Source: Desulfofustis limnaeus (GTDB lineage: Bacteria; Desulfobacterota; Desulfobulbia; Desulfobulbales; Desulfocapsaceae). From it: 64,000 bases of DNA. This document shows positions 1 through 64,000 of this stretch, piece by piece. The notes beneath the pieces are model-generated. The model searched no databases. It saw nothing but the letters and a program-made list of their open reading frames with translations, and was not told the DNA's origin. The position numbers were made by a program, and so were the translations under genes. Location of the stretch: positions 2,490,501-2,554,500 of the forward strand of contig NZ_AP025516.1 in assembly GCF_023169885.1 (NCBI RefSeq). Direction: 5' to 3'. Positions within the stretch are counted from its first letter, which is position 1; each line of letters opens with the position of its first letter.

Positions 1-54
1 CGGATGCTGGTCAGCATCATCTGAGCGATCACCGTCCTTTTTCCGTACAAAAAA

Positions 55-89
55 AAGCGATCGCGGCCTGACGACAGCCGCGATCGCTT
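55..89 (-). terminator. Intrinsic terminator of the carboxylate operon
   Basis: A perfect 13-bp inverted repeat (AAGCGATCGCGGC at 55-67, complement at 77-89) with a 9-nt loop is followed, read on the minus strand, by a run of eight T. It lies about 25 bases after the stop codon of the FAD/Fe-S dehydrogenase gene, so it should end the seven-gene minus-strand operon. Bases 1-54 hold nothing else I can support. Confidence 0.9.
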
Positions 90-113
90 GATGAACAGCA
101 CAGAGTTCGTTGC

Positions 114-2978
114 TTATCCCGCCGAGGCCGCAACCCGCTCCGGCACCGCCGCATAGGCCATGGCCAGCAGCTTGATCGGCGGCAGGGAGTGACGGCTGGT
201 GCCCTGGTAGATCTGCATCCCGCAGGCCCCGCACCCGGTCACCACCTGGTCGACACGGGAGGTGTTGATCTCGTCGAAGAGGCGCTGGCCGATCTTCATG
301 GACAGCTCGTAATTCTTGCTCTTCAAGCCATACGTACCGCCCATGCCGCAACATTTGTCGGAATAGGTCTCCACCTCCACACCGGGAATCAACTCCATGA
401 GCTGCACCGGCTCCTTGACCACCCCGAGGGTGCGCAGATGGCAGGGGGCATGGTAGCCGACCTTCATGGTGAGCCGACCGAACTCGGTATTCAGTTCCCC
501 CCGACGGTGGAGATCCATGAGGAATTTGTGGATGTCCACGCAAGTGGCTGCCACCCGCCGGGCCTCGTCGGTCTCGACAATGCGCGGATACTCGTCCTTG
601 ACCGCCAGCGCACAGCTCGGCTCGCTGAAGATGATCGGCAGACCGCGTTCGGCATAGGGCAGCAACGCTTTGATGTTGGCATGGATGTCGTCGAGGATGT
701 GATCCTGCCCGCCGGCACTGATACGGGCGATGCCGCAACACTTCAGCTCCGGCAGCAGCACCCGGAAACCGTTCCGCTCGAGCACCTCGATAACCGCCAT
801 CCCCTCGTTCTCCGGGTCGTTGTAATTGCCGAAACAACCGAGGAAGAACACCACCTCCTTGCTGCTCTGCAGCTGGGCGTGCTTTTTCATCATCTTGCGC
901 AGGGTCTCGTGCTGGAAGGGCGGCAGCTGCCGCTTGGCCTCCATGCCGAGCACCTTTTCCAGACCCCAGCGCACCGGCGCCAGCGAGGTGGCGAAGTTGG
1001 CCACCGGGGCCAGCAGGCTTCCCTGCTTACAGAGCAGGCTGGTGTCGGTCAAGACCCGGTTGGTCAACCCCTCGCCGCGGTGACGCACATACTCGGTGCG
1101 GGCGGCCATGGCCAGCCACGGCACGTCAACCCCGGATGGGCATTCGGTGAGGCACCGCTTGCAATTGATGCAGGAATCCATGACTTCCTTGAACTCCGGC
1201 TCATCGAGAATGGCCGGGTCGAGATTACCGGAAGTCAGTTCCCGCAGCAATGTGATCTTGCCCCGCCCCTTGGTCCATTCCTGCAGACTCGATGAGGCAA
1301 TGGGACAATAGGATCGGCATTTGGCGCAACCGGAACAATTCTCGATCTGCTCTTGATAGACCAGCTTGTCGAACGAGGTGCCGGTGCTGACCAGGGCGAA
1401 ATCAGGACCGAATTTCAGGTCGTGGCCAAGCGCGTTCTCCTCGCCGGAGATGATGACCCCCGGATTCATCAACCCGGCCGGATCGAAGGCGGCCTTGATC
1501 TCCTTCATCGCCTCGTAGAGGTGCGGATACTGGCGCTTGACATAGTAACTGCGCAGCCGGCCGTCGGCATGTTCACCGCTGACTGTCCCCTTGAGGCTGA
1601 GCACCAGGTCGCAGACCGCATCGGAGAGTGCCAGCATGGTCCGCACATCTTCTGGCTGGCGCGTATCCAGGATGGCCATGGTATGCAGATTGCCGTCACC
1701 GGCATGGCCGTAGATGGCGGCCTTCACCTGGAACTGATCGAACAGCCGGCGCAGACCGGCGATATATTCGGGCAACCGCGAGACGTGTACGGCGGCGTCC
1801 TCGATAAAGGCGATCGGCCGTTTCGGCCCTTTCATCCGGTTGAGGATCGGCCCGGAGATGCCGCGGACCTTGGTGAAGGTCTTCATATCCTCGGCGTTGC
1901 GGGCCTGCAGGATGCGTACCGCCAGTTGTTTGTCCTCCATCAGCCGTTTTTTGACGCCGGCGAATTTTTCCTGCAGCGCCTCATCGCTATCCTCTTGGAA
2001 CTCGATGAACAGCGACGCCTCGGTGTTCTCAGGGAAGTATTCGGCCAGCTCCGGCCGTTTTTCCCGGGCCAGATCGAGAATATGTTTCTCCATGATCTCG
2101 ATCATCGACGGTCCTTCCGCCAGGATCTGCTGGGTCGCCTCACCGACCTTGCCGAGATCGTCCAAATAGACGAAGCCGCTCAGGGCCTTTTGCGGGATCG
2201 GCGACAGTTTCAGGGTCGCCTCGGAGACAATCGCCAGTGTCCCCTCTGAGCCGACCAACAGCGGCGTCAGATCAAACGAGGTGCCATCGGAGAGATCCCA
2301 GACATGATACCCGCACGAATTCTTGCTGGTGAACGGTCGCTCCTCTTCCAGATACTGGCCGTACCGTTCGATGATCTCCGGGATCGTGCGGTTGATGGCG
2401 GCAGCGAGACCGCCGCCGGTAGCGCCGGTAGCGTGCTGTTGCGGCCCGGTGCGCATGATCTCGCCGTTGGCCAGGATCAACTCGAGCGACTTGACATGAG
2501 CCCGGGTGGTGCCGTACTTGACCCCGTGCGGACCGCTCGAGTTGTTGGCGATCATGCCGCCAAGCGTGGCCGAGTCGACCGTGGACGGGTCGATCGGGAA
2601 ATAGAGTTTGTGCTTTTTCAGCAGCCGGTTCAAATCGGCCAGGACGATGCCTGGCTCTACTCGGACCCACCGCTCTTCCACGTTGAGTTCGAGCAGCCGG
2701 TTGAGGTTCTTGCTGAAATCGATCAGGATGCCGCCGCCCAGCTCGTTGCCGGCCCGGCTCGTGCCGCCGCCCCGCGGCGTCAGCGGGATCTTGTGGCGGC
2801 CGGCGAATGTAACCGTCTCGATGACATCCTGCTTGCTTTTCGGTTGGACGATCGCCTGCGGCTTGATGCGGAACAATGAGGCGCCGCTACTGTAAAGCGA
2901 CCGGCTCAGTTCGTTGTCCAGCACCTCGCCTTCGATGCGTTGTTTCAATTCGGTATACACGTGTTGCCTTTCCTCCAT
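114..2978 (-). CDS. FAD-linked oxidase / Fe-S 2-hydroxyacid dehydrogenase (GlcD-GlcF fusion)
   Basis: The 954-residue protein fuses a GlcD-like flavoprotein to a GlcF-like iron-sulfur part. A FAD_binding_4 domain (about residues 40-180, with the PRGGGTSRAG motif) is followed by a FAD-oxidase C-terminal domain to about 510. Two ferredoxin motifs come next (CSGCAKCRSYCP near 550 and CINCKRCLTECP near 605), then two complete CCG domains (GCF...CCG near 710-760; APCH...CCGMGG near 840-900). Such proteins oxidise D-lactate, glycolate or a related D-2-hydroxyacid and pass electrons through Fe-S clusters to the quinone pool. The substrate cannot be read from sequence. It is the last gene of the TTT-transporter operon, next to a glyoxylate-type aminotransferase, so glycolate or glycerate is a reasonable guess. 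A GGAAGGG element precedes the ATG. Confidence 0.88.
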   Translation of the reverse strand: MEERQHVYTELKQRIEGEVLDNELSRSLYSSGASLFRIKPQAIVQPKSKQDVIETVTFAGRHKIPLTPRGGGTSRAGNELGGGILIDFSKNLNRLLELNVEERWVRVEPGIVLADLNRLLKKHKLYFPIDPSTVDSATLGGMIANNSSGPHGVKYGTTRAHVKSLELILANGEIMRTGPQQHATGATGGGLAAAINRTIPEIIERYGQYLEEERPFTSKNSCGYHVWDLSDGTSFDLTPLLVGSEGTLAIVSEATLKLSPIPQKALSGFVYLDDLGKVGEATQQILAEGPSMIEIMEKHILDLAREKRPELAEYFPENTEASLFIEFQEDSDEALQEKFAGVKKRLMEDKQLAVRILQARNAEDMKTFTKVRGISGPILNRMKGPKRPIAFIEDAAVHVSRLPEYIAGLRRLFDQFQVKAAIYGHAGDGNLHTMAILDTRQPEDVRTMLALSDAVCDLVLSLKGTVSGEHADGRLRSYYVKRQYPHLYEAMKEIKAAFDPAGLMNPGVIISGEENALGHDLKFGPDFALVSTGTSFDKLVYQEQIENCSGCAKCRSYCPIASSSLQEWTKGRGKITLLRELTSGNLDPAILDEPEFKEVMDSCINCKRCLTECPSGVDVPWLAMAARTEYVRHRGEGLTNRVLTDTSLLCKQGSLLAPVANFATSLAPVRWGLEKVLGMEAKRQLPPFQHETLRKMMKKHAQLQSSKEVVFFLGCFGNYNDPENEGMAVIEVLERNGFRVLLPELKCCGIARISAGGQDHILDDIHANIKALLPYAERGLPIIFSEPSCALAVKDEYPRIVETDEARRVAATCVDIHKFLMDLHRRGELNTEFGRLTMKVGYHAPCHLRTLGVVKEPVQLMELIPGVEVETYSDKCCGMGGTYGLKSKNYELSMKIGQRLFDEINTSRVDQVVTGCGACGMQIYQGTSRHSLPPIKLLAMAYAAVPERVAASAG

Positions 2979-3002
2979 CTGCGTGCCCTTCCGAGCACAG
3001 AC

Positions 3003-3030
3003 GGCTTCCCCGGAATCAACCGGGGAAGCC
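3003..3030. other. Intercistronic hairpin
   Basis: A perfect 11-bp inverted repeat (GGCTTCCCCGG with a 6-nt loop) lies between the aminotransferase stop codon and the dehydrogenase start codon. There is no T-run, so it is more likely an mRNA stability or processing element than a full terminator. Confidence 0.5.
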
Positions 3031-3083
3031 GACGAGTGATAACATGCAGCGCTATCGGGACACCGGGTTCACCCGGCGACCGA

Positions 3084-4262
3084 TCAGCGGGCTGCTGCTT
3101 GCTGGGCCAAATACTCCATGGCCACCTGAGCGCCACCTTTCTGATGTTTGATGCCCGCCAGTTCCAATCCCATCTCGACTCCGGCCAAGGTGCCTATCAG
3201 GGTCAGATCGTTGAGGTAGCCGAGATGACCGATACGGAACACCTTGTCGGCCACCTTGCCGAGCCCGCTGCCCAGAGACATGTTGAAGGCGTTGAGGACC
3301 ACTTTACGGAAGGCGTCGCCCCCCTTGTTCTCAGGCATCATCACCGTGGTCAACACCGGACTGTATTCCTTCGGCTCTTCGCACAGGATCTCCAGGCCCC
3401 AAGTCCGTACGGCCCGCCGGGTGGCTTCGGCGAAACGCTGATGCCGGGCAAAAACGTTGTCCAACCCCTCCTCCTCGAGCATCTGGATCGCCTCACGCAG
3501 ACCGAACAGCAGATTGGTGGACGGTGTCGACGGGTACCAGTAGTTGGCGTTGGACTTGAGCATATCGTTCCAATCCCAGAAATGCCGGTTGAAGCCGTTG
3601 TGTTTGGAGGCCTCCAGGGCCTTTTCGCTGACGGCGTTGAAACCGAGTCCGGGCGGCAGCATCAGTCCCTTCTGCGAACAACCGACGGTCACGTCAACCT
3701 TCCACTCCTCATGCCGGTAATCGACAGAACCGAGTGAGGAAATGGTGTCCACCATCAACAGGGCCGGATGACCGGCATTATCCATGGCCTGACGGATTTC
3801 AGCGATACGGCTGGTAACGCCGGTGGAGGTCTCGTTGTGAACGATGTTCACCGATTTGATCTTACGCTCGGTATCGGCCTTCAACTTCTCCTCGACGATC
3901 TGCGGGTCGGCCCCGTGTCGCCAGTTGGTCGGCACGAAATCCACCTCGAGGCCGAACTTACGGGCCATGGTGCACCACAGGGTTGCAAAATGACCGGTTT
4001 CAAACATCAACACTTTGTCGCCGGGACTCAGCGTGTTGATCAATCCTGCTTCCCAGGCGCCGGTCCCCGAGGCCGGATAGATGATGACCGGACTGGACGT
4101 TTTAAAGATCCGCCGACACCCCAGTAAGACTTCCTCGGACAGCTTCTGGAACTCGGGACCACGATGATCGATGGTCGGTTGCCCGATGGCATGCAACACG
4201 CGATCGGGGACATTGGTCGGTCCGGGAATTTGCAGGAAATGACGTCCGCTGTGATAACTCAT
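3084..4262 (-). CDS. Class V aminotransferase, serine-glyoxylate/alanine-glyoxylate type
   Basis: A PLP enzyme of about 392 residues in the SGAT/AGT branch of class V. It shows the N-terminal PGPTNVP motif, a GTGAWEAG phosphate-binding stretch, a VDTISSLGS segment with the PLP aspartate, and the Schiff-base lysine in SQKGLMLPPG. Enzymes of this family transfer an amino group from serine or alanine to glyoxylate. A longer reading starts six codons upstream at 4280, but its second and third codons contain the AAGGAG ribosome site that serves the ATG at 4262, so 4262 is chosen. In the operon it sits between a LeuC-like hydratase and a 2-hydroxyacid dehydrogenase, which fits handling of glyoxylate or hydroxypyruvate formed from the imported acid. 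Confidence 0.88.
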   Translation of the reverse strand: MSYHSGRHFLQIPGPTNVPDRVLHAIGQPTIDHRGPEFQKLSEEVLLGCRRIFKTSSPVIIYPASGTGAWEAGLINTLSPGDKVLMFETGHFATLWCTMARKFGLEVDFVPTNWRHGADPQIVEEKLKADTERKIKSVNIVHNETSTGVTSRIAEIRQAMDNAGHPALLMVDTISSLGSVDYRHEEWKVDVTVGCSQKGLMLPPGLGFNAVSEKALEASKHNGFNRHFWDWNDMLKSNANYWYPSTPSTNLLFGLREAIQMLEEEGLDNVFARHQRFAEATRRAVRTWGLEILCEEPKEYSPVLTTVMMPENKGGDAFRKVVLNAFNMSLGSGLGKVADKVFRIGHLGYLNDLTLIGTLAGVEMGLELAGIKHQKGGAQVAMEYLAQQAAAR

Positions 4263-4302
4263 GATGCTTCGCTCCTTCATTGGTAATAATAATAATTATA
4301 AA

Positions 4303-4322
4303 CAAAAGATCATCATCTTTTG
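4303..4322. other. Weak AT-rich hairpin in intercistronic gap
   Basis: The perfect 8-bp inverted repeat CAAAAGAT/ATCTTTTG with a 4-nt loop lies in an AT-rich gap between the LeuC-like gene and the aminotransferase. The stem is weak and flanked by a TTATAATTATTATTATTA-type stretch. It may be a processing site; I see no firm role. Confidence 0.3.
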
Positions 4323-4340
4323 CACATCCATGTTTTTTTC

Positions 4341-5519
4341 TCACCCATGGTTCGGTGCGGTGATCCTGCCGGTGACGGCCGACCAGGCAACGGTCAACGG
4401 TGAGGCCAGGAAGATCCGTGCCGCCGGCGAGCCGATACGGCCCGGATTGGCGCGAATCGTCGTGGTGATGGCGGTGTCGCCGCAGCCGAGCACGCCGAAG
4501 TGCCGGCCGGGACACGGACCGCAACCGGGCGGCAGGATAATGGCGCCGGCGTTGCGCAGGGCCACCGTCAGTTTCAGCGATTCCATGGCCTCCAGCACGT
4601 TTCGTGAGGCCGGGGTAATGAGGCAGGTAACCCGCTGGTGGACGCCGTTTCTGGCAAGAATGTCCGCCGCCGCCTTGAAATCTTCGAGGCGGCCTGAAGA
4701 ACAACTGCCGATCATCGCCACGTCGATCGTTTCCTCCGTCAGCCGCTCGGGTTCGGCAAACGACAAGGTGTCACCGGGCAGGGCAACCAGTGGGCCGATC
4801 GCGGCCGCGTCGATGTCGATGTTCGTGTGCGCCTGCTCACCCTGGGGCAAGACCAGCACCGTGGCCACGCCTCCTTCGGGGAGAAAATTGCATATCGCCA
4901 TCTTTTCGCTGATGGAGAGCCCGTCAATGGTCGAGCCGGTCAGCAACACCGCTCGCCCCCTGATCGCCGCCCCGTGATGGTGGATCAGATACATGGCCAG
5001 ATCACGAGCCATGACCCGCGGGGAGAGCGTTCCCTGCACGGTTATCACCACGCTCTCGGGAACGCACAGTTCGTAAGAGCCGGTACCGATGACCGGAACC
5101 AGCCCCGCCGCCGATACGGAAAAGGCGATGGCGCCGAAGGCCCCGGCGGTGGCCACATGCCCGTCGGCTCCGACGATGATCATGCCCGGCCACAGCGACT
5201 CCTCCTCGGCCACCACCTGATGCAACACCCCTTCGCCGTTCTTGTAGAGCAGCACCTGATGCTGTTCGGCAAACCCGGCCAACTCCCGGTGAAACTCACG
5301 GTCCGCCGCAGTCGGCGCGGGAAAGGCGTGATCCAGGGTAAAGAGCAGGCGGGTGCAACCGGCGGGCCGGGTTCCGCTGACCCGCAGCTCCTTGAGGACG
5401 GCCGGCCCGGTGCCGTCATGGCCGAGAGCCAGATCAACCTTGATGGTGATCCGTTGCCCCGGATGCACCGTTTCGAGCCGGGCAGATTTTGCCAGTTGTC
5501 GATGGAAAAAGTCGCTCAT
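4341..5519 (-). CDS. LeuC/homoaconitase-like hydratase large subunit, no small subunit nearby
   Basis: A 392-residue member of the aconitase superfamily, shorter than typical LeuC (about 420 or more). The iron-sulfur cluster ligands are visible as GSCSSGR (near residue 265) and CGPCPG (near 330), and the VGADGH motif replaces the usual GTDSH. LeuC-type proteins normally need a LeuD small subunit carrying the swivelling domain, and none is encoded in this operon. It may pair with a subunit encoded elsewhere or act alone. The chemistry would be hydration/dehydration of a malate-type acid. The start at 5519 has no strong ribosome site. Confidence 0.75.
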   Translation of the reverse strand: MSDFFHRQLAKSARLETVHPGQRITIKVDLALGHDGTGPAVLKELRVSGTRPAGCTRLLFTLDHAFPAPTAADREFHRELAGFAEQHQVLLYKNGEGVLHQVVAEEESLWPGMIIVGADGHVATAGAFGAIAFSVSAAGLVPVIGTGSYELCVPESVVITVQGTLSPRVMARDLAMYLIHHHGAAIRGRAVLLTGSTIDGLSISEKMAICNFLPEGGVATVLVLPQGEQAHTNIDIDAAAIGPLVALPGDTLSFAEPERLTEETIDVAMIGSCSSGRLEDFKAAADILARNGVHQRVTCLITPASRNVLEAMESLKLTVALRNAGAIILPPGCGPCPGRHFGVLGCGDTAITTTIRANPGRIGSPAARIFLASPLTVAWSAVTGRITAPNHG

Positions 5520-5596
5520 GTCTTACTCGAATCGGAATCGTCTCTGTTTCAAGCTGCACGGTGCTCTACGCGAATCGGCTCGCCTTCTATTGGTGT

Positions 5597-6586
5597 TCAT
5601 GGCCGCAGTAGTACCTTGACCGCGTCCGGGTCATTGTTGGCCGTCTCCATCGCCCGGTCGATCTGCTCCAGGGGATAGGTATGGGTGATCAGCGATTTGA
5701 TGTCCACCTGGCCGAGCAGGACCGGGCGCAGGGCCTGGGGTACCCAGATCCGGCGCTGCAGCACCCCGTGGTGGACCAGCCCGGTGTTGACCACCTGCAG
5801 GGAATTGTTGTGCCAACGCGAAATGTTAATGGTCACGTCCTGGGTGATCCACGAATAGAAGACCAATGTGCCGTTGTGTTTGACCGCGTCGTTGCAGAGT
5901 TGGACGGCGGCACCGGTACCGGCCACCTCGACCACCACATCGGCACCATGGCCGCCGGTCAGATCCAGGATAGCGCTCAACGGGTCAGTCTCGGAGCTGT
6001 TGACTGCCTCATCGAGACCAAGCTGTTTGGCCAGCTTCAGCTTGCCCTCCACCACATCGACACCGATCACCCGGTGTGCCCCCTTTTTCTTGGCCACCTG
6101 GGCGATCACCTGCCCGGCAAACCCCATACCGATCACGGCCACCGTGTCACCCACCTGCACCTTGGACGACAGGCCGGAGAAAACGGCGCAGCCGATGGGT
6201 TCGCCAAGCGCCGCCAGATCGGGATCGAGCCCGTCCGGCACTGACTCCAGGTCGTCTTCGCCGGCCAGGAAATAATCACTGTAGGTCTCCACCCAGCCAA
6301 AGGCGATGACTCGATCGCCGGGCTGAAAAAGACGCACGTTGGCACCCACCTCAACCACGGTGCCGCCAGCCTCGTGACCGAAGAAGTAGGGATAGCCAAA
6401 CGGGGTGCGCATCTCGGTATGCAGCCCGCCGGCCGGCGGGATGATGCCGTTGTAGAGGTTTTTGTCCTGGCCGCAGATGCCGCAGGCGTGGGTCTTGACC
6501 AGAATCTGGTCCGGGCCGGGAACGAGTTCCCGACGCCGCACTTCAATCGCCCTCACTCCGGTGAGGCAGGCACTGTTGACGATCAT
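5597..6586 (-). CDS. Zinc-dependent medium-chain alcohol dehydrogenase
   Basis: A 329-residue MDR protein. Catalytic zinc residues are visible in CGICGQD (near 36) and GHEAGG (near 70), and a Rossmann motif in VIGMGFAGQVIAQ (near 150). The four-cysteine structural zinc loop is absent, as in sorbitol/L-threonine dehydrogenase-like relatives that also lack it. It should oxidise a secondary hydroxyl with NAD(P). A GAGGAG ribosome site lies about 10 bases before the ATG. It follows tctA in the operon and is the best candidate for the first oxidation of the imported acid; the exact substrate is unknown. Confidence 0.82.
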   Translation of the reverse strand: MIVNSACLTGVRAIEVRRRELVPGPDQILVKTHACGICGQDKNLYNGIIPPAGGLHTEMRTPFGYPYFFGHEAGGTVVEVGANVRLFQPGDRVIAFGWVETYSDYFLAGEDDLESVPDGLDPDLAALGEPIGCAVFSGLSSKVQVGDTVAVIGMGFAGQVIAQVAKKKGAHRVIGVDVVEGKLKLAKQLGLDEAVNSSETDPLSAILDLTGGHGADVVVEVAGTGAAVQLCNDAVKHNGTLVFYSWITQDVTINISRWHNNSLQVVNTGLVHHGVLQRRIWVPQALRPVLLGQVDIKSLITHTYPLEQIDRAMETANNDPDAVKVLLRP

Positions 6587-6637
6587 CTTTGCTTTTCTCC
6601 TCAGACCTTGATATGGCTTTTCCGCATGTCCTGAGCC

Positions 6638-8152
6638 CTATTTGACCTCCGGCCGCTGCATTTCACCGGCCAGGACGTTGGGCTTATGGCGAAACCGGCT
6701 GTACAGCGTCCACACCAGGGTCAGCAGGGCGACCGCCAGGATGGTGCCGGCAATCGGCCGGGACAAGAAGGCCATCAAGTCATAATCTTCCATACGCATG
6801 CCGCGCCGCAGGGATTCCTCGGCCAGCCCACCGAGCACCAGGGCGATGATCAGCGGAGCCACGGAGTAGTCGTACTTCTTCATCACGTAGCCGAGCAGAC
6901 CGAAGGCGAACATGATCCACACATCGGACATGGAGTTGGCGATGCCGAAGGCGCCGACGGTGGCAAAGACGAAGATGCACGGCCCGAGGATCGAGTAACG
7001 GAGCTTGCGGAAGTTGGAGAACAGCTTGGCCACGATGATGCCGGAGAAGAACATGAAGACGTTGGCTACGTACATGGCCAGGAAGATCGAATACATCAGA
7101 TCCGGCTGGTTGAGGAAGAGCATCGGGCCGGGCTGCAGACCATGCACCATGAACCCGCCGATGATGACCGCGGTGGTGGCGCTACCGGGGATGCCGAGCG
7201 TCAGCAGCGGCACCATGGCGCCACCGGTGGCCGCATTGTTGGCGGTCTCCGGGGCGGCGATGCCGTCCGGGATACCGGTACCGAATTTTTCCGGGTGCTT
7301 GGACCAGCGCACCGCTTCCGAATAGCCGATAAAAGACGCCGTCGTAGCGCCGACGCCGGGAAGAATACCGATCAGCGTGCCGAGCACGGCGGAGCGCAGC
7401 ACGTTCCACTTGAGCTTGAGCATCTCGGCCAGGGACGGCATCTTGGTAGAGACCTTCACGTCCCCCTCGCCGCCGATCGAAGAGCCGCTCTCGGCGGTGA
7501 GCAGGATCTCACCGACGGCAAAGGCACCGATCAGGGCGACGATGAAGTTGACCCCGCCGATCAGCCCGCTCCAGCCGAAGGTAAACCGCTCCACACCGGA
7601 CATGGGATCGATGCCGATGGTGGCGATGAGCAGGCCGATAAAGCCGATGAGGAAGGCCTTGGCCATCTTGTTGCCGCCCAGCGTGGCGATCAGGGTCAGG
7701 GCGGCAAACGCCAGAGCGAAGTACTCCGGCTCGGAGAAGGTGAGCGCCACCTCGGCCAGCAGCGGCGAGATCAGGTTCATCACCGCGACGCTGAACAGCC
7801 CGCCGATGGTGCTGCACATGATGGCGATGCCGAGTGCCTTGCCGGCCTTGCCGGCCTTGGCCATCGGATAACCGTCGAAACCGGTGACCGAGGCCTCGGG
7901 TGAGCCGGGCACGTTGAACAGGATGGCCGAGATCGAACCGCCGAACGTCCCACCACAGTAGACCGCAGAAAGCAGCAGCAAACCCGAGGTGGCGTCCATC
8001 GCATAGGTGAAGGGGATGAGCAGAGCGGTGCCCATCGTCGAGTTGAGCCCGGGAATGGCCCCGAGCATGACCCCCATCATGACCCCGGCGAAGATGAAGA
8101 GCAGGGCCATCGGGTCGAACACATTTCCAAACGCTGTCATCCAGATTTCCAT
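6638..8152 (-). CDS. tctA: Tripartite tricarboxylate transporter large membrane subunit TctA
   Basis: A 504-residue polytopic membrane protein with the TctA family signature: an N-terminal GAIPGLNSTMG segment (near 33), a GSISAILFNVPGSPEA stretch (near 75) and an internal repeat with LPGVGATTASFIGYSEA and LLTLGIPGSATTA. About 11-12 hydrophobic segments are apparent. It is the permease of a TTT system that takes up carboxylates with an ion gradient, working with TctB and a periplasmic TctC. An AAGGAG site precedes the ATG by eight bases. The order tctC-tctB-tctA on the minus strand is the usual one. Confidence 0.95.
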   Translation of the reverse strand: MEIWMTAFGNVFDPMALLFIFAGVMMGVMLGAIPGLNSTMGTALLIPFTYAMDATSGLLLLSAVYCGGTFGGSISAILFNVPGSPEASVTGFDGYPMAKAGKAGKALGIAIMCSTIGGLFSVAVMNLISPLLAEVALTFSEPEYFALAFAALTLIATLGGNKMAKAFLIGFIGLLIATIGIDPMSGVERFTFGWSGLIGGVNFIVALIGAFAVGEILLTAESGSSIGGEGDVKVSTKMPSLAEMLKLKWNVLRSAVLGTLIGILPGVGATTASFIGYSEAVRWSKHPEKFGTGIPDGIAAPETANNAATGGAMVPLLTLGIPGSATTAVIIGGFMVHGLQPGPMLFLNQPDLMYSIFLAMYVANVFMFFSGIIVAKLFSNFRKLRYSILGPCIFVFATVGAFGIANSMSDVWIMFAFGLLGYVMKKYDYSVAPLIIALVLGGLAEESLRRGMRMEDYDLMAFLSRPIAGTILAVALLTLVWTLYSRFRHKPNVLAGEMQRPEVK

Positions 8153-8173
8153 GGTAGTCGCTCCTTAGACCGA

Positions 8174-8677
8174 TCAATACAGCAGGTGGCTGATGGACAG
8201 AAAGATCCCCACGCCGCGCGGCAAGGGAACGTACATGGCCTTGGTGAAAATGAGGACGATGCCGATGGTCAGCACGAACGGAATGGTGAAGATCCACACC
8301 TTGCTTCGCTCACCGAGCAGATACATGAAGGCGATCATCATGAACGGCGTCAGTACCAGGAATCCCACGAAGGGCAGCAACACCAGATAGCCGGTGATCA
8401 GGGACACGGCGGCGATGAACCGAACCTTCTCGGCGGTGAAGGTGATTTTCTGCACCGCTGGAATCGTTCCCTGCAAGACCCCTTTGATCGAGAAAAAGGC
8501 CACCATGACGCTGAAGACCATGATCGAGACCAGCACGAACTTGGGCCAGTAGGCGGGACCGAGTTGCCCGTAAACGTCACCGGAATCGAGCGCCTTGATC
8601 TCGACATAGAGATACAGCGCCGCACAGAACACGATAGCGCTGATGATCACATCTGCTTTCAACAATGATCTGAACAC
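8174..8677 (-). CDS. tctB: Tripartite tricarboxylate transporter small membrane subunit TctB
   Basis: A small membrane protein with four hydrophobic segments, matching the TctB family in size (167 residues) and layout (one helix, a polar loop with GQLGPAYWPKFV, then three helices). The likely start is the GTG at 8677, which is six bases after an AAGGAG sequence; an upstream ATG at 8695 would contain that ribosome site inside its own coding region. The gene lies between tctC and tctA with a 21-base gap to tctA. Confidence 0.88.
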   Translation of the reverse strand: MFRSLLKADVIISAIVFCAALYLYVEIKALDSGDVYGQLGPAYWPKFVLVSIMVFSVMVAFFSIKGVLQGTIPAVQKITFTAEKVRFIAAVSLITGYLVLLPFVGFLVLTPFMMIAFMYLLGERSKVWIFTIPFVLTIGIVLIFTKAMYVPLPRGVGIFLSISHLLY

Positions 8678-8779
8678 AGACCGCTCCTTTCTCATGAGAT
8701 GGACAGAAGCCGCCGCCGGCCACAAGACCGACCACGAACCGGCGGCGCATAGTGCGATAAACCGTTCCGAACCTGATCG

Positions 8780-8801
8780 GGGCGGAGCAGATGCTCCGCC
8801 C
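8780..8801. other. GC-rich hairpin between tctC and tctB
   Basis: A perfect 10-bp inverted repeat (GGGCGGAGCA/TGCTCCGCCC) lies just after tctC, with no T-run. A stem at this place commonly stabilises the upstream message or partly stops transcription, giving more binding protein than permease. The TRAP operon has a similar stem after dctP (40360-40397). Confidence 0.6.
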
Positions 8802-8814
8802 GTTGGTGTGGCAG

Positions 8815-9798
8815 TTACTTCACATAGCCGAGTTGGGTCAGGACGTCCTTGGTGGCCTGATATTCGTCATCCCAGTACTTACCGAATTCAACCGGGCCTT
8901 TCCAGCCGGGCCGTTGATCGAGCAGGGAGGTGGCCTGGTACTCGACGAACATCGGGTCCTGGGCGGCTTGCTCGAGCACACCGGCCAGATAATCGATGAT
9001 CGGCTGCGGGGTGCCCTTCTTGACCGCCAGACCACGCCAGCGGCCGGTGGTGATGTTGATACCCAGTTCCACCGAGCAGGGGACATCGGGGAATTTATCC
9101 AAACGCTTGTCGTTGAAGACGATGATCGGCTTCAGTTTGCCAGCCTCGATCAGCGACAGGATGACGCCCGGCTCCTCATGGAGCACGTCGAGGTGTCCGC
9201 CGAGGACGGCCGCATGGGTCTGCGGGGCCTTGTCGAACGGTACGTATTTGATGTCGATGCCGGCTTCCTTGGCAAAACGCATGATGATGATCTCATCCGG
9301 GCTGGTCGGGGTGGTGCCGGTGAACTGCAGTTTTCCCGGATTGGCCTTGGCATACTCGATCAGTTCCTGGACGGTCTGGAAATTCTTGTTCTCCGGGTTG
9401 ATGTAGAAAATGCTGATATCCTGCTGGACCTGGACCAGCGGTGCAAATTCCTCACTGAAATTCTCCCGGCCGAGAGCGGTGTTGATCAACTGCTCGGGGC
9501 TGAAGTTGTAGATGGTGTACCCGTCGGCAGGTTGTCCCAAGACGTATTTCGAGGCCTTGACGCCGGCCCCGCCGGTCATATTGGTTACGTTAATGGTGGT
9601 ACCGAGAAGCTTGGCAGCGGGCGTCATCAGGTTGCGCACGAAGATATCGCTGCCACCACCGGCGCCGTACTGGACGACAACTTCAATGGGCCGCTCCGGA
9701 TATCCGTCGGGGCCGTCTCCGGCCTGCACGGTAAAGGCAAAAAGGAACGAGAGAACCGCCAAAACGGAAAACCGCACAGATTTTTTCATACTCAGCAT
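8815..9798 (-). CDS. tctC: Tripartite tricarboxylate transporter substrate-binding protein TctC
   Basis: A 327-residue periplasmic binding protein. Residues 1-26 form a Sec signal peptide (KK, hydrophobic core, AQA-type end at VQA). Family features follow: YPERPIEVVVQYGAGGGSD, the GGAGVKASKYVLGQPADGYT stretch and the C-terminal WDDEYQATKDVLTQLGYVK. It captures a carboxylate for TctAB. GAGGTGA lies just before the first ATG. The gene is the first of the operon and sits 200 bases downstream of a candidate sigma54 promoter. Confidence 0.93.
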   Translation of the reverse strand: MLSMKKSVRFSVLAVLSFLFAFTVQAGDGPDGYPERPIEVVVQYGAGGGSDIFVRNLMTPAAKLLGTTINVTNMTGGAGVKASKYVLGQPADGYTIYNFSPEQLINTALGRENFSEEFAPLVQVQQDISIFYINPENKNFQTVQELIEYAKANPGKLQFTGTTPTSPDEIIIMRFAKEAGIDIKYVPFDKAPQTHAAVLGGHLDVLHEEPGVILSLIEAGKLKPIIVFNDKRLDKFPDVPCSVELGINITTGRWRGLAVKKGTPQPIIDYLAGVLEQAAQDPMFVEYQATSLLDQRPGWKGPVEFGKYWDDEYQATKDVLTQLGYVK

Positions 9799-10016
9799 AC
9801 ACTCACCTCATTAACTATCGAGTTAACGTCTTGCCAAAGCGAACCGCAGCCCACCCGGCCTTCTTGTCTGCACCTGCAGACATGGATCATCCTGGTAACG
9901 CGTGCATCTCCTTTGCTTTTCGTGGTTGAATCATCTCGTCCCCGGCTCGCTCGGCGGCCGAGAAGAGACCTGCCGTGGCAGGTGCGAAACACCGACACGT
10001 CCATCCCCTTACCTCT

Positions 10017-10032
10017 AGCAAAAGATGGGCCA
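10017..10032 (-). promoter_or_regulatory. Candidate sigma54 promoter for the tctC operon
   Basis: On the minus strand TGGCCCATCTTTTGCT matches the -24/-12 consensus (TGGCAC-N5-TTGCW) with one change and the exact 10-base spacing between GG and GC. Transcription would begin near 10006, leaving a leader of about 200 bases before tctC. A sigma54-dependent activator gene lies directly upstream. Apart from this promoter and the palindrome cluster at 10163-10206, I see nothing else in the gap 9799-10217. Confidence 0.75.
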
Positions 10033-10162
10033 GATCGACCTGTTGGCAGGGATTTCTTACGATGGTGAGGATCAGTTTGTTATAGCGAGGAAAAAATGAT
10101 GAGTGCTACCCTTTGAGCGGTCACCGACAGAGCAGAACAGGATCGCCTGGTCGGTTTCTGCC

Positions 10163-10206
10163 GTTTCACGTTCGAAACATGTTTCATAACGTTTCATTTT
10201 TGAAAC
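10163..10206. promoter_or_regulatory. Palindrome cluster, candidate upstream activator sites
   Basis: Three overlapping or adjacent inverted repeats share the half-site GTTTC/GAAAC: GTTTCACGTTCGAAAC (10163-10178), GAAACATGTTTC (10174-10185) and GTTTCATTTTTGAAAC (10191-10206). They lie 130-190 bases upstream of the sigma54 promoter, the usual distance for enhancer-type sites. The adjacent PrpR-family activator is the obvious candidate to bind them. Confidence 0.7.
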
Positions 10207-10217
10207 AAGAGGGTGAT

Positions 10218-12218
10218 TCAGGGGCCCGGCCTTCGCTGACCTCGTATCGGAGCCGGTTCTTCGAGCTGCTGCAGTTTCCGCCAGAGCGTGGTCCTGCTGA
10301 TGCCGAGCCGTCGAGCCGCCTCGCTCTTGCTGCCCCGACACTCGCGCAGCACCTGGTGGATCAGCTGCCCCTCAAACGCATTCATCCCCTGATCCAAGGA
10401 GCCGTCTCCTGCCGGCAGTCGAGTATGGTGACCATCCGGGGGCGTGTTTACCGAATGGACGGCATCGGGCGAAGCATCGCCGGCAGCGCTTGCCCCCCCG
10501 CTAAAATCCTGGATCTGCAGCGCCTTACGGACCTCCCTGGTATGAATGAGGCCGCCCGGCGTCAGCACCGACAAGCGCTCCATGGCGTTGCGCAACTGCC
10601 GGATATTACCCGGCCAATCATACCCGATCAGCACCTCCTGGGCCCCCGGCGAGAAAAAACCCGGCGGCTTATGCTGCACGGCTAAAAATTCCTGAAGAAA
10701 ATGATCGGCGATGGCAAGGATATCGTCACGCCGCTGGCTCAACGTCGGGATCGGCAAAGACAGGACGTTGAGCCGGTAGTACAGGTCTTCCCGGAAACGG
10801 CCGGCGGCCACCAGTTCCCGGAGATTTCGGTGGGTAGCGGCGATCAGTCGGACATTGATGGGCAGGATGCGGCTGTCGCCCAGCCGCATCACTTCGCGCT
10901 GCTCGATGGCCCGAAGAAATCGGGACTGCAACATGGGCGGCATCTCGCCGACCTCGTCGAGCAACAGGGTGCCGCCATGGGCCATTTCAAACACCCCCGC
11001 TTTGCCACCCTTGCGCGCCCCGGTAAAGGCGCCTTCCACATAGCCGAACAATTCGCTCTCCAGGATGGATTCGGGCAGAGCGGCGCAGTTGATCGCCACG
11101 AACGGTTCATTGTGCCGTCGGCTGGCGTTGTGGATGGCCTGGGCGAAGATCTCCTTGCCGGTGCCGGTACGGCCGTAGATGAGCACCGTCGAATCGATGG
11201 CGGCGTATTCCATGGCCAGTCCCACCGCCTCCACCAGGGCCGGGCTGGTACCGATGATATCGGCAAAACGATGGCGGGCGACCAGTCCTTTGTCGGAGAG
11301 CTTGCGCCGCACCTTGCTTTCGATTTTCTGCAGCGAATCGAGGCGCTGGAAGGTGGTCACCACACCTTCTATCTTGCGGTCGACGATGATCGGAATGCGG
11401 TTGCCGACCACCTTGACCGAGCCGATCTCAAATACCGCCCCCAATTCCGGCCGCCCCGACTTGAGCAGCAGATGGCAGCCGGCATCGGGAATCACCTCGG
11501 TCACATCGCGGTTGATCGCCTGCTCCGCCGTCCATCCGGACAGCTCCTGGGCTACCCGGTTGAACACGGTGATCCGCCCCTCCCGGTCCAGGGCGATAAT
11601 TCCGTCATAGGTGAAGTTGAAGATCGCCTTGAGCTGCTCGGCCTTGCGTTTTTCCTGTTTGCGGACCTGGTTGACCCGCCGCGCCTCGAGCAGGGCGGTG
11701 CGCACCGCCTCGAAACCGGAGGTGATGACCACCGCATCCAACCCCTGGGCGCGGGCCTCCCGGGCCATGGCGATCTTGCCGATGACCACGTCGGCGCCGC
11801 GCTGCCGGAGCAGACCGATGCCGTGAGCGATGTCGTCCAGATCGTTTTGGCAGGTATATTTGATCAGCTTGTCCTCGATGATTTTTTCCAGGCTGGACAA
11901 ACCGACGATCACGTCCTCCACATCGACGATGCCGACCCGGCTGCCGATCTTTTTCGCCTCCTTGTAGGCACGCAGGATATCGTAGCCGCCGATGCGGATG
12001 TCCACCACCGGCAGTTCGATCCCCGATTCCTTGATCTTCGAGGCGGTCAGCCCGCGGCTGACGATCACCTGATAGCCCTGCCGTTCCGCTGTCTGCACCT
12101 GTTCGACGGCATCATCCATACGGGTGACGCGGATATCCACGTCCTCGTCGGCGCCGATAACCTTGAGACCGATCTCGGCCAGTTCCGGATAGGGGCAAAT
12201 AAAGAGAATATCAGCCAT
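10218..12218 (-). CDS. Sigma54-dependent transcriptional activator, PrpR family
   Basis: About 666 residues. A PrpR_N sensor domain (residues 1-175) is followed by a PAS domain (about 195-290), a sigma54 AAA+ domain (about 325-560) and a Fis-type helix-turn-helix at the C-terminus (SKSEAARRLGISRTTLWRKLQQL). The AAA+ domain has Walker A as GRTGTGKE (arginine where glutamate is usual), the sigma54-contact loop GAFTGA and Walker B GGTLLLDEVGEM. PrpR_N domains sense small organic acids, so it probably reports the imported substrate. The ATG at 12218 is chosen because GAGG precedes it by five bases; a start 14 codons earlier lacks such a site. It lies directly upstream of the tctC operon and its candidate binding sites. 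Confidence 0.92.
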   Translation of the reverse strand: MADILFICPYPELAEIGLKVIGADEDVDIRVTRMDDAVEQVQTAERQGYQVIVSRGLTASKIKESGIELPVVDIRIGGYDILRAYKEAKKIGSRVGIVDVEDVIVGLSSLEKIIEDKLIKYTCQNDLDDIAHGIGLLRQRGADVVIGKIAMAREARAQGLDAVVITSGFEAVRTALLEARRVNQVRKQEKRKAEQLKAIFNFTYDGIIALDREGRITVFNRVAQELSGWTAEQAINRDVTEVIPDAGCHLLLKSGRPELGAVFEIGSVKVVGNRIPIIVDRKIEGVVTTFQRLDSLQKIESKVRRKLSDKGLVARHRFADIIGTSPALVEAVGLAMEYAAIDSTVLIYGRTGTGKEIFAQAIHNASRRHNEPFVAINCAALPESILESELFGYVEGAFTGARKGGKAGVFEMAHGGTLLLDEVGEMPPMLQSRFLRAIEQREVMRLGDSRILPINVRLIAATHRNLRELVAAGRFREDLYYRLNVLSLPIPTLSQRRDDILAIADHFLQEFLAVQHKPPGFFSPGAQEVLIGYDWPGNIRQLRNAMERLSVLTPGGLIHTREVRKALQIQDFSGGASAAGDASPDAVHSVNTPPDGHHTRLPAGDGSLDQGMNAFEGQLIHQVLRECRGSKSEAARRLGISRTTLWRKLQQLEEPAPIRGQRRPGP

Positions 12219-12298
12219 GACAACCTCAGCGGCGACGGTTCCTGCCGCCGCCGCTGTCACATCTGGCAGACCGCCGGTGGCGGCCGACCACGTACCGG

Positions 12299-14125
12299 TT
12301 AAAGCAGACGCACCGCACCGGCATCGGCCGAGGCGGCAAAATGGGCATACGACTGCAAGGCCCGGGATACCACCCGGTCACGTTTCGGCCGATAGGCCTG
12401 ATCGCCGCGAGCCTCTTCGGCGGCACGCCTGGTGGCCAGTTCTGCCTCCGGCACCTGCAGGGTAATGGTCCGGGCCGGGATATCGATGTCGATCGGGTCG
12501 CCGTCCTTGACCAGGGCGATCAGCCCACCGCTGGCCGCCTCCGGCGAGACATGGCCGATGGACAGCCCGGACGTGCCGCCGGAAAAGCGTCCGTCGGTGA
12601 CCAGCGCGCAGGAGGCACCCAGCTTCATCGATTTGATGTAGGAGGTCGGATAGAGCATTTCCTGCATCCCTGGACCACCCTTCGGCCCTTCGTAGATAAT
12701 AACCACCACGTCGCCGGCCTGGACCGCACCGCCGAGAATCCCCTCGATGGCGTCTTCCTGGGACACGAAGACCTTGGCAGTACCGGAAAAGCGCAGAATG
12801 GAGGCGTCGACGCCGGCGGTTTTGACGATACAGCCCCGCTCGGCGATGTTCCCGTACAAGACGGCCAGACCGCCGTCGGCGGAATAGGCATGGTCGCGAT
12901 CGCGGATACAGCCGTTACTCCGATCGCGGTCCAGCTCCGGATATTGATTGCCCTGCGAACCCATGACCAGGTTGCGGCCACTCGCCCCGGGAGCGGCTCC
13001 GTAGAGCTTCAACGCCTCTGCGGAGACGGAGTCGCGCATGATGTCGAAGCGATCGAGCGCCTCGCCCAGGCTCATCCCGTCGACCCGGCCGACGCTGGTG
13101 TCGATCAGGCCGCAGCGATCCAGCTCACCCATGATGCCGAGGATGCCGCCGGCCCGGTTCACGTCCTCCACGTGGTAGGTGGAACTGGGCGAGACCTTGC
13201 TCAAATGGGGTGTCCGGCGCGACAGCCGATCAATGTCGGCCATGGTGAAATCCACCTCACCTTCCTTGGCGATGGCCAGGATGTGCAGCACCGTATTGGT
13301 CGAACCGCCCATGGCAATATCCAGCGCCATGGCGTTCTCGAAGACCGCTTTGGTACAGATCGAGCGGGGCAGCACCGAGGCGTCTTCCCGCTCGTACCAG
13401 GCCGCGCACATTTCGACTATCCGCTCCGCCGCTGAAGTGAACAGCTGCCGCCGCAAGGCATGGGTAGCCACCACCGTACCGTTGCCCGGCAACGCCAGCC
13501 CCAGGGCCTCGGCCAGGCAGTTCATGGAATTGGCGGTGAACATTCCGGAGCAGGAGCCACAGGTGGGGCACGCGGCCCGCTCGATGACCGCCATGTCCTC
13601 GTCGCTGACCGTCTGGTCGGCGGCCATGATCATCGCATCGATCAGGTCGAAGCCCCGGCCCAAGGCGCGGCCGGCCTCCATCGGACCACCGGAGACATAG
13701 ATGGCCGGAATATTGAGCCGCATCGCCGCCATCAACATGGCCGGGACGATCTTATCGCAATTGGCGATCAAGACCATCGCGTCGACCTTGTGGGCGTTGC
13801 ACATGTACTCGATGGAATCGGCAATCAACTCCCGCGACGGCAACGAGTAGAGCATGCCGTCATGCCCCATGGCAATGCCGTCGTCGATGGCGATGGTGTC
13901 GAACTCGGCGGCAAAGCAGCCGAGCTGCTCGATGCGCTGCTTGATCAGCTGCCCCACCTGGTGCAGATGCATGTGGCCGGGAACCATCTGGGTGAACGAG
14001 TTGACAACGGCGATGATCGGCCGGCCGAAATGCTCTTCCTGCATACCGTTGGCTCGCCAGAGAGAACGGGCGCCGGCCATTCGCCGTCCTTGGGTGGTGG
14101 TGTTGCTGCGCAGAGGAATTGCCAT
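12299..14125 (-). CDS. ilvD: Dihydroxy-acid dehydratase
   Basis: A 608-residue IlvD/Edd family enzyme, close in length and sequence to enterobacterial IlvD. Cluster cysteines are visible in NCDKIVP (near 122) and [16 protein letters not shown] (near 195), and the carboxylated-lysine/Mg site region in [19 protein letters not shown]. The enzyme dehydrates 2,3-dihydroxy-3-methyl acids to 2-keto acids in valine/isoleucine synthesis; relatives act on sugar acids. Its place upstream of a carboxylate-uptake regulator leaves open a catabolic role, but the sequence itself looks like the biosynthetic type. AAGGAG precedes the ATG. Confidence 0.92.
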
Positions 14126-14216
14126 GATCCTTCTCCTTGAAATGTTCTTGACCCGACACGACGAACCGTCAAGGGCTGCGATGCGGGTGATTATGGTGTA
14201 CCGCGGCGGTGACCGC

Positions 14217-15191
14217 TCAAGGCTTCAAGTCGTCGGTACGATCGGTGGCCGGCGGCGGGGTCGGCGTCAATGTCGCCAGACGATGGTACAGCTCGGGATC
14301 CATCTCGATCGCCAGTGCATTGAGCGAATCTTCCAGTTGCTTGGTGGTGCGCGCCCCGATGATCGGGGCGGTTACCGCCGGGTGAGCCGCTACCCAGGCC
14401 ACGGCCAGACTCACCGGATTGTACCCGTTCGTCCGGGCGAAATCGACATATTTGACTGCCGCCTCGAGCATCCACTGGTCTCCGTAGCGCCGGGCATAGG
14501 TGGCCAGACGCCCGAGACGGTTGTCCGATGATGCTATTTCCATCCCATATTTACCGGTCAACAGACCGCCGCCCAGCGGGTTGTAGCTGAGCACCCCGAG
14601 ACGGGCCGATTGCGCCAGCGGCAACAATTCCACCTCTGCCTGACGCTTGACCAGATTGTACATCGGCTGCATGCAGCAAAAGGCGCTCCAGTCGTGCAGG
14701 GCCGAAACCCCGAGGCCGAGCGCCACCTGCCAGGCCGCAAAATTGCTGGCGCCGATGTAACGGATTTTACCCTGCCGGACCAGATCGTCAAGGGTGGACA
14801 AGGTCTCTTCCAACGGGGTGTGCGGATCAAATCGATGCAGGAAATAGAGATCGATCCAGGACGTCCGCAACCGCCTCAGACTCGCCTCCACCGAGGCAAT
14901 CAGGTTGCGCCGTGACGCCCCCCGGGCATTGATGTCGCCGCCCATCTGCCCCCAGCCCTTGCTGATGATAATGAGCTCCTCACGACAGCCGGCGATCAGA
15001 CTGCCGAGGATTTCCTCGGCCCGCCCCTGACTGTAGACGTTGGCGCAATCGAAAGTGTTGATGCCGGCGTCGCGGCAACGACGAAACATCGCCGTCGATT
15101 CGGCCTCGTCAGCCTCGTTGCCGAAGGTCATGGTTCCCATACAGAGCTTCGATACCTGAATACCGGTCGTACCGAGGTAACGGTAATGCAT
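14217..15191 (-). CDS. Aldo/keto reductase
   Basis: A 324-residue AKR-family protein with a complete barrel. The catalytic tyrosine is in [13 protein letters not shown] (near residue 53), the lysine in IIISKGWG (near 79) and the histidine in [10 protein letters not shown] (near 120). The C-terminal NADPH site is in [15 protein letters not shown]. It reduces an aldehyde or ketone with NADPH; the substrate is unknown. GAGGAG precedes the ATG. It is on the same strand as ilvD, 91 bases upstream of it. Confidence 0.88.
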
Positions 15192-15227
15192 GACATATCC
15201 TCCTCTTCTGCGGGGCGTTCTCCGTCT

Positions 15228-15911
15228 TTACGGCGCCGCCTCCTGGTCGTTTGTGGGGGTGTCTTCCCGAGCCTCCCGGACATGATCCCGCATGACTCGT
15301 TCACAGAGCCCCGGATCACCCAGTTCCAGGGCCAGCAGAATCTTCCGATGGCCGGTGATGCTCCGCTGCACGCCCCGCCGGTGCAGCAGGGTGTGCTGGC
15401 GATACCGCAATACATACTGGCGCATATCCTCGATCAGGCCGTGCAGCCGCGGTCGGGAACGGGCCAGCAGTCCGTAGAGCAGATCGTGGAAACGGGTATT
15501 GAGGGCAAAAACGATCTCCAACGACTCCTGCCGGCACGCCAATTCGGCCTGCTCCACCAGTTCTCGCAAGGCCTCCAATTCGGCTGCCCGGATAGTGGCG
15601 CACAGGCAGGCGAGCGCATGTCCTTCGAGAACCGAGCGGATCTCGAACAATTCGTTCATATCCTCGACCGACTCATCGGGGACCCGGTAGCCGCGGGCCC
15701 CGGCGGCGCTGACCAGGCCTTCCAGTTCCAGCTTGTGCAACGCTTCTCGAACTGGCGTGCGACTCACGCCGAGACGCCGGGCCAGAGACTCCTCGGTAAG
15801 CCGTTGACCGGGCGGAAATTGACCGGTCAGCAGATGACGCCGCAAGGTGGTATAGGTCTGTTCCCGTACCGAATGCGAACGGTGAGGTGGAGACGGTTGG
15901 GTATCTTTCAT
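15228..15911 (-). CDS. GntR-family transcriptional regulator with FCD domain
   Basis: About 227 residues from the ATG at 15911. The winged helix (about residues 12-75) contains LTEESLARRLGVSRTPVREALHKLELEGLV, and the FCD ligand domain follows with the metal-binding pattern of FadR-C proteins. An upstream in-frame start at 15971 is possible, but it would run through the operator-like repeats, so 15911 is preferred even though its ribosome site is weak. The gene is divergent from the Fe-S/Cys-rich pair at 16170-17674, with operator-like repeats between them, so it probably controls itself and that pair. Confidence 0.87.
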   Translation of the reverse strand: MKDTQPSPPHRSHSVREQTYTTLRRHLLTGQFPPGQRLTEESLARRLGVSRTPVREALHKLELEGLVSAAGARGYRVPDESVEDMNELFEIRSVLEGHALACLCATIRAAELEALRELVEQAELACRQESLEIVFALNTRFHDLLYGLLARSRPRLHGLIEDMRQYVLRYRQHTLLHRRGVQRSITGHRKILLALELGDPGLCERVMRDHVREAREDTPTNDQEAAP

Positions 15912-16108
15912 TTTGTATCCCAAAAATGCACGTATTCTCTCTTTTGTACCCCAAGAACCGGCGCCCGTCAAGTCAGGCTTGACTACTGATTTCTCTCATT
16001 AACCGCTCTATAACATTGTGTTAGTGGACAGCAGATTACGTTTTCAACCTACCCGAACTCAGTTTTTTTCAACCAGACCATTGCCAATGGATGCCATTTT
16101 GGATACAA
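15911..16108. promoter_or_regulatory. Operator-like repeats in a divergent intergenic region
   Basis: Two direct copies of TTTTGTAYCCCAA lie at 15911-15925 (TTTTGTATCCCAAAA, perfect 5-bp arms) and 15942-15956. A third, inverted copy (TTTTGGATACAA) is at 16097-16108. The first overlaps the GntR start codon and the third lies about 60 bases before the divergent Fe-S gene. This is the arrangement expected for autoregulation by the adjacent GntR protein. The rest of the gap is AT-rich and holds no other clear signal. Confidence 0.55.
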
Positions 16109-16169
16109 TCACCGCAGCAACCCTTTGTCGGGCACCTACGCCTCACCGCAAACCAGCCGAGGAACCAGT

Positions 16170-16997
16170 ATGAAAATTTCCAAAGAACGGTGTGTCGGGT
16201 GCGCCAATTGCGTACCCATCTGCTCCGTCGGCGCTATTTATATAGGCGACGACGGTCTGGCGGAGATCAACACGGAGACCTGTGTCGAATGCCACAACTG
16301 CTATCGAAGCCTCAGCTTCGAGCATCTCCAGCCGGGCCTCACCCGGACCATCCGCCGGGTCTTAAAAAAAATGAGCCTGCGTTTTCAGCCGGACCCCGAT
16401 GTCTGCCCCACCGAGGCCTTCATTCCGGACGAGTTGAGTTGGCCGCGCATCGTTCGCCGCGCCTTCAGCGACCCGATGGTCACCCATGAATCCACCGGCG
16501 TCCATGGCCGCGGCACCGAAGAGGTGAAGACCAACGACGTCAGTCACCGGATCAAGGCAGGCGATGTGGGGGTCGTCATCGAGTTCGGCCGCCCCGGCAT
16601 CGGTGTCTACTTCCGGGAGGTGCAGAAGGCGACCATGGCCCTGGCCGCCGCCGGCGTCGTCTTCGAGGAGGGCAATCCGGTGACCCAGATGATGGCCGAT
16701 CGGGCCATCGGTACCATTCGCGAGGACGTCCTTGACGAGAAGGTCCTGTCCTGTATCGTCGAAGTGACCGTCTCGCTGGCCGACACGGCCAAGGCCCTGC
16801 AGACCGTCAAGCAGATCTGCCGGGCCGCAGAGACGGTGATCAGCATCGGCGTCTCCACGGTCTGCAACGAGGACGGCAGCGAGCCGCTCCGGGAGATCCT
16901 CGAGCGCGAGGGCTACCAGACCGGTTGGGCGAAAGTGAATCTGGGCCTGGGGCGGGCCAGCAACGCCTCGATCAGTACGGGAGGTACCCGATCATGA
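16170..16997 (+). CDS. 4Fe-4S protein of unknown function
   Basis: A 275-residue protein with an N-terminal ferredoxin-like part. The first cluster motif is canonical (CVGCANCVPIC, near residue 8). The second begins CVECHNC (near 42), but its fourth cysteine is displaced to DVCPTEAF about 40 residues later. The remaining ~180 residues match no family I recognise; they contain GDVGVVIEFGRPGIGVYFREVQ and VSTVCNEDGSEPLREILE. The start at 16170 is set by GAGG seven bases upstream. Its stop overlaps the next start (ATGA), so the two proteins are probably made together and form a complex. An electron-transfer or assembly role is possible, but unproven. Confidence 0.8.
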   Translation: MKISKERCVGCANCVPICSVGAIYIGDDGLAEINTETCVECHNCYRSLSFEHLQPGLTRTIRRVLKKMSLRFQPDPDVCPTEAFIPDELSWPRIVRRAFSDPMVTHESTGVHGRGTEEVKTNDVSHRIKAGDVGVVIEFGRPGIGVYFREVQKATMALAAAGVVFEEGNPVTQMMADRAIGTIREDVLDEKVLSCIVEVTVSLADTAKALQTVKQICRAAETVISIGVSTVCNEDGSEPLREILEREGYQTGWAKVNLGLGRASNASISTGGTRS

Positions 16998-17674
16998 CCA
17001 ACACCCTGCACCGGTTCGGCACACCGGACACCCTGAACAACGACTTCATCGTCTTCGCCATGGCCGCCAAGGGCTTCAACGAGCAAGGCGCCTTGGACAA
17101 GGCCAAGGCCTTCCTGCGGGCCGCCATCAAATACCAGCCGATCAACATGGGCAACGCCCTGGTCAATTCCCTGTACCGGCCGGAAAAAGATCTGACCTTC
17201 ATCAAGCTCTATTTCGTCGGCCGCCAGCAGAAGACGACCTACGAGAAGCTGATCGACGAAATCCCCGGGCCGGGCTCGGCGGCGGTGGTCTTCGACGACC
17301 CCAACAAGGTGAAGAATTTCGTTCGCGACGTCAAACAGCTCGACCTCGGGCTGTCCATCAATATCAGCGCCCTGGTGGACGATGTCCGCAACATCTGTGG
17401 GGAGGTGGAGATCACCCCGCACGCGGTGGAGTACACGCTCGGTTTTCACGGCGATACGAGCCGGCTGCCGGAGCGTGACACGCTGTCGCTGACCACCATG
17501 TGCGGGCACGGCATGGTATCGGCCAATTTCGCCAAGAAGATGATCGACCGGGTCAAGGAAGGCCGGATGGATCCGCAGGAAGCAGCCTGCTGCATGGCCA
17601 AGTTCTGCGTCTGCGGCGTCTTCAACACCACCCGGGCCATGCGCGTCCTGAACCGGGTCAAGAAAGGCCAGTGA
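16994..17674 (+). CDS. Conserved Cys-rich protein of unknown function, partner of the 4Fe-4S protein
   Basis: A 226-residue soluble protein that I do not recognise. Cysteines are concentrated in its C-terminal half: MCGHGMVSANF near residue 170 and the dense CCMAKFCVCGVFN near 203-215, which could bind a metal or cluster. The N-terminal half is alpha-helical in character and has no cysteines. It starts inside the stop codon of the preceding gene (4-base ATGA overlap), which shows translational coupling. A strong hairpin follows the stop. The pair faces a GntR regulator on one side and a tartrate-dehydrogenase-like gene on the other. Confidence 0.78.
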   Translation: MTNTLHRFGTPDTLNNDFIVFAMAAKGFNEQGALDKAKAFLRAAIKYQPINMGNALVNSLYRPEKDLTFIKLYFVGRQQKTTYEKLIDEIPGPGSAAVVFDDPNKVKNFVRDVKQLDLGLSINISALVDDVRNICGEVEITPHAVEYTLGFHGDTSRLPERDTLSLTTMCGHGMVSANFAKKMIDRVKEGRMDPQEAACCMAKFCVCGVFNTTRAMRVLNRVKKGQ

Positions 17675-17678
17675 CCTG

Positions 17679-17717
17679 CCGTGGACGAACCGCACTCATC
17701 ATGCGGTTCGTCCACGG
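17679..17717. terminator. Bidirectional hairpin between convergent genes
   Basis: A perfect 16-bp inverted repeat (CCGTGGACGAACCGCA, 7-nt loop) starts five bases after the stop of the Cys-rich gene and ends 17 bases before the stop of the convergent dehydrogenase gene. There is no T-run. Its place suggests a shared transcription end or 3'-end stabiliser. Confidence 0.65.
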
Positions 17718-17733
17718 AAACGTGTTCGCCAGC

Positions 17734-18792
17734 CTACTCCCCGAGTGCCCCGATAACCCGGTCGGTAAACGACCGGGTCGTTTCCCTGCCCCCCAGATCG
17801 CGGGTTAGGTAGCCGCCGCCGGTCACCCGTTCCACCGCCGCCATCAGGGCGGCCCCGGCTTTCTGTTCACCGAGAAAATCAAGCATCATCTGCACCGACC
17901 AGAAGGTGGCAATGGGATTGGCCACCCCCTGGCCGGCGATGTCGGGCGCCGAGCCATGGACCGGTTCGAACATCGACGGGAACTGCCGCTCCACGTTGAG
18001 GTTGGTCGACGGCGCCACGCCGATGCCGCCGGCAATCGCCGGCCCCAGATCGGAGAGGATGTCGCCGAAGAGGTTGGAGCCGACCACCACGTCGAACCAA
18101 TCGGGGTGCTGCACGAAGTGGGCGGTCAGGATGTCGATATGGAACTGGTCGCAACGCAGTTCCGGATAATCGGCGGTAATCGCCCGGAAACGCTCGTCCC
18201 AATAGGGCATGGTAAACCGGATACCATTGGACTTGGTGGCCGAGGTGAGATGGCGGGCCGGCCGCGACGAGGCCATCTCACAGGCAAAGCGGATCACCCG
18301 GTCGACGCCTTTACGGGTGAAGACCGATTCCTGTACCACCAGCTCCCGCTCGGTACCGGCAAAAAGCCGCCCACCGATATCGGAGTACTCTCCTTCCGTG
18401 TTTTCCCGCACCACCAGAAAATTGATGTCGGCAGCTGTCCGACCAACCAGTGGTGAGGTGATTCCGGACAGCAGCCGCACCGGCCGCAGATTGACATATT
18501 GTTCGAACTGCCGCCTGATGGGCAGCAGCAGCCCCCACAACGAAACATGGTCGGCAACGCCGGGAGCGCCCACCGCTCCCAGCAGGATGGCCTGGAACAG
18601 CCGCAGCCGCTCGAGCCCGTCCTCGGGCATCATCTCCCCATGGCGTAGAAAGTAGTCGCAGGAGTAGGGAAATTCGGTAAAACTCAGATCGAAGCAAAAT
18701 TCCCGGGACAAGGCCTCCAGCATCCTTACTCCTTCGGGGATCACTTCCCGTCCGATCCCGTCGCCGGGGATCAAGGCAATCTCATAGACCAT
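17734..18792 (-). CDS. Isocitrate/isopropylmalate dehydrogenase family protein, tartrate dehydrogenase-like
   Basis: A 352-residue member of the beta-decarboxylating dehydrogenase family, of TtuC/tartrate-dehydrogenase length. It shows LIPGDGIGREVIPEG at the N-terminus, the substrate arginines in NLRPVRLL, NFLVVRENTEGEYSDIGG (near 128), the catalytic lysine in TSATKSNG and the metal aspartates in VVGSNLFGDILSDLGP. The family oxidises and often decarboxylates 2-hydroxy acids (tartrate, malate, isopropylmalate) with NAD. GGAGG precedes the ATG. It converges on the Fe-S/Cys-rich pair. Confidence 0.88.
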   Translation of the reverse strand: MVYEIALIPGDGIGREVIPEGVRMLEALSREFCFDLSFTEFPYSCDYFLRHGEMMPEDGLERLRLFQAILLGAVGAPGVADHVSLWGLLLPIRRQFEQYVNLRPVRLLSGITSPLVGRTAADINFLVVRENTEGEYSDIGGRLFAGTERELVVQESVFTRKGVDRVIRFACEMASSRPARHLTSATKSNGIRFTMPYWDERFRAITADYPELRCDQFHIDILTAHFVQHPDWFDVVVGSNLFGDILSDLGPAIAGGIGVAPSTNLNVERQFPSMFEPVHGSAPDIAGQGVANPIATFWSVQMMLDFLGEQKAGAALMAAVERVTGGGYLTRDLGGRETTRSFTDRVIGALGE

Positions 18793-19078
18793 CGCGGTCC
18801 CTCCGTGGTTGTGGTTGCGCCGCTTTATCCAACGATCCGGCTGTGAGCTTAGCAGACAGCGGCAAAAGGGAAAAGAGGCAAGAAGAAAAATGTCATCCGG
18901 ATTTTTGCCCGTGGCCGGCCGCCGATAGGCCTGCTATAGTGACTCGCAACGGCCCCCGGTGCACCGAGGACATCCCCTCGACGTGCTGCCGGACAGAGGG
19001 CAAACGGACCAGCATGAGCTGTCGTCCGGGTGCCGCTCTGGTTCGGCTGCTCCCCGGCCGGTCGACGAGGGCTTGAAC

Positions 19079-19876
19079 ATGACCGAATATTTCCTCATCT
19101 ACGGAGCGGTCGGCACCCTGGTGGGTATCCTGGCCGGGCTACTCGGTGTCGGCGGCGGCGGAGTTATCGTGCCGCTGCTGGTCTTTGTCTTTCACCTGCA
19201 GGGAGTGGCCGATCAGGTGACCATGCACCTGGCGCTTGGCACCTCGCTGGCCTGCATCGTGTTCACTTCCATTTCCAGTTTCCTGGCGCACCACCGTCGC
19301 GGCGCCGTGCACTGGCCGGTAGTGCGCCACAGCGTCGTCGGCATTGTGGTCGGTACCCTGGCCGGGGCCGGTTTCGCGGCGGTGCTTTCCACCGGATTTT
19401 TGAAGGGATTCTTCGTCCTCTTTCTCTATTTCGTGGCCATCCAGATGCTGATCAACCGGCCGCCCAAGCCGTCTCGCGAGCTGCCCGGCCTGGCGGGAAT
19501 GTCGGCAGTCGGCCTGTTCATCGGCTTTCTCTCCAGCCTCGTCGGTATCGGCGGCGGCTCGCTATCGGTCCCATTCATGGTCTGGTGCAACATCACCGTC
19601 CATCAGGCCATCGGCACCTCCGCCGCCATCGGGTTGCCCATCGCCGCCGCCGGCACCCTCGGCTACCTGGTGAGCGGCTGGCAGGCAACCGCCCTGCCCC
19701 CGTACAGCATCGGTTACATCTACCTGCCGGCCCTGGTGGGCATCGCCGCCGTCAGCATACTCACCGCCCCGCTCGGGGCCAGGTTGGCCCACAGCCTGCC
19801 GGTGAGCCGGTTGCGCAAGATCTTTGCGGTGATGCTGATCGTCATCGGTACCCGGATGTTGTTCAGCATCTTCTAA
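19079..19876 (+). CDS. TSUP (TauE/SafE) family transporter
   Basis: A 265-residue integral membrane protein with about eight hydrophobic helices in two related halves. The first repeat has the glycine-rich GVGGGGVIVPLL motif and the second GIGGGSLSVPF, as in TauE/SafE (sulfite exporter-like) proteins. Family members export or import sulfite, sulfoacetate and other small anions. The ATG at 19079 follows GAGG by eight bases. A possible -10 TATAGT lies at 18935-18940, without a convincing -35. The gap 18793-19078 holds nothing else clear. Confidence 0.85.
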   Translation: MTEYFLIYGAVGTLVGILAGLLGVGGGGVIVPLLVFVFHLQGVADQVTMHLALGTSLACIVFTSISSFLAHHRRGAVHWPVVRHSVVGIVVGTLAGAGFAAVLSTGFLKGFFVLFLYFVAIQMLINRPPKPSRELPGLAGMSAVGLFIGFLSSLVGIGGGSLSVPFMVWCNITVHQAIGTSAAIGLPIAAAGTLGYLVSGWQATALPPYSIGYIYLPALVGIAAVSILTAPLGARLAHSLPVSRLRKIFAVMLIVIGTRMLFSIF

Positions 19877-20074
19877 GGAAAACTCCCGGTAATCACGACA
19901 CAGCTGAGGGGAGCTTGAACAATGAGGAACTTCGTTCAAGATCGGGGCGCGCACGAACCGTTTACCGCAGGCAGAGACATGACATTACGAGAATAACAGG
20001 TGATTGCGCAACGATGAGATTAGGCGAACTGGCAATTGTTAAGAATTCCCATAAGTGGCCACAGGGTCGGTAGG

Positions 20075-20252
20075 GTCGGCCGGCTTTCCCGGAGGCTGCC
20101 TCGCGAAGGCCCGGCTGGGCTCAGAACCAGGCCCGAAGGGTTGCGGACAGGATGTCCGCAACCGGCGGTCAGGCCATGGATGGCCTGTCTGCCGGCCTCT
20201 GAGACCAGCCGATCAGGCCGCAGCGCAGCAGCCGGAGGGAAAGCCGGCCGAC
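20075..20252 (+). repeat. Structured palindromic repeat, copy 1 (178 nt)
   Basis: Outer arms at 20075-20099 and 20228-20252 pair over about 21 positions around a small internal loop. Inside are the motif GCCTCGCGAAGGCCCG, a 10-bp hairpin with loop AGGAT (20139-20163) and a second hairpin with loop ATGGAT (20170-20187). Copy 2 at 38157-38333, on the opposite strand, has the same length, order and loop GGA while its outer stem differs. It lies between convergent genes. The remainder of the gap 19877-20303 shows no gene. This may be a REP-like mobile repeat or a small structured RNA. Confidence 0.75.
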
Positions 20253-20303
20253 CCGGAACACCGATACCCTGTTATCCTCGGCCGACCACACCCCTTAGCT
20301 GCC

Positions 20304-21596
20304 TTACGCTTCTTCCATCCGGCAATAGGATTCACGGGTCAGCAGCACCATCAATACCGACACCGCCGCGCAGATCGGGAACCAGAGAAAGGCGGCACCA
20401 TAGGCCTCCGCCGGGTAGACCCGGGCACCACCGGCCAACACCCCCTGCCAGCGGCCGTCGAGAATGGCGCCAAGGGCCGGCTGCATGATCGCCGCAACAC
20501 CGAGCACCGCCATGTTCACCACCCCGCCGACCGCGCCCGAGGCCCCGGGATGATTGACTTCACGGGAAAAGGCAAAGCCGATGATCAAGGCCCCGGAGGT
20601 GAACCCGGTCAGCGCCAGCAGCGGATAGAACATCTGGTAGGGTAGATCCACCAGGAGAAAGACCGCCCACCCCACAGTCGTCGTCAGGTTGGCTATCAGA
20701 TACGGCAGTTTGCGCCGGCCGAGCCGATCCGAGATGGCGCCGAGCACCGGGCCGCCGATGGCCCAGGCAATGAGCATGGTGGTGGTAATGGTTGCCGCAT
20801 GGGAACGGGTCAGTCCGTGAATCTGGGTCAGATACGGGACGCCCCAAAGACCAGCAAAGACCAGGACTGGGGCGGCGGACAGGCCGCCGGCGAAAAAGAG
20901 CAGCCAGGTCTGGCGCTTGCTCACCACCGATTTGAGCGCTACCCCCGAGGGTAGCGAGCCGTTCTGCTGGACCGAGGCGTGGGCATAGCTGCGGTACCGG
21001 TAAGCCCCCGGATCATCGCGGACCACCAGCCAGATGACCAGAGCCGTGGCCAGCGTCAGGAAACCGCTGGCCGCAAGCGAGGCCCGCCAGCCGAACAGGG
21101 CCACCGCCTCGGACAACGGCACCCCGGCCAAGACGCCGCCGATGTTGCCGAACAGCAGCGCCACCCCGGTCACCGTGGCAAAACGGTTGACCGGAAACCA
21201 GTGGCCGGCCAGTTTCATGCAACTGACGAAGGCCACCGCTACTGAAGCGCCGATTACCACCCGGCCGATGATCGCCGTCCAGACGTTGGGCCCGTAGGAG
21301 AAGATCAGAATGCCGACGGCGCAGGCGGCACAGGCATACGTACTGAGCCGACGGGCGCCGATCCGGTCGACCAGCAGGCCGCTGGGGATCTGCATGGCAG
21401 CGTAGGAATAGAAATAGGCGGCCGACAGATTACCGAGAAAAGCGCCGCCGAGCTGGAAATCACGCATCAACTCTTCCACCATCACCGCCGGGGCCATCCG
21501 CTGAAAAAAACCAATCAGGTACAGCACCGCCACCAGTCCCCACATCAACCAGCCAAGCCAGGCCGGGGGATAATCTCTCGTCTCTTCCTTCATCAT
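20304..21596 (-). CDS. MFS transporter
   Basis: A 430-residue major facilitator protein with 12 apparent membrane helices. The loop 2-3 motif is visible as GLLVDRIGARR and the loop 8-9 counterpart as GAISDRLGRRK. The substrate is unknown; the pattern resembles anion/hexuronate-type carriers of the family. Two adjacent ATG codons (21596 and 21593) follow a GAG-containing ribosome site; an in-frame start further upstream at 21635 lacks one. The gene converges on the TSUP gene across the structured repeat. Confidence 0.85.
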   Translation of the reverse strand: MMKEETRDYPPAWLGWLMWGLVAVLYLIGFFQRMAPAVMVEELMRDFQLGGAFLGNLSAAYFYSYAAMQIPSGLLVDRIGARRLSTYACAACAVGILIFSYGPNVWTAIIGRVVIGASVAVAFVSCMKLAGHWFPVNRFATVTGVALLFGNIGGVLAGVPLSEAVALFGWRASLAASGFLTLATALVIWLVVRDDPGAYRYRSYAHASVQQNGSLPSGVALKSVVSKRQTWLLFFAGGLSAAPVLVFAGLWGVPYLTQIHGLTRSHAATITTTMLIAWAIGGPVLGAISDRLGRRKLPYLIANLTTTVGWAVFLLVDLPYQMFYPLLALTGFTSGALIIGFAFSREVNHPGASGAVGGVVNMAVLGVAAIMQPALGAILDGRWQGVLAGGARVYPAEAYGAAFLWFPICAAVSVLMVLLTRESYCRMEEA

Positions 21597-21737
21597 CGTT
21601 CTTTGCTCAACTATCCGTTTGTTACCACTCACCAATCAGCACCCGGCGCACCGCCACCGAGGCTGCTGCCAGGAGCCAACTACCACGTCCGGCCCGCACC
21701 TGTCAGTCGGGCCGGGCTGGATAAAAATCAACGAGTC

Positions 21738-22568
21738 TCAAAAACTGACCACCGCCCGCACCATGCCGCCGGCCTTGAGCGTACTGATATGCTGGTAGGT
21801 GCCGCCCAGCGCCTCGGCCAGACGGCGCATCTCCGGCGCCGGGCTACTCAGCGGCCGGGTATCGATAACCAGCGAGGCGATTTCGTCCTGGCCGATCCGC
21901 CCGGCGATGGCCAGCAGTTCCGCCTCGATATCCGCCGCCCGGCACTGCGGGTCGTACGGGACATTGGCCTCACCGTCGGAGAGAATCACCAGCAGCGGCC
22001 TGATATGCGGATCCTTGAGCCGCTCCGTCCGGACCAACCGCCAGGCCTTCATCAAGCCGTCGGCGAACGGTGTGGCACCGCCGGTGGGCAGGGTTCTGAG
22101 CTGTCGCTGGGCCAGCGACAGGCTGGTGGTCGGCTGCAATACCACGGCGGCGGTCTCCTCGCGAAACACCACCAGACCAACCCGGTGCCGTCGTTGGTAG
22201 GCCTTGCCGAGAATGGCCAGCACCGCCCCCTTGGCCGCCTTGATACGGGCATAGGTCCCATCGTCGCCCATGGAATCGGAAGAGTCGACGACGAACACCA
22301 CCAGCGTCTGGCGCGGCCGTCGATAGGCCTTCTTGCGCAGGTCCGCCGCGGCGACCTGCAGGGATCCCGTTTTGGCGTTGGGGCCCTGGCGCAGCAGGGC
22401 AGCGCGGATGGTAGCGTCTGCCGCCAGATCGAATTCGCGCTCCTGATCTCGCACCGGTAGAGCGCGGATATAACGCCCGGAAGAACCCATGACCGACGCC
22501 GCCTTGGTGCGGCCCCGCCGGCCGCCGGTGAGGGAGAGGTCGCCGAGATCGAGATCCTCCACGCACAC
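21738..22568 (-). CDS. VWA-domain protein, magnesium-chelatase subunit D-like
   Basis: A 276-residue protein with a C-terminal von Willebrand A domain (about residues 85-270). The MIDAS metal site is clear: DSSDSMGDDG near 93, a TGGATPFADGL threonine loop near 165 and ILSDGEANV near 198. The short N-terminus (RKKAYRRPRQ before the domain) resembles the C-terminal part of BchD/ChlD. Its GTG start shares one base with the stop of the AAA+ gene, so the two are translationally coupled and should act as an I/D-type complex. No large chelatase subunit (ChlH/CobN) is in the window. Confidence 0.85.
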   Translation of the reverse strand: MCVEDLDLGDLSLTGGRRGRTKAASVMGSSGRYIRALPVRDQEREFDLAADATIRAALLRQGPNAKTGSLQVAAADLRKKAYRRPRQTLVVFVVDSSDSMGDDGTYARIKAAKGAVLAILGKAYQRRHRVGLVVFREETAAVVLQPTTSLSLAQRQLRTLPTGGATPFADGLMKAWRLVRTERLKDPHIRPLLVILSDGEANVPYDPQCRAADIEAELLAIAGRIGQDEIASLVIDTRPLSSPAPEMRRLAEALGGTYQHISTLKAGGMVRAVVSF

Positions 22569-23761
22569 TACTTCATCGGCTTCGAAGACAACTTTTTTTT
22601 TTCGGCGACAAAGGTGAAGAGCATGCCCACGTTGGACGCGGCCATCGACCCGGGGACCTGCATCGGCAATTCTTCCCAGTCGTCCACCTCACTGGTGGAA
22701 GGCGGCTGCGTCTCGAGGGTGTCGTCCCGCTCCCGGGCCACCCTCCGCAACGCCTCTTCCAGTTTTTCCTCGAGCAGTTCGGCGGTGGCCAGCGCCACCG
22801 TGGTGATCCGATGGGGCAGCACAAACCGGGCCGCTTCGCGGATGTGCTCCAGCCGTACCTCCTCTTCCTCGAGAAAGGCGGCCAGCGCCCGCGCCGTCTT
22901 GACGATACCGATATCGGCGCGGTGCCCCTGGGCGCCCACCTCGATAGCCAGGGCCACGGCGATGCCAAGCATCTCGTCGGTGACCCGGACCCGGGCCAGA
23001 CGCTCGCGGGCCCGCACCACCAGTTCGGAAAGCAGCACCTCATCGGCGGCATAATCGGCAACGAAGGCGGCCGGATCGCCGTCGAAAACGATGCGGCGAC
23101 TGATCACCTGGCGTCGCTGTTCAACCCCCGACTCGCCGGCCACCGTCAGGCTGAGGCCGAAGCGGTCGAGAAACTGCGGCCGCAGTTCGCCCTCCTCCGG
23201 GTTCATGGTACCGACGAGCAGGAAGCGGGCCGGATGGCTGTGGGAAATGCCTTCCCGCTCCACCAGGTTAACCCCGGAGGCGGCCGCATCGAGCAGGATA
23301 TCGACCAGATGGTCGTCAAGCAGGTTGACCTCGTCCACATAGAGGATGCCGCGGTTGGCCAGCGCCAGCAGGCCCGGCTCGAAACGGCGCTCCCCGGTCT
23401 TGAGGATCTGCTCCACATGCAGGGTGCCGATCACCCGGTCTTCGGTGGCCGACAGCGGCAACTCCACCAGCGGCATGGGCCGGGTCACGACCGGTAGCTG
23501 CTCACCGGCACGGATCCGCCGCAAACAATCGGCGCACATCTGCCGTTCGTCGTGGGGCGCGCAATGATAGGGACATCCCCCCACCACCTCGATGGGCGGT
23601 AGAATCCGGGCCAGAGCCCGAACCGCCGTCGATTTGCCGGTGCCTTTCTGGCCGCTGATCAGGACCCCGCCGATGGCCGGATCAACGGCATTGAGCAGCA
23701 GCGCCGTCTTCATCTTTTCCTGGCCCACCAGGGCGGAGAATGGAAAAACTGGTCGTTTCAT
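22568..23761 (-). CDS. AAA+ ATPase, magnesium-chelatase subunit I-like
   Basis: A 397-residue BchI-type AAA+ protein. Walker A is GQKGTGKS (near 38), Walker B ILYVDEVNLLDDH (near 145), and sensor motifs lie in FLLVGTMNPEEGELRPQFLDRFG. A four-cysteine segment (CPYHC...CADC, near 62-80) is present, as in several BchI relatives. BchI/BchD motors drive insertion of Mg, Co or Ni into tetrapyrroles, or act as MoxR-like remodelers. The ATG at 23761 has no obvious ribosome site; a TTG further upstream is possible. The promoter region contains a TGGT-N3-ACCA operator. Confidence 0.85.
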   Translation of the reverse strand: MKRPVFPFSALVGQEKMKTALLLNAVDPAIGGVLISGQKGTGKSTAVRALARILPPIEVVGGCPYHCAPHDERQMCADCLRRIRAGEQLPVVTRPMPLVELPLSATEDRVIGTLHVEQILKTGERRFEPGLLALANRGILYVDEVNLLDDHLVDILLDAAASGVNLVEREGISHSHPARFLLVGTMNPEEGELRPQFLDRFGLSLTVAGESGVEQRRQVISRRIVFDGDPAAFVADYAADEVLLSELVVRARERLARVRVTDEMLGIAVALAIEVGAQGHRADIGIVKTARALAAFLEEEEVRLEHIREAARFVLPHRITTVALATAELLEEKLEEALRRVARERDDTLETQPPSTSEVDDWEELPMQVPGSMAASNVGMLFTFVAEKKKLSSKPMK

Positions 23762-23793
23762 CGGAATATGATATGATATCAACAAAGTGTAAG

Positions 23794-23804
23794 TGGTAAG
23801 ACCA
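23794..23804. promoter_or_regulatory. FadR/LldR-type operator TGGTAAGACCA
   Basis: TGGTAAGACCA is a TGGT-N3-ACCA palindrome, the known site type of the LldR/PdhR/FadR branch of GntR regulators. It is the exact complement of the site in the malic enzyme promoter (35405-35415). It lies between the divergent chelatase-like gene and the orphan gene at 24104, 12 bases upstream of a TATAAT (23817-23822) facing the orphan gene. The gap 23762-24103 is otherwise AT-rich at its left end and holds nothing else I can name. Confidence 0.6.
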
Positions 23805-24103
23805 ACATAACTGGTATATAATACAAAGGATTATTACAAAATGGAAATCAAATATTCTGGATGACCCAATCAAAATCGATGTAGAGCAGGTGATCCGAAG
23901 GGCTCCCCAGGGGATCTCTCGGTCGACAAAACCTCTAGTGGCACCGCTCCCAATTCCCCGGCGGACCCGACAACCGGTTGCGAAGCTTGTGAAGCTTCGA
24001 CGAAAATGCTACAGTTGCCCCGAAATTTTATCCCGTCATGGTGACGGCGGCCAGCCCGACGCACCAGGATTCCATGAAGCACCACCACACCAACGAGGTT
24101 TTC

Positions 24104-25474
24104 ATGATCGATCTGATGGCGATTGCTCGCACCGAACACGACGGCGGCGACCTGTTCGGTCTCCTGGCCACGCTCTATCAGCCGTCCCCCGTGAAACCGG
24201 CAGAATTCCCCGAGGCCGTCGTCTGGCAAGGCGGCACCCACGACGGCACCGTCCGCCCCATCGTGCACGCCTTGACCGATGCCTTTGCCCTGCTGGGAAC
24301 CATTGCCGCCATCGACATTCTCGGCCTGCCCTTTTACGCCATCCCGATGTGGGCGCAATACCGGCACGACACCAAGCTGGCGCCGCTGGCCTGGTTCGGG
24401 AACATGCCCTTCACCTCGATCAAGTGGTCGACGGCGGGAGACGCCTATGTCAACGATGGTACCGGTCAAAAGGTTGTCGTCATGGGGAAATCGGGCAACG
24501 CCCCCCTGCGTACCCAGGCCGGCGTCTTCTGCAATGTCCGCGCCTACGGGCCAATCACCGTGGTGCGCTGCATGCCCTGTCTGCCCTATTCGCAAAACCG
24601 CAGCGCCTTCAGAGTCGACAACAAGACCGGCATTATTCACTCCGAGATGGACACCCCCGGTGTCCAGATGGCTTATGCCAGCCGCCTGTTCCTGAAAATG
24701 GTGCACGAAACGGGCCGGCTCGGCCGGGTCGCCATGAAGCCCACCCAGGCCATGGAAGATGGGATCAACGCCGGTCTGCTCTCTTGGCTGCTCACCGGAA
24801 CCAGATTCGAGATCGGCCGCACCTACGCGGTGGACGGCTATGTCGAACACCGGGAGGCGGTGGACCGCATCATCGCCCTGTTGCCCGCCGATTTCAAAGC
24901 CGGTATGGAAGCGTGGGGCGGCCGCATCGAGCAGCACATCGCCGATACCAACTACGGCCTGCTCGTGTGGGACTTGATCGAAAAACGCGACTGCATCGTC
25001 CTGGCTACCGATCTCGACGGTGACCGGCTCACCGACCTGCTGGCCGACATCTCTGACCCGTTACGCGCTTTCAGCGGGATGGTCGCCAAACAGCTCGGCC
25101 AGGCGGTGGATACCGGCGAGCTGTGGCGCGCCATGGGCTATACCACCGGCAACGGCCGCGATATGCCCTCGATCATGCATCGTCTCAACGGCCCACCGAT
25201 TCACGAGCAGACACTGGGCTCGGCCGATGCCATGCTGCTGCGCCTGCTCGACGGCGACGAATCGCTGGGCGGCACCAAGCAGCCGTATGACCCGCGCATC
25301 CATTTCGTCCTCATTCGCAACGCCTATCTCGAGGCCAACCCGGAAAACAAAGTGTTGCGCCAATGGCTCGATCAGGTTCTCGCCACCTTCGATACCGTTT
25401 ACGGGACCAACAGGCCGGGATTTCTCGAAGGGTACCAGGCCCTGAAGCAGGCCATCACCCCCTGGGGCCGGTGA
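24104..25474 (+). CDS. Unrecognised conserved-looking protein upstream of aconitase
   Basis: About 456 residues, soluble, with no signal peptide or membrane helices. I do not recognise the family. Noticeable stretches are FYAIPMWAQYRHDTKLAPLAWFGNMPF near 95, CNVRAYGPITVVRCMPCLPYS near 160 (three cysteines) and MGYTTGNGRDMPSIMHRLNG near 355. Codon use matches its neighbours, and the frame is free of stops over its full length, so it is a real gene. GAGG stands five bases before the ATG at 24104; an ATG ten codons earlier (24074) also has an AGGA and is a possible start. It probably shares regulation with aconitase downstream. Confidence 0.7.
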   Translation: MIDLMAIARTEHDGGDLFGLLATLYQPSPVKPAEFPEAVVWQGGTHDGTVRPIVHALTDAFALLGTIAAIDILGLPFYAIPMWAQYRHDTKLAPLAWFGNMPFTSIKWSTAGDAYVNDGTGQKVVVMGKSGNAPLRTQAGVFCNVRAYGPITVVRCMPCLPYSQNRSAFRVDNKTGIIHSEMDTPGVQMAYASRLFLKMVHETGRLGRVAMKPTQAMEDGINAGLLSWLLTGTRFEIGRTYAVDGYVEHREAVDRIIALLPADFKAGMEAWGGRIEQHIADTNYGLLVWDLIEKRDCIVLATDLDGDRLTDLLADISDPLRAFSGMVAKQLGQAVDTGELWRAMGYTTGNGRDMPSIMHRLNGPPIHEQTLGSADAMLLRLLDGDESLGGTKQPYDPRIHFVLIRNAYLEANPENKVLRQWLDQVLATFDTVYGTNRPGFLEGYQALKQAITPWGR

Positions 25475-25522
25475 ACGGCGGTTCCGTCGCCCAATCCCGA
25501 TACCCTTGAGAAAAGGAAAATC

Positions 25523-25594
25523 ATGTTTAGCGTGGTTCTACATACGCACCAAGATGTCACAGAGGGATCTCTTCCACTAATGAACCGTTTTTAA
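25523..25594 (+). CDS. Possible 23-residue leader peptide upstream of aconitase
   Basis: A 24-codon frame starts with an ATG preceded at good spacing by AAAAGGA and ends 32 bases before the aconitase start. The peptide (MFSVVLHTHQDVTEGSLPLM...) resembles nothing known to me. It may be chance, but the ribosome site is better than expected for random sequence. Confidence 0.3.
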   Translation: MFSVVLHTHQDVTEGSLPLMNRF

Positions 25595-25626
25595 CGACGC
25601 CCCGGGACACTCAGGAGAAGACCATA

Positions 25627-27897
25627 ATGAGCACCTTAGATTCCACCCCGCAATTCGTCACCGACGCCTATGAAAAAATGCGCCGCAACCTGGCGGTTGT
25701 GCGCCGGCGACTGCATCGTCCCCTTACTCTGTCCGATAAGATTCTCCTGTCCCACCTGGACAAACCCGAGGAAGCGGAACTGCTGCCGGGCAAAAGCTAC
25801 CTCCATCTCCGTCCCGACCGCGTCATCCTGCAGGACGTGCTGGGACAGTCGGCGATGCTTCAGTTCATGCAGACCGGTCTGAAACGGGTGGCCATCCCGA
25901 CGACCATTCACTGTGATCATCTCATCGAGGCACGCGTTGCCGGAACATCGGATCTGGCAGCATCCATAGACGAAAACAAGGAAGTCTATGATTTCCTGAA
26001 AAGCGCTGCCGCCAAATTCGGGGCAGGCTTCTGGGGGCCCGGAGCCGGCATCATCCACCAGGTGAATTTGGAAAATTACGCCTTTCCGGGGGCGGTGATT
26101 CTAGGCACCGATTCGCACACCCCCAATGCGGGAGGGCTGGGCGCCTGCGCCGTCGGCGTCGGCGGTGCCGACGCCATCGATGCCATGGCCGGCCTGACGT
26201 GGGAAGTTCTCTATCCCAAGCACATCGGGGTGAAACTGACGGGCTCGCTGTCCGGCTGGACGGCCCCGAAAGATATCATCCTGCATCTGGCCGGCAAACT
26301 GACCGTCTCCGGGGGCACCAACGCCATCATCGAGTATTTCGGACCGGGAGCGGAAAGCCTCAGCTGTACCGGCAAGGCCACCATTACCAACATGGGTGCG
26401 GAACTGGGAGCGACCACCTCCATCTTCGGGTACGACCAGATGATGGCGCGCTATCTCGAGGCTACCGGCCGCAAGGCCTTGGCCGAACTGGCTGAGCAGT
26501 ATCGGGAGCTGCTGACGCTGGACGACGGGGTGCTGGCCGACCCCGCCCCCTCTTACGACACCTTCATCGAGATCGACCTGTCGCAGCTGGAACCGCACGT
26601 GGTCGGCCCCCATTCACCGGACCGAGCCCGGCCGCTCTCCGCCCTCGCCGCGGAGGTCAACGCCCCGGACAGCACCTTTATCAACGATATTTCGGTGTGT
26701 CTGATCGGCAGCTGCACCAACTCCTCCTATGAAGACATGAGCAAAGCGGCCGACATCGCCGAACAGGCGCGGGCCAGAGGGGTCACAAGCACCGTGCCGC
26801 TCTACGTCACCCCCGGCTCGGAGCAGATCCGAGCCACCATCGAACGGGACGGCCAAATGGCCTCGCTTCAGGCCATCGGGGCCACCGTACTGGCCAACGC
26901 CTGCGGCCCATGCATCGGTCAATGGAAGCGGGACGCCGAGGCAACCGGCAAGCCGAACACCATCGTCACCTCCTACAATCGAAATTTCCCGCGGCGCAAC
27001 GACGGGCAACCGACAACCATGAACTTCATCACCAGCCCGGAGATTACCATCGCTTTCGCCCTGGCCGGCAAGCTGTCTTTCAATCCGATGAGAGACAGCT
27101 TGACCGGGGCCGACGGCCAACCCTTTACCCTGGCGCCACCAGGCAAGGCGCCGGATATCCCCGAAGGTGGCTACCTGAAAGGAGCTTCCGATTTCACCGA
27201 ACCGCCTGCGGACGGCAGTGACGTGGTCCTGCAAATCGCCCCGGACAGCCAACGGCTGCAGGTCCTCAAACCCTGGCCGGCCTGGGACGGTGAGGATGTC
27301 ATCGATGCGGCCGTGTTGCTCAAGGCGGAAGGAAAGACGACCACCGATGCCATATCACCGGCCGGGCCCTGGCTGCGCCTGCGTGGCCATCTGGACAAGT
27401 TCAGCGACAACATGTTCATGGGTGCGGTCAACGCCTTTACCGGCATCACCGGCTCCGGCTTGAATGTGCTGACCGGGGAAAAGGACGCGCCGTTCTCCGT
27501 CATCGCCAGGCATTATCAAGCGAACCAGCTGAAGTGGGTGGTCATCGGCGACTGGAACTACGGCGAAGGCAGCAGTCGCGAACATGCTGCCCTATCACCG
27601 CGCTTGCTCGGCGCCGCCGCCATCATCTCCCGCAGTTTTGCCCGTATCCACGAGTCGAACCTGAAAAAACAGGGCCTGCTGGCGCTGACCTTTGCCGACC
27701 CCGACGATTACGAAAAAATCCGGGAAGACGATCGGATCGATCTCGTCGGTTTGCAGGACTTCTCCCCCGACCAACCGGTAACCTGCATCATCAAGCACGC
27801 CGACGGTACGCAGGAGTCGATCCAGCTCAAGCACTCCTACAACCGTGACCAGATCACATGGTTCCAGGCGGGTTCAGCCCTGAATCTGTTGCGCTGA
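25627..27897 (+). CDS. Aconitate hydratase, mitochondrial type
   Basis: A 756-residue aconitase with the full four-domain layout of the mitochondrial-type branch. Substrate and cluster residues are seen in PTTIHCDHLIEA (near 95), LGTDSHTPNAGGLG (near 160), GSCTNSSYED (near 360) and NACGPCIGQW (near 425), and the C-terminal swivel domain carries GEGSSREHAALSPR (near 650). It interconverts citrate and isocitrate using a [4Fe-4S] cluster. AGGAG lies nine bases before the ATG. The orphan gene at 24104 is directly upstream. Confidence 0.95.
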   Translation: MSTLDSTPQFVTDAYEKMRRNLAVVRRRLHRPLTLSDKILLSHLDKPEEAELLPGKSYLHLRPDRVILQDVLGQSAMLQFMQTGLKRVAIPTTIHCDHLIEARVAGTSDLAASIDENKEVYDFLKSAAAKFGAGFWGPGAGIIHQVNLENYAFPGAVILGTDSHTPNAGGLGACAVGVGGADAIDAMAGLTWEVLYPKHIGVKLTGSLSGWTAPKDIILHLAGKLTVSGGTNAIIEYFGPGAESLSCTGKATITNMGAELGATTSIFGYDQMMARYLEATGRKALAELAEQYRELLTLDDGVLADPAPSYDTFIEIDLSQLEPHVVGPHSPDRARPLSALAAEVNAPDSTFINDISVCLIGSCTNSSYEDMSKAADIAEQARARGVTSTVPLYVTPGSEQIRATIERDGQMASLQAIGATVLANACGPCIGQWKRDAEATGKPNTIVTSYNRNFPRRNDGQPTTMNFITSPEITIAFALAGKLSFNPMRDSLTGADGQPFTLAPPGKAPDIPEGGYLKGASDFTEPPADGSDVVLQIAPDSQRLQVLKPWPAWDGEDVIDAAVLLKAEGKTTTDAISPAGPWLRLRGHLDKFSDNMFMGAVNAFTGITGSGLNVLTGEKDAPFSVIARHYQANQLKWVVIGDWNYGEGSSREHAALSPRLLGAAAIISRSFARIHESNLKKQGLLALTFADPDDYEKIREDDRIDLVGLQDFSPDQPVTCIIKHADGTQESIQLKHSYNRDQITWFQAGSALNLLR

Positions 27898-27923
27898 TCT
27901 TCGTCCTCCAGTAGGAAGCCAGA

Positions 27924-27961
27924 GACCGGGCAGAGGCCCCACAAAACGCCTCTGCCCGGTC
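27924..27961. terminator. Hairpin after aconitase
   Basis: A perfect 14-bp inverted repeat (GACCGGGCAGAGGC, 10-nt loop) lies 26 bases after the aconitase stop. It lacks a T-run, so it is a likely 3'-end stabiliser or factor-dependent stop. Confidence 0.6.
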
Positions 27962-28047
27962 ACGTCGGCGACGGCAAGCGTTTTGACCGGCCCCGCCCAA
28001 GGCTTGAAGAGCCACGGCTAACCAGCACACCAACAAAGAGGTTTCCG

Positions 28048-28365
28048 ATGAAAGTGATCATGGATCTTACCGTCTCCCCTTTCGGGGTCGGTCTGTCGGT
28101 ATCCCCCTACATCGCCGCTTGTCATGAGATATTCGAGCAGGCCGGGCTGAAGACCAACCTGCACGCCTACGGCACCAATATCGAAGGCGAGTGGGACGAG
28201 GTCTTCGCCGCCGTCAAGAAGTGTCACGAGACCTTGCATGGCATGGGCGTACCGAGGATCACCAGTTCCATCAAGGTCGGCACCAGGACCGACAAGGAAC
28301 AGGGGATGGAGGACAAGATCAGCAGCGTCAAAAACAAACTGGCGGAAAAGGGCCCCATCAGGTAG
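28048..28365 (+). CDS. MTH1187-family (DUF77) thiamine-binding-type protein
   Basis: A 105-residue protein of the MTH1187/YkoF-like family: a ferredoxin-like fold starting MKVIMDLTVSPFGVGLSVSPYIA, with the conserved GTNIEGEWDEVFAAVKKCHE segment and the basic SSIKVGTRTDK near the end. Members form tetramers and some bind thiamine or its pyrimidine part. GAGG lies seven bases before the ATG. Three co-directional genes follow in quick order, so it may be first in a small operon with the LUD proteins. Confidence 0.85.
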   Translation: MKVIMDLTVSPFGVGLSVSPYIAACHEIFEQAGLKTNLHAYGTNIEGEWDEVFAAVKKCHETLHGMGVPRITSSIKVGTRTDKEQGMEDKISSVKNKLAEKGPIR

Positions 28366-28413
28366 TCTGACACCAACCGTCCGTCATCCATCCCGCACCG
28401 CCCACGAGGTGTC

Positions 28414-28968
28414 ATGGACTTCGATTTCACCAGCCGCTTCGAAAAGCTCTCCGGTATCGTCCATCGTGTCGCATCACCCGCTGCCGCTGCGGAGAAGGTC
28501 GCCCAACTCTGCCGGGAACGTCAGGCCGGCTGCCTCGCCCTGGCCGGCCTCGAGCCTGAATTGACGGCTGCCATCGAAGCCTGCTGCCCGGCGATAACGG
28601 TCCTCAAAGAACCATACAGCCGTGCCGATCTGCCGGCAGCCATCGACCGGGCCACCGTCGGTGTCACCGGGATGGCCTTTGCCATCGCCCAGTCCGGCAC
28701 CATGGTCGAAGTGTCCGTCAACGACGCCACCCGCCTGGTGTCAAGCCTGCCGCGCACCCATATCGGCGTCGTCCGGGAAGAGACGATCATCGACCACTAT
28801 GCCGACAGTGGCCCGCTGATCCGCGCCATCATCGACAGCCATCCGGAACAGGTGGTGATCAGTTTCATCTCCGGCCCGAGCCGCACCGGTGACATCGAGC
28901 TGAAACTGACCCTCGGCGTGCATGGCCCGGAAGAAGCCCATTGCATCATCATTGCCGCGCCGGCCTGA
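28414..28968 (+). CDS. LUD-domain protein, LutC-like
   Basis: A 184-residue LUD (LutC/YkgG) protein. The conserved region includes VGVTGMAFAIAQSGTMVEVS near 90, the SSLPRTHIGVVREETII stretch and the GPSRTGDIELKLTLGVHGPEEAHCIII end. LutC-type proteins work with LutA and LutB in Fe-S dependent L-lactate oxidation. GAGG precedes the ATG. It ends 38 bases before the LutB-like gene, so the two are surely one unit. Confidence 0.9.
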   Translation: MDFDFTSRFEKLSGIVHRVASPAAAAEKVAQLCRERQAGCLALAGLEPELTAAIEACCPAITVLKEPYSRADLPAAIDRATVGVTGMAFAIAQSGTMVEVSVNDATRLVSSLPRTHIGVVREETIIDHYADSGPLIRAIIDSHPEQVVISFISGPSRTGDIELKLTLGVHGPEEAHCIIIAAPA

Positions 28969-29006
28969 AAAACCGGCCGTTTTCCCGATCCCTTCGAGGA
29001 ACACAC

Positions 29007-31130
29007 ATGGCCACCGACCGCTACCCCCGCCTCTACCACAAGATCGAAGCAGCCCTGCAGGACCGGACCAAGAGCGACCTGCTGCGCGGCTGCATGAAGC
29101 GGGGACGCGACACCCGGGCCGCAGCTCTGGAAGCGCTGCCGGGCGGCGCCTCCTTTCGCGACGACGTGCGCGCTGCCAAGGAACGGTGCATCGAGAACCT
29201 GCCTCGGCTCAAGCAACAGTTCATCGAGCGGGCCCGTCAGCGCGGCGCCATCGTCCATGAAGCGGCCACCGGCGCCGAGGCCATCGCCTATTGTCTCGAC
29301 CTGGCTCGCCGGCGGGGTGCCCGCACCATCGCCAAATCCAAATCATTGACCACCGAGGAAATCGACCTCAACCACCCGCTCATCGAGGCCGGGGTGGAAG
29401 TGGTCGAGACCGATCTCGGCGAATTGATTATTCAACTGGCCGGGGAGAAGCCGTTCCATCTGGTCTTTCCCTCCATTCACAAAATGGCGCCGGACGTGGC
29501 CGAGATCTTTTCCCGCGTCACCGGTACGGAAGTACCGAACGACATCCCGGCCATCATGAAAGTGGTCCGGCAGTATCTGCGGCCCATCTTCCTCAACGCC
29601 GACATCGGCCTCACCGGGGCCAATGTCGGCATCGCCGAGACCGGCGGCATCTGTATCGAAACCAACGAGGGCAACGCCCGTCTGGTGTCGAGCCTGGGAT
29701 CGTGCCACATCTGTTTGATCGGCATGGAGAAGATCGTCGAGACCGTGGAAGACGCCCTGCTGATGATCCTGGCCCACCCGGTCAGCGCCTCCGGCCAGCT
29801 GCCCACCAACTACGTGACCTGGATGCACGGCCGCTCGCCGCTGGGTGAAGGCCCGACCGGTGACGACCGGGAGAGCCACATCATTATCCTCGACAACGGC
29901 CGCAGTGCCATGCGCGACGACCCGGAGATGCGCGAAGCGCTCTACTGCATCCGCTGCGGCGCCTGCATGAACATCTGCCCCACCTACGGCGTGGTCGGCG
30001 GCCACACCTTCGGCCACATCTATCCGGGACCGATGGGCATCTGCTGGACCGCCGGCGTGCATGGCCTGGAGGTCGCCGGCGATTTCGCCCAGTTGTGCAT
30101 CTCCTGCGGCCTATGCAAAGAGATTTGCCCGGCCCAGATCAACATGCCGCAGATGATCGCCGAGATCAAACACCGGGACGCCGCCGCCACCGGCCACCTG
30201 CTGGTCAACCGGGTGATGATGGGCGCCGACCGGGCAGCCCGGCTGGGCAGCGCCACGGCGCCGCTGGCCAACCTCGCCCTGGCCAGCAGACCAATCCGGC
30301 AGCTACTGGAAAAGACCATCGGCCTGGCCGCTGAACGGCGTCTGCCGCCGTTTGCCTTCTCAACCTTTATGAACCGTTTTGCCAAGCGGGTTTCACGGGT
30401 CGCCACGCCGCGCCGCACGGTGGTCTTCTTCGTTGATGTCTACGCCAACCACAACAATCCCGACCTTGGCCTGGCCGCCGTCGACGCCCTCGAAGCGCTG
30501 GGGTGCGCCGTTATCGTCCCGAACCAGGACGTGAGCGGCTACCCCTACATCGCTTACGGGGGCATGGACCAGGCCCGGCGAATCGCCCGCAGCAACAGCG
30601 ACAAACTGGCCCCCTGGGTGCGTAAGGGTTATGAGGTGGTGGCCATCGAACCGACCGCTACCTATGCCTTGGCTGTCTCTTATCCGAACCTGCTGCGCGG
30701 CGACGAAAATGCCCGCCTGCTGGCCGATCACACCCATGAGCTCTTTGAGTTCCTGATCGAGCAAGAGGACGAGACCGGTTTTCATCCACCGGCGGATCTG
30801 TTCGCCGGCCGCCGCTTCGGCTTTCATTGCGCTTGTCACCAGCGGCCGCTGGGCGGCGGCAGCGGCGCCATAAAATGGCTGCGGCGGCGCGGCGCCCAGG
30901 TGGAGCTGATCGAGACCGGGACGTGTTGCGGCATGGGAGGTACTTTCGGCTTGAAAGGTGGGTTACTGGGCTACGACCTCTCCCGGGCCGTCGGGCAGCC
31001 GCTCTTTGATCTGTTCGTCAACAGCGGCGTGGAAGCCATCGTCACGGAAAGCAGCGTCTGCTCCATCCAACTGGCCGAAGGAACGGCAATGAAGGTGTAT
31101 CACCCGCTGGAACTGCTCACCCTGCGATAA
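29007..31130 (+). CDS. LutB-like LUD/ferredoxin protein fused to a half-degenerate CCG domain
   Basis: A 707-residue protein that combines LutB with a LutA-like part. The LUD domain occupies about 55-300 and contains the DIGLTGANVGIAETGGI motif. Two ferredoxin motifs follow (CIRCGACMNICP near 315 and CISCGLCKEICP near 365). The C-terminal CCG region is unusual: the first half reads FFVDVYANHNNPD...QDVSGYP, where the GCF and CCG cysteines found in the dehydrogenase at 114-2978 are all replaced. The second half keeps CACH and TCCGMGG. The start at 29007 has AGGA seven bases upstream. It likely oxidises lactate or another 2-hydroxyacid with the LutC-like protein. Confidence 0.88.
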   Translation: MATDRYPRLYHKIEAALQDRTKSDLLRGCMKRGRDTRAAALEALPGGASFRDDVRAAKERCIENLPRLKQQFIERARQRGAIVHEAATGAEAIAYCLDLARRRGARTIAKSKSLTTEEIDLNHPLIEAGVEVVETDLGELIIQLAGEKPFHLVFPSIHKMAPDVAEIFSRVTGTEVPNDIPAIMKVVRQYLRPIFLNADIGLTGANVGIAETGGICIETNEGNARLVSSLGSCHICLIGMEKIVETVEDALLMILAHPVSASGQLPTNYVTWMHGRSPLGEGPTGDDRESHIIILDNGRSAMRDDPEMREALYCIRCGACMNICPTYGVVGGHTFGHIYPGPMGICWTAGVHGLEVAGDFAQLCISCGLCKEICPAQINMPQMIAEIKHRDAAATGHLLVNRVMMGADRAARLGSATAPLANLALASRPIRQLLEKTIGLAAERRLPPFAFSTFMNRFAKRVSRVATPRRTVVFFVDVYANHNNPDLGLAAVDALEALGCAVIVPNQDVSGYPYIAYGGMDQARRIARSNSDKLAPWVRKGYEVVAIEPTATYALAVSYPNLLRGDENARLLADHTHELFEFLIEQEDETGFHPPADLFAGRRFGFHCACHQRPLGGGSGAIKWLRRRGAQVELIETGTCCGMGGTFGLKGGLLGYDLSRAVGQPLFDLFVNSGVEAIVTESSVCSIQLAEGTAMKVYHPLELLTLR

Positions 31131-31262
31131 AAATCACGGCCGGGCTCCACGTCCGGCCATTGTCGTGATCCACGTGCCGGTTGCGTTTCTTTCGGCTCAT
31201 CCGGATTGAGCTTTTTTTCCTCTTCCTGGGGCCGCGTCCTGTTCTTCCTCGATCAGCTGCAC

Positions 31263-31268
31263 TATAAT
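31263..31268 (+). promoter_or_regulatory. Possible -10 box of the uspA promoter
   Basis: TATAAT lies 58 bases upstream of the uspA-like start, in an AT-richer stretch. The expected -35 position (TGTTCT at 31240-31245) is a poor match. Just before it, 31135-31172 folds into a stem that may end the LutB-like transcript. Confidence 0.4.
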
Positions 31269-31325
31269 AGTCTCATGCAGGATTGCTGCTTGAAACCGAT
31301 AACCTTTTCTTCAAGGAGGCCTGTT

Positions 31326-31754
31326 ATGCAATTCACCCACATCCTTCTCCCCGTCGACGGTTCCAAATTCTCCAACGACGCCACCGACTACGCCGTCTAC
31401 CTGGCGAAGCTGTGCCATGCCCGGATCACGGCCGTCTGTTGTTACGAATGGAACTCAAACCTCTACGAGGTGACCCAGTCGGCCATTGATGAGTTGAAAG
31501 ACAAGCTGCGCAAGAACGCCGAACAGATCATCAAGGATACGGAAGAGAAATTGCGCAGCAACGGAATCGATTTTGAGTCAAAAACCGTATCAGGGCCCCC
31601 CGGCACCGTGTTGACCAAGATGATCAAGACCAAGGAGTTCGACCTGGTGGTCATGGGTTCGCACGGGCATTCCGATATTGCCGGCCTGTTTCTCGGCAGC
31701 GTCACCCACAAGGTGCTCAACACCATCTACTGCCCGGTGCTGATCGTCCCTTGA
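31326..31754 (+). CDS. Universal stress protein UspA family
   Basis: A 142-residue single-domain UspA protein. The ATP-binding pattern G-x2-G-x9-G-S is intact in GSHGHSDIAGLFLGS near the C-terminus, and the N-terminus has the family ILLPVDGSKFS strand. It is a cytosolic nucleotide-binding stress protein. A perfect AAGGAGG site lies six bases before the ATG, which fixes the start. Confidence 0.93.
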   Translation: MQFTHILLPVDGSKFSNDATDYAVYLAKLCHARITAVCCYEWNSNLYEVTQSAIDELKDKLRKNAEQIIKDTEEKLRSNGIDFESKTVSGPPGTVLTKMIKTKEFDLVVMGSHGHSDIAGLFLGSVTHKVLNTIYCPVLIVP

Positions 31755-31780
31755 TACGCCTTTTGCGAGATGCGGCCGCC

Positions 31781-32521
31781 CTACAGCACTCGCATGATCA
31801 GGTTGCCGATCCCCTGTTCCACCAGGGAGAGCTGACGAGCCAGCTGGTAGCTCAGATCCACGTCACGCCCCTGGACATAGGGACCACGGTCGGCAACCAC
31901 GGCGCGGGCGACTTCCCCGGTGTCGGGATTCATCAGCTCGACCCGGGTTCCGAGCGGCATCTCCTTGTGGGCGATGGTGTGGCCGAACATATCAAACGGC
32001 TGGCCGTTGGCCATCGGTCGGCCATGATGAAATTCACCGTACCAACTGGCCACCACGGCCCGTTCCCCCTCCGGCTCGCCGGCGGGAATGCGCAGACGAG
32101 CACCGATTTTCAACTGCCGCGGGTCTTCGATATCATTGAGGCGCATGACCTCGGCAGGGTCCACGCGGTAGCGTTTGACCGCCAATTCCCAGATCGTATC
32201 ACCCGGCTGCACCGTATGCCATCGCTGGCCTGATTCCTGAACCACCGTAGCAGCCGCCTCGCTCATCGACTGCGGCGACTGGATCGACTGTTGGGATGCG
32301 GTTGGCTGCTGCGGAACTGGTTGACGTTTCGTCTGCTCAGCCAGGATCGTCTGAAACGGACGGTCGCCGGAGATCGTCTTCCCCTCCCGCAGGAACCAAT
32401 TGCCATTAGCTCGTGATCTGCCCACCGCCGCGGGATTGAGCCTTTTCAAGGTCTGCCAGTCGGTGCCGAGCAGTTTGGTGACGCGGGCAATGGTATCGCC
32501 TCGTTGAACGGTATATTCCAT
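31781..32521 (-). CDS. LysM-LysM-RlpA (double-psi beta-barrel) protein
   Basis: About 246 residues. Two LysM peptidoglycan-binding repeats (YTVQRGDTIARVTKLLG at the N-terminus and HTVQPGDTIWELAVKRY near 120) flank a Gln/Pro/Ser-rich linker. An RlpA-like domain (about 165-246) carries VVASWYGEFHHGRPMANGQPFD and DRGPYVQGRDVDLSYQLA, with the catalytic-type aspartate of RlpA lytic transglycosylases. GGAG stands five bases before the ATG at 32521, giving a protein that begins directly with LysM and has no signal peptide. The upstream in-frame start (32581) does not add one either. A cell-wall role is expected, but export is unexplained. Confidence 0.85.
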   Translation of the reverse strand: MEYTVQRGDTIARVTKLLGTDWQTLKRLNPAAVGRSRANGNWFLREGKTISGDRPFQTILAEQTKRQPVPQQPTASQQSIQSPQSMSEAAATVVQESGQRWHTVQPGDTIWELAVKRYRVDPAEVMRLNDIEDPRQLKIGARLRIPAGEPEGERAVVASWYGEFHHGRPMANGQPFDMFGHTIAHKEMPLGTRVELMNPDTGEVARAVVADRGPYVQGRDVDLSYQLARQLSLVEQGIGNLIMRVL

Positions 32522-32760
32522 CGCTACTCCATCTGTTGATAGCTTCGTCTGAGCGTCCTTCAGGTATATCTGTATCGGCACGGTTGCCGACGATATTTAG
32601 CCGGCCATACCCGGTACTGCCGGTTGCTGCAGAAAAGAGAGCCCCGGCGTGCACTTTTTTGCGGCACAAAAGCAAATATTATGATATTTGAATAGTAATA
32701 GATTAAGAGACGCCGCACCACCACTCCATCAGGCAGCGCTAAGCAAAGGGGATGAAAGCC

Positions 32761-33549
32761 ATGTTCGCACCGGCTCGACAGGACAAGACCACCGACATCA
32801 TTGTCGAGCGAATCCGTACCGCGATTCTTGATGGAAAACTGCAGCCGGGCGACCGCTTGCCGTGCGAGAAGGAGTTGGGCGAGCAGTTTCAGGTCAGCCG
32901 GCAGACCATGCGGGAGGCCCTGCGCGCCCTTGAACACCTGGGTTTGATTACGCTGCGCAAGGGATCCGGCGGGGGTGCCTTCATTACCGCCGTCGATCAA
33001 CAGGTGACCGTCCAGGGGTTGGCCAACTATCTCTATTTCCAAAACCTGACGACCGCCCATCTGTCCGAACTGCGACGCCTGCTCGAACCGCATGCGGCAC
33101 GGTGCGCCGCCGAGCACATGAGCCCGGCAGATCGCCAGGCCCTGGAAGAGATCAACCGGCAGACGCGCCTGGCTATCGCCAAAGGAGACCTCGACCAGGT
33201 CACCCGCTGCGAAATCGCTTTCCATAGTCTGATCGCCGCCCAGACACAAAACCCGATCTTGCGCCTGATGCTCGATTTCAGCGAAAAACTGCTGAGCGAT
33301 TTCAAGAAGCTCTTGAAACCGGACCAGGGTTTCACGGAATCCGTTCTCCTCGCCCATGAATCGATCAGCCAGGCCATTGCTGCAGGCGACGGCACCACCG
33401 CCGCAAGCGAGATGCTCGACCATGTGGTGGCGGTGGAAAACAGTCTTGTCAGTCTGCAAACCGGTCGTTTTCGGGACGCTGATTCGGCTCCCGTACCGGC
33501 TTGCAGCTTGGCCCGGCTGATACCACTGCCGACAAGGACACATGCATAA
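32761..33549 (+). CDS. FadR/LldR-type GntR-family regulator with FCD domain
   Basis: About 262 residues. The winged helix (about 5-75) reads LPCEKELGEQFQVSRQTMREALRALEHLGLI with the RKGSGGGAFI wing typical of the LldR/PdhR branch; the FCD ligand domain follows (about 100-225). The ATG at 32761 is chosen because an AAAGGGG site would directly abut the earlier ATG at 32752 but stands nine bases before this one. Members of the branch bind TGGT-N3-ACCA, and such sites lie in the malic enzyme promoter and upstream of 24104. A co-directional aldehyde dehydrogenase follows. Confidence 0.88.
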   Translation: MFAPARQDKTTDIIVERIRTAILDGKLQPGDRLPCEKELGEQFQVSRQTMREALRALEHLGLITLRKGSGGGAFITAVDQQVTVQGLANYLYFQNLTTAHLSELRRLLEPHAARCAAEHMSPADRQALEEINRQTRLAIAKGDLDQVTRCEIAFHSLIAAQTQNPILRLMLDFSEKLLSDFKKLLKPDQGFTESVLLAHESISQAIAAGDGTTAASEMLDHVVAVENSLVSLQTGRFRDADSAPVPACSLARLIPLPTRTHA

Positions 33550-33607
33550 AAAAAACGACACCAATCGTCAGCAAAACACCCTTCACCAGATGTGAAAAGG
33601 AGGACCC

Positions 33608-35194
33608 ATGGCCGACCAGACCAACCGCTATTTCGTCGAAACCAGCACTGATGCCGGATCACCGGCGATAAAAAAACTCAAATACCATGCCGGCGGCCGC
33701 TGGCTGGAATCGACCTCCGACAGGTACATGGATTGTTTCAATCCATCCACCGGCGAGGTGATCGCCCGGGCGCCGCAATGCACCGCCGACGAGGTGGAAA
33801 AGGTCATCGCCGCCGCCGTCGCGGCCTACCCGAGCTGGTCCGACACCCCGGTGAGCAAGCGCGTTCAGGTCCTCTATCGGATGAAGCATCTGGTGGACGC
33901 CCACCTGGAGGAACTCACCTATCTGCTGGCCATGGAGATGGGCAAGGCCTGGCAGGAAGCGATGGGCGACATCCTCAAGGTCAACGAGGTGGTGGAATTC
34001 GCCTGCGGGGCACCGCATCTGATGAAAGGCGAATCCCTGATGCAGGTCTCCACCGGCTACGATACCGTGCAATACCACCATCCCCTCGGCGTCTTCGCCG
34101 GCATCGCCCCATGGAACTTCCCGGCCATGATCCCGCACGGCTGGATGACCCCGATCTGTGTCGCCACCGGCAACTGCATGGTCCTCAAAGCAGCCAGTTT
34201 CGTCCCTCAATCATCCCTGCGGCTGATGGAATTGTGGCAGGAAGCCGGCATCCCCGACGGCGTCATCAACGTCTTTACCGCCGGCCGCAACGAGGCGGAA
34301 ATCCTGCTGCGCCACCCGGACATCAAGGGGGTTTCATTCGTCGGCTCGACCAAGGTCGGCAAACATATCTACACCACCGCCGCCGCCAACGGCAAGCGTG
34401 TCCAAGCCCTGACCGAGGCGAAGAACCATGCGCTGGTATTGCGCGACTGCAAACTGGAACGCACCGCTCACGGTATCATCAACGCCTTCTGCGGCTGCGC
34501 CGGCCAGCGCTGCATGGCCTTGCCGGTCGTGGTGGTGGAGAACGTCATCGGCGACCAGCTGGTGGCCATGCTCAAGAAGCTGGCCGCCGATCTCAAACTC
34601 GGCAAAGCCTACGACAAAAGCACTAACATGGGGCCGGTGGTCAATCAGGGGCATCAGAAATTCGTCCTCGATTGGATCGAGACCGGCATCCAGGAAGGCG
34701 CCGAACTGGTGGTCGACGGACGTCACCCGGAGCTGAGCGGCGACTGTGCCAAGGGCTTCTTCATCGGTCCCACCATCTTCGACAAGGTCACCGAAGAGAT
34801 GGCAATAGGCCGCGAGGAGATTTTTGGCCCGGTGCTCTGCATCAAGCGGGTGGACTCTTTCGCAGAGGGGCTACAGATCATGAACCAGAGCCGCTTCGCC
34901 AACGGCTCGGTGATCTATACGCAAAACGGCCATTACGCTCGAGAATTCGCCAAACGAACCGATGCCGGCATGGTCGGCGTCAACGTCGGCATCCCGGTGC
35001 CGCTTGGAATCTTCGGCTTCACCGGGCACAAACAGTCATTCTTCGGCGATCTGCACGTGATGGGCCGCGACGGCTTCGCCTTCTTCACCGAGACCAAGAA
35101 CGTCACCCAGACCTGGTTCTCCGAGAGTGAAGCGATCTCCGCCAAGGTCGACACCTGGGACGGCACCATCACCTCTCTGCCGGAAAACAAATAG
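33608..35194 (+). CDS. CoA-acylating methylmalonate-semialdehyde-type dehydrogenase
   Basis: A 528-residue aldehyde dehydrogenase of the MmsA branch. The catalytic cysteine is in AGQRCMAL (near 300), the APWNFPAMIP NAD-binding stretch is near 175, and EAKNHALVL replaces the usual ELGGK, as in CoA-acylating MMSDH enzymes that lack the general-base glutamate. It should convert a semialdehyde to an acyl-CoA with NAD. AAAAGGAGG precedes the ATG. It follows the FadR-type regulator and ends at a strong terminator, suggesting a regulator-enzyme unit. Confidence 0.88.
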   Translation: MADQTNRYFVETSTDAGSPAIKKLKYHAGGRWLESTSDRYMDCFNPSTGEVIARAPQCTADEVEKVIAAAVAAYPSWSDTPVSKRVQVLYRMKHLVDAHLEELTYLLAMEMGKAWQEAMGDILKVNEVVEFACGAPHLMKGESLMQVSTGYDTVQYHHPLGVFAGIAPWNFPAMIPHGWMTPICVATGNCMVLKAASFVPQSSLRLMELWQEAGIPDGVINVFTAGRNEAEILLRHPDIKGVSFVGSTKVGKHIYTTAAANGKRVQALTEAKNHALVLRDCKLERTAHGIINAFCGCAGQRCMALPVVVVENVIGDQLVAMLKKLAADLKLGKAYDKSTNMGPVVNQGHQKFVLDWIETGIQEGAELVVDGRHPELSGDCAKGFFIGPTIFDKVTEEMAIGREEIFGPVLCIKRVDSFAEGLQIMNQSRFANGSVIYTQNGHYAREFAKRTDAGMVGVNVGIPVPLGIFGFTGHKQSFFGDLHVMGRDGFAFFTETKNVTQTWFSESEAISAKVDTWDGTITSLPENK

Positions 35195-35211
35195 CCGGCT
35201 TATTCAACCCA

Positions 35212-35272
35212 GCGAAGCGGCGAACGACGGTTTCATCGTCCGCCGCTTTCGCCGCGCCGCCCTTTTTTCTTT
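35212..35272 (+). terminator. Intrinsic terminator after the aldehyde dehydrogenase
   Basis: An 11-bp outer stem (GCGAAGCGGCG pairing with CGCCGCTTTCGC, one bulge) encloses a second small stem GACG/CGTC. A T-rich run (TTTTTTCTTT) follows after a short GC stretch, matching an intrinsic terminator for the plus-strand gene. Confidence 0.75.
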
Positions 35273-35396
35273 ACTTCACCCAACCGCCTGCGTAACAATC
35301 AATAGAGCCCCTCCTGTTTCATCAACCGCTCGCCTGGTTGTCGAACGAGCCCGGATCGCACCAACGCACCTGATCAGGGTCGGGGCACTTCTTTTG

Positions 35397-35425
35397 TTGA
35401 CTTCTGGTCTTACCAACAATATACT
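35397..35425 (+). promoter_or_regulatory. Sigma70 promoter of malic enzyme with a TGGT-N3-ACCA operator in the spacer
   Basis: TTGACT (35397-35402) and TATACT (35420-35425) are separated by exactly 17 bases. The palindrome TGGTCTTACCA (35405-35415) sits inside this spacer, so a bound FadR/LldR-type repressor would block RNA polymerase. A second site, TGGTAAAACCA, lies at 35457-35467 downstream of the start point. The remaining sequence of the gap 35195-35514 is the terminator at 35212-35272 and unassigned bases. Confidence 0.75.
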
Positions 35426-35456
35426 TCGGTTAGCTTTATATCTGGCTTGATCAGCC

Positions 35457-35467
35457 TGGTAAAACCA
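35457..35467. promoter_or_regulatory. Second TGGT-N3-ACCA operator in the malic enzyme leader
   Basis: TGGTAAAACCA lies 52 bases centre to centre from the promoter operator, close to five helical turns. A pair of sites on one DNA face suits cooperative binding or looping by a dimeric GntR protein. Confidence 0.6.
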
Positions 35468-35514
35468 GTTTCATTTTCATCAGATCCCCTTTTCCACCCA
35501 GCAGGAGGTTCACC

Positions 35515-37791
35515 ATGGCAACCGATATCTACGCCGAAGCACTCGAATATCATCGCAGCGGCCGTAAAGGCAAGATCGAGGTCATCGTTACCAAGCCGTT
35601 TTCCACCCAGAAGGATCTCTCCCTGGCCTATAGTCCCGGGGTAGCCAAGCCCTGCCTGGAAATAGCCGCCAACCCGGAAGACGCCTACGAATACACCGCC
35701 AAGGCCAACCTGGTGGCGGTCATCTCCAACGGCACCTCCGTTCTCGGCCTGGGCAACATCGGCGCCATGGCAGGGAAACCGGTCATGGAAGGCAAGGGGG
35801 CCCTCTTCAAAAAATTCGCCGACATAGATGTCTTCGACATTGAAGTCGCCACCGAAGATCCGGACGAATTGATCCGCACCTGCGAATTGATCGCCCCCAC
35901 CTTCGGCGGCATCAACCTGGAGGACATCAAGGCCCCGCAGTGTTTCTACGTGGAGGAAACCTTAAAAAAACGGGTGAACATCCCGGTCTTTCATGACGAC
36001 CAGCACGGCACCGCCATCATCACCGCGGCAGCCTTTCTCAACGCCCTGGAAGTCACCGGACGCGATATCCGCTCCGTCAAGGCGGTGTTCAACGGCGCCG
36101 GTGCCGCCGGCATTGCCTGCGCCAAGATGTTTGTCGCCCTGGGGTTGCCCAAGGAAAACCTGATCATGTGTGACTCCAAGGGCATCATCTACCGCGGCCG
36201 TGCCGAGTCCATGAACCCCTACAAGGAGCAGTTGGCCAACGACACCGAACTGCGCACCCTGGCCGAGGCGCTGCGGGGGGCGGATGTCTTCTGCGGCGTC
36301 AGCGTGGCCGGCGCCTTGACGCCGGAAATGCTGAAGACCATGGCACCCAAGCCGATCGTGTTTGCCATGGCCAATCCGGAACCGGAAATATCCTATCCGG
36401 ACGCCATCGCCGCCCGACCAGACTGTATCATCGCCACCGGACGCAGCGACTACCCCAACCAGGTCAACAACGTCCTCTGCTTTCCCTTCCTCTTCCGCGG
36501 CGCCCTGGACGTGCGCGCCAGCGAGATCAACACCGAGATGAAGATCGCCGCGGTCAAGGCCATCGCCGATTTGGCCAAGGAAGAGGTCCCCGACCAGGTG
36601 CTGCGGGCCTATGGCGTCGACAACTTCGAATTCGGGCCCGAATACCTGATCCCCACTCCGTTTGACCCCCGCGCCCTGCTGCGCATCGCTCCGGCGGTGG
36701 CCAAGGCCGCCATGGAGACCGGCGTGGCCCGCAAAAAAATCGACGATCTGCAGGCCTACACCGACCATCTGGAAACGACACTGGGCCGATCCAAGGCAAT
36801 TTTGCGCTACGTCACCAACCGGGTCAAAAAAGATCATGTCCGGGTCGTCTATCCGGAGGGCAACAACAAGAAGATCGTCAGGGCCGCCATCCGGGTCATG
36901 GAGGAAAACATCGCCACCCCGGTCCTGCTGGGAAACCACCGGGAAATCAGCGACTTGATCAGCAAGCATGGGGTTTCCAACCACTCCATCATGATCATCG
37001 ACCCGTCCCAGGAAGACGATTGCGTCGAGCGCTATGCCCGTGCCTATTACGCTAAAAAGCAGCGTTCCGGCATCACGCTGCCCTACGCCCGCGATATCAT
37101 GCGCCGTGATCCCGGTTTTTTCGGGGCGATGATGCTCAGCGGCGGTGATACGGACTGCATGATCTACGGCCAATCGCTCCCTTACCCCTATGCTATCCGC
37201 CGGGTACTCAGTTGTATCGGCCGTAACCCGGAACGAAAAACGGTGGCCAGCGTCTACATGATGGTCTTCAAAACGCGGACCCTGTTCTTTGCCGACACCA
37301 CCGTCAACATCAACCCGAGCGAGCAACAGCTGGCCGAGATCGCCGTCTCGGTGGCCGAGTTCGTCCGCGAATTCGACATCACACCGAAAATCGCCATGCT
37401 CTCCTACTCGAATTTCGGTTCTTCCGACACCCCCGGTGCGGCTAAAATCGCCCGGGCCACGGCCCTGGTCAAGGAACTGGCGCCGGATTTGGAAGTGGAT
37501 GGAGAAATGCAGGCCAACCTGGCCTTCAACACCGAGCTACGCGAGGAGATTTTTCCTTTCTGCACCTTGAAAGGTGAACCAAATGTCCTCATCTTCCCCG
37601 ATCTCAACGCTGCCAATATCGCTTACAAGCTCTGCATGCGGCTGGCCGAGGTGGACGCCATCGGCCCGATCCTGGTCGGCCTGAACCGTTCCGCCCATGT
37701 GGTAGAACGCGGCGCCCATGCCGACAACATCTTCAACCTCACCGCCCTGGCAGCACTCAAAGCCAGACAACACGCCACGTCCAACCGCTGA
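35515..37791 (+). CDS. maeB: NADP-dependent malic enzyme with phosphotransacetylase-like domain
   Basis: A 758-residue MaeB-type fusion. The malic enzyme part (about 1-425) contains the YSPGVAKPC tyrosine motif, [12 protein letters not shown] metal-site residues and the [12 protein letters not shown] Rossmann motif. The C-terminal part (about 430-758) is a phosphate acetyltransferase-like domain ([20 protein letters not shown]...), thought to be regulatory, sensing acetyl-CoA. It decarboxylates malate to pyruvate with NADP reduction. GGAGG precedes the ATG. Its promoter has two FadR/LldR-type operators. Confidence 0.94.
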
Positions 37792-37803
37792 TTTCGCAGT
37801 GAA

Positions 37804-37836
37804 GCCGGGATGGCCCTCGACAGGGGCCATCCCGGC
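37804..37836 (+). terminator. Hairpin after malic enzyme
   Basis: A perfect 13-bp inverted repeat (GCCGGGATGGCCC, 7-nt loop) lies 12 bases after the malic enzyme stop, without a T-run. It is the likely 3' end of that message. From here to 38544 there is no gene: bases 37837-38156 show nothing I can name, then come the structured repeat, an operator and a leader hairpin. Confidence 0.65.
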
Positions 37837-38156
37837 GGATTAAGCGCCTTCTTCCGCATGGTCGCGGCCGGACCATGGCGATCAAACCGACGCTTCCACC
37901 GCTGCGCTGCCGCCACAAGACCTTCAGCATCACCGCTCATGCCGGTATAACGGGGACTGTCACCTTACCGGCGCTACAAATCCAGCCGCTCTATTGCGTT
38001 TGATAACGGTTCGCCAACATATCGCTATTCCCTCAGAGTCTCAGGAAATCATCATCAATACCAGCAGGACAATGGCCGGTTTCATCACCGAGCAGGTTTG
38101 CACATGCGGTTCATCCGGCTTTTGCGTATGTGAGTGACGTTGCGGGGACACCTTCC

Positions 38157-38333
38157 GGCGACGGGCATCGTTTCCAAACGCTGCTCTTCGGCCCCATCGC
38201 CATTGCCCCACGGCCGACAGACAGGCCGTCCTTGGCCTGCTGTCAGTTGCGGACCTCCTGTCCGCAACCCTGCGGGACTGTTGTGGTGCCACGACGGGCC
38301 TACGCGAGGCGTTTTCCAGCGATGCCCGTCGCC
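38157..38333 (-). repeat. Structured palindromic repeat, copy 2 (177 nt)
   Basis: Read on the minus strand this copy has the same plan as 20075-20252: outer arms of 14 perfect bp (GGCGACGGGCATCG at 38157-38170 and 38320-38333), the motif GCCTCGCGTAGGCCCG, a 9-bp hairpin with loop AGGAG (38246-38268) and a second hairpin with loop AAGGAC (38222-38239). The core is nearly identical to copy 1, while the outer stems differ in sequence but both pair. It lies between the malic enzyme and the GntR gene of the carbamoyl operon. Confidence 0.75.
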
Positions 38334-38434
38334 TCCTCCTACGCAGAGACGTACCATCGAAGTGAGTGAGCAAAAATCACTTATTCAGACCCGGACCAAA
38401 ATAGTATTTGACTGCACCTCTTCCGAAATGTATT

Positions 38435-38446
38435 CTTGTATACAAG
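38435..38446. promoter_or_regulatory. Perfect palindrome CTTGTATACAAG, candidate GntR operator
   Basis: A 12-bp perfect palindrome of the TTGTATACAA class recognised by FCD-type GntR proteins lies 99 bases before the regulator start codon. A related half (CACTCTGTATC) follows. It probably mediates autoregulation and control of the carbamoyl operon downstream. Confidence 0.6.
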
Positions 38447-38468
38447 CATACACTCTGTATCAGGGGAA

Positions 38469-38505
38469 GCCGCCCCGTTTCCCGGAAAATGGCAAACGGG
38501 GCGGC
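38469..38505 (+). other. Leader hairpin before the GntR gene
   Basis: A perfect 12-bp GC-rich inverted repeat (GCCGCCCCGTTT with a 13-nt loop) lies between the operator and the ribosome site. The 40 bases that follow contain an A-run and AAGGA, but no T-run. It could stabilise the leader or act as an attenuator. Confidence 0.5.
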
Positions 38506-38544
38506 ATACGAGTTGCTCCGACAAGCAAAAAAAAGGAATCGACA

Positions 38545-39246
38545 ATGACTGCCGGATTGATGGGAGAGCTGGTCACGACGCCGAAAACCATTGCCGAACA
38601 AGTGTACAACTTGTTGCGCAGCCGCATTCTCGAGCAGCAGATAAAACCCGGCGAGCGGTTGCTGGAGATTGCCGTCTGCGAGTCACTCAACGTCAGTCGC
38701 ACTCCGGTCCGTGAGGCCTTTCGCCTGCTCCAGCAAGATGGCCTGGTCGAACGCATCCCGCAGGGCGGTGTTCGGGTTACCGGCCTGTCCTTGGAGGAAC
38801 TGAAAGAAATATCCGCCCTACGCACCGTGCTGGAAGTCTATGCCGTTGAGTTGGCTTGCGACCTCATCGAAGAAGAAGAGATCGAAAAGCTGGAACAGAT
38901 CCTCAGCCAGGCAGCCGCCCTGGTGTCGGCTGAAGCTGAAGGAAAAAGCATCGATGTGGCCGAGTTGAGCCGGCTCAATACGGTCTTTCACGACACCATC
39001 TGTTCCGCAGCGCGCAGTGCGTATTTGAACAAGATTTTGGAAATCGTCCGTTTGCCGATCCTTCGCTTCCGCCCCTTCTCCCTCGGGGATCGGGAGCACC
39101 GGCTGCGGGGAGTCACCGAGCATAGGCAAATGGTGACCATGCTGCGGCAACGAGACAAGAACGGCTTGAAAGAACTGACGGCAAAACATGTGGGCGACGT
39201 ATCCACGGCCATCGCCCGCATGCTGGCGTCAAACCAAGGCACGTAG
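38545..39246 (+). CDS. GntR-family regulator with FCD domain (carbamoyl operon)
   Basis: A 233-residue regulator. The winged helix (about 10-80) contains ERLLEIAVCESLNVSRTPVREAFRLLQQDGLVERIPQGGVRV, and the FCD domain (about 90-225) contains the metal-type residues NTVFHDTIC and GVTEHRQMV. AAGGA stands seven bases before the ATG. It is followed after 59 bases by the TRAP transporter genes on the same strand, so it is probably the local regulator of the TRAP/carbamoyltransferase operon, likely sensing a carboxylate. Confidence 0.9.
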   Translation: MTAGLMGELVTTPKTIAEQVYNLLRSRILEQQIKPGERLLEIAVCESLNVSRTPVREAFRLLQQDGLVERIPQGGVRVTGLSLEELKEISALRTVLEVYAVELACDLIEEEEIEKLEQILSQAAALVSAEAEGKSIDVAELSRLNTVFHDTICSAARSAYLNKILEIVRLPILRFRPFSLGDREHRLRGVTEHRQMVTMLRQRDKNGLKELTAKHVGDVSTAIARMLASNQGT

Positions 39247-39305
39247 GAGACCTGTTGTTCTCGCTGCGTCCCTTTATCATCACTCTTGTGCAAAGGAGAA
39301 ACAAG

Positions 39306-40346
39306 ATGAAACGACTGACCATCGCCCTTGCCACCGTCGGCATGATCGCTGCTGCAAGCATGAGTTTTGCGGCGGAGAAAACCTACAATGTTCTCGGACA
39401 ACCGCTGGCAACCGGTCTGATCCAGAAAAACAAGGAGCAACCGTTCTTCGAGAATTTTGCCGCCAACACCGGACTCGATATCAGCGCCAACTACAAACCG
39501 ATCGATGTGACCGGCATCCAATCGGAAGAGACCCTTCGTGTGCTGAAAAACGGACTGTTCGACATCGTCTCCATTCGTACCGCCCAAGCGGCTCGGGACG
39601 AGGTCTTTCTGCTCGGTCAGGATCTGGTCGGGCTAAACCCGAACTACGAAACAGCACGCAAGGTGTATGACGCCTATAAGCCTCACTTCGCCGCCCGTCT
39701 GCAGGAGAAGTTCAACGCGAAGCTGCTCGGCCTGTGGCCATTTGGCCCCCAGGTCCTGTTCTGCAAACCAGAGATCAAAGGCCTGAGCGACCTGAAAGGT
39801 AAAAAAGTACGCGTTTATGACCAAAGCCTGGCCCAGTTCATCGAGAGTATCGGCGCCACGCCGGTACCGATCGGTTTCAGCGAAACCCAGCAGGCGCTGT
39901 CGCGCGGCGTCACCGAATGCGCCATCACCGGTGCCAGCTCGGCCAATACCGCCGGCTGGCCGGAAGTTACCGAATACTTCATGCCCATCGGCTTCCAGGT
40001 CGGTTTCAACGGCTATGCCATCAACATGAATACCTGGAACAAGCTGTCCGCCGAAGAGCAACAGAAGATGCAAGCCGCATTCGACAAGATGGTGGACGAG
40101 ATCTGGGTCTATTCCGAGGAGTTGTTTGAAGACGCCCTGCGCTGCAATGTAGGCAAGGAACCGTGCACCACGGTCACCAAATACAACATGAAGGAAGTCC
40201 CGGTTACCGAAGAGGACCTGAGGATTGTCGCCGATGCGGTCAAAGCGGTATCCTTCCCCGCCTGGTCGGAGACCTGCGAAAAGAGTTACCCGGGTTGTGC
40301 CACGAAGTGGAAAGAGATCCTCGGGCCGATGACCGGGATCGAATAA
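39306..40346 (+). CDS. dctP: TRAP transporter substrate-binding protein DctP
   Basis: A 346-residue periplasmic binding protein. Residues 1-22 are a signal peptide (MKRL, hydrophobic core, SFAA). The TRAP family signature is visible in KGLSDLKGKKVRVYDQSLAQFIESIGATPVPIGFSETQQALSRGVTECAITG, including the conserved arginine that binds the ligand carboxylate (KVRVY). It collects an organic acid for DctQM. GGAG lies eight bases before the ATG. A strong stem follows the gene. Confidence 0.93.
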   Translation: MKRLTIALATVGMIAAASMSFAAEKTYNVLGQPLATGLIQKNKEQPFFENFAANTGLDISANYKPIDVTGIQSEETLRVLKNGLFDIVSIRTAQAARDEVFLLGQDLVGLNPNYETARKVYDAYKPHFAARLQEKFNAKLLGLWPFGPQVLFCKPEIKGLSDLKGKKVRVYDQSLAQFIESIGATPVPIGFSETQQALSRGVTECAITGASSANTAGWPEVTEYFMPIGFQVGFNGYAINMNTWNKLSAEEQQKMQAAFDKMVDEIWVYSEELFEDALRCNVGKEPCTTVTKYNMKEVPVTEEDLRIVADAVKAVSFPAWSETCEKSYPGCATKWKEILGPMTGIE

Positions 40347-40359
40347 CCCCCTCTCTTCA

Positions 40360-40397
40360 TTCAGCCGACCGAGGGAAAACGCCTTCGGTCGGCTGAA
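40360..40397 (+). other. Stem-loop between dctP and dctQ
   Basis: A 16-bp inverted repeat with one mismatch (TTCAGCCGACCGAGGG, 6-nt loop) starts 14 bases after the dctP stop. Its place matches stems that protect a binding-protein message or reduce read-through into permease genes; compare 8780-8801. Confidence 0.65.
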
Positions 40398-40420
40398 CTC
40401 TTTCTGCACGGATACACGCT

Positions 40421-40984
40421 ATGGAAACGACCAAAAAGATCAGCTACATCGCCAGCTGCCTGTTCGGTTATCTCTGCCTCGGTCTGTCATTGTTCATCAG
40501 TGTCGAGGTCATCATGCGCAAGGTGTTCGGCAAATCCCTGCAAGGGGCCGACGAACTCGGTGGTTACGTCCTGGCGATCGGCGCCGCCCTCACCTTCAGC
40601 ATTGCCCTGATCGGCAACAATCATATCCGCATCGACATGTTTCACTACAAGATGCCGCCGAAGATGCAGGCGGTCATGAACTGGATCGCCACCGTTTCCA
40701 CCATCTTCCTGGCAGCGCTCCTGGCCTTTTCCGCTTTTCGCGTTCTGCGTGAAACGCTGAGCTACGGCAGCACCGCGCCAACCCCGTGGGCAACCCCGCT
40801 TCATTATCCACAAATCCCCTGGACCCTCGGCCTGATACTGTTTTTCGCCCTCGCCGCCTACCAGGCGATTGGAGCGACCCGTCTGTTGCTGTCCGGTCGC
40901 TGGGATGATTTACGGGTCCTGTATCAACCCAAAGGGTCGGCCGACGAAGTCAAAGAAGAACTGCGCGATCTGCAACAACGGTAA
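40421..40984 (+). CDS. dctQ: TRAP transporter small permease DctQ
   Basis: A 187-residue membrane protein with four hydrophobic helices, as expected of DctQ. Family features include SVEVIMRKVFGKSLQGADELGGYVLAIGAALTFSIALIGNNHIRIDM near residues 27-70. It joins the large permease DctM to import the acid bound by DctP. DctM follows after 18 bases. Confidence 0.92.
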   Translation: METTKKISYIASCLFGYLCLGLSLFISVEVIMRKVFGKSLQGADELGGYVLAIGAALTFSIALIGNNHIRIDMFHYKMPPKMQAVMNWIATVSTIFLAALLAFSAFRVLRETLSYGSTAPTPWATPLHYPQIPWTLGLILFFALAAYQAIGATRLLLSGRWDDLRVLYQPKGSADEVKEELRDLQQR

Positions 40985-41002
40985 GTCACGGGAGCCACGA
41001 TC

Positions 41003-42298
41003 ATGCCTATTTCCGATATCATCCTCTTTTTTGTGGCCGGCTTGGCCATGCTCCTGATGGGAGTACCCATCTCTCCGGTCATGGCGATCATCGGCCTGAT
41101 CGGCGGTCTGCTCGCCTTCGGCTACCCGTTCATTAACTCGATCGGCAGCGTTGTCTGGGGCGTCCATAACTCCTTTATTCTCACCGCCGTACCCCTGTTC
41201 ATCCTGATGGGCGAGATCCTGCTCCGCTCCGGAGTGGCCGACAAGATGTATACCGCCATGGCCAAGTGGATGAATTGGTTTCCTGGCAACCTGTTGCACA
41301 CCAATATCGGCTGCTGTGCGCTGTTCGCCGCCACCACCGGGTCGTCGGTGGCCTGCGCCGCCACGGTCGGCACCGTCTCCCTGCCGACTCTCAACGAACG
41401 CGGCTTCTCGAAAAAACTTTCGCTTGGCTCCCTGGCCGCCGGCGGTACCCTTGGCATTCTGATTCCGCCAAGCATCGCTCTGATCATCTACGGCAGCCTG
41501 ACCAACAACTCCATCAGCCAGCTGTTCGTGGCCGGCGTCATTCCCGGGATTACGCTGACCCTGATCTTTATCGTCTATCTCTTTATCGCCAGCATCTGGA
41601 TCAGAAATACCGGCGTCGTACCGGTTTCCTGGGCGGAACGGCTGCGGGCCGTTCCCGATATGCTGCCGCCGCTGTTCATCTTCTTTGTGGTCATGGGCAG
41701 CATCTACTTCGGCATCGCCACCCCGACCGAATCAGCCGCCCTCGGTATCGTCGTCTCCCTCTTTTTCGCCTGGCGCAGCGGCAAGCTGACCTTTCAGCTG
41801 CTGCACAAGTGTTTTGTCAACACCGCGCAACTGACCGGCATGATCATCCTGATCATCACCGCCGCCTTCATTCTCAACCTGACCCTGAGCCTGCTTGGCA
41901 TTGCCGAGATGTTGACCCAACAGGTATTGTCCCTGAATCTGAGCTTGACCCAGCTGATCCTGGTGATGATCGTCTTTTACCTGATCCTCGGCATGTTTCT
42001 CGATGTCCTTTCCATCCAAGTGGCCACCATCCCGATCGCCTACCCGATCATGACCGGTGCCGGCGCCGATCCCATCTGGTTCGGTGTCTTCATCGTCCTG
42101 ATGAGTGAAGTGGCGATGATCACCCCGCCCATGGGCATGAACCTGTTTGTCATCCAGGGCGTTCGCCCGGACAAGGGACCATTGTCCGACGTGATCTGGG
42201 GGGCATTGCCGTTCGCCTTGATCATGCTGGCCTTTACCGTGATCCTCATTTTCGTTCCGGAACTGGTGACCTGGCTCCCAGCTAAAATGAAGGGGTAA
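41003..42298 (+). CDS. dctM: TRAP transporter large permease DctM
   Basis: A 431-residue protein with about 12 membrane segments. The DctM signature is seen in the FVAGLAMLLMGVPISPVMAI start, GGTLGILIPPSIALIIYGSLTNNSISQLFVAGVIPG near 150, and GMFLDVLSIQVATIPIAYPI near 330. It catalyses sodium-coupled uptake of a small organic acid. GGGAG precedes the ATG. It ends three bases before the carbamate kinase start. Confidence 0.94.
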   Translation: MPISDIILFFVAGLAMLLMGVPISPVMAIIGLIGGLLAFGYPFINSIGSVVWGVHNSFILTAVPLFILMGEILLRSGVADKMYTAMAKWMNWFPGNLLHTNIGCCALFAATTGSSVACAATVGTVSLPTLNERGFSKKLSLGSLAAGGTLGILIPPSIALIIYGSLTNNSISQLFVAGVIPGITLTLIFIVYLFIASIWIRNTGVVPVSWAERLRAVPDMLPPLFIFFVVMGSIYFGIATPTESAALGIVVSLFFAWRSGKLTFQLLHKCFVNTAQLTGMIILIITAAFILNLTLSLLGIAEMLTQQVLSLNLSLTQLILVMIVFYLILGMFLDVLSIQVATIPIAYPIMTGAGADPIWFGVFIVLMSEVAMITPPMGMNLFVIQGVRPDKGPLSDVIWGALPFALIMLAFTVILIFVPELVTWLPAKMKG

Positions 42299-42301
42299 GC
42301 A

Positions 42302-43264
42302 ATGGCTCGAGCGTACGGTATTCCAGAGAAACTGCTCATCGCCCTGGGCGGCAATGCCATCCACCCCGAGGGCATCAGGGGGACCGGGCAGGAACAGTTC
42401 GCCATGGCCGCCGCAGCGGCGCAAGCGTTGCTGCCGGTGCTGCAGAGTGAGACCCGGTTGGTCATCACCCACGGCAACGGGCCGGGGGTGGGCAAGGTCC
42501 TGATGCGCCAGGCCATTGCCAAGAACCGGGTGGCCATTCAACCGCTCGATATCTGTGTCGCCAACAGCCAGGGGGGTATTTCCTACGTGATCATGCAGGC
42601 GCTGCAAAACGCCTTGCGCTCGATACACCACCGACGGCCGGTTGCCAGCCTGGTCTGCGAGGTCGAGGTGAACCCGGACGATCCCGCTTTTGCCAATCCG
42701 GACAAACCGCTCGGCTACTTCTTCAGCGAGGCCGAGGCCCGGGATCTGGAAAAAGAGTTCGGCTGGATCATGAAGGAGGACGCCAAACGCGGCTGGCGCA
42801 TGGTGGTCCCCTCACCGCAGCCGCACCGGGTCATCGACAGCGACATCATCAACACGCTTATGCGCCAGGGGGTTATCGTCATCACCGGCGGCGGTGGCGG
42901 CATTCCGGTGACCGTGGACGCCGGCAACCAGTTGCGCGGCGTCGAGGCGGTGATTGACAAGGATCTCACCTCCGCCCTGCTGGCCCGGCAACTGGGTATA
43001 GACGATTTGTTGATCCTGACCTCGGTGGATCGGGTCAAAATCCACTTCGGCACCCCCCAGGAGCAAAGTCTGGACGAACTGAGCCTGGACGAGCTGAAGA
43101 GCTACGAGGCTGAGGGCCATTTCTCCGCCGGCAGCATGGGGCCGAAGATCGGCGCCGTCAGGCACTTTCTCGAAGCAGGTGGTCGACGGGCGATCATCGC
43201 CGATTTGAAGGACGCCTACGACGCCCTGCTCGGCAGAACCGGCACCCGAGTCATCCACCCATGA
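42302..43264 (+). CDS. Carbamate kinase
   Basis: A 320-residue amino-acid-kinase-fold enzyme with carbamate kinase motifs: LLIALGGNAIHPEG at the N-terminus, THGNGPGVGKVLMRQ near 57, VITGGGGGIPV near 195, and the ADP-site stretch DKDLTSALLARQLGIDDLLILTSVDRV near 220. It makes ATP from carbamoyl phosphate and ADP, releasing CO2 and ammonia. Lying between the TRAP transporter and the AllH/F/G families, it is the expected AllK/YbcF-like partner that harvests energy. Its stop overlaps the AllH-like start (ATGA). Confidence 0.93.
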   Translation: MARAYGIPEKLLIALGGNAIHPEGIRGTGQEQFAMAAAAAQALLPVLQSETRLVITHGNGPGVGKVLMRQAIAKNRVAIQPLDICVANSQGGISYVIMQALQNALRSIHHRRPVASLVCEVEVNPDDPAFANPDKPLGYFFSEAEARDLEKEFGWIMKEDAKRGWRMVVPSPQPHRVIDSDIINTLMRQGVIVITGGGGGIPVTVDAGNQLRGVEAVIDKDLTSALLARQLGIDDLLILTSVDRVKIHFGTPQEQSLDELSLDELKSYEAEGHFSAGSMGPKIGAVRHFLEAGGRRAIIADLKDAYDALLGRTGTRVIHP

Positions 43265-44307
43265 ACGAAACACGTGCAACCCAGACGGTTCCGAACTATC
43301 CGCAGGTTCTCGCCATCGGCGCGATGATCCCGGAGCTGCTGTCGCAAAGCAGCCGCTGGCAGATCATCAAGACCTATCGAAACTGCTCTTATTGCCGGGA
43401 TGTCGAAAACCAGCTCATTTGCATCGGTAACGAACGGATCGGTCGGGGCCCTTTTACCATTACCTGCACTGCGGTGCTGCCATTTTCTGCCGAGCAAAGC
43501 CCGTCCGCGGAAGTGCTGTTTGCCCACGATCAGCTCTTCGTCCACCGTGGCCGGGTCTGTCTGAATCTCGACGGCGCCCCGCTGTGGCAGGCCGGGTTTG
43601 CCACCTCGGCCCCGGACCTCGCGGCGCTGGCCGATGATCTGGCGCTGCTGAGCGAAACCGCTCGGCGCTCGGCCCCGGCTGAGAGTCTGGGAGCACTGAT
43701 CCCCACTCTTTGTCGCTTTTCCGGGCAGGAGCCGGTGGCGACCACGCCGGTTGCGTCGCTTGTGCACCGCCATGTGCTCGACACTATCGAGCAGCTACGC
43801 CAGGTGGTGACAACGCACCCGGGCAGTGTTCTGCCGACCACCATTGCCGCCTCCCTCCAGCGCCTCATCGGGCTCGGCTACGGTTTGACGCCGTCCGGGG
43901 ACGATTTCTGCGCTGGGTATCTGCTCGGCCTGGCCAAGATGCAACAGAGCGGGACGGCGCTCAGCCTCGCCGGGTTGCTCCATGAAGCCGCACAGCGGCG
44001 CACCACCGCGGTCAGCCTGGCATTTTTCCAGGCGTTGGCGCGTGGTCTGGTGACGCAAATGCACCACCAGCTGCTCGAGTGCCTCGGCAACACCCATTGT
44101 TCCCAGCGGCACCAAACCCTGTTCGACACCGCCGATCACGGTGGCACCTCAGGTTGGGACACCCTGGCCGGGCTGGTGTTCGGCATCGAACAGGCAATCG
44201 CCATGAGCCAGGGAAAAGACAAACAGCGGTTCCGGCATTCGGCACTGCATGCACGTTCCGGCCGGCGGCCTCCGGTCAACACCTGCCGGCGAGCGGGAAT
44301 CAACTGA
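43261..44307 (+). CDS. allH: DUF2877 protein, AllH/YlbF-like oxamate carbamoyltransferase subunit
   Basis: A 348-residue protein of the DUF2877 family. The best-conserved stretch is LIGLGYGLTPSGDDFCAGYLLGL near 205; the AVSLAFFQALARG and DTADHGGTSGWDTLAGLVFG segments are also typical. E. coli AllH (YlbF) is a subunit of oxamate carbamoyltransferase with AllF and AllG. It is longer than the E. coli form (about 271), mainly at the N-terminus. It is coupled to carbamate kinase by a four-base overlap. Confidence 0.82.
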   Translation: MNETRATQTVPNYPQVLAIGAMIPELLSQSSRWQIIKTYRNCSYCRDVENQLICIGNERIGRGPFTITCTAVLPFSAEQSPSAEVLFAHDQLFVHRGRVCLNLDGAPLWQAGFATSAPDLAALADDLALLSETARRSAPAESLGALIPTLCRFSGQEPVATTPVASLVHRHVLDTIEQLRQVVTTHPGSVLPTTIAASLQRLIGLGYGLTPSGDDFCAGYLLGLAKMQQSGTALSLAGLLHEAAQRRTTAVSLAFFQALARGLVTQMHHQLLECLGNTHCSQRHQTLFDTADHGGTSGWDTLAGLVFGIEQAIAMSQGKDKQRFRHSALHARSGRRPPVNTCRRAGIN

Positions 44308-44370
44308 GAACGACAGAGGTGTTTTCCCGTATGGAAAAACGCCGATCCCATAGAGAACGAGGACCAGACA

Positions 44371-45906
44371 ATGCATTGTAAAACAGCGATAATCGCATCG
44401 AGTTATTATGATTCCGTCGTGCTGATGCGGGTCGCCAGTCAGCTGAAAAAGCGCCAGAACGTCGCCGAAGTGGCACTGTTCATGGGGACTGAAGGGAATC
44501 ACGACCTGTTGGCCCAAGTCGGTCTGGCAACACCGGAAAGCAAAGAGGCAGGCCCTCAGGATCTGATCATCATTGTCAAGGCGGAGAGCGACGAGTTGGC
44601 CGAAAGCATCGCGGCAGAAGCGGCCCAGCTGCTCCGCTCACGCCGGGGGGCCGACCAGGCTGCAGCTGATTATCGACCACGCACCCTGGATCGTGCCCTC
44701 GGCTTTCTCCCCGGCGCCACGCTCGCCGCCATCTCAGTGCCCGGCGCCTATGCTGCGCGGGAAGCGGCACGCTGCCTCGATCAGGGTTTGCATGTCTTTC
44801 TCTTCAGCGATAACGTCGCACTGGAAGACGAAAAAAGGCTCAAGGCCACCGCCATCGAACGAGACCTGTTGCTGATGGGCCCCGATTGCGGCACCGCCTA
44901 CCTCAATGGCGTCGGTCTCGGGTTCACCAACGTGGTCGAACGCGGCCGGATCGGCTGCGTCGCCGCCTCCGGTACCGGCCTTCAGGCCGTCGCCTGCCGG
45001 ATCGCCCAGCAGGGTGAAGGCATCTCCCACGGTATCGGGGTTGGCGGCCGGGATCTGAGCCGGGACATCGGCGGCATCATGACCGAATATGCCCTCAAGC
45101 TGCTGGATCAGGACCCGCAGACCGAGGTCATCGTCCTGCTTTCCAAGCCCCCCCACGAAACCGTTGCCCGCCGTCTGCAGGAATTCTGCGCCACCTTGCA
45201 CAAGCCGGTCGTTGCCTGTTTCCAAGGTTCCACCATCGCCGCCGAAGCCCTGCAGCAGGTGGTCACCCTCGACGAAGCGGCCGACGTGGCCGTGCGGCTG
45301 GTGCGCGGCAGCTCTCTGGTGCCCCAGTTTTTCGACGATCCGGAAGCCGTGGCCGCACAACTCCACCACCACGGCGGCCACGCGGTAGGCAAGCAGGTCA
45401 TCGGCCTCTTTACCGGCGGCACGCTGGCCAAAGAAGCGACCTTGCTGCTCTCGGCCACGCTCGGTCCGATAGGCATGGAGGTGGTCGCCTCGGGCGGCCA
45501 TATGGTCGTCGATCTCGGCGACGATCGCTATACCATCGGCCGCCCCCACCCGATGATCGCCCCGGAGAACCGAACCGAACAATTGCTGGAGCTGGCCGCT
45601 GTCAACGGACTTGAGCACTGCGGCGTGCTGCTGTTCGATGTGGTTCTCGGCCACGGCTCCCACCTTGATCCGGCCGGTGAACTGGCTCAGGCCCTGACCC
45701 AGCTGCGTTCCCGAAGCGGTCGGCTGCCATCCGTGGTCGTCTCACTGATCGGCACCGAGCAAGATCCCCAGGATCTGTCCGAGCAGCGCCGCCTGCTGGA
45801 AGAGGCCGGTGCCAGCGTATTTTCCGTCAACAGCCAGGCAGCACGATTCGCGGCAATGCTTGTCGAACCGGCCTGTCGGCAGACCTTTCTGGAGAAGACC
45901 CGATGA
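44371..45906 (+). CDS. allF: FdrA/AllF-like oxamate carbamoyltransferase subunit
   Basis: A 511-residue protein related to succinyl-CoA synthetase alpha/beta folds and annotated in other genomes as FdrA. Key stretches are SVPGAYAAREAARCLDQGLHVFLFSDNV near 120, LLMGPDCGTAYLNGVGLGFTNVV near 165 and GCVAASGTGLQAVACRI near 200. E. coli FdrA (AllF) is part of the oxamate carbamoyltransferase. GAGG lies eight bases before the ATG. Its stop overlaps the ATG of a 59-residue gene. E. coli FdrA is longer, which fits loss of a terminal segment that is here a separate gene. Confidence 0.85.
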   Translation: MHCKTAIIASSYYDSVVLMRVASQLKKRQNVAEVALFMGTEGNHDLLAQVGLATPESKEAGPQDLIIIVKAESDELAESIAAEAAQLLRSRRGADQAAADYRPRTLDRALGFLPGATLAAISVPGAYAAREAARCLDQGLHVFLFSDNVALEDEKRLKATAIERDLLLMGPDCGTAYLNGVGLGFTNVVERGRIGCVAASGTGLQAVACRIAQQGEGISHGIGVGGRDLSRDIGGIMTEYALKLLDQDPQTEVIVLLSKPPHETVARRLQEFCATLHKPVVACFQGSTIAAEALQQVVTLDEAADVAVRLVRGSSLVPQFFDDPEAVAAQLHHHGGHAVGKQVIGLFTGGTLAKEATLLLSATLGPIGMEVVASGGHMVVDLGDDRYTIGRPHPMIAPENRTEQLLELAAVNGLEHCGVLLFDVVLGHGSHLDPAGELAQALTQLRSRSGRLPSVVVSLIGTEQDPQDLSEQRRLLEEAGASVFSVNSQAARFAAMLVEPACRQTFLEKTR

Positions 45907-46082
45907 ACGAAAAACAACCGCCGCTCACCAGAGAAATCAAGGTTATCAATATCGGCCTGGAACGGTTCGCCGACGACTTGCGTGCCGCCGGTGTTGCCGT
46001 GGTGCAGATGGACTGGCGTCCTCCGGCTGGCGGCGACCGACACCTCATCGAACTGCTCGACCGGCTCGCCGAACAAAACTAG
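45903..46082 (+). CDS. 59-residue free-standing FdrA/DUF1116-associated domain
   Basis: A small gene overlapping the AllF-like stop by four bases (ATGA) and ending 39 bases before the AllG-like start. The protein contains IKVINIGLERFADDLRAAGV and VQMDWRPPAGGDRHLIELLD. From memory, such a segment is found fused to FdrA or to the N-terminus of DUF1116 proteins elsewhere; I could not check this. Here it stands alone between the two partners, so it may be a linker subunit of the carbamoyltransferase complex. Its frame and codon use match its neighbours, so I regard it as real. Confidence 0.75.
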   Translation: MNEKQPPLTREIKVINIGLERFADDLRAAGVAVVQMDWRPPAGGDRHLIELLDRLAEQN

Positions 46083-46121
46083 CTCCCGGGTTTACCGGTA
46101 TCATCAGACAGAGGGATTTCC

Positions 46122-47372
46122 ATGAACATCGAAACAGCCAACCAACAATGTCTTGCCAATATCCAGGCCAGCACCGCCGTCTGGTCCGATATCCGTCAGG
46201 CCGGCGACACGATCCCCGGCATGAACGATTATCTCGTCCTTCATGCCGGTCCGCCCCTTACCTGGGAGCAGATGTGCGGACCGATGCGCGGAGCCATCAC
46301 CGGCGCCTGCATCTTCGAGGGTTGGGCCACGGGTCCGGAGGAGGTCGCCCGGCTCGCCGAAAGCGGCAAGCTCACCTTCGATTCCAGTCATCACCACCAC
46401 GCCATCGGGCCGATGTCGGGCATCATCACCCCGTCCATGCAGGTGAATGTGGTGAAAAACGACGCCTTTGGCATCGAAACCTACGCCACGTTATACATGG
46501 GGATTGGCAAGGTGCTGCGCCACGGTGCTTTTGATGAGGAGGTCATGGCCAAGCTGCGCTGGATGAATCACGACCTGGCCCCCCTGCTCAAAGCGGCCTT
46601 GCGGGAAACGGGCGGCATCGATATCAAGAGCATCGTTGCCCAGGCCCTGCAGATGGGCGATGAGTTGCACAACCGCAACAAGGCGAGCAATGCACTGCTG
46701 GTGAACAGCCTGGTCCAGCCGCTCATCAAGGTGGGAAGCAAGGAAGCGGTGCTTCGGGCGATCGATTTCATCGACAAGGCGGGACATTTCATCCTCAACA
46801 CCGTCATGGCCGGGTCCAAGGGCATGCTCGACGCCGGCGGCAACATCGACGGATCGACCGTGGTTACCGCCATCGCCCGCAACGGATACGAAACGGGAAT
46901 CCGGGTCAGCGGCCTGGGTGATCGCTGGTTCACCGCCCCGGCGCCGACCATCGATGGCGTCTATTTTCCCGGTTTCGGCCCGGAAGATGCGAATCCGGAC
47001 CTGGGTGACTCGGCGATCACCGAGACCATCGGACTCGGATCCTTCTCCATGGCCGGGGCCCCTGCTGTGGTCGAATATATCGGCGGAACCGCCCAGTTCG
47101 CCCAGCAGACGTCGCTGCAGATGTATGAAATCACCATCGGCGAACACCAGATGTATAAGCTGCCGCCCCTGAACTTCCGGGGTACGCCGCTGGGCATCGA
47201 TATCCGTCGGGTGGTGGAAACCGGCATCACTCCGGTCATCAATACCGGCATCGCCTGTCGACGCCCCGGAGTCGGGCAGATCGGCGCCGGGTTAACCGCC
47301 GCGCCGCTGGCCTGCTTCGTCAAGGCGCTGGAGGCCTTCGCCGAGCACTCTCGTGCCGGACAAGGCAACTGA
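46122..47372 (+). CDS. allG: DUF1116 protein, AllG/YlbE-like oxamate carbamoyltransferase subunit
   Basis: A 416-residue DUF1116 protein, the same length as E. coli AllG (YlbE). Characteristic stretches are LHAGPPLTWEQMCGPMRGAITGACIFEGWA near 40, HHHHAIGPMSGIITPSM near 90, MGDELHNRNKASNALL near 185, and DIRRVVETGITPVINTGIA near 360. With AllF and AllH it forms the oxamate carbamoyltransferase that yields carbamoyl phosphate. AGAGGG precedes the ATG. The downstream amidase overlaps its end by 20 bases if the GTG start is used. Confidence 0.88.
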   Translation: MNIETANQQCLANIQASTAVWSDIRQAGDTIPGMNDYLVLHAGPPLTWEQMCGPMRGAITGACIFEGWATGPEEVARLAESGKLTFDSSHHHHAIGPMSGIITPSMQVNVVKNDAFGIETYATLYMGIGKVLRHGAFDEEVMAKLRWMNHDLAPLLKAALRETGGIDIKSIVAQALQMGDELHNRNKASNALLVNSLVQPLIKVGSKEAVLRAIDFIDKAGHFILNTVMAGSKGMLDAGGNIDGSTVVTAIARNGYETGIRVSGLGDRWFTAPAPTIDGVYFPGFGPEDANPDLGDSAITETIGLGSFSMAGAPAVVEYIGGTAQFAQQTSLQMYEITIGEHQMYKLPPLNFRGTPLGIDIRRVVETGITPVINTGIACRRPGVGQIGAGLTAAPLACFVKALEAFAEHSRAGQGN

Positions 47373-48732
47373 AAAGGCCATGGAACAAGCGCACGCATCT
47401 ACCAGGGAACCCTGCGAGCTGAGCGCGACCGAAGCCGGGCGACTGATGGCAGAAGGGCAGCTGAGCAGCGAAGAACTGGTCCGCTCCTGTCTCGGCCGCA
47501 TCGACCGCCTCGAGCCGACCATCGGCGCCTGGGTCAGCCTGGACCGGGAACTGCTCCTGGCCCAGGCGCACGCGGCTGATGAACGCAGGCGGAGCGGACA
47601 AGCGACGGAGTTGCCGCTCAACGGGATTCCCATCGGCATCAAGGATGTTTTCGACACGGCCGATTTGCCCACCGAGAATGGAACCCCGGCGCACCAGGGC
47701 CGCCGACCGCCAGACGATGCGGCAGCGGTTCGCCTGCTGCGGCAGAGCGGTGCCCTGATTGCCGGCAAAACGGTTACCGCCGAGTTGGCCGTCTATTTCC
47801 CCGGCAAGACCGTCAACCCGTACGACCCGCAACGGACCCCCGGCGGCTCTTCGAGCGGCTCGGCGGCCGCCGTTGCCTGCTCCATGGTTCCGATCGCCCT
47901 CGGCACCCAGACCAACGGCTCGGTCATCCGCCCGGCTTCCTACTGCGGTGTCGTCGGCTTCAAACCCACCTACGGGTCCATTCCTCGTGCCGGAGTCCTG
48001 CGCCAATCACCCCGCCTCGATCAGATCGGAGTCTTTTCCCGAACGGTCGCAGACAGCACGCTTGCGGTGTCCATTCTCCAGGGAGACCGGACACCGCAAG
48101 GAGACATGCTCCCTTGGCCGAAAATCGATCCTGAGCGGCTACAACGAGAACCGAAGCAGCAACCACGACTGGCCATGGTACGTACCCCGGCCTGGTCCTC
48201 GGCTGAACCACAAACCAGGCGGGCACTGCTGCGCTTCGTCGCCGAGCTCGGCTGCGAAGTGCAGGAGATCACCCTGCCCGCCGTAGCCGACCTGGCGGTG
48301 GCCTGTCACCGCACCATCATGCTCAGCGAAATGGCGCACCACTATCGGCCGCTGGTTCAGGAATATCGCCACCACCTCAGCCCAAAACTGCTGGCCATGA
48401 TCGAAGACGGTGCAACCATCGGCAAAGATCAGTATATTGATGCGCTCGGTTTGGCGGAAGAGATCACCGGAGCCATCGATGCCGCCCTGGACCCGTGCAC
48501 CGGCACACTCACTCCGGCAACCCCCGCTGTTGCGCCCGAGGGCCTGGAATCGACCGGCAGCCCGATCTTTTCCACCCTGTGGAGCCTCTGTGGGGTCCCT
48601 GCCATCTCACTGCCACTGCTAACCGGAGAGAATCGTCTGCCGCTTGGCCTGCAGATCGTCGCCGCCCGCGGCAGGGACCAGGCTCTCGTGCAAACCGCCC
48701 ACTGGCTGGAACAAAACACACCGCACCGCTAA
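47353..48732 (+). CDS. Amidase signature family enzyme
   Basis: A 459-residue amidase with the Ser-cisSer-Lys triad visible: the lysine in GIPIGIKDVFDT (near 98), the cis-serine and nucleophile in TPGGSSSGSAAAV (near 160-180). It hydrolyses a C-N amide bond; in this operon, hydrolysis of a ureido or oxamate-type amide is plausible. The GTG at 47353 overlaps allG, and an ATG at 47380 lies eight bases after the allG stop. Neither has a strong ribosome site, so the start is uncertain. Confidence 0.87.
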   Translation: MPDKATEKAMEQAHASTREPCELSATEAGRLMAEGQLSSEELVRSCLGRIDRLEPTIGAWVSLDRELLLAQAHAADERRRSGQATELPLNGIPIGIKDVFDTADLPTENGTPAHQGRRPPDDAAAVRLLRQSGALIAGKTVTAELAVYFPGKTVNPYDPQRTPGGSSSGSAAAVACSMVPIALGTQTNGSVIRPASYCGVVGFKPTYGSIPRAGVLRQSPRLDQIGVFSRTVADSTLAVSILQGDRTPQGDMLPWPKIDPERLQREPKQQPRLAMVRTPAWSSAEPQTRRALLRFVAELGCEVQEITLPAVADLAVACHRTIMLSEMAHHYRPLVQEYRHHLSPKLLAMIEDGATIGKDQYIDALGLAEEITGAIDAALDPCTGTLTPATPAVAPEGLESTGSPIFSTLWSLCGVPAISLPLLTGENRLPLGLQIVAARGRDQALVQTAHWLEQNTPHR

Positions 48733-48751
48733 CTCTGCTCAAGAGAATTCC

Positions 48752-49231
48752 ATGACATTGACTACCGCCCCACTCACTTCATCCGCTTTTGCTCGCTTCG
48801 GCATGGTCCTGATGGCCGAATCCGGTCTCCCCGAGTACAACTCTTGGGCCGGGCGTCTCGACAACCTGCGTCCGGAGGCCCGTCTCAACATCACCTATAT
48901 GAGCATGCATCCGGCTCCGTTCCCGGCCGAAATTAACGAATTTGAGCGACACCCGTTTTCCAGCCAGATGTTTGTTCCGCTTGCCGGAACGACTCACCTG
49001 ATCATCGTCTGCCCCTCTCTGGCCAACGGCGATCCGGATCTGGACCAGATCTCGGCGTTTCACGCGGACGGCGGTCAGACCGTCATCTATCACGCCAATA
49101 TCTGGCATACCCCCCGGACGGTTCTCAATCAACCGGGCGCGTTCATCATGCTTCGCTGGGACGCGAAAACCAGTCGCGATACCGAATTTTTCCGGCTCGA
49201 GAAGCCGTTGCAGGTGACCTACCCGCGCTGA
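48752..49231 (+). CDS. Ureidoglycolate lyase-like protein (AllA family)
   Basis: A 159-residue cupin-like protein matching the AllA family. It has the FERHPFSSQMFVPLAGTTHLIIV stretch (AllA: ERHPLGTQAFIPM) near 65 and the YHANIWHTPRTVL histidine motif near 115. AllA splits ureidoglycolate into glyoxylate and urea. Sequence similarity to AllA is clear but not close, so the substrate may be a related ureido acid. It follows the amidase by 19 bases. With the carbamoyltransferase families it points to ureido-compound catabolism. Confidence 0.8.
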   Translation: MTLTTAPLTSSAFARFGMVLMAESGLPEYNSWAGRLDNLRPEARLNITYMSMHPAPFPAEINEFERHPFSSQMFVPLAGTTHLIIVCPSLANGDPDLDQISAFHADGGQTVIYHANIWHTPRTVLNQPGAFIMLRWDAKTSRDTEFFRLEKPLQVTYPR

Positions 49232-49340
49232 AACGGGCCACGCACGGGCTCATCTGCCGACGACAATGGTTTGCGGAAGATCGAAGCATCCGGTATGAAT
49301 GCTTCAGCACTTTTGAGCTTCGATCCTGCTGGGGAATGGT

Positions 49341-50303
49341 GTGATCTCGTTTATACAGAAACAATGGTTCCTTGTCGGTCTCGGCGCTGCGGCCCTGCTC
49401 GGCTATCTCAAACCTGAATGGGGGGTGGTTCTCAAAGAGTTCGACCTGTTTCGGGTCGGCATTTTCTTGTCGTTTTTGGCCACCGGCCTGAGCCTTGAAA
49501 CGCAGGCCGTCTTTCGCCAGATCACCGCCGTCAAGGCGCCGCTTGCCGCGCTGCTCTCGTCGCTGGTTCTCTACCCGTTGTTTGCCTACGCCGCAGCACG
49601 GCCGTTGCTACCCGACGAGATGGCGATCGGTATTGCCATTATCGCCACCGCGCCGGTGACCGTCTCCTCGGGGACCATTCTCACCGCTGTGGCCCGAGGC
49701 AACGTACCACTTTCGTTGTTAATCTGTATCTTTTCAAATATACTGGCAATTTTCACCATCCCGATACTGCTCGACCTGTTGCTCGGAGTCGGTCACCGGG
49801 TCGAACTTCCCGTGCTGCGCATGCTCGGCAGTCTGGCGGTGACCGTCCTTCTGCCACTGATTCTCGGTCAACTCCTCCGGCCATTGCTGAAATTAGTGGT
49901 CAGGCGATGGAACCGGCAGATCGCCGTTTTTCAATCCTCCATCATCATTCTCATCATCTTCAATGCGGTCAGCAGTTCTACCGGCAGCCTCGGCGAAATG
50001 GGCGCTGCGCTGCCCGGTGTCTTCCTCTTCACCATCGGCTTGCATCTGGCCATGTTGGTGATTAATAACCGTATCGCCAGGCTGATTGGCCTTGACCGAT
50101 CCTCCATTATCGCCTTCACCATCCACACCTCCCAGAAGACGATGGCTGTCAGTTACCTTGTCTGGGCCGGTTATTTCGCCACCGATTACCCCGCCGCCTT
50201 TGTTCCCGCAATCGTCTGTCAACTCACCCAGATGACCATTGGGACGATGGTTGCCGATTACTTCCGGAAAAGAAACCAGCTGCACCCTTCCACGATGAGG
50301 TAG
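49341..50303 (+). CDS. BASS-type (bile acid:sodium symporter-like) transporter
   Basis: A 320-residue membrane protein with about nine to ten helices in the SBF-like pattern. The first half has LSFLATGLSLETQAVFRQI, and the pair of crossing-region motifs is TAPVTVSSGTILTAVARGN and FTIHTSQKTMAVSYLVWAG. The start is GTG. Substrate unknown; other members carry bile acids or small carboxylates. It is 110 bases after the AllA-like gene and may belong to the same operon. A CCCTTGGTT/AACCAAGGG repeat follows it as a possible end. Confidence 0.78.
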   Translation: MISFIQKQWFLVGLGAAALLGYLKPEWGVVLKEFDLFRVGIFLSFLATGLSLETQAVFRQITAVKAPLAALLSSLVLYPLFAYAAARPLLPDEMAIGIAIIATAPVTVSSGTILTAVARGNVPLSLLICIFSNILAIFTIPILLDLLLGVGHRVELPVLRMLGSLAVTVLLPLILGQLLRPLLKLVVRRWNRQIAVFQSSIIILIIFNAVSSSTGSLGEMGAALPGVFLFTIGLHLAMLVINNRIARLIGLDRSSIIAFTIHTSQKTMAVSYLVWAGYFATDYPAAFVPAIVCQLTQMTIGTMVADYFRKRNQLHPSTMR

Positions 50304-50367
50304 AAAAGTCCCCTTGGTTCGCGCGTCCACATCTGGCACGGCACAAACCAAGGGATAAAGATGAGCT

Positions 50368-51186
50368 TCAGTTTTTGACGGAGAAAAGAAAGTCGAGCAG
50401 GGCCCGGTTAAACAACGCCGGTTCCTCGGTGTTGACCGCGTGACCGGTGCGCGGCAACACCCACAAGGCCGCATCGGGAATGACCCGCTTGAGAAACAGA
50501 CTCGGTTCCAGGGCCGGCTGATCCTCATCGCCAACCACGATCAGCGTCGGCACGGCCAGTACCCGAAGACGATCTGCAAAATCATAGAGCGACGGTCGCT
50601 TGGCTTGGATGCCACGCAACGTCAGGCTCGCCCCGGTGGGATCGAGTGTCGCCATCTGGTCGATGAAGGCCTGCCAGCCGCGCGGATCTTTGCGCCGGTA
50701 TGGCAGTCGTGTCGGCCCGTTGGCATAGGCCCTGACCGTCTGCGGCAGATCGATCACCAGGCTGTCGGCCATCACCTCGTTACTCTCCAACCAGGCCTTC
50801 CGCTCCGCAGCGATCGAGCCGTATCCGCAGCCGCAGACGGTAATGGAGCGGGCCCGAGACGGGTAGCGCAGAGCAAAATCGAGGGTGGTGACACTGCCCA
50901 TGGACAGGCCAACGATATGGGCTCGGTCGATCTGCAATTCATCCAACACGTGCAACAGGTCGACACTGGCGATTTCCTGACGGTAAGCCGACGGTTGCTG
51001 CGGTACGTCCGATGGCGGGTAGCCCCGGGCATTGAACGCTATGCAGCGAAAATAACGCCCGAAAAAGCGCATCTGCGCTTCCCAGCTGCGCACATCCCCG
51101 CCAAATTCATGGGCAAAGATCAGCGTCTCCCCGCTCCCAACCTCTTCATAATACAAACGAACAGCATCAGACGACAGGAAAGGCAT
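50368..51186 (-). CDS. Alpha/beta hydrolase
   Basis: A 272-residue serine hydrolase. The nucleophile elbow is GLSMGS (near 104), the acid residue in VVGDEDQPAL (near 218) and the histidine in RTGHAVNTEEPALFN (near 247). HEFGGDVRSW near the start forms the oxyanion region. The layout resembles enol-lactone hydrolases or haloperoxidase-like esterases; the substrate is unknown. A GGGGG run lies five bases before the ATG. It is transcribed against the operon to its left. Confidence 0.87.
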   Translation of the reverse strand: MPFLSSDAVRLYYEEVGSGETLIFAHEFGGDVRSWEAQMRFFGRYFRCIAFNARGYPPSDVPQQPSAYRQEIASVDLLHVLDELQIDRAHIVGLSMGSVTTLDFALRYPSRARSITVCGCGYGSIAAERKAWLESNEVMADSLVIDLPQTVRAYANGPTRLPYRRKDPRGWQAFIDQMATLDPTGASLTLRGIQAKRPSLYDFADRLRVLAVPTLIVVGDEDQPALEPSLFLKRVIPDAALWVLPRTGHAVNTEEPALFNRALLDFLFSVKN

Positions 51187-51214
51187 AGCAACCCCCAGCG
51201 GAACTTTATAAAAA

Positions 51215-51231
51215 AAGCCGTGGCACGGCTT
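51215..51231 (-). terminator. Terminator-like attenuator in the hydrolase leader
   Basis: On the minus strand AAGCCGTGCCACGGCTT is followed by a T-run (TTTTTTATAAAG) only about 25 bases before the hydrolase start codon. No minus-strand gene lies upstream, so this may be an attenuator in the hydrolase leader or a stray terminator. The rest of the gap 51187-51535 contains GCCGGG-type inverted repeats near 51418-51452 and nothing else I can name. Confidence 0.5.
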
Positions 51232-51535
51232 CCCACCTGATCAGCAACATCACAAAAGAACTTGAAACCATTAGTGTATACATGAATACCAAGAGAGGCT
51301 CCACTCGTCAATGACATTCTCCTCGTTCCTCGTTCATCGTGCGTGGACGGCAGGCAGAATCAGGCAGATACATTTTCACATGGACAAATAGGTAGCACCA
51401 TTTTATGCTGAAAAAAAGGCCGGGAAAGCCGGGATAATGTCCTGGCCGGCGGCAAGCAGAGCACGCCACGGGCTGATCACTGCACATGGCTGCGGATCAA
51501 TACGTTAACGGTGCAGCGTCCTCACCTGAGAACAC

Positions 51536-53761
51536 ATGATTCTCCTCCGCCCCCGATCGATCAGCGGTGTCCTCAACCTGCTCATCCTCATCGCTGTCCT
51601 GCCGATCGTCGGGATCATCATCCATTCCAGTATCGAACAGCAACAGCATCATATCAAAGACGCGGAACGGGAAGTCATGTTGATTACCCGTTCCATGACC
51701 GAGGTGCTGAGCAACATAACCGACTCCATCAAACAAACACTGATCACGCTGGCCTCCATCGAGGCTATCGGCACAGTCCAGGTCGATGCCGCGTCCGCGG
51801 TCATTCGTTCCATCTGTGCGCAAAACCCGCGCATCCTCAGCATGTCGCTCACCTCGCCGGAAGGGACGGTGCTGGCTGCCAGTAAACCGTTCGCCCCCGG
51901 TCTCTCCTTGGCCGACCGCAAACACGTGCAACAGGCGGTGGCAACCGGACGCTTTTCCGTCGGCGAATACATTGTCACCCGCATTGGCGAAACCCGAGCC
52001 AGCTTTTCCTATGCCTACCCGATCCACGCCCCGGACGGATCGGTCGCTGCGGTGCTGACCGCCGTCCTGTACCTGGACAGCGTCTCCGGATTTCTCGATC
52101 TCTCCTCTTTACCGGAAGGCTCATTCATGGCCCTCACCGACCACCAGGGCCTCCGCATACTCTATTACCCGCCCAGTGAAACCAACCCCATCGGCGCCAA
52201 GATCCGCGCCCCGGCATGGGAGATCGCCCGTAACACCAATGGGGCACTGCTCTTCAGGCAGCAGGGTTCAGACGGGGTGGAACGGATCTTCGCCGTCGAA
52301 CCACTGCGCCTGGCCCCCGACGAGGCGCCATATCTCTACGCCTGGGCTGGAATTCCAGAGAAGCTGGTGCTGGCCCCGGTAAATCGCACCCTGTCCCGCA
52401 ATCTGTTACTGGCCGGCCTGGTCACCCTGCTGGCCATGGCTGCCGCCCGGCTGCTCGGCGACCTGGCCTTCGTCAAGCCGATTCGCCGCCTGGTGGCAGT
52501 CACCGGCCGCCTGGCCGACGGCAACCTCACGGCCCGCAGCGGACTCAGGAGCGGCAACGGTGAGATCGGCGTACTTGCCGCCGCCTTCGACCGGATGGGC
52601 GACTCTCTCCAGCAGAACCGTGATCGCCTGCAACAGCAGCAGATTCACCTGGAAGAGGCGCAACGCATCGCCCACATCGGCAGTTGGGAATGGAACAGCG
52701 CCACCGACAGTTTCACCTGCTCCAAGGAACTGTATCACATCCTGGCCCGGGAGCAGAGTGCCCCACCGCCACCGCTTGCCAGCTGTCTCGAGCACTTCAC
52801 CGGCGAGTCGCTGGAGCAGCTGCGGACCGCCATGGACTATGCCCTGGCAACAGGCAACGACTTCGAACTGGAACTGCCCTGCGTTCGCGCCGACGCAACT
52901 CCCTGCTGGCTGGTCATTCGGGGCGAGAAGAGCGGGGAGACAACTCTGCGCGGCACCGTTCTCGACATCTCGGCCCGCAAACAAGCAGAATCCGAGCGCC
53001 AGACCCTGCAAGAACAATTGCTGCACGCCCAAAAACTTGAATCGATCGGCCGTCTCGCCGGAGGCGTCGCTCACGATTTCAACAACATGCTGGGGGTCAT
53101 CCTCGGTTACACCGAGCTGTCTCTGGACAAGTTGCCGCATACCGATCCGGTCCGAGGCCATCTTCAGGAGGTCCAGACTGCCGCCAGCCGTTCCCGGGAC
53201 CTGGTCAGTAAACTCCTGGCTTTTGCGCGCAGACAAACGGCCACCCCCCATCTGCTCGACCTCAATCAGACCGTCTCCTCACTGCTGACCATGTTGCAGC
53301 GGATGATCGGCGAGGAGATCGAACTGGTCTTCAAGCCTGGCGCACAGCTTTGGCCGGTGGTCATCGACCCGGGCCAGGTGGATCAGCTGCTGGCCAATTT
53401 CTGCGTCAACGCCCGTGATGCCATCAGCGGCAGCGGCCAGATCACCATCGAGACGGCTAGCGTTACGGTGCTGGAACCACGCCTATGCGGCCCGGAAATC
53501 TGTCCCCCCGGCGACTATGTGCAACTCAGGATCAGCGACACCGGCTGCGGCATGGACCCCGATACGCTGCGACAGATTTTCGATCCGTTCTTCACCACCA
53601 AAGCGGTCGGCAAGGGCACCGGCCTGGGGCTCTCCACGGTCTTTGGCATCATCAAACAAAATAACGGATTCATCGATGTGGCCAGCACCCCCGCGCACGG
53701 CACCATATTCACCATCTTCCTGCCGCGAAATCGGGAAAAGACCGACGACCTTCGAACCTGA
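51536..53761 (+). CDS. Membrane sensor histidine kinase (Cache-HAMP-PAS-HisKA-HATPase)
   Basis: A 741-residue sensor kinase. A first membrane helix (about 10-30) and a second (about 285-305) enclose a periplasmic double-Cache-type sensor. HAMP (about 305-360), PAS (about 375-480) and the kinase core follow. The H-box is LAGGVAHDFNNMLGVI (histidine near 513), the N-box NFCVNARDAI near 630, and the G-boxes DTGCGMD and GKGTGLGLSTV near 670-700. No response regulator is next to it, and the DFNNM type often signals to an unlinked or receiver-less partner. A periplasmic small acid is a likely signal. Confidence 0.9.
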   Translation: MILLRPRSISGVLNLLILIAVLPIVGIIIHSSIEQQQHHIKDAEREVMLITRSMTEVLSNITDSIKQTLITLASIEAIGTVQVDAASAVIRSICAQNPRILSMSLTSPEGTVLAASKPFAPGLSLADRKHVQQAVATGRFSVGEYIVTRIGETRASFSYAYPIHAPDGSVAAVLTAVLYLDSVSGFLDLSSLPEGSFMALTDHQGLRILYYPPSETNPIGAKIRAPAWEIARNTNGALLFRQQGSDGVERIFAVEPLRLAPDEAPYLYAWAGIPEKLVLAPVNRTLSRNLLLAGLVTLLAMAAARLLGDLAFVKPIRRLVAVTGRLADGNLTARSGLRSGNGEIGVLAAAFDRMGDSLQQNRDRLQQQQIHLEEAQRIAHIGSWEWNSATDSFTCSKELYHILAREQSAPPPPLASCLEHFTGESLEQLRTAMDYALATGNDFELELPCVRADATPCWLVIRGEKSGETTLRGTVLDISARKQAESERQTLQEQLLHAQKLESIGRLAGGVAHDFNNMLGVILGYTELSLDKLPHTDPVRGHLQEVQTAASRSRDLVSKLLAFARRQTATPHLLDLNQTVSSLLTMLQRMIGEEIELVFKPGAQLWPVVIDPGQVDQLLANFCVNARDAISGSGQITIETASVTVLEPRLCGPEICPPGDYVQLRISDTGCGMDPDTLRQIFDPFFTTKAVGKGTGLGLSTVFGIIKQNNGFIDVASTPAHGTIFTIFLPRNREKTDDLRT

Positions 53762-53913
53762 AGGCACGCCGCTTCTTTTTTTCATCATGCCATCATCCCG
53801 TGTCAACAACTCGGCTATCAGGTATAGTGATTGGGCTCTTTTGATCCCGAACTCGCCGGTGAAGCGCAACCTGGCCTGACGGCACCCGTTATCACCAGCA
53901 CCGCATACCGCTT

Positions 53914-55890
53914 ATGGGCATCGCCACCGACATCATCATCATCGTCCTAGCCGCCTTCTGCTGCGGCCTGATCATGCAGCGGCTGCACCAACCGCTGATC
54001 CTCGGTTACATCATCGCCGGCATCCTTCTCGGACCGAACAGCGGCGGCTTCTCCATCAGCGAGACCCACGACATCGAACTTCTGGCCGAGATCGGCGTGG
54101 CCCTGCTGCTGTTTGCCCTGGGCCTCGAATTTTCGCTCAAGGACCTCAAGCCGGTGAAATACATCGCCTTGATCGGTACGCCGATACAGATCATCCTGAC
54201 GATCGCCTTCGGCTTCGGCATCGGCAGGATCATCGGCATGGATTGGAACAGTTCGCTCTGGCTCGGCGCTATGATCAGCCTGTCATCCACCATGGTTCTG
54301 CTCAAGACCCTGATGAATCAAGGCTGGCTCGGCACCCTGTCCAGCAAGGTGATGATCGGTATGCTCATCGTTCAGGATTTGGCGGTGGTGCCGATGCTGA
54401 TCATTTTGCCGCAGCTCAACGATCCCACGGCCGGCCTCAACTCACTCGGCTTTGCCGCCGCCAAGGCCGCCGTTTTTCTCGGAGCGATGCTGCTGCTCGG
54501 CACCAAGCTCTTGCCCGGCATCCTGCGGCACATTGCCCGAATCGGGTCCCGCGAGCTGTTTCTGCTGGCCATAACCGCCATCGGGCTCGGGGTCGGCTAC
54601 GTCACCTACCTGGTCGGACTCAGCTTTGCCTTCGGTGCCTTCGTCGCCGGTATGGTGTTGAGCGAATCGGACTACGGGCACCAGGCCCTCAGCGACATCA
54701 TTCCCTTGCGGGACCTGTTCAGTCTGCTCTTTTTCGCCTCGGTGGGGATGCTCCTGGATCCGGCGTACCTGCTGGCCAACTGGAAAAACGAAGTGGTGCT
54801 GGTCCTTCTGGTCAGCCTCGGCAAGGGGGTCATCTTCGCCATCATTGCCATGCTCTTTCGCTACGGCAATGTGGTGCCCCTGGCGGTGGGTCTCGGCCTC
54901 TTCCAGATCGGCGAGTTTGCTTTCGTCCTGGCGCAGGTCGGGGTGGCCAGCGGGTCGATCGACAACGAACTCTACAACCTGGTGTTGAGCTGTGCGGTCA
55001 TCACCATGATCCTCACCCCGCTCATCTCCGGTCAGACATCACGGCTCTACGCTCTGAAAAAGAAGTGGTTCCGCCACGAGCCGCTGGAGACCGTCAACAT
55101 CCCCAAAGAAGGCCTACGGGATCATGTGGTCATTGCCGGTAGCGGTCGGGTCGGTTATCGCATCGCTCAGGTCCTGAAGCGCCTCGAAACCCCTTTTGTG
55201 TTGGTGGAGTTGGACCAGCAGCGGGTGGAACAGGCGAAAGATGCCGGTTTTCCCATCGTCTACGGCGACGGCGGCCAACGCATCGTGCTCGACGCGTTGT
55301 CGATCCAGACCGCTTCCTTGCTGGTGGTGACCATACCCAGCATCGTTACCAGCCAGGCGATCATCACCCATGCCCGTAAACTGAATCAGGGGATACGGGT
55401 GGTGGCCCGCACCTCAGAACCGGATTTCTTCAGTGTTTTCAGAGAATTGAAAGTAAACGACCTGGTTTATCCCGAATTCGAGGCCGGCCTGGAGATGACG
55501 CGCCAGGTACTCTTTCACCTGCACCGCACGCCCTCTGAAATCCAACGGGAAACGGAGACCATGCGCCAGGAGTTCCTCGCTCCGCAGTTGGCAGACGGTG
55601 AACATTTTCGGACACTGGGGCAACTCTGCGCGGCAGATCTTCAGTTTGATCTGGAATGGGTGAAACTGGAACCGGGAAACCCGTTGGTCGACCAGACTAT
55701 CGGTGATGCCGCCGTGCGCCGCACCACCGGCGCCTCGGTGGTCGGCGTGCTCCGGGAAAAAGAGCTCTCCCCCAACCCCGGTCCCGATTTCCGTTTCGCC
55801 CCAAACGACCTGGTGGCGATCATCGGCTCCGAAGAGGCCCGCCTTGCCTTCCGCCACTATCAACCGGCCACCTCCGAAGCAGTCTCCTGA
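53914..55890 (+). CDS. Kef-type CPA2 cation/proton antiporter with RCK domain
   Basis: A 658-residue protein of the KefB/YbaL branch. About 12-13 membrane helices fill residues 5-385, with the CPA2 segment [40 protein letters not shown] near 240. A TrkA-N/RCK domain ([24 protein letters not shown] near 405) and a TrkA-C domain (about 565-650) follow. It is a ligand-gated K+ or Na+/H+ antiporter in the inner membrane. Upstream bases 53762-53913 hold no clear gene. Confidence 0.92.
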
Positions 55891-55958
55891 CCCGCCTGCG
55901 TTCCCGTTGGCGCGAACTCTGGATCGCCCCTTTCTACCGATCGCTCGTTTGCAGCCGC

Positions 55959-56531
55959 TCAGCTGCCACCGACGATAATCGCTCTGATTTCTCCGTCGGC
56001 AAGAATCTGTTCGACAATACGAGATAACTGCTCGTTGAGCAGGGCCTCCACGTCCTCCAAGTCCGGTCGGGTTGCAGATGCCCGGGATGATTCCTTTTTA
56101 TATCGTTTAGTCAGACTGTTTCCGTGCTTGGTAACGGTCAGTGCAACCACGCTGATAGCTTCTGTGTTATAAAGCAGCTTCGGTTTGGTCACTGTCGCCA
56201 ATAGCCCTTCGATCTCAAGGATCAAACGCGCCGGGGCCTGGTGCTCGAAAACCAACCCCTGCTCACGAAAACCGATCGCCAGTTTTTCGGTGAGGATAAT
56301 CTGCGGATCATGGCGGCTCGGCAGCATAACGGGAGGATCATCCTTGATTGCATAGCTGATCACCGCGCTATCCGCCCGCTTATCGCTCCCCTGCAGGGTC
56401 GCTGCCGTTCCAGCCGGATAGCCGCCGCCGGGTTGAGCGGCGACGGTAAGGGTCAGCGTGGCATCGAGCGGCAGGGTCGGGGCACAACCGAACAAAGCAA
56501 ATAAGGCGAAAAGAATAACCAATGATCTCAT
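55959..56531 (-). CDS. YajG-family lipoprotein
   Basis: A 190-residue lipoprotein. A short signal peptide ends in a lipobox LFALFGC, so the cysteine near residue 16 is lipidated. The body contains the YajG-type region (RHDPQIILTEKLAIGFREQGLVFEHQAPARLILEIEGLLATVT) and an acidic C-terminal helix. The ATG at 56531 has GGAG seven bases upstream; a longer in-frame reading from 56603 would bury the signal peptide. Function in the outer membrane is unknown. It converges on the Kef-type gene. Confidence 0.8.
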   Translation of the reverse strand: MRSLVILFALFALFGCAPTLPLDATLTLTVAAQPGGGYPAGTAATLQGSDKRADSAVISYAIKDDPPVMLPSRHDPQIILTEKLAIGFREQGLVFEHQAPARLILEIEGLLATVTKPKLLYNTEAISVVALTVTKHGNSLTKRYKKESSRASATRPDLEDVEALLNEQLSRIVEQILADGEIRAIIVGGS

Positions 56532-56707
56532 GATCTGCTCCACAGCGGAAGGAGGTACTAAACGAATGATGGGGAAACCCACCGCGTAATAGCTGCTCAC
56601 CAATGCTCAGGTGGCTGTCCACCCAGCAACGCTCATACAGCTGAAAACTAGTGATACCGAACCAACGTGAGCACGTCAAGAAATCTCTAGAACGGGACAA
56701 TTCCTGG

Positions 56708-59062
56708 TCATGCATTATCCATGATGAGCTTCTGCGCTTTCAACAAATCGTATGTTTTGAAACCCTCATTAAAACTATGATACACATCACCTAAAAGAAT
56801 TCTCCCTTGCTCCTTTTTGCCTACTTGATCTAACAACTTGAAGAGGCTGGTTGCTGCACGAAGTTCTAAAGATTTTGCCGATTGCCTTTTTGCCAAATTT
56901 ATTGCTTGATGATATTGATGTTCTGCTTCATGATAGACGATGTCGACATCGATCTTATTAATAAGAGACTGTTTGACTAAAAGGTCAGCCCTGAGCCTTA
57001 AAATTTCTGCTTTCCACCACATATCGCCAAACCGATCTACCGTGCCGAGTACATTGTCTAATTGCGCCAAAGCCAACTCTATATAACCATGTTGAGACAA
57101 GCCCTCGGCCAGAAAAAATAAAAGCATAGACTCCGACAGACTTATACCAATTTCTTGATGTGCATCAAAATATGTTGTGATATAATCAATGCTTCCGGAG
57201 TGTTTGCCAGACATAATCTGCGCCCATTCCCTTAATATGGATGCTTGAATATTCCAGTACTGAATATCGTTTTTTCGTGTCTCTTCGAGACAAAATCTGC
57301 CGTAATCTTCTGCTGATGAATAGTTCCTTAGAAAGGATTCCAACCAACCGGCAAAACAGAAGCCCCAAGCCTTCATAAATGGGTTCTCATGGGTCTTGGT
57401 AATTTCAATAGCCTTGTTCATCTGTCTCTGAGCTTGTTCAGGATATCCCATTATCCAAAGAGCTAAGGAATGATACATTACGCTGGTCAGACGCGTATCG
57501 ACACTTAAAATATCACCATTTACTCTTTGAGAAAGATGATTAGAATACTCCAAACTTTGTTTTGCAAAATCTAAGCTATCCGGATACTTTCCTTGGTACC
57601 AACACAGCATACACTTTACCGTGTATTCACGTGGAATAAAATGTTTATAATCATCACCTTGTGATAGTTCAAATAACATGTTTAAAAGGTCTTTACAGGT
57701 CTCGAATTCTCTTCTGTTAATGTAATACATGCAGAGATCGAAAAGTGCAGGCAATACATGAGGATTTTTTTCATATTTAAGACACAATTCATGTGCACGA
57801 CTATACACCTTCTCTACCTTCGAATGCGCATATCCTTTTCGACCAACAAGTATAGAGCCAAACATCATGAGCATCTCGATCTCTTCAACGTGACCTAGCT
57901 GTTCATATTTAAACATCTTTATGAGTTTAAAACCTCTATTTAGTTGGCGCTCTGCTTCATCAGGAGTGTAATTGACTAAAGCTACTTGTGCTGCCTGTTT
58001 CCTGTAGAATATCGCCTTCTTCAGGTTACCAGATTTTTCGTAATGCAACGCTAACACCGACGCGATATCGTCTACATTATGTTGAAACATATTTTCTAAT
58101 TGGCTACCCGCAATCTCATGGATATCGGCTCTCATTTTCGGTGATAGTCGTTCATAGGCCACCTTCTGGTACCATGGGTGAGCAAAAGCAAAATCAGCAT
58201 TCAGCTTGCCGTGATGCAGCGAAACGTCATCGACTCGTTTCAAAAAGCCAAATCCTTTTGTAAGAATTTCGGCACAATGTTCTGGATCATAGTCCTTACC
58301 GAATAGATGTTTCTTCAAATAATTTGTACTAATCATCATCCCATACACACTTGCGATTTCAAGAAACATCTGCAGATATCCGGGTAGTTGATTAATTTGA
58401 CTGTTGATTAGAGAACGCAGTGTACCTGGCACAACTAACCGAGCATGTCCGTTAATAAAAAGTCTTTCAAGCTCTTGCCCTTCCTGATGGAGCCATCCTT
58501 GCAAAATTGCATATTTATAGAGACTAGTCACAAACAAAGGAAGGCCTTTTGTATTTCGATAGAGCCACTCAGAAATACTTTCAACATTGTCATTGCAACA
58601 ATTGGAGGCTCTTAAATAGCTGCGAATATTTTTATTAGTAAAATGGTTAAGTACGATTTCCGTACATTTCTGTTTTGCTAAAAGTTCTGTAAATGTTTCC
58701 AAGAAACGGGATTCGATCTGTTCCAAATGACGATAGGTTGCTATTATAAAAAGGCTTGCATGATCGACAGATGTAATGACCTGTAACAAAGCAGCTAAGG
58801 TTTGATCATCAGCCCAGTGCAAGTCCTCAATAATGAGAAGCAAGGGTTTTTCTATGGCAATATTTTCTAATAAAATCACCAACTCTCTCATCATTCTTGA
58901 GGCAGACCCTCCCTGCAGTTCCATCCTAAGCTCTTTCCGCTCTGCAGCTGATGTAAGCCAGGTAAATTGTTGCAACCACATCGGCGCATAGGTAAACAGT
59001 AGTTCACGAAAGGCTTTATCTCCGATTCTTTTGCAGAGAGCATATAAGGCATTAGAAATTGG
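56708..59062 (-). pseudogene. AAA/TPR multidomain regulator, 5' part cut off by IS66
   Basis: About 785 codons remain. The kept part begins in the middle of an AAA_16-type ATPase domain; Walker B is present (LLLIIEDLHWADD near the start), but the Walker A half is absent because IS66 starts at 59063. A long helical C-terminal region follows (TPR-like repeats) and ends without a DNA-binding domain. Architectures of this kind carry a Ser/Thr kinase or adenylate cyclase domain at the N-terminus, which would lie beyond the right edge. The DNA is visibly AT-rich compared with the rest of the window, a sign of horizontal transfer. An open frame continues upstream into IS66 and the intron, but that extension is a chance fusion. 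Confidence 0.82.
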
Positions 59063-59073
59063 GTAACCGTCAA

Positions 59074-59285
59074 TTAAACCCCTCTGGCAATATTCTTCAG
59101 TTCCACATCTTCCGGACGAAGCCGCATCGGCAGTAGCGCCTGATAATCTTCCGTGCTCCGAGCAAACGGCAGTTTCTCGAACAGATAGCGAAGATACCGG
59201 TACGGTTCCAACCCGTTCGCCTTGGCCGTCTCGATCAGACTGTAAAGATCGGCACTGGCCCGGGCGCCTTTCGGGGTCCCAGCAA
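59074..59285 (-). pseudogene. tnpC: IS66 transposase TnpC, 3' exon
   Basis: This encodes the C-terminus of TnpC: AGTPKGARASADLYSLIETAKANGLEPYRYLRYLFEKLPFA, a standard IS66 ending, then NIARGV and a stop. Its first two bases complete the phenylalanine codon begun at 63028, so splicing out the intron gives NWLFAGTPKGAR without a gap. Confidence 0.9.
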
Positions 59286-59327
59286 GTCGAGTCAACCAGG
59301 AGGAGTTTCACCCCCTGGTTGCTCACA

Positions 59328-59361
59328 GAACCGTACGTGACAGTCTCCTGTCATACGGCTC
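59328..59361 (-). ncRNA. Group II intron domain V
   Basis: The 34-nt sequence begins GAGCCGUAUGA and ends GUACGGUUC, forming the conserved catalytic hairpin with the AGC triad at positions 2-4. The maturase stop codon (UGA) lies within it. Domain VI follows, with a candidate branch-point A seven bases from the intron end. Confidence 0.92.
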
Positions 59362-60327
59362 TTGGACACGCATTTGCTGCACGTAATAAATACCAATGAG
59401 CAAACAACCGCGGATTTTCCTTTCTCATCATCGCCAATTTTCTTTCAGCCTTCTTTCCTGGGATTCGATACTTCGAACGTATCCACTTAACCAGTCTCGA
59501 CTGAAATACGCGCCACACATGATAGCCAAAGTTTCGATACCAGAACTTCCCGTAGTAGTTGATCCAACCACGGAGAATTGTATTGTACCGTTTCGCTATC
59601 GTTTCTGCGTTATCCACTGTCGATCGATGAATCCGCCACCCTTTTATGGTCTGAGTGATCTGACGCAACGCTTTCTTTGACGCCCCCGGCATGCATTTGC
59701 GGTAGACTTCCCCTTTGTAATTCTTCAGGGTTCTTACCTTGAAATCGTATCCGAGAAACGTGAAACAGGTTTCAACATTGAAGCGCTTGAACGTATCGAT
59801 GTAGACGATCTTTGATTTCTCTTCGTTTATTTCGAGCCCTACTTCCTGAAAACGTTTTCTTACAAGCGCTCTCATATGGCTCGCATCCTTCATCAGACTA
59901 CAATGAATTACTATATCATCAGCATATCTTTCAAAAGGTACAAAGCGAAATTCACGACCCATCCACTGATCAAATGCGTAATGAAGAAATAGATTCGCCA
60001 ATAGTGGCGATATTACACCACCTTGAGGTGTGCCTACTTCTCGTTTCCGCAAGTCACTATCGACCACCGAGCCTTGCATTGGTGCCTCAAGCCATCTCCG
60101 ACAATACAAAATGACCCATCTCGGCATATGGTGATGTTCTAACGCCTTGATGATTAAATCATGCCTTACGCTATCAAAGAATGTCCTAATGTCCACCTCC
60201 AATACCCAGCTGTACCTCCAACATCGCCGGGCACATATCTCAAGCGCCTGGTGTGCTGATTTTCCGGGTCGATATCCATACGAGTCTTCATGAAATAGAG
60301 GATCGAGTCGTTCCTCGACAAAAAGCT
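59351..60327 (-). pseudogene. ltrA: Group II intron maturase (reverse transcriptase), C-terminal part
   Basis: This carries most of the RT and the maturase domain. RT motifs include EDSYGYRPGKSAHQAL, the GTPQGGVISPLLANLFLHYAFD stretch and the active-site FERYADDIVIHC. The maturase/X region includes RGWINYYGKFWYRN. There is no HNH endonuclease domain. The N-terminal part is at 61662-61946, cut off by ISL3. If the ISL3 element and one copy of its 8-bp duplication are removed, the two parts join in frame (95 + 323 codons) as a 417-residue protein. Confidence 0.92.
60320..60327. repeat. ISL3 target duplication (left copy)
   Basis: AAAAAGCT occurs directly before the ISL3 left end and again at 61662-61669 directly after its right end. 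This is the 8-bp direct repeat expected of ISL3-family insertion, and both copies are identical, so the insertion is recent. Confidence 0.93.
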
Positions 60328-60341
60328 GGCTCTTCGTCGTT

Positions 60342-61592
60342 TCAAGTGGATTTGAGCAGATTACCGACCGGTGAGGCAAGCAGGTAAATCATGCTGATAA
60401 ATGTCTGTGGATTCCGATACCCTCTGGCCCGTGCTTTGGCTGCCTGGAAAATGCTGTTCAAACCCTCCAGGCGAGCGGTGCTATGGCCGGATTCCCACCG
60501 AGACTCAATGGCACGGCGATGCCTGATCACCGTTTCGATAGCCGCGATGACCGGTCGTAACAGTGGTGATTTCGTCAGGTTGGCTTCCGCCATGCACAAC
60601 AAAAAGTTGCTCAGGCGCCATTTGGCCGCTTGCGCTGTCGATGCTTTGCGTACCCAGCGGAGACGCTCCTTGACCCGCCAGGCAATAGCTGTGAAGAAAT
60701 CCATGGCGTTGAGCTCTGCCAGGGCTTGCCGTTCTTGCTCGCTGAGACCGGTTGACTCTTCATTCTTCAGCACCGCCCAGCGGGTGGTTCGGGGTAGCTG
60801 TTTCTTCCGTGCCTCGAGGACACGGACCTTGTTGACCGCCTTGGTGAAAGTCTGCACCACATGGAACCAGTCAACCGTGACCTGGGCTCGTGGAAAGCTT
60901 TGCTTGATACCGGACAAGAAGGGCTTCGACATGTCGCAGGCTACTTCTTTGATGTTGCCGGCAGCACCGCCCTGTGTCGTGAGAAACTGTTTGAACTGGC
61001 GAATCACATCCTGGCCTTTGCCGGGTACCGCAAACACGACAGGCTCTTTCCTACGGTCCAGATCGATGAAAACGGTCACGTAGTTATGCCGTTTCTTTGC
61101 CGAAGTTTCATCGAGGCCGACGGCTTTGAGTTCGCTCAGGTCAAGCTGGGCAAGACCGGCGGTCACGTAATGAAGGACGATGCGCCACAACGTTTTATCG
61201 GGAATCTCCATGATCCGGGCCGCAGCCAATACCGGCATCTCTCGTACCAGCATGAGGCCGGCTTGTTCGAAGAGCAAGGTGAACTTGCTGCCCGTGCGCG
61301 CCCAGGGGACGGTGATCCGTTTTACCCCGTGGTCTTTGCAGTTGACCCGTGGAACGGCGGCGGTGATGTAGCAATGGTGTTGAAAGAAGTTGAGATGACG
61401 CCAGGTCATTTCCTTGAAGTCATGGGCCTTGCACATCGCTCCGCAGTCGGGACAGGGAAAGCTGCTGCCCCGGGGAGCTGCTAACGTGATGCGCAGTTCA
61501 TGGGGCGTACACTCGGTGTTCAGAGACTGGCCGGTGATCTCCCACGGTTTCTCAAGACCAAGACCTAATGCTATGATATCGTTACCGTTCAT
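60342..61592 (-). CDS. ISL3-family transposase
   Basis: A 416-residue intact transposase. The N-terminal zinc-binding region reads FPCPDCGAMCKAHDF...NCKDHGVKR, then a helix-turn-helix segment (REMPVLAAARIMEIPDKTLWRIV) and the DDE domain with VGLDETSAKKRHNYVTVFIDLD, ACDMSKPFLSGIKQSFP and a C-terminal glutamate region (ARLEGLNSIFQAAKARARGYRN). The stop codon lies within the left inverted repeat. The full frame and matching target duplication suggest an active element. Confidence 0.95.
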   Translation of the reverse strand: MNGNDIIALGLGLEKPWEITGQSLNTECTPHELRITLAAPRGSSFPCPDCGAMCKAHDFKEMTWRHLNFFQHHCYITAAVPRVNCKDHGVKRITVPWARTGSKFTLLFEQAGLMLVREMPVLAAARIMEIPDKTLWRIVLHYVTAGLAQLDLSELKAVGLDETSAKKRHNYVTVFIDLDRRKEPVVFAVPGKGQDVIRQFKQFLTTQGGAAGNIKEVACDMSKPFLSGIKQSFPRAQVTVDWFHVVQTFTKAVNKVRVLEARKKQLPRTTRWAVLKNEESTGLSEQERQALAELNAMDFFTAIAWRVKERLRWVRKASTAQAAKWRLSNFLLCMAEANLTKSPLLRPVIAAIETVIRHRRAIESRWESGHSTARLEGLNSIFQAAKARARGYRNPQTFISMIYLLASPVGNLLKST

Positions 61593-61606
61593 CTGTTTCC
61601 CTCGCT

Positions 61607-61650
61607 ATTTCGTGTGGATTTGATCCTATGATATCAAATCCACACGAAAT
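61607..61650. repeat. Perfect 18-bp hairpin at the ISL3 transposase upstream end
   Basis: ATTTCGTGTGGATTTGAT (61607-61624) is repeated exactly as its complement at 61633-61650, with an 8-nt loop CCTATGAT. The outer arm belongs to the right inverted repeat of ISL3. The stem lies 15-58 bases before the transposase start and could limit expression from outside promoters or take part in end pairing. Confidence 0.85.
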
Positions 61651-61661
61651 GACGAGGAGCC

Positions 61662-61946
61662 AAAAAGCTTAACCGCACCTTGGGCGATTCGATCTGATAC
61701 CGTGGGTATTCCGAGCACTCGCTCTTTTCCATCTCCTTTCGGGATCCGCTTCTCGCGAACCGGCGGTGGAAAATAGGAGCCGGAACTCAGGCGGTTCCAG
61801 ATCTTATAGAGGTTTCCGTCTCGATTTTCATCAAACTGCGTTATGGTCTGCCCATCGCATCCAGCAGCACCCCGGTTCTTGCGAACTTCAAGGTAGGACT
61901 TCCAGACCAGTTCTTTTGGTATTGCAAATGCTTTTCCTTGCCCCAC
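61662..61946 (-). pseudogene. ltrA: Group II intron maturase, N-terminal part
   Basis: The first 95 codons of the maturase: FAIPKELVWKSYLEVRKNRGAAGCDGQTITQFD, LYKIWNRLSSGSYFPPPVREKRIPKGDGKERVLGIPTVSDRIAQGAVKL. These match RT domain 0/1 of intron-encoded proteins. The reading frame enters ISL3 after the LF codons. The rest of the protein is at 59351-60319. Confidence 0.88.
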
Positions 61947-62139
61947 GCCATCATCCTCTTCCGAGTTGTGAACGGTGCAATTCGTTGCCCCATACCCCTT
62001 CGCTCCCTGATCATTAAAATCAGTTCATCACTACTACGGGCATGTCCGTCCCTGTCCTCCAATGCGTGCTGAGAACAGGTTCTCACGTTCCCCAAATTGG
62101 CCTGACCTGGGCTCTCGCTGCCTTAACACCGGATGCCGT

Positions 62140-62720
62140 GCAGACAGTGAATACTCCACCGCCTAAAGGCGGTGGCTTCGCGTAACAGCTAAAGCTGGCG
62201 GGGTCGGCTACGCCGACTTCTCTCCATCACCCTCAACCTTGAAATTATCATCGGAGCTTGCATCTTGAGTCTCGATATACTCGATGATCATCTCGTCGGT
62301 AACGTTGCCGCTGCTGCAGCAGAAATACCCGCGAGCCCAAAAGTGTCTACCCCAGAACGTCTTGCGCAGGTGGGGAAACTCATTCATCAGCTTGAACGAT
62401 GTCTTCCCTTTCAGTTTCTGCACCAAACGACTTATTGTCACCTGCGGAGGAATCGACAGGAACAGGTGGATATGGTCCTTGGACACATGGCCTTTGATGA
62501 TGTCCACCCCTTCCCGTTGACATGTCTCCCGGATCATGTCTCGTACTCGAAGGGCCACACTTTCCGTCAACACTTTCTTACGGTACTTCGTAATCCACAC
62601 CACGTGCAGGTGGATAGAGAAAACGGTATGCGAGCCATGGCGATACGTGGTCATGGCTAAATCCTATACAACCTATGCTAAAGCTGCCACCTTAAAGGTG
62701 GGGGTTTTAACCCTCCCAAG
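62140..62720 (-). mobile_element. IS200-like element inside the group II intron
   Basis: It contains a Y1 transposase gene and hairpins at both sides, as in IS200/IS605 elements: CCACCGCC-TAAA-GGCGGTGG at 62156-62175 (3' side) and CCACC-TTAAA-GGTGG at 62687-62701 (5' side). Exact ends are estimates, since the family makes no target duplication. There is no tnpB. Confidence 0.75.
62208..62654 (-). CDS. tnpA: IS200/IS605-family Y1 transposase TnpA
   Basis: A 148-residue HUH transposase, full length for the family. The two histidines are in KDHIHLFLSIPP (near 62) and the catalytic tyrosine in EMIIEYIETQ (near 128). The start is MTTYRHGSHTVFSIHLHVVWITKYRKKVL, a standard family beginning. It carries out single-strand peel-and-paste transposition. 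The gene looks intact. Confidence 0.92.
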   Translation of the reverse strand: MTTYRHGSHTVFSIHLHVVWITKYRKKVLTESVALRVRDMIRETCQREGVDIIKGHVSKDHIHLFLSIPPQVTISRLVQKLKGKTSFKLMNEFPHLRKTFWGRHFWARGYFCCSSGNVTDEMIIEYIETQDASSDDNFKVEGDGEKSA

Positions 62721-63027
62721 CGGAGACAATAAACAGGTTTCCTCTGCACTCTTCAGGGCACGGCTATACAAGCCCCTTTTGACATCGTCTAAGATTTCGA
62801 TGCTTCTTCGAACAGTTCACTTTCGTTCGACTTCCCAGATCGCACGTGACGGTAGTATGTCCGCCTTTTCCCGAAACGCTCACCACCAAATCCCTGAGGA
62901 AATAGCAGCTTTCGGGTCGTTTGGTCAGTGCTCCTGTAAACCCTGACCGAAGGGCCATCCTTCATCCAACTTGGAACATGGATGTTTTATGCTAATCTTC
63001 TTTCATAAAACCTCCTTCGTGACACAC

Positions 63028-64000
63028 ACAACCAGTTTTTCCTCCCCACCACGAACGGCCGGATGGCATTTTCAGCCTGATTGTTATCCGGTGTCATCTC
63101 ACCATGCTCCAGATACACCACCAACCGGTCCCACTGGCTCAGTGCATAATGAACCGCCACACCGAGCAGGCTCTTCGGCACCACCTGGGTGGCTTTCTTG
63201 TGCAGCCAGGTACGGAAGTCATCGAAGATCGGTTTAGCCCGCTCCTGGCGCAGCGTCCGCAGCTCTTCGGAAGTCAGCCCTTTTCGCTTGGCCTCGGATT
63301 CGATCCGATAGAGCTTGCCGATATAACTCAGGGCCACGTCGGCGCTCCCCGTTTTCCCGGATGGTTTGCCGCTGCCTCGTCTTGCCTCGTCGAACTTCCG
63401 CCGCACATGGGCCAGGCAACCGGCATGGAGGATCGCCGGATCGTGGTCGAGATAATCATAGCCACTATAACCGTCGGTCTGCACGATCCCGGCATAACCA
63501 TCGAGCAACTCCCGGGCCACCGTGGAAGAGCGGCTCGGTGCGTAATGGTAGCGGATGCCCGGTGTTCCGGTTGGACCGCCACGACAGACCCACATATATG
63601 ATTTCGTCGTCGCGGCGCGACCCGGTTCATCCAACACCTGCACCGTCGTCTCGTCCATATTGATCAACGGTCCCGAGCGGATCTCCCGGTGTAATAACGT
63701 CAGCACCGGCTGACAGGCCTCGGCTGCCTTCATCGCCCAGTTGCACATGGTGGCCCGCCCCACATCGGAGCCCAGCCGGTCGAACTGCTTCTCCTGCCGG
63801 TAAAACGGCAGCGCGTCACAGAACTTGGCGGTAAGGATATGGGCCAGCAGGCCGGCGGTGGCGATGCCTTTGTCAATGATCTGCGGCGGAGGCGGCGCGA
63901 TCTTGACCGTGCCGCCCTCGGTCTCCAGCCCTTCGCACTGCCTGCAGGCGTACTTGGGCCGGATATGTCTGATGACCCGGATGATCGCCGGGATGAGATC
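63028..64000 (-). pseudogene. tnpC: IS66 transposase TnpC, 5' exon (runs off the window)
   Basis: The frame is open from the right edge. It shows a Cys-pair region (YACRQCEG), then KIAPPPPQIIDKGIATAGLLAHILTAKFCDALPFYRQEKQFDRLG, the DDE core (INMDETTVQVL, QTDGYSGYD, CLAHVRRKFDEA) and QAENAIRPFVVGRKNWL, where it stops at the intron 5' boundary. All parts are standard IS66. The start codon is beyond 64000. Confidence 0.92.

What the first reader, a model, noticed from the sequence alone, without database searches (positions are those of the whole stretch)
16170..17674. Translationally coupled Fe-S/Cys-rich protein pair of unknown function
Seen: two coupled genes (ATGA overlap), the first with one canonical 4Fe-4S motif and a second with a displaced fourth cysteine, the second with a dense CCMAKFCVCG motif and MCGHGMVS. 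Both have long parts unlike any family I know. They have their own divergent GntR regulator with three operator-like repeats and face a tartrate-dehydrogenase-like gene. This looks like a dedicated redox or metal-handling system.
Basis: partly seen in the sequence, partly recalled or inferred. Interest (0 to 1): 0.7.

Follow-up and report, generated by a model that had tools for sequence, protein, structure and literature searches.

The report
Unnamed two-protein iron-sulfur catabolic module
Two bacterial genes that always occur together encode an uncharacterised iron-sulfur protein pair, present in up to about nine copies per genome beside genes that import and break down organic acids, so they probably form an undescribed redox enzyme.

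Summary
Gene A (16170-16997) encodes a 2[4Fe-4S] ferredoxin domain plus a domain of no known family; gene B (16994-17674) overlaps it by ATGA and matches nothing in Pfam, NCBIfam or, by sequence, the PDB. The "displaced" cysteine is C79, moved by a 29-residue insert that marks one clade. A and B are an obligate pair: 95 of 95 A genes are followed by B, and the same 25 of 247 Desulfobacterota genomes hold both. The pair also occurs in Nitrospirota and Methylomirabilota, with up to about nine copies per genome, beside organic-acid transporters, GntR/PrpR regulators and 2-oxoacid or 2-hydroxyacid enzymes. In 21 of 95 pairs the same strand also carries a ferredoxin, an FAD/NAD oxidoreductase and a CO-dehydrogenase-like protein that has lost catalytic-cluster ligands, which looks like an electron relay. 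Two of the three GntR sites are conserved in orthologues. Best reading: a ferredoxin-linked, two-subunit Fe-S oxidoreductase for carboxylic acids, A passing electrons and B (invariant C170/H172/C205/C207) holding the active site. Substrate, direction and cofactor are unknown. A possible relation to 6-hydroxynicotinate reductase rests on memory and could not be tested.

The parts
16170..16997 (+). Gene A: 2[4Fe-4S] ferredoxin domain (res 1-88) + alpha/beta-plait domain (about 129-232) of no named family; electron-transfer subunit (inferred)
16191..16223 (+). First 4Fe-4S motif C8-C11-C14-C18
   Evidence: 99-100% conserved in 95
16281..16406 (+). Second 4Fe-4S motif C38-C41-C44 ... C79, fourth Cys displaced by a 29-residue insert (about res 47-75)
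   Evidence: insert gained once on the tree
16506..16538 (+). Signature GRGTEEVKTND (res 113-123) of the A family
16994..17674 (+). Gene B: plait domain (about 16-130) + helical C-terminal part with invariant C170/H172/C205/C207; putative catalytic subunit (inferred)
17495..17512 (+). TMCGHG motif (T168-G173) with C170 and H172
17606..17626 (+). CVCGVFN motif (C205-N211)
16994..16997 (+). ATGA stop/start overlap of A and B
15228..15911 (-). Divergent GntR-FCD regulator
   Evidence: adjacent in most Desulfofustis orthologues
15911..15923 (+). Operator-like site 1 (TTTTGTATCCCAA) at the gntR start, conserved
15942..15954 (+). Operator-like site 2 (TTTTGTACCCCAA), not conserved
16101..16108 (-). 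Operator-like site 3 (TTGTATCC on the - strand), conserved, overlaps the -10 element of gene A
16081..16109 (+). Sigma-70-like promoter TTGCCA-17-TACAAT before gene A
17734..18792 (-). Neighbour (context only): tartrate dehydrogenase
114..2978 (-). Neighbour (context only): GlcD-type FAD oxidase + 4Fe-4S + CCG, 954 aa
3084..4280 (-). Neighbour (context only): BhcA-like aminotransferase
6638..9798 (-). Neighbour (context only): TctA-TctB-TctC transporter
10218..12260 (-). Neighbour (context only): PrpR-like sigma-54 activator

Best explanation
A and B form one two-subunit iron-sulfur oxidoreductase that acts on a carboxylic acid (a hydroxy-, oxo- or enoic acid) imported by the neighbouring transporter. 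Gene-level pairing shows that they work together; that they form a physical complex is inferred. Subunit A carries two [4Fe-4S] clusters in a clostridial ferredoxin fold and relays single electrons. Subunit B holds the substrate site, in which invariant C170, H172, C205 and C207 (with H143 and R7) probably bind a metal or a [4Fe-4S] cluster with an open iron; this site is inferred from conservation only. In paralogues without the insert, electrons are exchanged with NAD(H) through a ferredoxin, an FAD/NAD oxidoreductase and a CO-dehydrogenase-like relay protein. In the window's insert-bearing clade that relay is absent, and electrons probably go to or come from free ferredoxin or partner 2-oxoacid/2-hydroxyacid oxidoreductases. 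In this genome a GntR repressor whose site overlaps the promoter of A switches the pair on when the substrate is present (inferred).
For: Obligate pair: 95/95 A followed by B, 95/98 B preceded by A, the exceptions being truncated contigs or a broken A; A and B profiles find the same 25/247 genomes and essentially the same Rokubacterial loci. Eight ferredoxin cysteines conserved in 99-100%, with a ferredoxin fold matching 1fca at Z 8.6, rmsd 1.2 over 54 residues. Redox relay: in 21 of 95 pairs Fd, FNOR and CooS-like genes lie on the same strand within 6 kb, and in 19 the FNOR lies within 200 bp; the CooS-like protein keeps the four B-cluster Cys and has lost C-cluster ligands. Indolepyruvate:Fd oxidoreductase alpha and beta genes flank A-B in L165, L166 and L170, and also in L172, where A is broken. 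Acid context: TctA within 8.5 kb of 16 of 40 loci against about 2 expected (hand count), TRAP, GntR, FAD-linked 2-hydroxyacid dehydrogenases, AOR. Substrate-like diversification: about nine copies in one genome with different neighbours. Regulation.
Against: No catalytic activity, cofactor or substrate is known. Neither new domain has a detectable homologue of known function, and no Foldseek hit reached E 0.001. In the insert clade, which includes the window, the NAD relay is missing, so redox partnership there rests on A's clusters and looser neighbours. The same facts would fit a Fe-S lyase or an accessory protein.
Confidence: 0.52

Rival explanations
1. A-B is a Fe-S dependent lyase or dehydratase rather than a net redox enzyme. 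The three invariant cysteines of B hold a [4Fe-4S] cluster whose open iron binds a hydroxy acid as Lewis acid; the clusters of A keep it reduced or repair it.
For: Three invariant Cys in B (C170, C205, C207) fit the usual ligand number of dehydratase-type clusters (established knowledge of aconitase/fumarase-type enzymes); hydroxy-acid and sugar-acid context such as IlvD, aconitase-family, DHDPS-like and HIBDH-like genes.
Against: Such dehydratases do not normally carry a 2[4Fe-4S] ferredoxin subunit, and an NAD-linked relay beside 21 pairs would be unnecessary.
Confidence: 0.2
2. A-B is an accessory electron-transfer, activation or redox-sensing protein pair for partner enzymes such as IorAB, GlcD-type oxidases, AOR or 2-oxoacid oxidoreductases, with no catalysis of its own.
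For: A-B sits between the two subunits of an indolepyruvate:Fd oxidoreductase in Rokubacteria; its partner enzymes vary widely; PII/ACT-like plait folds in both proteins can be regulatory.
Against: No single partner family is shared by all loci; in several loci the pair stands only with a transporter and a regulator (e.g. L024, L025); about nine divergent copies per genome fit substrate specificity better than a general helper.
Confidence: 0.18
3. A-B is a split relative of 6-hydroxynicotinate reductase (Hnr): a ferredoxin-dependent reductase of an activated C=C bond in an N-heterocycle or enoic acid.
For: From memory only: proteins resembling A are annotated as 6-hydroxynicotinate reductase, a ferredoxin-linked Fe-S enzyme. 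A Bradyrhizobiaceae homologue at 42% identity to the E. barkeri enzyme lies in a nicotinate gene cluster (PMC3511419), so Hnr-like proteins do occur outside Eubacterium.
Against: No Hnr sequence could be obtained here and no Pseudomonadota or Bacillota genomes could be reached; no family model for it was among the best 25 NCBIfam hits of A. No nicotinate genes were recognised around A-B.
Confidence: 0.15

Closest known systems
Clostridial-type 2[4Fe-4S] ferredoxins (Pfam Fer4 clan)
   Same: The first 88 residues of A: eight cysteines and the fold (1fca Z 8.6, rmsd 1.2)
   Different: A has a 29-residue insert before the eighth Cys in this clade and an unrelated conserved C-terminal domain with GRGTEExKTND; it always pairs with B
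6-Hydroxynicotinate reductase (Hnr, EC 1.3.7.1)
   Same: Ferredoxin-linked Fe-S enzyme of an organic-acid catabolic cluster (memory; PMC3511419 for the cluster)
   Different: Sequence relation not tested; here two genes, and no nicotinate genes recognised nearby
Ni-CODH/CooF/FNOR gene clusters (PMC6344411)
   Same: The relay beside many non-insert A-B pairs has the same three components: CooS-like, ferredoxin, FAD/NAD oxidoreductase
   Different: The CooS-like protein is shorter and has lost C-cluster ligands, keeping only the B-cluster cysteines; linked to A-B and acid transporters
Indolepyruvate:ferredoxin oxidoreductase (IorAB)
   Same: Shares an operon with A-B in some Rokubacteria; also ferredoxin-linked
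   Different: A-B has no ThDP-enzyme domain match and is not similar to IorA or IorB beyond the ferredoxin motif

Membership tests
Ferredoxin, 2[4Fe-4S] (Pfam Fer4) | Two CxxCxxCxnCP-type motifs and the ferredoxin fold | tested here: met
   A res 1-88: Fer4 30.7 bits vs cut-off 21.1; fold match to 1fca; eight Cys conserved in 95 sequences
6-Hydroxynicotinate reductase (Hnr) | Sequence homology to E. barkeri Hnr over its full length | not testable with these tools
   No Hnr sequence or host genome reachable
6-Hydroxynicotinate reductase (Hnr) | Gene neighbourhood of nicotinate catabolism (nicotinate dehydrogenase, enamidase) | tested here: inconclusive
   Not recognised by eye or by clustering in the loci examined, but no specific search for nicotinate genes was made
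Functional Ni-CODH (for the relay protein, not for A-B) | C-cluster ligands present | tested here: not met
   Most ligand positions replaced in L120 vs 6elq; only four B-cluster Cys invariant in 15 aligned
Fe-S lyase/dehydratase families (aconitase, IlvD, LeuC and similar) | Match to a curated family model | tested here: not met
   No Pfam or NCBIfam family for B among 64 members at E up to 1 beyond scattered weak hits
Fe-S lyase/dehydratase (general) | Cluster bound by three Cys in B | not testable with these tools
   Three invariant Cys only; model coordinates and metal content were not available

The most novel reading that the evidence does not exclude
A-B is the founding member of a new family of two-subunit iron-sulfur oxidoreductases with a novel catalytic site (Cys3-His), which have diversified into many organic-acid specificities in anaerobic bacteria and are wired to NAD(H) by a CO-dehydrogenase-derived electron relay that no longer handles CO.
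Probability: 0.33. Interest if true: 0.82.

Novelty: new variant of a known kind. Interest (0 to 1): 0.62.

Why it matters
If correct, about a tenth of the Desulfobacterota and a fifth of the Methylomirabilota genomes sampled carry an unrecognised Fe-S enzyme family, sometimes in nine copies, so parts of organic-acid breakdown in sediments and groundwater are currently missed by annotation. The cultured Desulfofustis glycolicus carries the same gene cluster (L010), so the question can be tested directly. The linked CO-dehydrogenase-like protein without catalytic-site ligands would be a case of an enzyme reused as an electron wire, and would caution against reading such genes as CO oxidation.

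Tried and rejected
Family searches of A and B in Pfam and NCBIfam and by sequence in PDB gave nothing beyond Fer4 for A. Plasmid records gave no relative of A or B; a paralogue of A hit only through its ferredoxin part. Viral contigs gave none. Foldseek gave no hit at E 0.001 for either model; structural hits are generic plait folds (PII, CutA, ACT, McrD) plus ferredoxins, so no fold-based function is claimed; the C-terminal part of B was barely tested by those searches. A common origin of the A and B plait domains was tested by profile comparison and is not supported (hhalign probability 2.7%). A full beta-hydroxyaspartate cycle as the window's pathway was considered because of the BhcA-like aminotransferase and rejected, since BhcC is not found in G000, G001 or G076. 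An A+B gene fusion was looked for: in L172 both lie in one open frame, but A's second half is in another frame, so it reads as a frameshift, not a fusion.

Full report
What is there. The window lies in a 4.23 Mb single-contig genome of the Desulfofustis group; Desulfofustis glycolicus DSM 9705 carries the same pair at 86-89% identity. Gene A (16170-16997) and gene B (16994-17674) overlap by ATGA. A begins with a 2[4Fe-4S] ferredoxin domain and continues with about 190 residues that match no Pfam family. B matches no Pfam or NCBIfam family and no PDB sequence convincingly.

The displaced cysteine. Alignment with paralogues shows a normal second cluster motif in which a 29-residue insert pushes the fourth ligand to C79; the cysteine itself is invariant. 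On a tree of 95 A+B pairs built without the insert columns, the 38 insert-bearing pairs form one clade with SH-aLRT 100 and a single change.

An obligate pair. In the 87 loci scanned, each of 95 A genes is followed by B on the same strand within about 200 bases; three further B genes lack a detected full A because of contig ends or a broken A. Searched separately over the same 247 Desulfobacterota genomes, the B profile and the profile of A without its ferredoxin domain find exactly the same 25 genomes. The two searches also agree in Methylomirabilota (22 and 21 of 95 genomes). B is in 4 of 148 Nitrospirota genomes. Copies per genome reach about nine (G082). B has R7, H143, G153, T168, C170, G171, H172, C205, C207, G208 and N211 at 97-100%.

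Neighbours. Across the loci the pair lies beside tripartite tricarboxylate transporters, TRAP or ABC transporters, GntR or PrpR regulators, and enzymes of hydroxy- and oxo-acid metabolism. TctA genes are numerous in these genomes (182 in about 68 Mb), so I checked the background by hand: 16 of 40 A-B loci have a TctA within 8.5 kb where about 2 would be expected. In 21 pairs a ferredoxin, a CO-dehydrogenase-like protein and an FAD/NAD oxidoreductase lie on the same strand within 6 kb, and in 19 the oxidoreductase is within 200 bp of the pair. That CODH-like protein keeps the four B-cluster cysteines, but most C-cluster ligand positions are replaced, so I read it as an electron relay. The relay is near 26 of 57 pairs without the insert and 2 of 38 with it. 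Because the insert arose once, this is one evolutionary contrast, not 38. In three Rokubacteria the two subunits of an indolepyruvate:ferredoxin oxidoreductase flank A-B directly; a fourth locus (L172) has the same set with a broken A.

The window's own setting. Upstream on the minus strand lie a GlcD-type FAD oxidase with Fe-S and CCG domains, a BhcA-like aminotransferase (442 bits, cut-off 650), an aconitase/LeuC-type large subunit, a Zn-alcohol dehydrogenase, TctABC, a PrpR-like activator, IlvD, an aldo-keto reductase and the GntR gene. BhcC was not found in the genome, so a complete beta-hydroxyaspartate cycle is unlikely.

Regulation. A promoter-like TTGCCA-17-TACAAT precedes A, and one TTGTATCC site overlaps its -10 element. 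This site and the one at the gntR start are conserved in the orthologues that keep gntR adjacent; the third, middle site is not. Repression by GntR and induction by the substrate are inferred.

Structure. Models are confident (B pLDDT 91; A pLDDT 87). A is a ferredoxin (1fca Z 8.6, rmsd 1.2, 54 residues) plus a plait domain; B is a plait domain plus a helical Cys-bearing part. Plait matches of Z 6-8.6 are generic and say nothing about function.

How it works. Shown: obligate pairing, conserved cluster ligands, conserved Cys/His set in B, and association with acid transport and with a redox relay. Inferred: a physical complex, electron transfer through A, an active site in B, a carboxylic-acid substrate, and GntR-controlled induction. 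Unknown: substrate, direction, and the cofactor of B. Rivals are a Fe-S lyase, an accessory or sensor pair, and a split 6-hydroxynicotinate reductase relative. The last is a lead from memory: a homologue is described in a nicotinate cluster (PMC3511419), but no sequence could be compared here.

Novelty. The ferredoxin part is ordinary. The A C-terminal domain and the whole of B belong to no family in the libraries searched, and the combination is an uncharacterised module. I rate it a new variant of a known kind (ferredoxin-linked Fe-S oxidoreductases), because the reaction is not known and the Hnr relation is untested.

Noticed in passing
L019, L020, L022, L027, L089, L092, L093, L096, L098, L110, L112, L115, L117, L120, L123 (e.g. 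L120:5218-6936): CO-dehydrogenase-like proteins that keep only the four B-cluster cysteines and have lost C-cluster ligands, in operons with a ferredoxin, an FAD/NAD oxidoreductase and A-B.
   Followed up: partly
G112 and G204: TctA transporter genes expanded to 29 copies in single Desulfobacterota genomes, against one in the window's genome.
   Followed up: no
window 4341-5519 (-): Aconitase/LeuC/HacA-type large subunit of only 392 aa; no small-subunit gene was noticed beside it.
   Followed up: no
window 3084-4280 (-): BhcA-like aminotransferase (442 bits, below the 650 cut-off) in a genome without BhcC; relatives lie beside A-B in L100, L120, L123, L161 and L178.
   Followed up: partly
L178:2-1030 (G448:C22): BhcC-like 3-hydroxyaspartate aldolase followed by GlcD- and GlcF-like genes, about 6 kb from a BhcA-like gene and A-B, in a Nitrospirota genome.
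   Followed up: partly
L172 (G376:C254): Gene A is broken by a frame change while B is intact, next to IorA and IorB genes; sequencing error or pseudogene not resolved.
   Followed up: no
window 21738-23785 (-): Two adjacent genes that look like a ChlI/MoxR-type AAA ATPase and a VWA-domain protein, conserved near A-B in several Desulfofustis loci.
   Followed up: no
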